Origin: Candidatus Angelobacter sp. Gp1-AA117
GTDB taxonomy: Bacteria; Acidobacteriota; Terriglobia; Terriglobales; Acidobacteriaceae
Assembly: GCA_003223515.1 (NCBI GenBank)
Contig: QHVI01000141.1
Span: forward strand, 1 to 33,340
DNA length: 33,340 nt
Direction of reading: 5' to 3'
The notes under the pieces were generated by a model. That model saw only the letters and a list, made by a program, of their open reading frames with translations, searched no databases and had not been told where the DNA came from. Position 1 is the stretch's first letter. Each line of letters begins with the position of its first letter. The position numbers and the translations under genes are program-made. This document shows positions 1 to 33,340 of the stretch, piece by piece.

Positions 1-110
1 TGGCCATCAACGCCATGCAAAAAGAGGGTTCAAAAGGTTCTTTGCGGGGAAAGTTCAAACGCGCCGGATGGGACGATGATTACCTATTCCGCCTACTGGA
101 GCTATTTTGA
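1..110 (+). CDS. Possible C-terminal fragment of an unknown protein (5' truncated)
   Basis: The frame beginning at base 3 is open from the window edge to a TGA at 108-110 and encodes about 35 residues rich in Lys, Arg and Asp, ending in RLLELF. It resembles an ordinary protein C-terminus, but it is too short to assign to a family. Frame 1 is also open here, to a TAA near 180, so the choice of frame is uncertain. No function is proposed. Confidence 0.2.
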   Translation, partial: AINAMQKEGSKGSLRGKFKRAGWDDDYLFRLLELF

Positions 111-196
111 AATGCGATTGCCCTGGGTAAATGGGTACTTTAAACCACTCGAAGATTCGCGCATGTTCCAGATGTGGTAAGACTTGCATCGTAGTT

Positions 197-541
197 TTAA
201 CCACCGCCGCACATGAATCCGACGCCCACGGTAAAGAACAGAAGCATATAGCCAGTAAGCCAGACTAGTCCTGCCACGCAGATGCCATACCATGGCCTTC
301 GAATCCTGCCGGCTTCCCTGGCACGGCGCAAATCAGAGAATATGCCGGTGGCTGCCGCCAGCACCGCTACGAGAATGGCAATATCATGCGGAGTACGGAT
401 GCAGTCAAAGGTGGTGTCCCGCTCCAGGAAATGCAGCGGATCGAACGCATAGTTCTTCTTCGCCACTCCCAGGCTGCCAATGTACAACAGCAGAAGCAGC
501 AAAACGCAAACTGAAATGGCATATCTGGTGAATCGACTCAT
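197..541 (-). CDS. Small hypothetical membrane protein (114 aa, about three TM segments)
   Basis: Family not recognised. From the ATG at 541 the protein begins MSRFTRYAIS and runs straight into a hydrophobic helix (residues about 6-26). A short extracytoplasmic-looking stretch with two Phe-Leu/Phe-Asp motifs follows, then a second helix (about 53-72, ILVAVLAAATG), an Arg-rich loop (LRRAREAGRIRR) and a third helix (about 85-110). The positive loop suggests that segment faces the cytoplasm. The open frame extends upstream to 634, but the added residues are polar and unlike a leader, so I prefer the internal Met. It is divergent from the VOC gene and shares a 150-bp spacer with it. Presumably it lies in the inner membrane; its role is unknown. 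Confidence 0.6.
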   Translation of the reverse strand: MSRFTRYAISVCVLLLLLLYIGSLGVAKKNYAFDPLHFLERDTTFDCIRTPHDIAILVAVLAAATGIFSDLRRAREAGRIRRPWYGICVAGLVWLTGYMLLFFTVGVGFMCGGG

Positions 542-638
542 ATCACGGGCAGCTATAGTAGCAGCAATGTCCAGACTTATTCCAAACCTGACGGCGCCGA
601 AATTCTCGATTGGTCGATATCCAGAAGCGTACACGGCT

Positions 639-644
639 TATAAT
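639..644 (+). promoter_or_regulatory. Candidate -10 box (TATAAT)
   Basis: A perfect sigma-70 -10 hexamer lies 48 bases upstream of the GTG start at 693, in the spacer between divergent genes. No good -35 hexamer is seen at 16-18 bp; the nearest TTGGTC is 23 bp upstream. Suggestive only. Confidence 0.3.
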
Positions 645-683
645 CTTTTTCTCTGTCTGCCCACAAAATCACTTATGCGGACC

Positions 684-688
684 GGAGG
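684..688 (+). promoter_or_regulatory. Ribosome binding site GGAGG that sets the GTG start at 693
   Basis: GGAGG lies four bases before an in-frame GTG at 693-695. This decides the start of the VOC-family gene. The upstream ATG codons in the same frame (480, 675) have no comparable Shine-Dalgarno and would add residues not belonging to the fold. Confidence 0.6.
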
Positions 689-692
689 TACA

Positions 693-1136
693 GTGATCGG
701 CCCCGAAACGAAAACTGAAAAGAACGTGAAACAGGCGGTGCCGTTCTTCGGCGTCACGGACATGCAGGCTTCTCTCCGGTTTTATCAGGATGGCCTGGGC
801 TTCACGATGAAATACCAGTGGATCGATGAAGGCAAGCTGCGCTGGTGCTGGCTTGAGCTTGGTGATGCGGCCCTGATGCTCCAGGAATTTCGCAAAGGCA
901 GCGGGGAACTCTATATGTCCGGAGCGGAAGGCAAACTGGGTACCGGTGTTTCCATCTGTTTTATGTGTGAAGACGCCATCGCCATCTTTCGCGAAGTCAC
1001 GGCCCGAGGCATTGAAGCCAGGCGGCCCTTTGTCGGGAATCGTTTATGGGTGACAGGCGTTGTCGATCCCGATGGTTACAAACTGTTTTTCGAGAGTCCT
1101 ACCGATGCTCCAGAGGAGTCAGTCTGGAATGAGTAA
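693..1136 (+). CDS. VOC-superfamily (glyoxalase/bleomycin-resistance-like) protein, 147 aa
   Basis: The protein has the two-repeat beta-alpha-beta-beta-beta layout of the vicinal oxygen chelate fold. The first half begins AVPFFGVTDMQASLRFYQDGLGF, covered by the usual FYxxxLGF signature, and continues to WCWLELGDAALMLQEF. The second half runs from GTGVSICFMCEDA to VVDPDGYKLFFESP, where the conserved DPDG-x-x-x-x-F/E end motif supplies a putative metal ligand Glu. The usual length of single-domain members is 120-150 aa, so this is full length. The GTG start is chosen because of the GGAGG directly before it. Substrates of this superfamily vary widely (methylglyoxal adducts, fosfomycin, extradiol substrates), and nothing here identifies this one. 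It looks like a stand-alone gene unrelated to the biosynthetic locus. Confidence 0.8.
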   Translation: MIGPETKTEKNVKQAVPFFGVTDMQASLRFYQDGLGFTMKYQWIDEGKLRWCWLELGDAALMLQEFRKGSGELYMSGAEGKLGTGVSICFMCEDAIAIFREVTARGIEARRPFVGNRLWVTGVVDPDGYKLFFESPTDAPEESVWNE

Positions 1137-1268
1137 ATGAGTAATTTGGTAAATGGGCAAATTGTTGCTGGTTATTCCAAAATGGCCCTTTACCACATGT
1201 CCTGGTCCAGCCTTGGACTGAAAATCACCCATTCACGTGCTCATGATTTACATTAATTCTATACACCA

Positions 1269-3452
1269 GTGCTGGAACTCCACACAGAAATACAGTATGT
1301 GAAAGGCATAGGCCCGCGTTTGGCCGAATGGCTGCAGCAGAAGAACATCCACGTGGTGGAAGACCTGCTCTATTACCTACCCTTTCGCTATGAAGACCGG
1401 CTGAATCCCCGCAGCGTGGCCGAGTTGCGTGCAGGAGAAATGGCCACGGTCATCGCCGAGGTGCGCAGTTCGGCGCTCTTCTACACCAAGAGCAGAATGC
1501 CGATCTTTCAGATGGTGGCCTCCCAGGGACGCACCGGCATCCGGTGTAAATGGTTTCGGGGCGATTACCTGCGCGACAAGTTCAAGCCCGGCCAGATTGT
1601 TGCCCTTTACGGCAAAGTGGAAAAAGAATGGAAGGGCAAGGGCCTGGAGATCCTTCAGCCGCAGTTCGAGATCATTGGTGAGGCCGAAGATCTGGATCTG
1701 GAAGATGCTTCGGATTTCGAGTCGCTGGAGGTGGGCCGCATCGTTCCCATTTATGAGTCGGCAGCCGGCGGCAAGCTGACCTCGCGCTGGTTCCGGCGCA
1801 TTCTCTATGGTGCCCTCAAGAGTCTCAGCCCTGACCTGCCTGACGGCCTTCCGCCCGCAATCTGCCGCCGCCATCGCCTGCTCGATCGCCGCAAAGCCTT
1901 TGAGCAAGCCCACTTTCCGGTAGCCGGGGAGAGCTTTACCGACCTGATATCCTGCCGCACTCCGGCGCACAAGCGGCTGATTTTTGAAGAGCTCTTTTTT
2001 CTTGAAGTAGGACTGGAGTTGCGCCGCCGCAAGATGCGCGCCCAGGCCGGAATCTCATTCCAGTTGAATGATCGGGTGCGCGAGGCCATCAAGAAGATCC
2101 TGCCCTTTCATCCTACGGCGGCCCAGAAACGCGTGCTCAAGGAGATTGCCCAGGATATGCAGCAGCCTGCGCCCATGCGCCGCCTGTTGCAGGGCGATGT
2201 CGGTTCGGGAAAAACCATTGTGGCGCTGCAGGCGGCGGTGATTGCCATTGAAAACGGATATCAGGTGGCATTCATGGCGCCCACGGAAATCCTGGCCATG
2301 CAACATTATCTTTCCGCGCGGCACACCCTTGAAGATGCCGGATACCGCGTGCTGCTGCTGACCGGATCACTGGAAGAAGATCGTAAGCGCAGCGCCCGCC
2401 GCCACATCGCGCAGGGCGACGTGCACCTGGTGATCGGCACGCACGCGCTCATCCAGGAAAAAGTTGAATTCAATAAGCTGGGGCTGGTGATTGTGGACGA
2501 GCAGCATCGCTTCGGCGTAATGCAACGCGCCAAGCTGATGAAGAAAGGCGCAGCCGAACCGGATACGCTGGTGATGACGGCTACGCCCATCCCCCGAACA
2601 CTGGCGCTCACGCTCTACGGCGATCTCGATACCAGCATCCTTGACGAACTTCCACCGGGGCGCACACCCATTACTACACGCAAAATCTCTGACCAGCGCG
2701 CCGATGAAGTCTGGCAATTCGTGAAGAAGCAGGTTGCAACCGGACGGCAGGCTTATGTTGTCTATCCGGTGATTGAAGGCGTGGCCAGCGACCAGCCTGA
2801 ACTGGAACTCGGAGGCACAGCCAAGACCTCCAAGAGCGGCCTGAAAGCTGCGATGCACATGTATGACGAACTTCGCCAAAAAATCATGCCGGAGCTGCGC
2901 GTGGGCCTGCTGCATGGCCGCCTTGATCCCGACGAGAAAGACGCCGCCATGCGCCGCTTCAAAGAGGGCGAGATCGATGTGCTGGTCTCCACCACCGTGA
3001 TCGAGGTCGGCGTCGACGTGCGGAATGCCACGGTCATGGTGATTGAACATGCCGAGCGCTTCGGTCTCGCACAGCTTCACCAGCTTCGCGGACGCATCGG
3101 GCGTGGCTCAGCCAAGTCCTATTGTGTCCTGATGACCGGAGGCAAAGTCTCTCCGGAAGCTGAGCGCCGCCTCAACGAGATGGCGCGCACCCAGAATGGA
3201 TTTGAGATTGCTGAACTGGATCTGGAGATACGCGGCTTCGGCGATCTGGCCGGCACCCGCCAGGCGGGCATGCCCGCATTCCGCGTAGCCAACCTGCTGC
3301 GCGACCGCAAGCTGCTGGAATTGGCCAAAACTGAAGCAGTAAAGATCGTGGATAAATCCGATCCTGAGATCACCGAGTCCGACTATAAACAGATCATGTC
3401 TCACCTGCGCAACCACTGGCAGCGGCGGTATGGATTGGTGGAAGTGGGATAA
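1269..3452 (+). CDS. recG: ATP-dependent DNA helicase RecG
   Basis: This is a monomeric superfamily 2 helicase that remodels stalled replication forks and branched recombination intermediates. The N-terminal helix-hairpin-helix (VKGIGPRLAEWL, residues 10-21) and PFRYEDR lead into the OB-type wedge domain (about 55-150) that splits the fork. The helicase core shows Walker A GDVGSGKT (near 310), a DEQH Walker B followed by RFG (near 409), motif III TATPIPRT (near 437), and motif VI QLRGRIGRG (near 606). The TRG region includes FGDLAGTRQAG. At 727 aa it is slightly longer than E. coli RecG (about 693), with small insertions such as the acidic DLDLEDASDFESLE stretch. The start is a GTG at 1269; I see no strong Shine-Dalgarno. 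It is a housekeeping gene, not part of the biosynthetic locus. Confidence 0.95.
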   Translation: MLELHTEIQYVKGIGPRLAEWLQQKNIHVVEDLLYYLPFRYEDRLNPRSVAELRAGEMATVIAEVRSSALFYTKSRMPIFQMVASQGRTGIRCKWFRGDYLRDKFKPGQIVALYGKVEKEWKGKGLEILQPQFEIIGEAEDLDLEDASDFESLEVGRIVPIYESAAGGKLTSRWFRRILYGALKSLSPDLPDGLPPAICRRHRLLDRRKAFEQAHFPVAGESFTDLISCRTPAHKRLIFEELFFLEVGLELRRRKMRAQAGISFQLNDRVREAIKKILPFHPTAAQKRVLKEIAQDMQQPAPMRRLLQGDVGSGKTIVALQAAVIAIENGYQVAFMAPTEILAMQHYLSARHTLEDAGYRVLLLTGSLEEDRKRSARRHIAQGDVHLVIGTHALIQEKVEFNKLGLVIVDEQHRFGVMQRAKLMKKGAAEPDTLVMTATPIPRTLALTLYGDLDTSILDELPPGRTPITTRKISDQRADEVWQFVKKQVATGRQAYVVYPVIEGVASDQPELELGGTAKTSKSGLKAAMHMYDELRQKIMPELRVGLLHGRLDPDEKDAAMRRFKEGEIDVLVSTTVIEVGVDVRNATVMVIEHAERFGLAQLHQLRGRIGRGSAKSYCVLMTGGKVSPEAERRLNEMARTQNGFEIAELDLEIRGFGDLAGTRQAGMPAFRVANLLRDRKLLELAKTEAVKIVDKSDPEITESDYKQIMSHLRNHWQRRYGLVEVG

Positions 3453-3514
3453 AGAAGCACTCAGCCCCCTCATATCCTGGCCAGTTTTATGCGAGCGGAT
3501 GCATTGTGTGATTT

Positions 3515-3546
3515 ACCGCAGAGGGCGCAAAGGACGCAGAGGAAGA
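3515..3546 (+). repeat. Dispersed A/G-rich repeat, copy 1 (ACCGCAGAGGGCGCAAAGG type)
   Basis: The sequence is a chain of short CGCA(A/G)AGG-type units. Related copies occur at 6693-6735 (opposite strand) and 25245-25287. The copy here runs straight into the purine tract. Confidence 0.6.
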
Positions 3547-3601
3547 TAGAGAGAGAGAAAGAAAGAAAGAAAAAAGAGAAAGATAAAGAGAAAAGAAAGA
3601 G
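3538..3601 (+). repeat. Polypurine (GA/GAAA) tract
   Basis: Of 64 consecutive bases, 62 are purines (only T at 3547 and 3584), made of GA and GAAA units. Such tracts can form triplex or slipped structures and are prone to length variation. Confidence 0.85.
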
Positions 3602-3689
3602 CGTGGTTTGAGACGCATTTACCCATTTACACAGATTCTTCGAAAAACTCCACTGCAAGCAAAAGCGCATGAAATTTGAGATCGCAAGA

Positions 3690-3725
3690 AATCAGGCGCG
3701 AAGGAAATCTCCCTCGCGCCTGATT
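3690..3725 (+). terminator. Perfect 12-bp hairpin downstream of recG (possible transcription stop)
   Basis: AATCAGGCGCGA at 3690-3701 is the exact reverse complement of TCGCGCCTGATT at 3714-3725, with a 12-base loop. The stem is GC-rich but is not followed by a clear U run on either strand, so a Rho-independent terminator is only possible. It lies 238 bases after the recG stop. Confidence 0.4.
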
Positions 3726-3790
3726 GTTCTCCTGATTGCTCTGTGCTCCTTGTGCTATTCCTTCGTTCCCGCGCACCAAAATCTACCCGC

Positions 3791-4003
3791 GCAGCCGAGG
3801 GCGGCTAATGTCACTTACTTTGCACATTCGAGCATGAATTTAAAAGAATTTTCGCACGGGCGGGCAGCAGCGGGGCAGATTCCTCCGCCCTACTCACGCG
3901 CTGAAGAAAACGCGCGTGAGCTTGACGGGCGTTCGGAATGACATCTCTCATTGGAATAGAGCATGGTGTCACTAAGTAAGTGGCATTAGCCGAGGGCGGC
4001 TGC
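3791..4003. repeat. 213-bp MITE-like element with 30-bp imperfect terminal inverted repeats
   Basis: The left arm (3791-3820) and right arm (3974-4003) are inverted copies matching at 25 of 30 positions. The mismatches cluster inside the self-complementary AGCCGAGGGCGGCT core. The interior holds a further hairpin, CTCACGCGC (3893-3901) paired with GCGCGTGAG (3912-3920). The right end continues into GGCTGCGCTCCAT, which recurs inside the PKS gene at about 31252 and 31290. No transposase is encoded. The element is non-autonomous or a structured repeat. Confidence 0.65.
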
Positions 4004-4055
4004 GCTCCATAAAATACTTATTTGGTGCGGCTCTGCCGCGCTGCGGTAAAAGCAG

Positions 4056-5285
4056 TTACGCCTGCGAATGCGCCGCAACTGCCAGATCGAGCGATTCATC
4101 CTCGTCGGCGAAGAACGATTCGCCTTCACGAATCATTTCAACGTCGCCGTTCGACCGGATCAGGTACTCAGGGGGCATGGCCTGGCCAAGGAAGCGCGTG
4201 ATCATGGCATAGCAGTAGCTGCCCGCATAATGCAGTTTCACCCAGTCTCCCGGTTTCACCTGCCGCAACTGCACTTTGCGTCCAATGAAATCACGGGAAT
4301 ACGTTGTGCTGCCCACCACGTCCACCGGCTTGTCAAACTCTCCGGTGGCTGAACTGCGCAATACACTTACGGGGTTGTAATCTTCATAGAACATGGCGCG
4401 CGGTATCAGGGTGGCGCTGGCATTCAGGCAAACCAGGTAGCGGTCGGGTCTTTCTTTCACATCAGTCACCTGGGCGCAGAAAAATGCCGTATTGCCGAAC
4501 ACCGCCCGGCCCGGTTCCAGCACCAGGTGAATAGAGCGTCCGCGCTTACGGGAATAGCTCTCCAGGCGTTCTGCAACCGCGAGCCTGTATTGTTCAAAAT
4601 CAAACCGTTCTTCCTGAATCGGGAAACCACCGCCAAGATCCACAAACTCCAGGTCCGGGAAATGATCGGAGAGTGCCAGCGTCTTGTCCACTCCCGCCAG
4701 CAGGTCTTCGAGACAGGTAACGTCAGTCCCCAGATAGACGTGGGTTCCTATGAGCTTCAAGTTGTATTTCCGGGCAATCTCGAAGACTTCCGGTAATTCA
4801 GATTCCAGCATTCCAATGCGGCTCTCTGCCCCGATGAATACGTTGTTTTTCGACTTCTCATCGATGTTGAGACGTATTCCCAGCGAGTAACCAGGATGCT
4901 GCTGCCCGAATTGTTCCAACTGGCCTCTGGAGTCGATATTTACGCGCACGCCCAGTTTTCCCAGCAGCCGCATGGTGGGTGCACTGATTCCGGTGCTTGC
5001 AAAAACGATCTGATCCGGCCTGAAGCCCAGGGATAAACCCAGTTCCAGGTGCTTTCTCGAATTCACAAAGAGGCCAAAGCCCTCCTCTTTCAGCATGGAG
5101 AGCAGAACAGGATTGTCATTTGCCATCGATGCAAAATGCACGCTGGCGTTGTCGTAAGGTAGGGATTTAAACCGCTCAATATTATGCCGAATGAGATTTT
5201 CCTCATAGACGTAAAAAGCGGAGTCACCCATATGTTCGCGTGAGTTGGTCAGATATTCCATTGACATAGATTGCCCTGGCTCCAT
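4056..5285 (-). CDS. Fold-type III PLP decarboxylase-like protein (DapDC/ODC family) lacking the PLP lysine
   Basis: The 409-aa sequence fits the alanine-racemase-fold decarboxylases (diaminopimelate, ornithine, carboxynorspermidine). Conserved parts are the N-terminal barrel, the glycine loop DLGGGFP (216-222), EPGR (257-260), which binds the cofactor phosphate, and the C-terminal HYAGSYCYAM (352-361). Two catalytic positions differ. The cofactor lysine of the usual YAxKAN motif is Met54 (HFASMANDNP). The C-terminal GPxCDSxD-type catalytic loop reads GSTTYSRD (325-332), without the Cys and first Asp. It therefore probably cannot form the internal aldimine and may be a non-catalytic or repurposed relative. 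The start is ATG 5285; an internal ATG at 5267 with AGGG upstream is an alternative. It lies downstream of the amidohydrolase on the same strand and near the glutamate mutase. An Asp- or methylaspartate-related role is only a guess. Confidence 0.8.
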   Translation of the reverse strand: MEPGQSMSMEYLTNSREHMGDSAFYVYEENLIRHNIERFKSLPYDNASVHFASMANDNPVLLSMLKEEGFGLFVNSRKHLELGLSLGFRPDQIVFASTGISAPTMRLLGKLGVRVNIDSRGQLEQFGQQHPGYSLGIRLNIDEKSKNNVFIGAESRIGMLESELPEVFEIARKYNLKLIGTHVYLGTDVTCLEDLLAGVDKTLALSDHFPDLEFVDLGGGFPIQEERFDFEQYRLAVAERLESYSRKRGRSIHLVLEPGRAVFGNTAFFCAQVTDVKERPDRYLVCLNASATLIPRAMFYEDYNPVSVLRSSATGEFDKPVDVVGSTTYSRDFIGRKVQLRQVKPGDWVKLHYAGSYCYAMITRFLGQAMPPEYLIRSNGDVEMIREGESFFADEDESLDLAVAAHSQA

Positions 5286-5465
5286 GCGATGTTAGGTTGG
5301 TACGGTGACTGGGAACGACAGACCGCGATTAACAATATGCCTGAAAGGCGGGTCTACTCTAACATAATCATCCGTAATTGTTAAAAATATTTAGCACTAA
5401 GCTGGTATTACGACACAGATCGGTGCAAATCCGCTGTTAAGTGAAGGCTCTTTTAGGCAACGCGC

Positions 5466-6503
5466 CTATTTCCGGGTAGCTCCTTGAGCGCCCGGGTTTC
5501 GATCAGGCTGAGGGTGGGCGCTCGCTGCTGAATCCTGATCGGCGCTCTCGGCCAGCAATCGTTCAATATTCTTGTGAAAAATCCATGCGCTTTCCCGCCG
5601 GCCTACGTCAGAAAAGGGGCCGGGCTGCTGAAGCACCACGTCCACAAAACGGCGCTGGTTCCCCTGCAAACGAAAAACCGGCCAGTCGGTCGCAAATAAC
5701 ACCTTGTGATTGATACCCTGCGATACCGTTCTCTTCAGGGCCACAGAATCGTTGTGAGGCAAAGTCTGGAAAGCGCTGATATCCAGAAAAACATTCGGAC
5801 GGAAGCGGCACATCATCGCGCATTCCTCTGTAAAATTTACCGAGCCATGCGCCAGGATGAAGTTGACCGTCGGAAATTTCGCGGCTGCTTCATCCAGCAG
5901 AAACGGGGAGGCATAAGAAAACGACAATGTTGGTGAAGTAGGGCCAATGTGCACCACCACCGGCGCCCGGTATTGAGCGCAAAGCTCATAAAAAGGAAAC
6001 AGCGCCGGATCACTGGGACTGAAACCGCAGGGTGGATAGATTTTGAAACCGCGAAACCCGTATTCGCGCAGCGAACGCTCAAACAGCGCGATTCCATCCT
6101 TGCCCCAGCGCGGGTCGACTCCTCCGAAAACCTCAAATCTTCCCGGATGCCGCGCCAGCACCGTGCGATGCTTCTGAAACGACTCCTCAATGGTCGAGGA
6201 ACAATCCTTCTTGGCGTAAGTAAAGTCGGCGATCAGAAGAATGCTTTTTTCAATGCCTGCTTCCGCCATCTCCTTCACCAGTTCATCGCACAGCGGGTCC
6301 TGCATCTTCTGGTAGTACATGGCTTCAAGCTGGCTGGAACTCACCTTCATTCCCTGAGCGGTCAGCACGGCCCTCATGTTGGCGACCGCTCCCTGCACAA
6401 AAGACTTCGGAATATGTTCCAGCGAGGCGATATGACAGTGTGAATCAATGATCTTTGCCGGTATCTGAGGTGGCGTTCCTTCGGCTTTGGGGGATTCAGG
6501 CAT
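5466..6503 (-). CDS. Amidohydrolase-2 family metal-dependent enzyme (ACMSD-like)
   Basis: The 345-aa TIM-barrel protein has the amidohydrolase metal signature. It shows DSHCH (Asp20-His24, the HxH pair), KIYPP with Lys154, VVVHIG with His185, ILAHGS with His219 and FATDWPV with Asp273. This pattern is that of the amidohydrolase-2 family, which includes decarboxylases such as aminocarboxymuconate-semialdehyde decarboxylase as well as lactone hydrolases. The N-terminal 15 residues are Pro-rich and variable, as is the C-terminal tail after about residue 315 (DQDSAASAHPQP). The start ATG at 6503 has no clear Shine-Dalgarno. It is divergent from the glutamate mutase gene and 180 bases upstream of the decarboxylase-like gene on the same strand. 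The substrate cannot be read from sequence. The context suggests an acidic amino acid or a tailoring step, but it could be unrelated to the cluster. Confidence 0.8.
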   Translation of the reverse strand: MPESPKAEGTPPQIPAKIIDSHCHIASLEHIPKSFVQGAVANMRAVLTAQGMKVSSSQLEAMYYQKMQDPLCDELVKEMAEAGIEKSILLIADFTYAKKDCSSTIEESFQKHRTVLARHPGRFEVFGGVDPRWGKDGIALFERSLREYGFRGFKIYPPCGFSPSDPALFPFYELCAQYRAPVVVHIGPTSPTLSFSYASPFLLDEAAAKFPTVNFILAHGSVNFTEECAMMCRFRPNVFLDISAFQTLPHNDSVALKRTVSQGINHKVLFATDWPVFRLQGNQRRFVDVVLQQPGPFSDVGRRESAWIFHKNIERLLAESADQDSAASAHPQPDRNPGAQGATRK

Positions 6504-6692
6504 TGTGGACGGGGTTCACACCTCGGTGATTCAGGTATTCAGCTTTTCAAACTGAAGACCATGGCTGACAATATAAACCACAACCCCATCTCAGCGACTT
6601 CTGCTAAGACACCGATGGAAATTCTTATTGGCAGCAGAATTTTTTCTCTTTGAGATTTCTGCCCTCAGTCGAGGGATGGCCAATCTCAAGAG

Positions 6693-6735
6693 CCTTCCTC
6701 TGCGGCCTTCGTGAAATCTTTGTGTTTTTTGCGGT
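6693..6735 (-). repeat. Dispersed A/G-rich repeat, copy 2
   Basis: Read on the minus strand, this 43-base stretch matches the copy at 25245-25287 at roughly 36 of 43 positions, including the shared block TTTCACGAAGGCC. It is non-coding here. Confidence 0.7.
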
Positions 6736-6947
6736 TAGCCTTTGGCTTTTGCGTGTGGCTACGCTATACCCGTCCTGACCATTAAAAGAAACAAAGATTC
6801 GACGAATAAAGTCCGCCATTTGCCCTAGCCAAAATGATAAAATGCTGCCGCAATCTGCTGAATGGTTAAGAAACCTCTGATCAAACAGCTTGCATGAACA
6901 TCTTTTCCCGCACCAGCGGAATAGTTGCCTTTTTTTACACTGGACGC

Positions 6948-6959
6948 CCCACGCGTGGG
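6948..6959. promoter_or_regulatory. Perfect palindrome CCCACGCGTGGG upstream of the mutase start
   Basis: A 12-bp perfect dyad ends 18 bases before the ATG at 6978. This is a reasonable position for an operator or an mRNA hairpin affecting initiation. No regulator is encoded in the window, so its role is a guess. Confidence 0.3.
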
Positions 6960-6977
6960 TAGATCGTTGCAATCAAG

Positions 6978-8906
6978 ATGAATACAAAGGGCCATGTCAT
7001 TTTGCTTGGAGGTGTTGGCGGGGACTGCCATAGCGTAGGTCTCTCCATCCTGCGCCAGTCGCTCATCTCCAACGGTTACCAGGTTAAGTTCCTGGGAAAC
7101 CAGAACGTTCTTGAAGATTTCTTCCGGCTGGCCGGCATGTGCAATACCGTCATGATCTCCAGCCTCGATGGCCACTCCCGCTACTACCTACAGGGATTTC
7201 GTGACCTGCTGGCAAAATACCAGACCAATTCCACCCTCTGGTATCTGGGCGGCAACCTGGCCATTGATGACGCTTTTGGTTATGAGCAGATGTTCCGTGA
7301 AGCAGGGTTCCACCGGGTATTTGTGAAGTTTACCGACCTGCGCACAGTTCTTGAAACCCTGAAACAGGATCTTTACGGTGTGCCGGTTGCTCCTGAAGTC
7401 CCGGCATTATGGAACGGCAACTCCCAACAGGCACAAGCTGCTTCAGCCGATGTAAGTGAAGACTTGCTGCCTCTGGAAACCTTTCATCAGCAGCGGGAGA
7501 AAGTGCTGGGGCAGTGGCCCACAGGTGATGAAGCCCGCAATCTCCATAATAACGGCGTCTACCTGAGCAAAGTGCCCCAGTATGCGGAGGCGCAGCTGGC
7601 CGTGAATCAGGGCTTGCGTAAAACCCTGGTACAGCCACGGTGCGGTGTGGCCGCGGTCAGGCATCAGATTCGTCTTTTTCAGATTTACAAATCCGTAGGC
7701 GCGGATACCCTTTCCTACCAGGTTGACTCGCTTACCCGCAATAACAACTATGTGGGTGCGGCCGAAGCGATCCGCGAGAGTGAAGCCAGCGGGGTGCCAA
7801 CCATCAATGGCTTCCCCGTGATCAATCACGGCGTCTCAGCGTTGCGCCGTGTGATGGCAGAAATTCGCGTACCGTTGCAGACACGCCATAGCACGCGCAG
7901 CCCGGAATTGCTGGCGGAAATTTCCTATGCGGGTGGAGTGTCGGCGTTTGAAGGCGGGGCCATCTGCTACAACATTCCTTATTACAAGGATTACCCGCTG
8001 GCCGAATCCATTGCCCGCTGGCAGTATGTCGACCGGCTGACCTCGCTCTACCACGAACAGTTTGGCCTGGTTCTCGACCGTGAGTTTTTTGGAGTCCTAA
8101 CCGGAACGCTGGTGCCTCCATGCATTGCCATCACCACCAATATTCTGGAATCCATTCTCGCGGCGCGCCAGGGCGTGAAATGCATCAGCGTTGGCTATGC
8201 AGAGCAGGGCAACCGCTGGCAGGATATTGCCGCCATCCGCATAATGAAAGAGAAGACGGTAGAAACCCTGTGTAATCTGGGTTACGCAAACGTGCGGGTG
8301 AATACCATCTTTCACCAATACATGGCGGCCTTCCCCACAGAGCACAAACGCGCCGAGGAACTCGTTCTGCAATCGGCGGTCACCGCTGCCATGTCGAAAG
8401 CTACCCGGCTGCTGGTGAAGACTCCTGTTGAAGCATTTCGTATTCCTACCGTGCAGGACAACAGCCACGCCATCCAACTCGTGCGCCAGGGATTGCACAT
8501 AGGCTATGAGCAGCCATTGAATGAGCCGCAAATCGAAGCCGAATGCGCCATACTTCGCCAGGAAGTAGACCAGTTGCTCGAAGGAGTGGTTCTGGCAGGC
8601 TCTGGGAGTATCACGAAAGGTATTATTCGCGCTTTTGAGCGTGGCCTTCTCGAAGTTCCATTTGCTCCCAGCATTTATAACCGGGGTGAAGTAATGACGG
8701 CTCGCGATGAAAAAGGCGCGGTGCGCTTTCTGCATGCAGGCAAATTGCCTTTCAGCCGCGAGATTATCGAGTGGCACCGTTTTCAGCTAAGCCGGCGCCG
8801 CATATCGGAAGGACAATTGAGTGACGAGAACAGTTATCTGCTGGTTGAAAAAGATATAATGCAACTCCCACGCGGTGAATACCGGTCCTGGCCTCTTTCC
8901 GCTTAG
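6978..8906 (+). CDS. glmES: Single-chain glutamate mutase (methylaspartate mutase, S-E fusion)
   Basis: This enzyme would interconvert L-glutamate and (2S,3S)-3-methylaspartate using adenosylcobalamin. Residues 1-135 are the B12-binding small subunit: GGVGGDCHSVG carries the base-off motif DxHxxG (Asp16, His18, Gly21), followed by SSLDGH (61-66) and the GGN loop (91-93). After a linker (about 135-165), residues 165-642 match the catalytic epsilon subunit: a TIM barrel with QPRCGVAAVRHQ, a glycine-rich SYAGGVSAFEGG and LVPPCIAITTNI. In most organisms the two parts are separate proteins; here they are one 642-aa chain. The ATG at 6978 places the small-subunit motif at the expected distance, though no strong Shine-Dalgarno is seen. 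It is the first gene of the plus-strand biosynthetic set, so its likely role is supplying 3-methylaspartate to the NRPS rather than glutamate fermentation. Confidence 0.9.
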   Translation: MNTKGHVILLGGVGGDCHSVGLSILRQSLISNGYQVKFLGNQNVLEDFFRLAGMCNTVMISSLDGHSRYYLQGFRDLLAKYQTNSTLWYLGGNLAIDDAFGYEQMFREAGFHRVFVKFTDLRTVLETLKQDLYGVPVAPEVPALWNGNSQQAQAASADVSEDLLPLETFHQQREKVLGQWPTGDEARNLHNNGVYLSKVPQYAEAQLAVNQGLRKTLVQPRCGVAAVRHQIRLFQIYKSVGADTLSYQVDSLTRNNNYVGAAEAIRESEASGVPTINGFPVINHGVSALRRVMAEIRVPLQTRHSTRSPELLAEISYAGGVSAFEGGAICYNIPYYKDYPLAESIARWQYVDRLTSLYHEQFGLVLDREFFGVLTGTLVPPCIAITTNILESILAARQGVKCISVGYAEQGNRWQDIAAIRIMKEKTVETLCNLGYANVRVNTIFHQYMAAFPTEHKRAEELVLQSAVTAAMSKATRLLVKTPVEAFRIPTVQDNSHAIQLVRQGLHIGYEQPLNEPQIEAECAILRQEVDQLLEGVVLAGSGSITKGIIRAFERGLLEVPFAPSIYNRGEVMTARDEKGAVRFLHAGKLPFSREIIEWHRFQLSRRRISEGQLSDENSYLLVEKDIMQLPRGEYRSWPLSA

Positions 8907-8942
8907 CTCTCTCAAGCAGGTAAATCAGGGCCGGGTGGAAGT

Positions 8943-9109
8943 CCCGGACTTTAATCCGGGGATTAAGTGAAATAAAAGCAGCAGCGTTTTCGCGCAGGTG
9001 GAAGAGCGGGCTTGATGCCTGAGCCAGCGAAGCTGGCGAGATTCTTCCAGCCCACAGCGCAAGCTGTGGGTAAACGTAAGATAAGAAATCCGAGCCCGCG
9101 AACGCGGGC
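8943..9109 (+). repeat. Array of four short GC hairpins between the mutase and racemase genes
   Basis: Four separate palindromes lie in 167 bases. They are CCCGGA/TCCGGG (8943-8960), GCCAGC/GCTGGC with a GAA loop (9023-9037), CCCACAGC/GCTGTGGG closing a GCAA tetraloop (9051-9070), and GCCCGC/GCGGGC (9094-9109). The spacer has no gene. The structures could attenuate or stabilise mRNA between operon genes, or be mobile palindromic repeats. Confidence 0.6.
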
Positions 9110-9128
9110 GACATATTTGCGCAATAGC

Positions 9129-9854
9129 ATGAAGAACACACACCGGCAAGAAATCTGGGGCATCCTGGGCGGCATGGGACCGCTCGCCTCTGCTGAATTT
9201 GTGCACACCATCTACCAGGAAACCGTCCGGGGCACCGACCAGAATTCTCCAGCGGTGATTCTGCTTTCTGATTCCTCCATTCCTGATCGCACAGAATATT
9301 TGCTGACTGGCCGGGAAGACGAGTTGCTGGAATTTTTTTCCAACAGCATAGGTCAACTGGTTTCCATGGGAGCCACCCGCATCGTGATTGCCTGCTTTAC
9401 CATCCATCTGCTGATTCCAAGATTGCCGGAAAGCTGGCAGGAGAAGATCATCTCTCTGGTAGATCTGGCCATTGAATCTGTGCTCCAGAGTAAACGCAGG
9501 CATCTTCTTCTCTGCTCGACTGGAACAAAAAAAATGGGATTGTTTCAGAGCCATCCATTGTGGCAAAAAGCGCAGAATCAGATCGTGGTGCCTGATGACC
9601 ATGACCAGGCGCTGATTCACAAGATGATTTACGAAATCAAGAACAATGAGCAGGATGCGCACTACATAGAGTTCACTGAGAGCCTGCTGGCCAAATATGG
9701 CGTGGATTCCTACCTGGCCGGTTGCAGTGAAATACATATTCTTGCCAAGCAGCATGAACGCCTGCGGGGACGCGCCCGGCACGAATTCTGCATCGATCCT
9801 TTGAGCCGGATTGTGTCGTTCATGTCGCCGGTAGCGGCAGGAGCGGTTTCTTAG
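9129..9854 (+). CDS. Aspartate/glutamate racemase family protein
   Basis: This PLP-independent two-cysteine racemase would invert the alpha carbon of an acidic amino acid, here plausibly aspartate or 3-methylaspartate. The N-terminus has the family start WGILGGMGPLAS (10-21). The two catalytic cysteines are in ACFTIH (Cys89) and AGCSEIH (Cys199). The first motif is usually CNT, so the Asn-to-Phe change is unusual. The length of 241 aa is normal. I choose the ATG at 9129; the open frame continues upstream to 9012, but those residues are translated from the hairpin array. It lies six bases before the first NRPS. In microcystin clusters the racemase McyF plays a comparable role, which supports a D-amino acid supply function. 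Confidence 0.85.
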   Translation: MKNTHRQEIWGILGGMGPLASAEFVHTIYQETVRGTDQNSPAVILLSDSSIPDRTEYLLTGREDELLEFFSNSIGQLVSMGATRIVIACFTIHLLIPRLPESWQEKIISLVDLAIESVLQSKRRHLLLCSTGTKKMGLFQSHPLWQKAQNQIVVPDDHDQALIHKMIYEIKNNEQDAHYIEFTESLLAKYGVDSYLAGCSEIHILAKQHERLRGRARHEFCIDPLSRIVSFMSPVAAGAVS

Positions 9855-9860
9855 ATTTAT

Positions 9861-12800
9861 ATGAGCAGCGTAACTACAGAGCCGAGATTAGCGGGAACTG
9901 CCGGACGGCCGTCCTTTGTCCATGAGATGTTTTGCCAGATGGCCCGGCAAACTCCTCATGCGGTCGCCATCGAAGGTCCGCGAGGACACCTGCGCTACAC
10001 AGAGCTTGATCAAAGCTCCAGCCACATTGCCGCGCTTCTGGTCTCCAACGGCGTGCGCAAGAGCGATCTGGTCGGCATTTTTACTCATGACCGGCAATTC
10101 ATGATCGAGTGCGTGCTTGGCATTCTCAAGGCCGGTGCCGCCTTTGTTCCGCTCTCTCCCCGCATTCCCGCTGATCGCCTGGATTCCATGCTGGCGGAGT
10201 GCACTCCGAAGTGGGCCATTGTTACCGACGATCTGAAAGAGAGCTTCTCTTCTCTTTCAGTAAGCAAATCGATTCATCTGCTCTCGCTGCCTGTAGAACC
10301 AGATAACCGCGAAGTAGATTTCGTTCCGGTAGAGATGGAGGGAGACGACCTGAGTTACATCTTCTTCACCTCCGGCTCTACCGGAAAACCGAAGGGTATT
10401 GCGGGCAGGCTCAAGGGCATCGATCACTTCATCCGCTGGCAGAAGGAAACATGCGGACTGGGACCGGAGAGCCGCGTCAGTCAACTGATGTCGCCCATGT
10501 TTGATGCTTTTCTGCGCGACATGTTTGTGGCTCTGTGCAGCGGCGGCGCCATCTGCATTCCGCCCGATTATGACATTCTGCTGGATGGAGCCCGGATGGC
10601 GCGCTGGCTCGACGAACAGCGCATCACCATGACGCACATGGTGCCCTCGGTCTTTCGCCTGATGATCATGCATCGTGATCCGGCGATGCGCCTTCAGCAT
10701 CTTCAGAATGTAATTCTGGCCGGCGAACCACTTCTGCCTGCGGATGTAAAAGCCTGGTACGAAGTAGTGGGAAAACAGGGTGGACGCCTGATCAATATGT
10801 ACGGCACATCGGAAACCACGATGGCAAAGTTCGCTTACATAATTCAGGAAGAAGATCAGTTTCGCTCCAGCATTCCTGCCGGTAAGCCCATTAAAGGAGC
10901 CAAAGGGCTGGTGCTCGACGACGAGGGGCGGGTTTGTCCGCCCGGTCTGGTGGGTGAGATTTACATCCGCACATCCTATCGTTCCCTGGGTTATTACCAG
11001 CGGCCCGAGCTGACCCGTGAAGTCTTCGTTCCTAATCCCTTCGGCAAGGGCAAAGACCCGCTCGATGTTGTGCACAAGACCGGCGATCTGGGCCGGGTGC
11101 TGGAAGATGGAAATTTTGAGGTCATCGGTCGCCGCGACAACCAGATCAAAATTCGCGGCCAGCGCGTGGAACTGGGAGAAATCGAAGCAGCACTGAGCGA
11201 GTGTGCCGGCGTAGCCCAGGTTGCCGTGGTCGCGAAGGAAATTGGCAATGGTGAAAAGCGCCTCGTAGCCTGGCTGGTTCCCAAGGCTGGCGCACAGCTC
11301 GATGCCAACGAACTGCGCACCTCATTGAAAAAACGATTGATGGAATACATGATCCCCACCGGATGGGGACTGCTGGAAAAACTGCCGTTAACCTCCAACG
11401 GAAAAGTGGACCGTGAAGCTCTCCAGCAGATGGAACCCAAGATGGGTGGATGGACCCGTGGCAGCCGCGAAGCGCGCAATCCCACAGAAGAAATGTTATG
11501 CGGCATCTGGGAAGAGGTGCTCAACGTCCGTCCCATTGGCGTGCAGGACAATTTCTTCGAACTGGGCGGCCATTCCCTGCTGGCAACCCAGGTTATCTCG
11601 CGAATCCAGGCGGCTTTCTCTGTGGAATTACCGATCCAGGCTGTTTTTGAAGCTCCCACGGTGCTGGCGATGTCGCAGCGCATCGAGCAGGCAAAAGAAA
11701 GCGGTGACGGGATCAGGATTCCACCCATACGGCGGACCAAACGTGAAGGCACCGCGCCGCTCTCCTATGCGCAGCAGCGTTTGTGGTTCATCGATCAGTT
11801 GGAGCCGAACCAGGCCACGTACAACATTCCTGTCGCGGTTCGCATAACCGGGCCGCTGGATGTTCCGGCATTGCAAAGGACCCTGCAGGAAATCGTAAAC
11901 CGCCACGAAACCCTGCGCACCCGCTTTCAATCCGTTGGCGGCCATCCGCAACAGATTGTTGAAGAAAGCGTGGCCATTGAGCTCCAGAGTTTTGATCTCT
12001 CGGTCATGGGCCAGCAGGAACGCGAGGCAGAGGCGCAAAGACTGGCTTTTGCCGAAGCGCATACGCCTTTTGACCTTGCGGTCGCGCCGCTGCTGCGCCT
12101 GCGTATGCTGAAGCTTGGCGCAGAAGAGCATGTGCTGGTCATGACCATGCATCACATCGTTTCCGACGCATGGTCTGTGTCTATTCTCATCAGGGAAGTT
12201 TCAGAGCTTTATCGCGCCTTCATCGCCGGCCGTCCTTCGCCATTGCCCGAACTGCCTATTCAGTATTCCGACTACAGCGCGTGGCAGAGAGAATGGCTCA
12301 AGGATGATGTCCTGGTCCGGCAACTCGATTACTGGAAAACACAACTGGCCGATGCTCCGCCGCTGGAATTGCCCTCCGATCATCCCAGGCCGGCAGCCCG
12401 GACCTATCGTGGCGCAACCCTCCCCTTGAGCCTTCCTCTTCAGTTAACTGACAAACTGAAGGAACTGAGCAGGAAGCAGGGCGCTACTTTGTACATGTCT
12501 CTCCTGGCGGCATTTCAGATGCTGCTCTCCCGCTACAGTGGCCAGCCGGAGATCACCGTGGGAACGCCCATTGCAGGCCGCCGTCAGCCGGAAACCGAAG
12601 GACTGATCGGCTTCTTCATCAATACGCTGGTCATGCGCTCTGACCTCTCTGGTGATCCGGACTTCCTCGCTTTGCTGCAAAGCGTAAAGCGCGTAACCCT
12701 GGAAGCTTTTGCCAATCAGGATTTGCCGTTTGAAAAGCTGGTGGAAGCTTTGCAGCCGGACCGTCATCTGAGCCGCGCGCCTCTCTTCCAGGTGGCTTTT

Positions 12801-14951
12801 GCCCTGCAGAATGTGCCGCCTTCCTCCTTGGATTTTGGTAAAGCCACGCTGTCTCCTGTGGCTGTGGACAGTGGGACAGCAAAATTCGACCTTTGGGTGC
12901 CACTGGTGGAAACACCCATCGGGCTGCAGGGTGTCATCCAGTACAGCACAGATCTGTTTGAGCCCGGCACCATCCACCGGATGATCAGCCATATTCAGCA
13001 TCTTTTATCTGCGGTCGTGAGTTCGCCCACGCAACCCATCTCCACTTTGTCACTCCTGAGCCCTGCCGAGCGCCGCCAGCTAGTGGAGGAATTCAGGCGA
13101 GGCGAGCACCACCAGTGCCTGCACCAGTTATTTGCGCACCACGCGCGTAGAGCGCCCGATGCCGTGGCTGTAGCCTGGCGCAGACGCGAGCTGCGCTATG
13201 GAGAGCTGGATTCGCAATCCAACCGCCTGGCCCGTTACCTGCAAGCTCAGGGCGTACAACCGGAAACCTGCATCGGCATCGCCATGGAGCGCTCTCCGGA
13301 GATGATCGTCGCCCAGCTTGGAGTTCTCAAGTCGGGCGCAGCCTATGTCATGCTCGATCTCTCCCATCCTCAGGCGCGGCTCGAATACATGATCAGGGAT
13401 TCGAACATCCAGGTTCTGCTGACCGCAAGCGAATTGAAGCAGCAATTCACGCAGCATGGCCTACGGGCTGTGTGTCTGGATTCTGATTGGGATGCCATCG
13501 CCGCTCACAGCGACGCGCCGGTGAGATCTCTCACCATGCCGGAGAGCATAGCCTTTGTCATCTATACCTCAGGGTCTTCAGGGAAACCCAAGGGCAGCAT
13601 GATCACGCATCAGGCTGTGGCCGGAATGATTTTGCGTTCCAACACCGTGAGCCTGCTGAGTACCGACCGCCTCTCTTTTGTCAATAATGCATCTTTTGAC
13701 GTTTCTACCTTTGATATTTACGGAGCCTTGCTGAACGGCGGATGCATAGTGGTCTTCGATAAAGAAACCATCCTGAACCCGGCCGAGCTTGCCCGCGGCT
13801 TTATCGATGAGAAAGTGACGGTGGCTTTCATCGCCACTCCCATTTTTAATCAGTTGGCAGCAGTGGCTCCGAATTGCTTCTCGGCTTTTCGATACGTTGT
13901 ATTCGGTGGAGAAGCTGCTGACATTCAGGCCGTGCGCCGGGTCTTGCAGGAAGAGCCGCCCCAGCACCTTATCAACGGCTATGGGCCTACGGAAGCAACC
14001 ACCTATTGCACCTCATTCCGTATCTCGAGAGTCGAACCGGAGGCTGATAATATTCCGATTGGAAAGCCGCTTTCCACTACCGAAGCCCTGGTTCTCGATA
14101 GCTCCATGGAATTGGTGCCGGTGGGTGTCTTTGGCGAGCTGTATGTTGGCGGGCGTGCACTGGCGCGTGGCTACATCAACCGGCCAGACCTCACTGCGGA
14201 GCGCTTCGTGCCACATCCATACAGCCAGCCCGGCGGCGAACGTCTTTATCGCACAGGTGACAAGGTGCGCTGGCTTGCTGACGCCAATCTCGAATTCCGT
14301 GGGCGAATCGATTCCCAGGTGAAAATCCGCGGCTATCGCATTGAGCTCAGCGAAATCGAAATAGTCTTGACGGAACAGGCGGGCGTAAAGCAGGCAGCGG
14401 TCATTGTTCGCGAAGATCAGCCCGGCGTGAAGCAGATCGTCGCCTATATCGTGGGTGGAGCAGAAACGAAAACCGAAGACTTGCGCGACGCCTTGAAACG
14501 CAGGCTGCCGGAATACATGGTGCCCTCTACGTTTGTGGCCCTTGAGGCGCTGCCGCTAACTCCCCATGGAAAGCTCGATCGCAAGGCCCTTCCTGCGCCC
14601 GATCGCTCCTCTGGACAGGAGTATGTCGCCCCGCGAAATAAGACAGAAGAAGACCTGGCCCGGATTTGGGCTGAAGTTCTGGGGCTGCCGAAGGTGGGCG
14701 TAGAAGACAACTTCTTTGAGCTGGGCGGCCATTCCTTGCTGGCCACCCAGGTCATCGCCCGGGCCCAGGACGCCTTCCAGAAAAGCCTGCCTGTGCGTAA
14801 GCTATTCGAAACCCCGACTATCTCTGGATTGGCGAAATTGATTGAGAGCTTGTCTGAAACACCAACTACCGGAAGCGCACCACCTCCGGTCATACCTGCG
14901 ATCAGGCGCGTGAATCGCGCCTCGGCTACGACTTCCGGAAAGAAAGATTAA
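9861..14951 (+). CDS. Non-ribosomal peptide synthetase, modules 1-2 (A-PCP-C-A-PCP)
   Basis: The 1696-aa protein starts with a loading A domain and no condensation domain, so it should begin the chain. A1 (about 25-520) has FFTSGSTGKPKG near 169, FDAFLRDMF near 214 and YGTSETT near 313. PCP1 has GGHS with Ser572. The C domain (about 632-1065) has an intact HHIVSDAW at 764-771. A2 (about 1080-1585) has YTSGSSGKPKG near 1235 and FDVSTFD near 1280. PCP2 has GGHS with Ser1625, and a tail follows. Codes read by eye are DARHIAMMAK for A1 and DVFFVGGTYK for A2. The DARH start matches my recollection of the microcystin D-methylaspartate code. A2 resembles codes for small or branched hydrophobic residues but is unassigned. 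There is no epimerase domain, in keeping with a free racemase upstream. It would hand its chain to the next gene, 30 bases downstream. Confidence 0.95.
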   Translation: MSSVTTEPRLAGTAGRPSFVHEMFCQMARQTPHAVAIEGPRGHLRYTELDQSSSHIAALLVSNGVRKSDLVGIFTHDRQFMIECVLGILKAGAAFVPLSPRIPADRLDSMLAECTPKWAIVTDDLKESFSSLSVSKSIHLLSLPVEPDNREVDFVPVEMEGDDLSYIFFTSGSTGKPKGIAGRLKGIDHFIRWQKETCGLGPESRVSQLMSPMFDAFLRDMFVALCSGGAICIPPDYDILLDGARMARWLDEQRITMTHMVPSVFRLMIMHRDPAMRLQHLQNVILAGEPLLPADVKAWYEVVGKQGGRLINMYGTSETTMAKFAYIIQEEDQFRSSIPAGKPIKGAKGLVLDDEGRVCPPGLVGEIYIRTSYRSLGYYQRPELTREVFVPNPFGKGKDPLDVVHKTGDLGRVLEDGNFEVIGRRDNQIKIRGQRVELGEIEAALSECAGVAQVAVVAKEIGNGEKRLVAWLVPKAGAQLDANELRTSLKKRLMEYMIPTGWGLLEKLPLTSNGKVDREALQQMEPKMGGWTRGSREARNPTEEMLCGIWEEVLNVRPIGVQDNFFELGGHSLLATQVISRIQAAFSVELPIQAVFEAPTVLAMSQRIEQAKESGDGIRIPPIRRTKREGTAPLSYAQQRLWFIDQLEPNQATYNIPVAVRITGPLDVPALQRTLQEIVNRHETLRTRFQSVGGHPQQIVEESVAIELQSFDLSVMGQQEREAEAQRLAFAEAHTPFDLAVAPLLRLRMLKLGAEEHVLVMTMHHIVSDAWSVSILIREVSELYRAFIAGRPSPLPELPIQYSDYSAWQREWLKDDVLVRQLDYWKTQLADAPPLELPSDHPRPAARTYRGATLPLSLPLQLTDKLKELSRKQGATLYMSLLAAFQMLLSRYSGQPEITVGTPIAGRRQPETEGLIGFFINTLVMRSDLSGDPDFLALLQSVKRVTLEAFANQDLPFEKLVEALQPDRHLSRAPLFQVAFALQNVPPSSLDFGKATLSPVAVDSGTAKFDLWVPLVETPIGLQGVIQYSTDLFEPGTIHRMISHIQHLLSAVVSSPTQPISTLSLLSPAERRQLVEEFRRGEHHQCLHQLFAHHARRAPDAVAVAWRRRELRYGELDSQSNRLARYLQAQGVQPETCIGIAMERSPEMIVAQLGVLKSGAAYVMLDLSHPQARLEYMIRDSNIQVLLTASELKQQFTQHGLRAVCLDSDWDAIAAHSDAPVRSLTMPESIAFVIYTSGSSGKPKGSMITHQAVAGMILRSNTVSLLSTDRLSFVNNASFDVSTFDIYGALLNGGCIVVFDKETILNPAELARGFIDEKVTVAFIATPIFNQLAAVAPNCFSAFRYVVFGGEAADIQAVRRVLQEEPPQHLINGYGPTEATTYCTSFRISRVEPEADNIPIGKPLSTTEALVLDSSMELVPVGVFGELYVGGRALARGYINRPDLTAERFVPHPYSQPGGERLYRTGDKVRWLADANLEFRGRIDSQVKIRGYRIELSEIEIVLTEQAGVKQAAVIVREDQPGVKQIVAYIVGGAETKTEDLRDALKRRLPEYMVPSTFVALEALPLTPHGKLDRKALPAPDRSSGQEYVAPRNKTEEDLARIWAEVLGLPKVGVEDNFFELGGHSLLATQVIARAQDAFQKSLPVRKLFETPTISGLAKLIESLSETPTTGSAPPPVIPAIRRVNRASATTSGKKD

Positions 14952-14981
14952 TCCGGCGCAGCCCTTGCAGAAAGAAGAAGT

Positions 14982-17900
14982 ATGACACCGTCGTCTTCCG
15001 TCAACAGTCCCGCAACCATGGCAGCCGTCAAGACGGTCTTCCACTTCCCTGCCTCTTACGCGCAGCAAAGACTGTGGTTCCTCGATCAGATGACGCCCGG
15101 AAGCGGCGCCTACAACATACCCTCGGCGGTGCACATAGAGGGGCCGCTGAATGTTGATGCTTTGCACAGGACGTTTCAGGAAATTGCCCGGCGGCATGAA
15201 ACCTTGCGCACCACATTTGCTGTGGTAAAGGGTGAACTCCAGCAGGTGATTGCTGAAGAGATTCCACTGGAACTTCCCCTGGAGGAACTGCGCCTTTCCC
15301 CTGCCGACCCCTGGGAGTCACAAGTCCGAGTACACGTGCAGAAAGAAGCCTGGGCGCCCTTTGATCTGGCTCAGGGGCCGCTCATCCGCCTGAAATTATT
15401 GCGGTTGCATGAACAGGATCACGTGCTGGTCATCGCCGTACACCACACCATCTACGATGGATGGTCCCTGGGGGTTCTGATACGGGAACTCTCTGTGCTG
15501 TACGCGGCCTTCTGCGAGGGAAAGCCTTCGCCACTGCCGGAGCTACCCATTCAATATGTGGACTATACCGACTGGCAACGCCAGTGGTTGAGCGGCCAGG
15601 TTCTGGATCAGCAGATTCATTATTGGAAGCAGCAACTGGCGGGAATCGAACCTCTGGAACTGCATACGGACCGGCCCCGGCCACTGGTGACTACCTATCG
15701 CGGCGACGTGGAAAAGGTCTCCATTTCCCGCGAAGTTACAGAACAATTGCGCAAGCTCAGCCAGCGCCATGACGCCACCATGTATATGGCTCTACTGGCT
15801 GCATTTCAGATGTTATTGGCACGGTACAGCGGGCAGCAGGATATCGCCGTCGGATGCCCGGTGGCTGGCCGCCCGCGGCCTGAGATGGAAGCCCTGATCG
15901 GTGTCTTCCTGAACACCCTGGTATTGCGGACCCAGGTGATTGGGAACGTGAGTTTTACCGGGTTGCTGAAGCAGGTCAGGGAAATCACATTACAGGCCTA
16001 TGCCCACCAGGATGTGCCCTTCGAGCGATTGGTTGAAGCTCTTCAACCTGAAAGAGACCTGGCCCGCACGCCGCTGTTTCAGGTCATGTTCGTCTTTCAG
16101 AATGTGCCATCTTCTTCAGGACTGCGACTGGGAACAGCGCGTCTGACGCCCTTCAACATTATCAACACCAATGCAAAATTCGACCTTACCCTTACTTTGA
16201 TCGACACAGAATCCGGGGTGAAGGGCACATTGGGGTACAGCACAGACCTGTTTGAAGCTGCCACCATGCAACGCCTGGTCGGTCACTTTGAGGCGCTGCT
16301 GGGCAGCATGGCTGCCGCTCCCGAGCAACAGCTTTCTCATCTCTCGTTGTTGACCGCAGCGGAAAAACAACTGCTTCTGGTGGACTGGAACCAGACCGCA
16401 GTGCCATTGCCGTTCAGTGAAGGCAAATACCTGCTTGATTTGTTGGAGGAGCAGGTGGCGCAAAAACCGCAGGCTGAAGCCGTGGTGCATGGAGCCCAGT
16501 CGCTCACCTATCGCGAACTGAACCACCAGGCGAACCAACTGGCACGCTACCTGAAAAAAGTGGGTGTGGGGCCCGAAGTTCGTGCCGGCATTTGCGTAGG
16601 GCGCAGCTTGAAGATGATCGTCGGCCTTCTGGGAATCATGAAAGCCGGCGGTGTTTATGTTCCGCTTGACCCTGAGTTTCCTCCGGAACGCGTGCGTTAC
16701 ATGCTGGAAGATTCGCAGGCATCGGTACTGCTGACTGAAAAGAAGCTGCTGTCACAGTTGCCTCCTTTTTCCGGACGCGTGATCAGTCTGGACGAGCAAT
16801 GGCCGGAGATTGAGCGTGAGAGTGGTGACAACCTGAAACGGGTGACATTTGGAGATAACCTCGCCTACCTGATCTACACTTCGGGCTCCACCGGGCGGCC
16901 CAAGGGAGTTGCCATCCGCCATAGCAGTACAGCGATTCTGGCCGCCTGGGCACGCAATGCCTATAGCGATGAAGAGTTACACGGGGTTCTGGCCTCCACC
17001 TCTATTTGCTTTGACGTTTCGATCTTTGAAATCTTCGTCACCTTGAGCTGTGGCGGCAGGATGCTTCTCGTCGGCAATGCCCTAGACCTGGCGGGAATGA
17101 CCAACCCCGATCAGGTGAAAGTAGTCACCACCGTGCCCTCAGCCATGCGCGAACTGGCCCGCATGAAAGCTATCCCGGAGTCGGTCCGGGTGATTGGCCT
17201 GGGCGGAGAGGCTGTGCCTGTGGGCCTTGCTCCCGAAATCTATGCGGCCAGTAAGGCGGAACGCATCCTCAATCTCTACGGCCCCTCGGAAGATACGACC
17301 TACACAACTTGCGCGCTGCTGCCCCGCACGGAGGAGCCGCTGAGAGTAGCTGTAGGACGCCCGGTACCGTTGACTCAAGTCTATGTTCTCGATGCGGATC
17401 TGAATCCTGTGCCTCTCGGAATTCCCGGAGAGTTGTATATCGGCGGCGCCGGGCTGGCGCGTGGCTACTGGAATCATCCTGAATTGACAGCCGGGCGTTT
17501 TGTGCCCAATCCTCTCAGCCAGCAAGGCGGAGAGCGCCTGTACCGCACTGGAGACCTGGTGCGCTACCGCGCCGACGGCAATCTGGAATTCCTGCGCCGC
17601 CTCGATCACCAGGTGAAGATTCGCGGACACCGGATTGAATTGGGAGAAATCGAGGCGGTACTGGAGGAACAGCCCGGCATCCGGCAGGCCGTGGTGCTCG
17701 CCCGTGAAGATGACCCGGGTGAAAAATGGCTGGTGGCTTATGTGGTGGCGGAGGGCGCCGTCAGCGCAGATGAACTGCAACAGGCATTGAAGCAGCGCAT
17801 TCCCGAATACATGGTGCCCGGCGCCTTCGTCATGCTGGACGAGCTGCCGCTGACGCCCAATGGAAAAATCAATCGCAAGGCGTTACCCACTCCGGCCAGA

Positions 17901-20900
17901 GGCCGCGCCGGCGCGAAGGCAGCTTACGTCGCTCCGGGCACCCCGGAAGAAGAGGCGCTGGCCCAGATCTGGTGTTCCGTCCTGCGGCTGGACCGCGTAG
18001 GAGTGCAGGACAACTTTTTTGATGTGGGCGGCCACTCGCTTCTGGCTACCCAACTGCTGGCGCGCATAAGAGATGTTTTCAACGTAGAGATTCCGTTGCT
18101 CCAGGTCTTTGAACATCCAACCATTGCCGGCCTGGCCGCCATCATCAGCAATCCCTCTTCTGAGAACTCTTTGCCCCAGCTCATGGCTGTGCCTGCGGCG
18201 GCTTCTCCGAAATCACCGGACCACTTCGACAACAATGGTGCGCAGCCTGCGGCCGTCAGGGAGTCCTTCTCTTACCCTGCCTCTTTTGCCCAGCAGCGGC
18301 TCTGGCTGATTGACCGGCTCGAACCTGGCCTGCCCACTTACAACGTAACTTTTGCCGTGCGCATTCAAGGGCCGCTGGATGCAGGCATTTTGCAAAAGAG
18401 CTTCCAGGAAATCGTCAACCGCCATGAGAGCCTGCGAACTACCTTCATGGCGGATGGCGGCGAACCCCAGCAGGTAATTCATGCCGAATTGGAAGTAAAG
18501 CTGCCGCTTTCTGACCTGCGTTCGGTCCCGCCCGAACAGCGGGAGGCAGAAGCCACCCGACGCATTGAAAAAGAAGCGCGTTCGCCCTTTGACCTGGTTC
18601 ACGGCCCGCTATTGCGGGTGGAATTGCTTCAACTGGATGATCACGATCATGTGGTGACGATGAATGTCCATCACATCGTCGCCGACGCCTGGTCCATTGG
18701 CGTCCTGGTGCGCGAACTCTCTCTGCTTTACAACGCATTCAGTGCCGGGAAGCCTTCGCCGCTGCCGGACCTGCCGATTCAATATGTGGATTACACTGCC
18801 TGGCAACGCGAGTGGTTGCAGGGAGAAGTGCTGGAAGAGCAGATTCGTTACTGGAAACAGCAGCTCGCCGGAGTTGCCCCACTGGATCTCCCGTCAGACT
18901 GGCCGCGTCCTCAGGTCGTGACCTATCAGGGAACTACCAGGACATTCACCATTCCCGTAGGCCTCGTGGACAAGCTGAAAGAACTTGGCCGCCAGCAGGG
19001 CGCAACGCTGTATATGACCTTGCTGGCAGCATTTCAGGCGTTGCTCTATCGCTACAGCGGACAGCAGGACATCGCCGTGGGATCGCCGATTGCCGGACGG
19101 CGGCGGCAGGAAATGGAGCCTCTGATCGGCTTCTTCGTCAACACCCTGGTTTTGCGGGTGGATGTTTCCGGAGAGACAGGCTTCATGCAACTGCTGAAGC
19201 AGGTAAGGGAAACAACTCTGGAAGCCTATGCCCACCAGGATGCGCCCTTTGAAAGGCTGGTGGAGATCATTCAGCCCGAACGCGACCTCTCCCGCACGCC
19301 TCTGTTCCAGGTGATGTTTGTCCTGCAAAATACGCCCCCGTGGGCGCTGGAGTTTGGTTCCGCCAAACTCTCCTCGTTTCCTTTTGTCACCGGAACGGCA
19401 AAGTTCAATCTCACATTAATTCTCAGCGAGAACAATTCAGAATTACAGGGAGGATTTGGTTACAGCAGCGATCTCTTCGACCAGGACACGATCGAGCGCA
19501 TGATTCAGCATTTCCAGAAACTGCTGGGCGGCATTGTCGCCGCGCCCCACCGTAATCTGGGCGAACTGCCGTTGCTCACGCGGGAAGAAGAAAAACAGGT
19601 CATTGAAGAGTGGAACCTTACTGGCAAGTCATATCGGCAGGAATACTGGGTCCATGAGATGTTCGCGGAACAAGCCGCAAAAGCCCCCCATGACATAGCT
19701 GTAACTTATGAATCGGAGCAGTGGACGTATGCGGAATTGGATCAAAGGTCGAACCAGTTGGCCCATTACCTGATTGCCCACGGCGTGCGCCCGGATGACC
19801 GAGTTGGTCTGTGCCTGAAGCGCAGTCTCAGGATGATTGTGGGAATCACTCAATGCAGTGTGGAAGCGCCCCGCTTAAAGATGGACGGCGAGAACCTTGC
19901 TTACGTCATCTATACATCTGGCTCTACGGGAAAGCCCAAAGGCGTTGCCCTGCCTCATCGTGTGCTGTCCAACCTGATCCAGTGGCAGGTTGAGAGCTTT
20001 GCCTTTGTCCTGAAGAATACTTTGCAATTCACATCGCTGAGTTTTGATGTCTCTGTGCAGGAAATCTTCAGCACGCTGGCCGCCGGCGGAGTTCTCCATT
20101 TGATCGATGATGATAAGCGCAAAGACATTCCCCAGCTTCGGCATCTCATCAGTCAGAAGCAGGTTGAACGCATCTTCCTGCCCTTCGTGGCTCTCGATTA
20201 CCTCAGCAAGGCTTATCTGGAAGAGGACTCACCGGAATGTCCTCTGCGCGAGGTGCTCTGTGGCGGTGAACAGTTACAGATTACTCCTGCCATCATGGAG
20301 TTGTTCCAGCGCGTGAAGAACGGGGTGCTGGTAAACCATTACGGCCCCAGTGAGACCCATCTTTCCCATTCCTATACGCTTCGCGGGGATAGCCGGAAAT
20401 GGCCAAAGCTGCCTCCCATCGGCAAGGCTGTCGCCAACGCCCAACTCTATGTCCTGAATCAATGGATGCAAACGGCCCCTGTAGGCATTCCCGGTGAGCT
20501 TTTTATCTCCGGGACGCAAGTGGCGCGGGGCTATTTGAACAGACCTGACTTGACCGCGGAAAGATTCCTGCCCAATCCCTTCAGCCACACTGCCGGAAAC
20601 CGTCTGTACAAAACTGGTGATATCGTCCGCTGGCGCAAAGATGGCGAGATGGAATTCCTGGGACGCGCCGATAGCCAAGTAAAAATTCGCGGCTACCGCA
20701 TCGAGCTTGGGGAGATCGAAACCGTGCTGCGCGAGCATCCGGCCGTGGAGCAGGCAGTAGTGATCGTTCGCGAAGACGAGTTGAAACAGAAGCGGCTGAT
20801 TGCCTACCTGGTGCTGCGCCAGCAGATCGCCACCAGTGAATTGCGTGAGGAACTCCAAGGCCGCCTGCCCGAATACATGGTGCCTTCGGTCTTCATGGTG

Positions 20901-23900
20901 CTGGAGAAAATCCCGCTTACCCCGAACGGCAAAACCGACCGCCGCGCACTGCCTGCGCCTCCAACCGATCGCACCGCTTCCCAACAAACAGGCGTTGCGC
21001 CGCGCACACCCACGGAAGAATTGCTGGCACAGATATGGTCGGCGGTGCTGGGCCGCACCCAGATCAGCATGGAAGACGACTTCTTTGCTATCGGCGGACA
21101 TTCCCTGCTGGCTACCCAGGTTACAGCGCGCATAAAAAATATTTTCAAAGCGGAAGTGCCATTGCGCCGCATGTTTGAGGCCCCCACCATCGCTAAGCTG
21201 GCAAAAGTTCTCGACCAGTTGACGGCCTCTGCTCCGGAACAGATATCGCAACCGCTGCGTCGCATTCCCACGGATGAGGCTTTCAGCGTTCCTCTCTCCT
21301 ATGCACAGCAGCGCCTCTGGTTTGTCGACCAGCTCACGCCTGGGAACACGGTCTACAACATGCCGGTGTTTGTCAGGATTGCCGGCCCTCTCAACCTGCA
21401 AGCTCTGCAGTTGACGCTGCAGGAGATCGTCCGCCGGCACGAATCATTGCGCACCCGCTTTGCCATTGTCGATGGCGAGCCACGGCAGATTGTCTACTCG
21501 GCTGCTGATCTCGATTTGCCGCTGCTGGATTTCTCCTCTTTGCCGGAAGAACAGCGCCAGGCAGAAGCCCGGAAAATTGCGGTGGCGGAAGCACAATCGC
21601 CTTTCAATCTCGAGAGCGGCCCGCTCTTCCGCGTAAAGCTTGTGCGGCTGGCCGGCGATGACCACGTGCTGGTCACCAACATGCACCACATCATCTCCGA
21701 TGGCTGGTCCATCGGTGTGTTGATGCGTGAAGTATCAGTGCTCTATCAGGCATTCAGCGAAGGACGTCCTTCCCCACTGCCTGAACTCGAGATCCAATAC
21801 CCCGATTACAGCGCGTGGCAGCGGGACTGGCTGCGGGGCGAAGTCCTGGATCAGCAGATCAACTATTGGAGAGAGCAACTCTCGGGCGTTGCTCCGCTGG
21901 AGTTGCCCCTCGACCGGCCCCGGCCTGCGGTGATGACCTTCCGTGGTGCTGCTGAAGCGGTGACCGTTCCGGCTGCCACAACCGAGAAGCTGCGCAAACT
22001 CGGCCAGCGCCATGGCGCAACTTTATATATGACGCTGCTGGCCGCATTCCAGGTATTGCTCTCCCGCTACAGCGGGCAGCAGGATATTGCTGTAGGTTCA
22101 CCGATAGCCGGGCGGCAGCGTCCCGAATTGGAACCATTAATTGGGTTCTTTATCAATACCCTGGTATTACGCTCGCGGCTTTCCGACGAATTGAGCTTCA
22201 CCCAGTTGCTGAACCAGGTGCGCGAGACCACGTTGCAGGCGTACGCGCATCAGGATGTGCCCTTCGAAAAACTGGTGGAAGCGATTCATCCGGAAAGAAA
22301 CCTCGACCGCACGCCGCTCTTCCAGGTCATGTTCATCCTGCAGAATGCACCCCAATCCGGATTGCAGTTGGGGTCCGCCCGGCTGCTGCCCTTCAATATC
22401 GGTGGCAACACCGCAAAATTTGACCTCACGCTCTCCTTCACCGAGGTCGATTCCGGCCTCTCAGGCGGCTTGGGATACAGCACTGACCTATTCGAAGCAG
22501 CCACCGTCCAGCGCATGATTGACCATTACTGCATGTTGCTGGAAAGCGTTGCCGCGGATGCCGAGCGGGAGCTTGCCGCTCTTCAGTTGTTGCCTGAAGC
22601 TGAGAAGCAACTGCTGCTGGTGGAGTGGAACAACACTGCTGTGCCTTTGCCCTTCGGCGAAGGTAAATACCTGCTCGATCTGATGGAAGAGCAGGTGGAG
22701 CAAAGGCCGGAAGCTGAAGCCGTGGTGCACGGAACGCAATCGCTTACCTATCGCGAGTTGAACCACCGGGCCAACCAACTGGCGCGCTATCTGAAGAAGC
22801 TGGGCGTTGGGCCTGAAGTTCGCGTAGGGATCTGTGTGGAGCGCAGCTTCAGGATGATCTTCGGCCTGCTGGGAATCATGAAGGCGGGCGGGATTTATGT
22901 GCCGCTTGATCCTGAGTATCCGTCCGAGCGCGTCTGTTACATGCTGGAAGATTCGCAGGCATCAGTTCTGTTGACCGAACAGAAACTCCTGTCCCAGTTA
23001 CCTCCTTATTCAGGACGGGTGATCAGTCTGGACGAGCAATGGCCGGAGATCGAACGCGAGAGTGGTGACAACCTGTCACGGACAACCTTCGGGGACAATC
23101 TGGCTTATCTGATCTACACTTCCGGTTCCACCGGCCGGCCCAAGGGAGTTGCCATCCGCCATAGCAGTGCCGCGATTCTGGTGGCCTGGACACGCCATAT
23201 CTATAGCGATGAAGAGTTGCATGGAGTTCTTGCCTCTACCTCGATCTGCTTCGATGTCTCCATCTTTGAAATCTTCATGACCTTGAGCTGCGGCGGGAGA
23301 ATGCTGCTGGTCGGGAATGCTCTCGATCTGGCGGAAATGACCAATCCGGATCAGGTGAAAGTAGTGACCACCGTGCCCTCGGCCATGCGCGAACTGGCGC
23401 GCATGAAGGCCATTCCCAACTCGGTGCGCGCGATTGGCCTGGGTGGAGAGGCCGTGCCCGTAGGCTTGGCTCCCGAACTTTATGAGGCCAGCCAGGCAGA
23501 GCGGGTGCTCAATCTCTACGGACCTTCCGAAGATACCACCTACACGACCTGCGCCTTGTTGACGCGTACTCACGAGCCGCTGAGAGTAGCCGTAGGACGG
23601 CCAGTGCCTTATACGCGGCTCTATGTTCTCGATAGGGCGATGAATCCTGTGCCTCTCGGAATTCCCGGCGAGCTATATATCGGCGGCTCGGGGCTGGCCC
23701 GCGGCTACTGGAACCATCCTGAACTCACGGCAGAACGGTTCGTGCCCAATTCTCTAAGTCAACAAGGTGGAGAGCGTCTCTACCGCACCGGAGACCTGGT
23801 GCGCTATCGCGCCGATGGCAATCTGGAATTCCTGAGCCGTCTCGATCACCAGGTAAAAATTCGCGGACACCGTATTGAATTGGGAGAAATCGAGGCGGTG

Positions 23901-25292
23901 CTGGAGGAACAACCCAACATCAGGCAGGCCGTAGTTCTGGCCCGCGAAGATGAGCCCGGCGAAAAGCGCCTGGTGGCTTATGTAGTGGCTGAAGCTGAAG
24001 CCACCGTGAGCGCCGATGAACTGCAAGCTGCCTTGAAGCAGCGCATTCCCGAATACATGGTGCCCGGCGCCTTCGTCATGCTGGAAGAAATGCCGCTCAC
24101 GCCTAATGGAAAGATCAACCGCAAGGCCCTGCCTGCTCCGGAAAAGGGCCGTGCTGCTGCCCGCGCAGCCTATGTCGCCCCGCGCACTGCTGAGGAAGAA
24201 ACTCTGGCACAAATATGGTGCGAAGCCCTGGGACTCGAGCGTGTAGGAGTAGAAGATAACTTCTTCGATCTAGGAGGACACTCGCTCCTCGCGGTCCGAC
24301 TCCGAGCGATGCTGCGGAATCGCCTGAACTACAACGTGACCCTCGTCGATCTCTTCCAGAACCTGACCATCGCCAGAATGGCACAGCGAATGGGACAGGC
24401 TGCGGAACACCTGCCGCACCAGATATTGATTCCTATTCAACCTCAGGGAACCGCGAGTCCGATCTTCTGCATACATCCGATTGGCGGGCAGGTGTTTTGT
24501 TACAACCTGTTGTCCCGGGAACTGGGAACCGATCGCCCCTTCTACGGCCTGCAGGCAACTGCTGCAGAGTCAGCCGGCACCATTGAAGAGATGGCCTCCA
24601 TTTACGTCCGGGAGATTCGTAAGGTCCAGCAGCACGGCCCCTATTTGCTCTCTGGCTGGTCCATGGGCGGCCTCATTGCATTCGAAATGGCGCGCCAGTT
24701 GAAAGGCGAGGGTGAATCCATTGCGCTGCTGGCGCTGTTTGATACTTATCCGCCTTCCCGCAATCGTTTACCAAATTACGAAAGCACAAACCAGTCGCCG
24801 GTTCTTATTCGCTTCGCCCTGGAGATGGCCCGCTCTCTGGGCAGGGACATCACCGCTCTGCAATCGCAGTTCGCACAGCTTTCGCCGGAAGAACAGAAAG
24901 CGCTGGTGCTCAACCAACTCGTCGAGGCCGAAGTGCTGCCCCAGAACAACGCCAATGCCGAAGCAGAATTCACGCACATGCTGGATATCTACGCCCGTAA
25001 CCTGCATGCCATGGAAATCTACTCTCCTGCCCCGCAGGACCAGAGCCTCGTGCTCTTTAAAGCTTCAGCAAGAGACAATCCGGAAGAAATAGCCGCAGAA
25101 TGGAACGCAACCGCGAAACAAGGTGTAGACCTCCACGTAATCAACGGCAATCACTACACCATCCTCCAGCGCCCCAACGTGGCAACATTGGCAGACGGCC
25201 TGAAGAAAAGCATGGCTACGGCACAACCGGCGAACACCCCTCACCACAAAGGGCACAAAGGTTTCACGAAGGCCACAGAGGAAAGCTGTTGA
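14982..25292 (+). CDS. Non-ribosomal peptide synthetase, modules 3-5 with terminal thioesterase (C-A-PCP-C-A*-PCP-C-A-PCP-TE)
   Basis: The 3436-aa terminal synthetase has three elongation modules and a release domain. C domains carry HHTIYDGW (154), HHIVADAW (1230) and HHIISDGW (2235), all with HHxxxD intact. PCP serines are 1019, 2041 and 3101. The first and third A domains (YTSGSTG at 632 and 2712) share one code, about DVFTGGLTYK, and are near-duplicates. The middle A domain (A*) goes from LRMIVGI directly to TQCSVEAP and [13 protein letters not shown] near 1617-1640. It lacks about 65-70 residues including core A2 (LKAGGxYVPLDP), while its code region (about DVQFLGHLSK, resembling proline codes in DVQ..H) remains. 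The TE (about 3148-3420) has GWSMGG (Ser3227), a likely Asp in LFDTYPP and His3391, predicting hydrolysis or cyclisation. The last 15 residues are translated from a dispersed repeat. Confidence 0.95.
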   Translation: MTPSSSVNSPATMAAVKTVFHFPASYAQQRLWFLDQMTPGSGAYNIPSAVHIEGPLNVDALHRTFQEIARRHETLRTTFAVVKGELQQVIAEEIPLELPLEELRLSPADPWESQVRVHVQKEAWAPFDLAQGPLIRLKLLRLHEQDHVLVIAVHHTIYDGWSLGVLIRELSVLYAAFCEGKPSPLPELPIQYVDYTDWQRQWLSGQVLDQQIHYWKQQLAGIEPLELHTDRPRPLVTTYRGDVEKVSISREVTEQLRKLSQRHDATMYMALLAAFQMLLARYSGQQDIAVGCPVAGRPRPEMEALIGVFLNTLVLRTQVIGNVSFTGLLKQVREITLQAYAHQDVPFERLVEALQPERDLARTPLFQVMFVFQNVPSSSGLRLGTARLTPFNIINTNAKFDLTLTLIDTESGVKGTLGYSTDLFEAATMQRLVGHFEALLGSMAAAPEQQLSHLSLLTAAEKQLLLVDWNQTAVPLPFSEGKYLLDLLEEQVAQKPQAEAVVHGAQSLTYRELNHQANQLARYLKKVGVGPEVRAGICVGRSLKMIVGLLGIMKAGGVYVPLDPEFPPERVRYMLEDSQASVLLTEKKLLSQLPPFSGRVISLDEQWPEIERESGDNLKRVTFGDNLAYLIYTSGSTGRPKGVAIRHSSTAILAAWARNAYSDEELHGVLASTSICFDVSIFEIFVTLSCGGRMLLVGNALDLAGMTNPDQVKVVTTVPSAMRELARMKAIPESVRVIGLGGEAVPVGLAPEIYAASKAERILNLYGPSEDTTYTTCALLPRTEEPLRVAVGRPVPLTQVYVLDADLNPVPLGIPGELYIGGAGLARGYWNHPELTAGRFVPNPLSQQGGERLYRTGDLVRYRADGNLEFLRRLDHQVKIRGHRIELGEIEAVLEEQPGIRQAVVLAREDDPGEKWLVAYVVAEGAVSADELQQALKQRIPEYMVPGAFVMLDELPLTPNGKINRKALPTPARGRAGAKAAYVAPGTPEEEALAQIWCSVLRLDRVGVQDNFFDVGGHSLLATQLLARIRDVFNVEIPLLQVFEHPTIAGLAAIISNPSSENSLPQLMAVPAAASPKSPDHFDNNGAQPAAVRESFSYPASFAQQRLWLIDRLEPGLPTYNVTFAVRIQGPLDAGILQKSFQEIVNRHESLRTTFMADGGEPQQVIHAELEVKLPLSDLRSVPPEQREAEATRRIEKEARSPFDLVHGPLLRVELLQLDDHDHVVTMNVHHIVADAWSIGVLVRELSLLYNAFSAGKPSPLPDLPIQYVDYTAWQREWLQGEVLEEQIRYWKQQLAGVAPLDLPSDWPRPQVVTYQGTTRTFTIPVGLVDKLKELGRQQGATLYMTLLAAFQALLYRYSGQQDIAVGSPIAGRRRQEMEPLIGFFVNTLVLRVDVSGETGFMQLLKQVRETTLEAYAHQDAPFERLVEIIQPERDLSRTPLFQVMFVLQNTPPWALEFGSAKLSSFPFVTGTAKFNLTLILSENNSELQGGFGYSSDLFDQDTIERMIQHFQKLLGGIVAAPHRNLGELPLLTREEEKQVIEEWNLTGKSYRQEYWVHEMFAEQAAKAPHDIAVTYESEQWTYAELDQRSNQLAHYLIAHGVRPDDRVGLCLKRSLRMIVGITQCSVEAPRLKMDGENLAYVIYTSGSTGKPKGVALPHRVLSNLIQWQVESFAFVLKNTLQFTSLSFDVSVQEIFSTLAAGGVLHLIDDDKRKDIPQLRHLISQKQVERIFLPFVALDYLSKAYLEEDSPECPLREVLCGGEQLQITPAIMELFQRVKNGVLVNHYGPSETHLSHSYTLRGDSRKWPKLPPIGKAVANAQLYVLNQWMQTAPVGIPGELFISGTQVARGYLNRPDLTAERFLPNPFSHTAGNRLYKTGDIVRWRKDGEMEFLGRADSQVKIRGYRIELGEIETVLREHPAVEQAVVIVREDELKQKRLIAYLVLRQQIATSELREELQGRLPEYMVPSVFMVLEKIPLTPNGKTDRRALPAPPTDRTASQQTGVAPRTPTEELLAQIWSAVLGRTQISMEDDFFAIGGHSLLATQVTARIKNIFKAEVPLRRMFEAPTIAKLAKVLDQLTASAPEQISQPLRRIPTDEAFSVPLSYAQQRLWFVDQLTPGNTVYNMPVFVRIAGPLNLQALQLTLQEIVRRHESLRTRFAIVDGEPRQIVYSAADLDLPLLDFSSLPEEQRQAEARKIAVAEAQSPFNLESGPLFRVKLVRLAGDDHVLVTNMHHIISDGWSIGVLMREVSVLYQAFSEGRPSPLPELEIQYPDYSAWQRDWLRGEVLDQQINYWREQLSGVAPLELPLDRPRPAVMTFRGAAEAVTVPAATTEKLRKLGQRHGATLYMTLLAAFQVLLSRYSGQQDIAVGSPIAGRQRPELEPLIGFFINTLVLRSRLSDELSFTQLLNQVRETTLQAYAHQDVPFEKLVEAIHPERNLDRTPLFQVMFILQNAPQSGLQLGSARLLPFNIGGNTAKFDLTLSFTEVDSGLSGGLGYSTDLFEAATVQRMIDHYCMLLESVAADAERELAALQLLPEAEKQLLLVEWNNTAVPLPFGEGKYLLDLMEEQVEQRPEAEAVVHGTQSLTYRELNHRANQLARYLKKLGVGPEVRVGICVERSFRMIFGLLGIMKAGGIYVPLDPEYPSERVCYMLEDSQASVLLTEQKLLSQLPPYSGRVISLDEQWPEIERESGDNLSRTTFGDNLAYLIYTSGSTGRPKGVAIRHSSAAILVAWTRHIYSDEELHGVLASTSICFDVSIFEIFMTLSCGGRMLLVGNALDLAEMTNPDQVKVVTTVPSAMRELARMKAIPNSVRAIGLGGEAVPVGLAPELYEASQAERVLNLYGPSEDTTYTTCALLTRTHEPLRVAVGRPVPYTRLYVLDRAMNPVPLGIPGELYIGGSGLARGYWNHPELTAERFVPNSLSQQGGERLYRTGDLVRYRADGNLEFLSRLDHQVKIRGHRIELGEIEAVLEEQPNIRQAVVLAREDEPGEKRLVAYVVAEAEATVSADELQAALKQRIPEYMVPGAFVMLEEMPLTPNGKINRKALPAPEKGRAAARAAYVAPRTAEEETLAQIWCEALGLERVGVEDNFFDLGGHSLLAVRLRAMLRNRLNYNVTLVDLFQNLTIARMAQRMGQAAEHLPHQILIPIQPQGTASPIFCIHPIGGQVFCYNLLSRELGTDRPFYGLQATAAESAGTIEEMASIYVREIRKVQQHGPYLLSGWSMGGLIAFEMARQLKGEGESIALLALFDTYPPSRNRLPNYESTNQSPVLIRFALEMARSLGRDITALQSQFAQLSPEEQKALVLNQLVEAEVLPQNNANAEAEFTHMLDIYARNLHAMEIYSPAPQDQSLVLFKASARDNPEEIAAEWNATAKQGVDLHVINGNHYTILQRPNVATLADGLKKSMATAQPANTPHHKGHKGFTKATEESC
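16360..18045 (+). repeat. Internal duplication, copy A (A-PCP of module 3)
   Basis: About 1.69 kb covering the adenylation and carrier domains of module 3 is closely matched by 22600-24291 (offset about 6240-6246 bases). Long runs of identical sequence are visible, for example around 16780-16810 against 23020-23050. The boundaries are approximate. Confidence 0.8.
22600..24291 (+). repeat. Internal duplication, copy B (A-PCP of module 5)
   Basis: This is the partner of the copy at 16360-18045. The only visible length difference is six bases, giving two extra residues in an EAEATV stretch. The shared specificity code suggests modules 3 and 5 add the same amino acid. Confidence 0.8.
25245..25287 (+). 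repeat. Dispersed A/G-rich repeat, copy 3, forming the NRPS C-terminal tail
   Basis: The repeat (ACCACAAAGGGCACAAAGG, then TTTCACGAAGGCC) lies inside the last codons of the terminal NRPS. It encodes HHKGHKGFTKATEES just before the stop, beyond the end of the thioesterase fold. Confidence 0.75.
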
Positions 25293-25386
25293 GAAAAGAT
25301 TATGCGTTTCAAGAAATGCTATTTGCCATCGCAAGACGTCTTCGCCTATGTACCTGCGACCATGCTCCCCTGAAAGGATGTGTCCT

Positions 25387-25685
25387 GTGCATTACCTTCT
25401 CTTCTACGAAGTGAGTGACGATTACACCACCAGGCACGCACAATCCGCGCGGAACATCTCCAGAAAGCCTGGAGCGCCAGCCAGCGTGGCGAACTGGTGC
25501 TCGGAGGAGCGCTGGCCAATCCCACGGACGGAGCCGTGCTGCTGTTTCAGGGCGACTCACCCGCAATCGCCGAGCAATTCGCGCAGACCGATCCTTACGT
25601 CCTCAACGGAATCGTGAAGCGCTGGTATGTCCGCGACTGGACAACTGTGGTAGGCCAGAACGCAGCCACTCCAGTCGTGCCCTGA
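25387..25685 (+). pseudogene. YciI-family protein, frameshifted
   Basis: Two overlapping frames together spell one YciI-like protein of about 100 aa. The first runs from a GTG at 25387 (HYLLFYEVSDDYTTRHA). The second continues from about 25443 (IRAEHLQKAWSASQRGELVLGG, ending VRDWTTVVG), with DGAVLLFQGDSPA and DPYVLNGIV typical of the family. Joining them needs one extra base near 25441-25443, so a one-base deletion is likely. AAGGA lies about nine bases before the GTG. YciI relatives are small ferredoxin-like-fold proteins of mostly unknown function. Either the gene is decaying or the base is a sequencing error. It lies between the convergent NRPS and halogenase operons and is probably not part of the pathway. 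Confidence 0.7.
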
Positions 25686-25827
25686 TGCGAGAGTAGGACA
25701 ATCTGTGGATACTACAATGCGAGTGCCAGAGGCCGCCGAAGAAGAATTGCATGTGGGTGTTAAGGACGTGTGACTTTCTTACTTAAGCGACATTACTGCT
25801 TGTTCTCCAAACATCTCCCTCTCCCCT

Positions 25828-26043
25828 GTCATTCTGAGCCAGCCCGACCGACGAAGGAGGAGGGCGCAGCGAAGAACCCCGAAGTGATTCCGAATACCAT
25901 ACTGCATCAGGGAGTTTCAACGAGAATGTGTCGTGAGAACGCCTTGATGCAGCATGGTTTGAATGGGCATCCTCGGGGTTCTTCGCGCCGCTCCACACAT
26001 TATCGCCAAGGAAACATTGTTCAGGCGCGGCGCTCAGAATGAC
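25828..26043. repeat. 216-bp nested inverted repeat between convergent operons
   Basis: Three nested arm pairs are present. GTCATTCTGAGC (25828-25839) pairs perfectly with 26032-26043. CGAAGAACCCCGA (25870-25882) pairs perfectly with 25973-25985. CATACTGCATCA (25898-25909) pairs with 25945-25956 at 11 of 12. The end sequence is the widespread repeat whose spurious translation reads CHSE...KNPE. The rest of 25686-26099 has no gene that I can support. Placed between convergent operons, it could act as a bidirectional terminator. Confidence 0.75.
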
Positions 26044-26099
26044 AAAAGGGAGAGAGCATTGGTCGAACTGAAGCAGCAATGCAAGAAAGTCGCAGCCTC

Positions 26100-27314
26100 T
26101 CAAGATGACGTGATAAACCTTGCGGCCACTTCGGTCAATCCCGAAGTGGCCTCATAGAAAGATAGATGATCACCATGCGCTTCCACGTGCAGTGTGGAAT
26201 TTGGTAACAGTGAGGCTACGCGGCGTGAGCCTTCGGGGTGGGCGGTGCTGTCGTCCTGGCTGGTGACTACCAGGGTGCGATGCGAGATGCCGGCCAGCAG
26301 AGGCTCGACGTTGGAAGACATGATGCTGCCGTTGAGCTTGCCGTAGCGGAAGAGCAACTCCGGAGTGGCATAAGGATAAATGATGAGATGAGCCAGGTCG
26401 GCGCGCATGTTCTTGATCATTGCGCCACAGAACAGTTCATGCGTGGATGCCGCTTCGGTGCGTCCGGCGCCCGACATGAGCATGATGTCTTTCAGATTCT
26501 GCTGGTACATGGTTTTGGGCACAGCCGGGCCAAGCTCAAAATCTCCGTACCAGAGGCTCAAGGAAGAGATACGCTCGGGCGAGTTGTGGGCGGCGATGAG
26601 CGCAACAATCGCGCCTCCACACAGCCCCATTACGTGCCCGATTTTTATTCCGTAATGGTCCATCACGGCAAACAGGTCTTTGGCCTGCGCGCCGGTGTCC
26701 CAGGAGGCTGAGTCAACATGGGCGAGTTTGCCGAAGAGGCCACGCGTCTCCCAGGTAATCACGAAGTGATCTTTCGCCAGGAAATCCATCCATGCTTCGG
26801 CGAGCTTTGCCGGCATGCCACAAGCTGTAATCATGATGACAGCCGCTCGGCTGGGATTTCCTGCCGCGTAGGTCTTCAGGGCTACGCCATCAAAGGAAGG
26901 AACGTCAGTGCAGTGAAACCGGTGTTCGAAACTCCGGGAAACCGTGGCCTGGATGATCGGATTGACTTCCGGTGATTGTGATACCTGTTGAAAATCAGCC
27001 GGGACGCAGTCTTGAAGGCGATTACTGACAATCCGCTCAAAGACCGTCACATCATCCAGAACCGCGAACTCCGGCGCGCCGCAATGTCCGGCAATCCTGT
27101 TGAGCAGGTCTTCGAGCGCAATTTCATCGTCTGCGCTGGATTCGCCGCCTTGCGGAAACGGAGCAACACAAACAGGATGAGCCAGAACATCGATCAACGG
27201 CCGCACGGAGAGCACCGCGCGCGTGAGACGAGCGATGGCGTCTGCTTGTACGTCCTCTTTTGAATGTTGCACTGCGGCCGCCGAGTGGTTCGTGTCTGCC
27301 TTATCTGGGAACAA
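26100..27314 (-). CDS. syrC: SyrC-like alpha/beta-hydrolase aminoacyl transferase (chlorothreonyl shuttle)
   Basis: This 404-aa alpha/beta-hydrolase has a Cys nucleophile elbow, GLCGG (Cys232), in place of the usual GxSxG. The acid is probably in TSQDD and the His in HGDHLSF. SyrC of syringomycin biosynthesis has this Cys arrangement and moves 4-chloro-Thr between carrier proteins (SyrB1 to SyrE). The neighbouring halogenase and Thr-activating protein make the same role likely here. The first 100 residues form a variable N-terminal extension. The start is a TTG at 27314: an in-frame TGA lies just upstream, and AGAGG (27323-27327) is eight bases before the TTG. It overlaps the halogenase end by 14 bases, suggesting translational coupling. 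It is the last gene of the minus-strand operon in this window. A hydrolytic proofreading thioesterase is the alternative. Confidence 0.8.
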
Positions 27315-28251
27315 AGGCCTTGCCTCTCATGGTTTGGGTGGCCATGCGGTTGTGCCCGAATTCGTCACGTCCGCAGACCAGCACCGCGCCGTAGTTCTCC
27401 AGGCTCACGCGGCCGCCGTACTCCTCGATTGCGTCGCTATCAGGATAGATTTTCACGCCGGTGGGTACGTAACGCGATGCAAAGCCCATGCGCATCTCCT
27501 CGGTTTTCCCGAGGTGCGGATGCGAAGCATGCATCAGCGTGGACCAAAATATGATGAATTGTCCAGGACGCATGATCATGGAGACCGCCTTCGACTCATC
27601 CGGCTTCCAGTGGGGATCGATCTGCAACTGGCGATAGTCGTAACCGAAAAAGCCCCGGCGCACGCCTTCTTTTTCCATGCTGTTGATCTTGTCGGGATCG
27701 TAATGCATGCGCTTGGTCTCATCGTAAAACATGGTCTTGTGGGTGCCAGGGATGAACTGCAGGCAGGCAGTCTCTTCGTTGGCTTCGGTGAAGGCGGTCC
27801 ACACGGTGATGGTGCCGCCGAAGTGTTCATCTTCCGGCCACAGGATCTGCGGCGTGCCGGAGGCATTGGCAAAGGTGTCCGCCTGGTGCCAGTCGGTGCC
27901 TTCGTCACCAGGATATTTGGGAAAGAATTCTGTACGCCAGCAAAGCACGTTTGGCCCAAGCACGCTGGCCACGCGGTCGACGATCTCAGCGCGGCAAATG
28001 TGCCCGGCAAGGAAATCGTTGTCGAGATGGCGGTCATAGTTGGCGATGTTGGTGGCGCCCGACACGGCTGCTCCATCCTGGTAAATCGCCTTGCTGCGGT
28101 CCAGCAGGAGAAGCCGCTGGCGCTTCCAAATCGCTTTCATTTCGTCCGGCTGGTAAGCGGTAAAGGGGCCGGCGTAGCCGTTGCGATGAAAACCAGCTAG
28201 CTCTTCAGGTGTAAAGGAGAAATTCTGGGTCTGCTGCTGAGCGGTCTGCAT
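27301..28251 (-). CDS. syrB2: Non-heme Fe(II)/2-oxoglutarate halogenase, SyrB2 type (threonine 4-chlorinase)
   Basis: This enzyme would chlorinate the methyl group of carrier-bound L-Thr using Fe(II), 2-oxoglutarate, O2 and chloride. The 316-aa sequence follows SyrB2, as I remember it, almost end to end. It includes [10 protein letters not shown] (68-77), [20 protein letters not shown] (103-122), [10 protein letters not shown] (201-210) and [12 protein letters not shown] (232-243). The facial triad of a hydroxylase (HxD...H) is here HQA (His122, Ala124) with His241. The missing carboxylate opens the iron site for chloride and is the hallmark of these halogenases. Arg260 is in place for 2-oxoglutarate. 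GGGAGG at 28257-28262 lies five bases before the ATG, which overlaps the stop of the A-PCP-PCP gene (TAATG). Its carrier-bound substrate is that neighbour. Confidence 0.95.
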
Positions 28252-30371
28252 TAGGTCCTCCCAAGGACTTGGACTTGAGCCTGATCATGTTGTTGGAGTT
28301 CGGCATCCACACAGCTCGCCAGACGCGACACCGTTGCTTCTTCCACCAGGATGCTGCCGTTCAACGAGAGATTGAAGTGAGCATTGACCCGGGAGAAGAT
28401 GCGAATCAGCGCCAGCGATGTGCCGCCGAGATCAAAAAAGTCGTCTTTTATGCCGATGTTTTTCTTTTGCAGGATGTCTTCCCAGATCTGAGCGATGACC
28501 TGTTCAGTGGGAGTTTTAGAATTGCCGGGCTGTGCAGCCAGTTGTTGGTCGATGCAGGAAGCCAATTGTGAAATCGTGGCTTCTTCTGCCAGGATGCTGC
28601 CATTCAATGAAAGCTTGAAGCGGTCATTCACGCGGGCAAAGATGCGGATCAATGCCAGCGACGTGCCGCCGAGGTCAAAGAAATCATCTCTGGTTCCAAT
28701 GCCGCGCTTTTGCAGGATCTCTTCCCAGATGCCGGTTACCACCTGCTCGGTTGGACTCAGGTTTGCAGAGCCTGCATCGGCAGCGTGCCGCCGCGCTGCC
28801 AGTTCGCGCAGTGCGGCACGGTCTGCTTTGCCATGCGCCGTGAGCGGAATTTCCGGCACGATGAAATAAGAAGAAGGACGCATGTGGAGCGGAAGGTTCT
28901 CCGCCGCCCGCTGGTTAAGATCAGCGGCGATTTTCTCCTCCGCTGCTCCATGGCGCGGCACGACATAGGCGATCAGGCGAATGTCGCCATCGCCATAATC
29001 CTGCGCAGCCACAATCGCGCTCGCCACCTCAGGATGGCTGCCCAGGCAAAGCTCTATCTCGCGCGGCTCAATACGGAAACCACGGACTTTGATCTGATCA
29101 TCAGCGCGGCCAAGATAGTTGAGCTCGCCATTCGGCAGGCGGACAGCGCGGTCACCCGAGCGGTACATGCGGATGCCATTGCGCTGGACGAAACGCTCTG
29201 CGGTAAGCTCCGGCCGGTTCAGGTAGCCGCGCGCCACGCCTGCGCCGGAGACATACATTTCTCCCGGTGTGCCATCAGGCACAGGCTGGCCTTGGCCATC
29301 GAGCAGATGAATCTGCAGATCAGGAATCGGAGTGCCGATTGGACTGGCATCAGGACGGCTGATCTCTTCCCTGCTCAGGCGCTTGTACGTAACATGCACG
29401 GTGGTCTCGGTAATTCCGTACATGTTGATGAGCGCAGGAGACTGATCTCCATAGCGTGCAACCCACGGCTCCAGCAGCCTCACATCCAGGGCTTCACCAC
29501 CGAAGATGATGTAACGCAGAGCAAAGCTGGAAGGAGATGCAAGGCGCATGTCAGCGGCAACAAGCTGGCGAAACGCCGATGGCGTTTGGTTCAAGACTGT
29601 AACTTTTCTTTCGCGCAGAAGAGCATGGAACTGCTCAGGCGAGCGCGTTATCTCTGAAGGCACCATGACCAGCGTGCCGCCATAGAGCAGCGCGCCCCAG
29701 ATTTCCCACACCGAGAAATCAAAGCTGACGGAATGGAACATAGTCCACACGTCATGGTGGGTGAAGCCGAATTTTTCTTCGGTCTGCTGGAAGAGCCGGA
29801 TGACATGGCGATGCTCAACCAGAACTCCCTTGGGAGTGCCGGTAGAGCCGGAGGTGTAGATGACGTAAGCGAGATTGTGATCTGCACAGCCTTCATTCTT
29901 CAGCGCAGCCGAGGGCACCTCCACCCGATTATGCGCAAAAGCGGCGCCCAATGGGGGCCCCGGCGGCTGCGGTACATGAGAAGTTTCTTTATCAACGCAG
30001 ATGATTTTTGCTTTGCAGTTTTGCAGGGAGGTTAACGTTGCTGTTTCGGCAATGATGACAGGGGCTGCGCTGTCTTCACACAGGAACTCGATTCGCTTTG
30101 CCGGGTAGGCAGGATCGATGGGAACATAAGCGCCACCGGCTTTCAGAATAGCCAGCATTCCCACGATCAATTCCGGCTTGCGTTCCAGACAGAGGCCGAC
30201 CAGCACATCAGGACCCACTCCCATGGTTCGTAATTTTCCGGCCAATTGTCCGGCACGATTGTTCAACTCGCCGTAGGTAAGCTGTTCACCTGCGCAGAAG
30301 ACCGCAACCCGGTGCGGGGCTTCCTGCGCCCGCGCCGCGAAGATGGAATGCAAGGTATTGCCGGATAACAT
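28251..30371 (-). CDS. syrB1: Threonine-activating A-PCP-PCP protein (SyrB1-like)
   Basis: The 706-aa stand-alone protein activates L-Thr and holds it for chlorination. The A domain (1-500) has [11 protein letters not shown] near 172, FDFSVWEIW near 216 and [12 protein letters not shown]. The specificity code read by eye is DFWNIGMVHK, the canonical Thr code at all ten positions. Two nearly identical carrier domains follow, each with [17 protein letters not shown]; the serines are 571 and 652. SyrB1 has a single carrier, so the tandem pair is a difference. GGTS replaces the GGHS of the elongation modules, as in other halogenase carriers. Residues about 134-156 ([14 protein letters not shown]...) come from an inserted 68-bp palindromic repeat between cores A2 and A3. 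AAAGGGA (30376-30382) precedes the ATG. It follows the PKS gene by 19 bases. Confidence 0.95.
29904..29971. repeat. 68-bp palindromic repeat inserted in frame in the Thr A domain
   Basis: The repeat is bounded by CGCAGCCG and CGGCTGCG. It matches 31192-31259 at all but about three positions and has the same length. On the minus strand it reads in frame as [21 protein letters not shown]. The interior contains GGCGCCC and GGGGGCCCC, capable of folding. Confidence 0.85.
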
Positions 30372-30390
30372 AAATTCCCTTTGGCCTGAT

Positions 30391-33243
30391 TTAGTTCTCG
30401 GTTGTCTGGTTCAACAGGGCTTCCGCTTCTTCGTCGGTCATGCCTTCAATCTGCTGGATGAGCGCCTGTTCTATGACTGCTGCAAGGTCGACAATGTTAG
30501 CGGCCTGAAACACGGCCTGGGGTTCAATTTCAACATCGAATGTCTCGCGCAGGCGAGAGCCAAGCTGGACGGCAATCAACGAATGGCCGCCAAGTTCGAA
30601 GAAATCATCGGCGATACCTACGCCTTCGATGCCCAGCAACTCTTCCCACAGGCCAACCAGCCGTTTTTCCACTTCGGTTTGCGGCGGCTGGTACGGAGTA
30701 GCGAGATCAGGCCGCGGGTGCCGCACGTCACCGGTGATGGCGGTTCCCGTTTCAATCTTAAGCAGCAAGCGCGAGCTGTCCGGCGGACCAATCCAGCATT
30801 TTTGACGTTCAAAAGGATAAGTGGGAAGCGGCACGCGATACCTTTTCACGTGATGGCACTTGCGCCAGTCGATGCCGATGCCGGCCAGCCATAGCCTGCC
30901 TCGCGCCAGCCATAGGTTGGTCAGTGCACTCGTTTGAGCATCTGCGGGCAAAGAGGAAATGACAATCCGCCGTTCTGTCTCAGCACGGCGGCGAAGCATC
31001 GCGCCTGCTGGTGAAGATGTCCCGGATTCAAGCACAATAACTTCGGGTGAGTTGAAGAGCGCGTTAAGACTTTCTTCTTTCGGTAGACCCTGTGCATATT
31101 CCCTGCTCCAATACTCAGCACTAGTGATCTCTGCACCCAACATGAGTGAATAGATCGGGATAGTGGACGGGTTCACCTTCAAAGTAATCCCCGCAGCCGA
31201 GGGCACCTCCACCCCATTGTGCGCAAAACCGGCGCCCAATGGGGGCCCCGGCGGCTGCGCTCCATTCGATGTTTGGATGGTTTGGGAGGGCGGCTGCGCT
31301 CCATTCGCGTGTTGCGTGGTTTTAGATTCTGGTTGGCTGGCAGCGAATGCGCTTTGGCCAGCTCGATGCAGAGCCAGCGCCAAGGCATCTTCCAGCGCGA
31401 GCACACCCGTGATACAAGCGGCAACGCATTCTCCGGTGCGGTCCCCGGCCAGCAGTTGCGGCGAAACTCCCGAGCGGAGCCACATCTGCGCCAGCGCATA
31501 GGAGATGCAGAATGCAATCTGGATTCTTGCGTTGGCCGCCACCGGTTGCTCAGGGTTGAATTTGAGTCCGGCTGCGGCCAGCGCCTTATCCAGTTCCTCG
31601 CGGACGACAGGTTCTTTCTCGTACAGTTCTTTGATTGAGCCGGGCTGCGGTTCACCATCGGCAGAAAGGAACAGAACCAGCCTGGGATTGGAAGCTACTG
31701 TCGCGGCAATGAGGTGTTCGTTTTTCTGCTCGGTGAGCCGCACGACAGCGGTGCCCATGCTTTTGGCATGAAGGATTGCACGGTGACCGAAAGCCCTGCG
31801 TCCGGTCTGCAAGGTGTAAGCTACGTCACCGGGATTCAGGTCCTGATGCTCCTTCAGATGAGCAGCCAGATTGGTAACCGCAGTATTAAGCTGGGCAGAG
31901 GTACGCGCAGAGAGCACCAGCAGACAATCTTCAGTACCGCTGCGCGGCCGCGCCAGCCGTGGAGCTTCTTCAAGAACCACATGTGCATTGGTGCCGCCAA
32001 TGCCGAAGGAGCTGACACCCGCATGACGAACCTTGCCGTTTGACTTCCATTCTGTGAGCGCCTTGTTTACGAAAAACGGAGTCTCGCCAAAATCGATATC
32101 AGGATTGGGAGTTTCGAAATGCAGGCTGGGCGGGATAGTCTCATTCTTGAGAGCCAGCACCGCCTTGATGAAACCGGCGACTCCGGCAGCAGCGTCGAGG
32201 TGCCCGATGTTGGGCTTGAGGGAGCCGATGGCGCAGCGGACTTCACCGCCAGAAACGGCTTGGAATGCCTGCGTGAGCGCCGCAATTTCGATGGGATCGC
32301 CGAGCGAAGTGCCGGTGCCGTGGGTCTCCACGTATTGAATCTCTTCCGGAGCAACGCCGCCCAGAGCCAGCGCTTCAGCGATCACTGAGGACTGGCCGGC
32401 AACGGAGGGAGCGGTGAATCCTACTTTGGCGGAGCCATCATTATTGATGGCGGTGCCCTTGATGACTGCGTAGATATGGTCTCCGTCGCGCTCGGCATCT
32501 TCGAGGCGGCGCAGCACGACGATGCCTAATCCGTTGCCGGGAAAAGTGCCATCCGACTTCTTATCAAAGGCGCGACATCGTCCATCCGAAGAAAAGATTC
32601 CTCCGGGCTGATGCCAGTATCCCAGGCCCTGAGGCAGACGCACGCAGACGCCGCCAGCCATGGCCATATCCGATTCGCCCATCAGCAATGACTGGCAGGC
32701 AAGATGCACCGCAACCAGGGAGGTGGAGCAGGCGGACTGAACATTGACCGCCGGACCGCGCAGGTTCAGCTTGTAAGAGACGCGCGTGACCAGGAAATCT
32801 TTGTCATTGCTGATGACGGTCTGGAAATCATTCAGAACCCTGGGCAGATCCTGAGGCGGGAACTGCGTGAGCAGATAGGTATTGGTCGTGGAACCGGCAT
32901 AGAGAGAAATGGCTCCCGGGTAAGCCGCGGGATCATAGCCCGCATCTTCCAAAGCTTCCCACGAGCACTCCAGGAATAATCTCTGCTGCGGGTCCATGAT
33001 TGAGGCTTCCGCAGGGCTATAGCCAAAGAACGTGGGATCAAAAAGATCGATGTCATCGACTACAGCTCGCGCCGGCACGTATTTACCGGAAGCGATATTG
33101 GTGGGAAATCCGGGATCTTCGGGAAAGAAGGTGACGGACTCCACGCCTTCCACCAGGTTGCGCCAAAACTGGGCGAGCGTTTTGGCCCGGGGAAAACGTC
33201 CAGCCATTCCAATGACGGCGATATCTGTACCGGCAGCACTCAT
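30391..33243 (-). CDS. Type I polyketide synthase module: KS - degenerate AT - ACP
   Basis: The 950-aa protein begins with a full ketosynthase (residues 5-430). The active Cys172 is in QSACSTSL; His308 is in VETHGTGT and His348 is in KPNIGHLDAA. Residues about 440-510 are a post-KS linker. The acyltransferase-like region (about 515-820) is degenerate: the GHSxGE nucleophile motif reads GDRTGE near 600 and the usual FPGQG start is FLSADG. The region is also interrupted by repeat-derived Pro/Gln/Gly sequence (about 640-690), yet it keeps YWSREY and the exit motif PTYPFERQKCW. The carrier domain has GGHS with Ser888 and a C-terminal acidic tail (MTDEEAEALL). The start ATG overlaps the TGA of the upstream gene (ATGA). 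A malonyl unit must come from a trans AT or another protein, or the KS may only transfer a chain. Confidence 0.9.
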   Translation of the reverse strand: MSAAGTDIAVIGMAGRFPRAKTLAQFWRNLVEGVESVTFFPEDPGFPTNIASGKYVPARAVVDDIDLFDPTFFGYSPAEASIMDPQQRLFLECSWEALEDAGYDPAAYPGAISLYAGSTTNTYLLTQFPPQDLPRVLNDFQTVISNDKDFLVTRVSYKLNLRGPAVNVQSACSTSLVAVHLACQSLLMGESDMAMAGGVCVRLPQGLGYWHQPGGIFSSDGRCRAFDKKSDGTFPGNGLGIVVLRRLEDAERDGDHIYAVIKGTAINNDGSAKVGFTAPSVAGQSSVIAEALALGGVAPEEIQYVETHGTGTSLGDPIEIAALTQAFQAVSGGEVRCAIGSLKPNIGHLDAAAGVAGFIKAVLALKNETIPPSLHFETPNPDIDFGETPFFVNKALTEWKSNGKVRHAGVSSFGIGGTNAHVVLEEAPRLARPRSGTEDCLLVLSARTSAQLNTAVTNLAAHLKEHQDLNPGDVAYTLQTGRRAFGHRAILHAKSMGTAVVRLTEQKNEHLIAATVASNPRLVLFLSADGEPQPGSIKELYEKEPVVREELDKALAAAGLKFNPEQPVAANARIQIAFCISYALAQMWLRSGVSPQLLAGDRTGECVAACITGVLALEDALALALHRAGQSAFAASQPESKTTQHANGAQPPSQTIQTSNGAQPPGPPLGAGFAHNGVEVPSAAGITLKVNPSTIPIYSLMLGAEITSAEYWSREYAQGLPKEESLNALFNSPEVIVLESGTSSPAGAMLRRRAETERRIVISSLPADAQTSALTNLWLARGRLWLAGIGIDWRKCHHVKRYRVPLPTYPFERQKCWIGPPDSSRLLLKIETGTAITGDVRHPRPDLATPYQPPQTEVEKRLVGLWEELLGIEGVGIADDFFELGGHSLIAVQLGSRLRETFDVEIEPQAVFQAANIVDLAAVIEQALIQQIEGMTDEEAEALLNQTTEN
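31192..31259. repeat. 68-bp palindromic repeat inserted in frame in the degenerate AT domain
   Basis: This is the second copy of the repeat at 29904-29971, with the same ends and length, and in the same reading frame on the minus strand ([21 protein letters not shown]). Just to its right, GGCGGCTGCGCTCCATTCG occurs twice (about 31251-31269 and 31289-31307). This encodes a repeated NGAQPP. Confidence 0.85.
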
Positions 33244-33340
33244 GATTCCGAACCATCCTTGACCAGGGTTTGTCTTGTCCGCAGCAATTGCCGCCGCATT
33301 GCGCCTCTTCCCAGGGCATCCGCCGTGGAATGGCTCTGTA
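33240..33340 (-). CDS. C-terminal end of an upstream gene of the minus-strand operon (truncated by window edge)
   Basis: On the minus strand one frame is open from the edge and ends at the TGA of the ATGA overlap with the PKS start. It encodes about 32 residues with an Arg-rich end (LGRGAMRRQLLRTRQ) and a polar tail (VKDGSES). The tight overlap is typical of NRPS/PKS operons, and the basic helix resembles the C-terminal ends of such proteins. The fragment is too short to name. It implies that the operon continues beyond the window. Confidence 0.5.
   Translation of the reverse strand, partial: QSHSTADALGRGAMRRQLLRTRQTLVKDGSES

Follow-up and report, generated by a model that had tools for sequence, protein, structure and literature searches.

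The window (the whole stretch of 33,340 nucleotides that was analysed) carries an operon that is very probably a SyrB1-SyrB2-SyrC type in-trans loading system, by which Thr would be gamma-chlorinated on a carrier. We consider it probable that this chemistry goes together with delivery of the residue to some module deficient in its A domain. The carrier T4 of a convergent NRPS in the same window, whose A4 domain lacks about 70 residues, is our tentative candidate for this acceptor, with close to an even chance. Substrate and product are those predicted from the protein families; the proteins, their active-site residues and their operon can be read in the DNA itself.

The cassette and the upstream KS-T gene

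The three cassette genes all lie on the minus strand in one operon spanning 26100-30371. The first-pass annotation had placed here an A-T-T protein, a SyrB2-type halogenase and a SyrC-type transferase, overlapping or a few bases apart; Pfam, the code readout and alignments bear out the location and the motifs. The A-T-T end and the halogenase start share one base (28251), and the transferase ORF, which begins with TTG, shares 14 bases with the end of the halogenase gene. A KS gene of the same strand stops 19 bases ahead of the A-T-T start.

The A-T-T protein P0001 (28251-30371) consists, according to Pfam, of one A domain (28803-30353) and two T domains (28551-28757 and 28308-28517). The code of the A domain is the Thr code DFWNIGMVHK; together with a T domain it classes P0001 as SyrB1-like, and the protein is thus a predicted L-Thr activator. 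Among structures, the A domain matches CytC1 (3vnq) with 369 bits and 5n9w with 357 bits; the latter entry, itself titled only "Adenylation domain", we take to be Thr1. Motifs A2 and A3 are separated by an unusual stretch (29880-29990, minus strand), which we rejected as belonging to the A fold because it holds a dispersed palindromic repeat, inserted in frame within the A domain.

Structure and family matches and an alignment identify P0002 (27301-28251) as a SyrB2-type Fe(II)/2-oxoglutarate halogenase. It scores 527 bits against SyrB2 (2fct), 439 bits against CytC3 (3gja) and 477 bits against the NCBIfam family "chlorinating enzyme" (TIGR01762, cut-off 226). The residues expected of such an enzyme, i.e. 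the HxA motif (His122, Ala124), the second His (His241) and the 2-oxoglutarate Arg (Arg254), are found in P0002 and in 80 of the 80 kept relatives. Hydroxylases carry Asp or Glu where halogenases have Ala (HxD/E vs HxA), and with Ala124 at this position P0002 was rejected as a hydroxylase. From its neighbours and its identity, P0002 would chlorinate carrier-bound Thr at C4.

The third protein, P0003 (26100-27314), is an alpha/beta-hydrolase (Pfam) with a GLCGG motif. Its Cys232, Asp355 and His383 are unchanged across all 68 aligned SyrC-like proteins, and this Cys-Asp-His set with a CGG motif is that of SyrC-type aminoacyltransferases.

Upstream in the same operon, P0004 (30391-33243, minus strand) reads KS-(degenerate AT)-T by Pfam and motif check, and its frame stays open up to the contig end. 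The KS keeps its Cys motif. The AT motif, GDRTGE, has no Ser and much of the AT is absent; this AT is dead (the test for an active PKS module was negative) and P0004 was therefore rejected as a normal extension module. A second in-frame copy of the dispersed palindromic repeat lies within the degenerate AT (31192-31274, minus strand). The operon is incomplete on the 33340 side, its upstream part being beyond the contig end, and a search for links from this end to other contigs returned only the contig itself.

Distribution of the cassette

The A+T protein, the halogenase and SyrC occur in the same order in 61 of the 80 kept loci, and the kept relatives include myxobacteria, actinomycetes, a cyanobacterium, Pseudomonas and others, from several phyla. 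Occurrence outside Pseudomonas, which had been put forward as something special, is thus ordinary, and on these 80 loci we rejected the novelty of the cassette. The carrier-bound chlorothreonine chemistry proposed at the same time is still the best reading. The cassette is already widespread, and its interest here lies in the likely receiving NRPS, with a damaged part that the cassette would replace.

Within its own group the cassette is rare: it was found in 2 of 150 genomes of the family and 1 of 396 genomes of the phylum, its own genome being included in both counts. In G106, a genome of the same genus, an NRPS stands in line with an A-T/halogenase/SyrC cassette and begins 27 bases after it. 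The first A domain of that NRPS has a DARH-type code, as does A1 of the window; this code start is absent from all other A domains listed. In the halogenase tree the G106 enzyme is not sister to P0002. According to PMC9723581, Candidatus Angelobacter is an acidobacterial genus with genomes of 6 to 7 Mb and many NRPS genes, which agrees with the acidobacterial origin proposed in the first-pass annotation. No 16S rRNA gene turned up to confirm this origin, in a search that detected one in 9 of 14 control genomes; a search for Acido-1 RNA gave no signal in any control. In a partial literature collection, no title reports such a cassette in Acidobacteria.

The convergent NRPS and its truncated A4 domain

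The NRPS (9861-25292, plus strand) has five modules and is convergent with the cassette operon. Its first gene (9861-14951) encodes A1-T1-C2-A2-T2, the codes being DARHIAMM-K for A1 (the gap is an alignment gap, which by eye reads A) and DVFFVGGTYK for A2. The second (14982-25292) encodes C3-A3-T3-C4-A4-T4-C5-A5-T5-TE, with the code DVFTGGLTYK in both A3 and A5. Two more plus-strand genes belong to this operon: a fused glutamate (methylaspartate) mutase S-E with the B12 motif DCHSVG (6978-8906), and an amino acid racemase of the Asp/Glu type (9012-9854), 6 bases ahead of the NRPS start. Because of these adjoining genes we tentatively read A1 as an activator of methylaspartate, its code being presumably of that type; a literature search for such a code returned no papers.

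A4 (19650-20957), in the module proposed as acceptor, is the only damaged A domain among the five. It lacks profile positions 67-136, about 70 residues that include core motif A2. The deletion point falls between 19847 and 19872, and frame and later motifs are retained. Because the P-loop and the code are still present in A4, its loss appears recent. The A3 and A5 domains in the flanking modules are 89% identical, and an artefact of assembly might account for the deletion. In nine genomes of the genus, its own included, no clear orthologue of an intact A4 was found, the best-scoring outside match being 55% identical and a shorter one 63%. The NRPS ends in C-A-T-TE with A5 intact, and not in the C-T-TE of the syringomycin type; the contig is incomplete at 33340.

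The first-pass annotation had called this NRPS unrelated to the cassette. It is probably not, since its fourth-module A domain is damaged, which such a cassette would serve, and since the G106 cassette stands in line with a DARH-type NRPS.

A-deficient carriers beside other cassettes and in the same genome

In Scytonematopsis, a cyanobacterium, a C-(A remnant, profile positions 311-493)-T-TE arrangement lies directly ahead of the A-T/halogenase/SyrC genes. By eye, no other of the 80 loci has a damaged A domain next to the cassette within a module that includes a C domain; most of them have no acceptor NRPS module within the stretch examined. In Sorangium and actinomycetes the gene after SyrC encodes an FkbM-methyltransferase-T protein in all 11 cases scanned (of 16 listed), with a weak C-terminal A remnant in 4 of these 11. 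PMC8949500 describes SyrE module 9 of syringomycin as having no A domain, and a dead A domain of albicidin as served by a stand-alone A-T protein.

The genome has 84 condensation-domain and 24 KS-family matches, and two halogenase sites, on contigs C30 and C179. On C179, the other halogenase contig, one module also has an A domain with an internal deletion, and a protein encoded there is distantly SyrC-like (E 1.6e-9). Three contigs have no halogenase but an A-deficient module: C182 holds a true A-less C-T module, and C120 and C112 damaged A domains. A stronger SyrC-like protein (3.4e-23) is on C40, which has no halogenase and, in the stretch taken, no deleted A domain. These four contigs count against T4 as the acceptor. 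The terminal T domain of C182 (75 residues) has 45 matches in G106, at most 46% identical, with no clear orthologue. Damaged A domains thus occur on both halogenase contigs vs 2 (C112 and C120) of the other 16 A-domain contigs; the chance of this, about 0.04, was computed by hand and post hoc on small numbers and is not relied on.

On a speculative reading, the extent of A-domain loss at the acceptor would form a series: SyrE has no A domain at all, the cyanobacterium a C-terminal remnant, Sorangium and actinomycetes scraps around the methyltransferase, and A4 has lost about 70 residues.

Proposed pathway and alternatives

In the pathway that we propose, P0001 would activate L-Thr and load it onto its own tandem T domains, and P0002 would chlorinate the bound Thr at C4. 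P0003 would then take 4-chloro-Thr onto Cys232 and hand it on to an NRPS carrier that lacks an A domain of its own or has only a dead one. The module with the A4 deletion may be of this kind, T4 (21003-21212, plus strand) being the proposed acceptor carrier; the C-T of C182 is another candidate. Because A4 is truncated and A-deficient carriers adjoin such cassettes elsewhere, chlorothreonine would be the fourth residue in a pentapeptide, X1-X2-Y-(Cl-Thr)-Y, where methylaspartate is probably one of the X residues.

The convergent orientation, and the upstream part of the operon beyond the contig end behind KS-T, suggest that the acceptor may instead be off the contig. KS-T to SyrC would then close, on the downstream side, a PKS/NRPS cluster that continues past 33340, with an acceptor such as the C-T of C182, and the NRPS at 9861-25292 would be separate. 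We take this seriously, while holding it below an even chance. The orientation of the cassette operon and the KS-T end only 19 bases before A-T-T agree with it, as do the minus-strand gene of C182 that ends in C-T, the next gene running off that contig, and the number of condensation and KS domains in the genome. But no sequence connecting the two contigs was found, an NRPS with a damaged A domain adjoins the cassette, and in G106 the cassette is in line with a DARH-type NRPS.

The A4 deletion, the shortened AT without Ser and the repeats within P0001 and P0004 could also be read as the decay of a cluster that has lost its function and makes no product. This seems unlikely because no reading frame is broken in the NRPS genes (9861-25292) or in the cassette plus KS-T (26100-33243), and the catalytic residues of halogenase and transferase are retained. 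That the carrier-bound residue is released as 4-chlorothreonine itself, or as some small derivative of it, without entering a peptide is more unlikely still. Several actinomycete and Sorangium cassettes (e.g. L003, L004, L011) have no C domain in the stretch examined, and the title of a reference in PMC8949500 names a 4-chlorothreonine pathway for Streptomyces OH-5093; here, however, a five-module NRPS with a TE is next door, and Pfam found no stand-alone thioesterase or FkbM-T among the 16 ORFs scanned in the window, which ends at 33340.

The window places a chlorothreonine kit in an NRPS-rich genus, and delivery to T4 would give a predicted pentapeptide whose fourth residue is chlorothreonine and which probably contains methylaspartate. 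More speculatively, and in our view less likely than not, SyrC-type delivery might drive A-domain loss at the acceptor, this NRPS being caught early. If true, the place of the halogenated residue in the product could be predicted from a damaged A domain next to a halogenase/SyrC cassette. In practice, an A domain that is damaged or absent close to a SyrC-type cassette may mark the entry of a pre-modified amino acid, which ordinary collinear prediction would miss.

Comparison with known systems

The cassette shares with SyrB1-SyrB2-SyrC of Pseudomonas syringae (syringomycin) the three functions, the Thr code, the HxA halogenase and the Cys transferase; P0002 is 72% identical to the halogenase of a Pseudomonas relative (L044). 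It differs by its tandem T domains, which some Pseudomonas cassettes likewise have, and by a preceding KS-T gene. In place of a terminal C-T-TE, the five-module NRPS beside it has an internal A-deficient module in which the A domain is truncated.

With CytC1/CytC3 and Thr1 of Streptomyces the likeness is that of the A domain (to CytC1 and 5n9w) and of the halogenase (to CytC3). In the window the A domain, both T domains, halogenase and transferase form one operon beside a multimodular NRPS. Two Sorangium cellulosum loci have the same A-T and SyrC order and halogenases 78% (L003, the highest of the kept loci) and 76% (L004) identical to P0002, but carry an extra FkbM-methyltransferase-T gene after SyrC and no C or KS within 21 kb. 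As in albicidin (PMC8949500), a defective in-line A domain would be replaced by a separate A-T protein; in contrast to albicidin, the A-T protein here is accompanied by a shuttle transferase as well as a halogenase, and the A defect is a deletion.

Cassette genes and their neighbourhood

The cassette lies on the minus strand and is composed of P0001 (28251-30371), an A-T-T protein with the specificity code DFWNIGMVHK, P0002 (27301-28251), a SyrB2/CytC3-type halogenase, and P0003 (26100-27314), an alpha/beta-hydrolase of the SyrC type. P0002 matches TIGR01762 (477 bits, cut-off 226) as well as the structures 2fct and 3gja (527 and 439 bits respectively). Its active-site residues, His122, Ala124, His241 and Arg254, are conserved in 80/80 of the best loci retained from 227 relatives, and Cys232, Asp355 and His383 of P0003 show no variation across 68/68 aligned proteins. 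The first-pass annotation of this three-gene cassette is correct in its coordinates, domains, code and catalytic residues, and the chlorothreonine chemistry that it proposed stays, judging from sequence, the best reading.

The cassette operon begins, near or past 33340, with the KS-T gene P0004 (30391-33243, minus strand), whose AT is much shortened and carries GDRTGE where the Ser motif is expected. Convergent with it is a single plus-strand operon with a gene for a fused S-E methylaspartate mutase (6978-8906), the B12 motif of which lies at residue 16 of the protein. An Asp/Glu-type racemase gene (9012-9854) ends 6 bases before the first of two NRPS genes, A1-T1-C2-A2-T2 (9861-14951); the second encodes C3-A3-T3-C4-A4-T4-C5-A5-T5-TE (14982-25292). 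Since mutase and racemase genes accompany the NRPS, methylaspartate is suggested as a building block of the product, and we infer that A1 accepts it. A1 has a DARH-type code. So does the first A domain of an NRPS downstream of the cassette in G106, a genome of the same genus; the two NRPS starts are 47% identical over A-T-C. This code start was not found in the other A domains listed, from contig stretches of the genome and from relatives' loci. A3 (16431-17888) and A5 (22671-24137) are 89% identical (433/486) with the same code, so product residues 3 and 5 should be identical; their similarity could also be a spot for short-read assembly error.

A palindromic repeat some 85 bases long recurs at 23 places in the genome (E<=0.001; of 100 candidates, 40 were scored), and two of its copies lie in frame within P0001 (29880-29990) and P0004 (31192-31274). 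Among the 21 other places, 20 copies were examined: in three (L122, L126, L138) the frame is open over the full 1.4 kb on the repeat's strand. The folding z is -2.4. The repeat is reminiscent of Rickettsia palindromic elements.

Spread of the cassette

Relatives were scanned with one genome per species, and the best 80 of 227 loci were retained, one organism being counted twice (L008 and L009). A and T immediately precede the halogenase and SyrC follows it in 61/80 of these; A and T occur with no SyrC found in 11, four of which sit at most ~0.5 kb from the stretch end; the others have T and SyrC (4), A and SyrC (2) or neither (2). The code DFW(N/S)(I/V)GMVHK is complete in the best A match of 71/80 loci, and exactly DFWNIGMVHK in 7/80. 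Hosts include Sorangium, Streptomyces and other actinomycetes, cyanobacteria, Kordia and Pseudomonas. Given this conserved order and host diversity the cassette is widespread, and the novelty first claimed for it is not upheld.

The cassette is rare inside the window's own group: it was found in 2/150 family genomes (1e-60), the window's own and G106, and in 1/396 phylum genomes (1e-100), the window's own. A tree built from 82 halogenases gives the window's copy no well-supported sister; that of G106 falls in a mostly actinomycete clade (support 99/90), so the two copies may be separate gains.

Some loci depart from the usual arrangement. In Kordia jejudonensis (L082) eight T domains in tandem stand between the cassette A domain (from 6624) and the halogenase. 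In L055, L073 and L075 halogenase and SyrC adjoin a lone T; no Thr-type A domain was found adjacent, and A domains with the code DIWQST.. lie on the opposite strand. In a Pyrinomonadaceae MAG (L046, 8099-10963) a SyrB2-like halogenase (69%) adjoins an A-T with the code DAWQFGLIQK, which appears Gln-like; a Gln/Glu-type residue is possibly chlorinated there.

A-deficient modules in the genome

The genome (6.5 Mb) is NRPS-rich, with 84 condensation-domain and 24 ketosynthase-family matches. In stretches from all 18 contigs with condensation matches (92 A groups), three internal A losses (>=50 profile positions missing, protein gap <=20) were found, on the window's contig, C179 and C120. In addition, one A domain of C112 lacks 72 positions at its start, a second A group of C179 lacks 309, and C182 carries a C-T module without A.

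The loss in the window affects A4: profile positions 67-136, motif A2 included, are missing, while the reading frame is kept and later motifs are present. The P-loop is intact in A4 and ruined in the deleted domains of C179 and C120. The latter two thus look long dead; the A4 loss would be recent, or else an artefact.

C179 (L087-L089) encodes the second halogenase of the genome (47%, HxA kept), a distant SyrC-like protein (1.6e-9), a stand-alone A, a class IV aminotransferase, a homocitrate-synthase-like enzyme and an NRPS in which one A has an internal deletion; perhaps a different chlorinated amino acid would be supplied there in trans. The NRPS contig C40 speaks against a simple rule tying SyrC-like proteins to deleted A domains: it encodes one (32503-34503; 3.4e-23), no halogenase was found on the contig and no deleted A within the stretch examined. 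With its stand-alone A domain at 52008, it is perhaps a trans-loading system without chlorination.

Candidate acceptor of the shuttled residue

Beside cassettes elsewhere, a C-(A remnant)-T-TE immediately precedes that of Scytonematopsis (L007), and an A-less C-T with a divergent C domain lies upstream in L022. A lone T follows SyrC in two Sorangium (L003, L004) and 14 actinomycete loci. Of these 16, 11 proteins were scanned and all 11 are FkbM-methyltransferase-T; four contain a weak A C-terminal remnant (three at 25-27 bits and one at 24.1, cut-off 24.5), no single stretch of which passes the cut-off by itself. Their carrier likely accepts the shuttled residue. Among the best 80 of 227 loci, no acceptor module was found in the stretches of most others.

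The study describing a Ca. Angelobacter genome of 6.44 Mb in 42 contigs found none of the gene clusters of Ca. Angelobacter near enough to tie to a characterised one (PMC9723581). What is new here is the A-deficient NRPS module adjoining the cassette. We tentatively propose its T4 as the acceptor, because A4 is damaged and A-deficient modules occur beside other cassettes as well as in the SyrE and albicidin systems; an off-contig acceptor ranks close behind. Module nine of the syringomycin synthetase SyrE is without an A domain, and a dead A domain of the albicidin system is served by a stand-alone A-T (PMC8949500).
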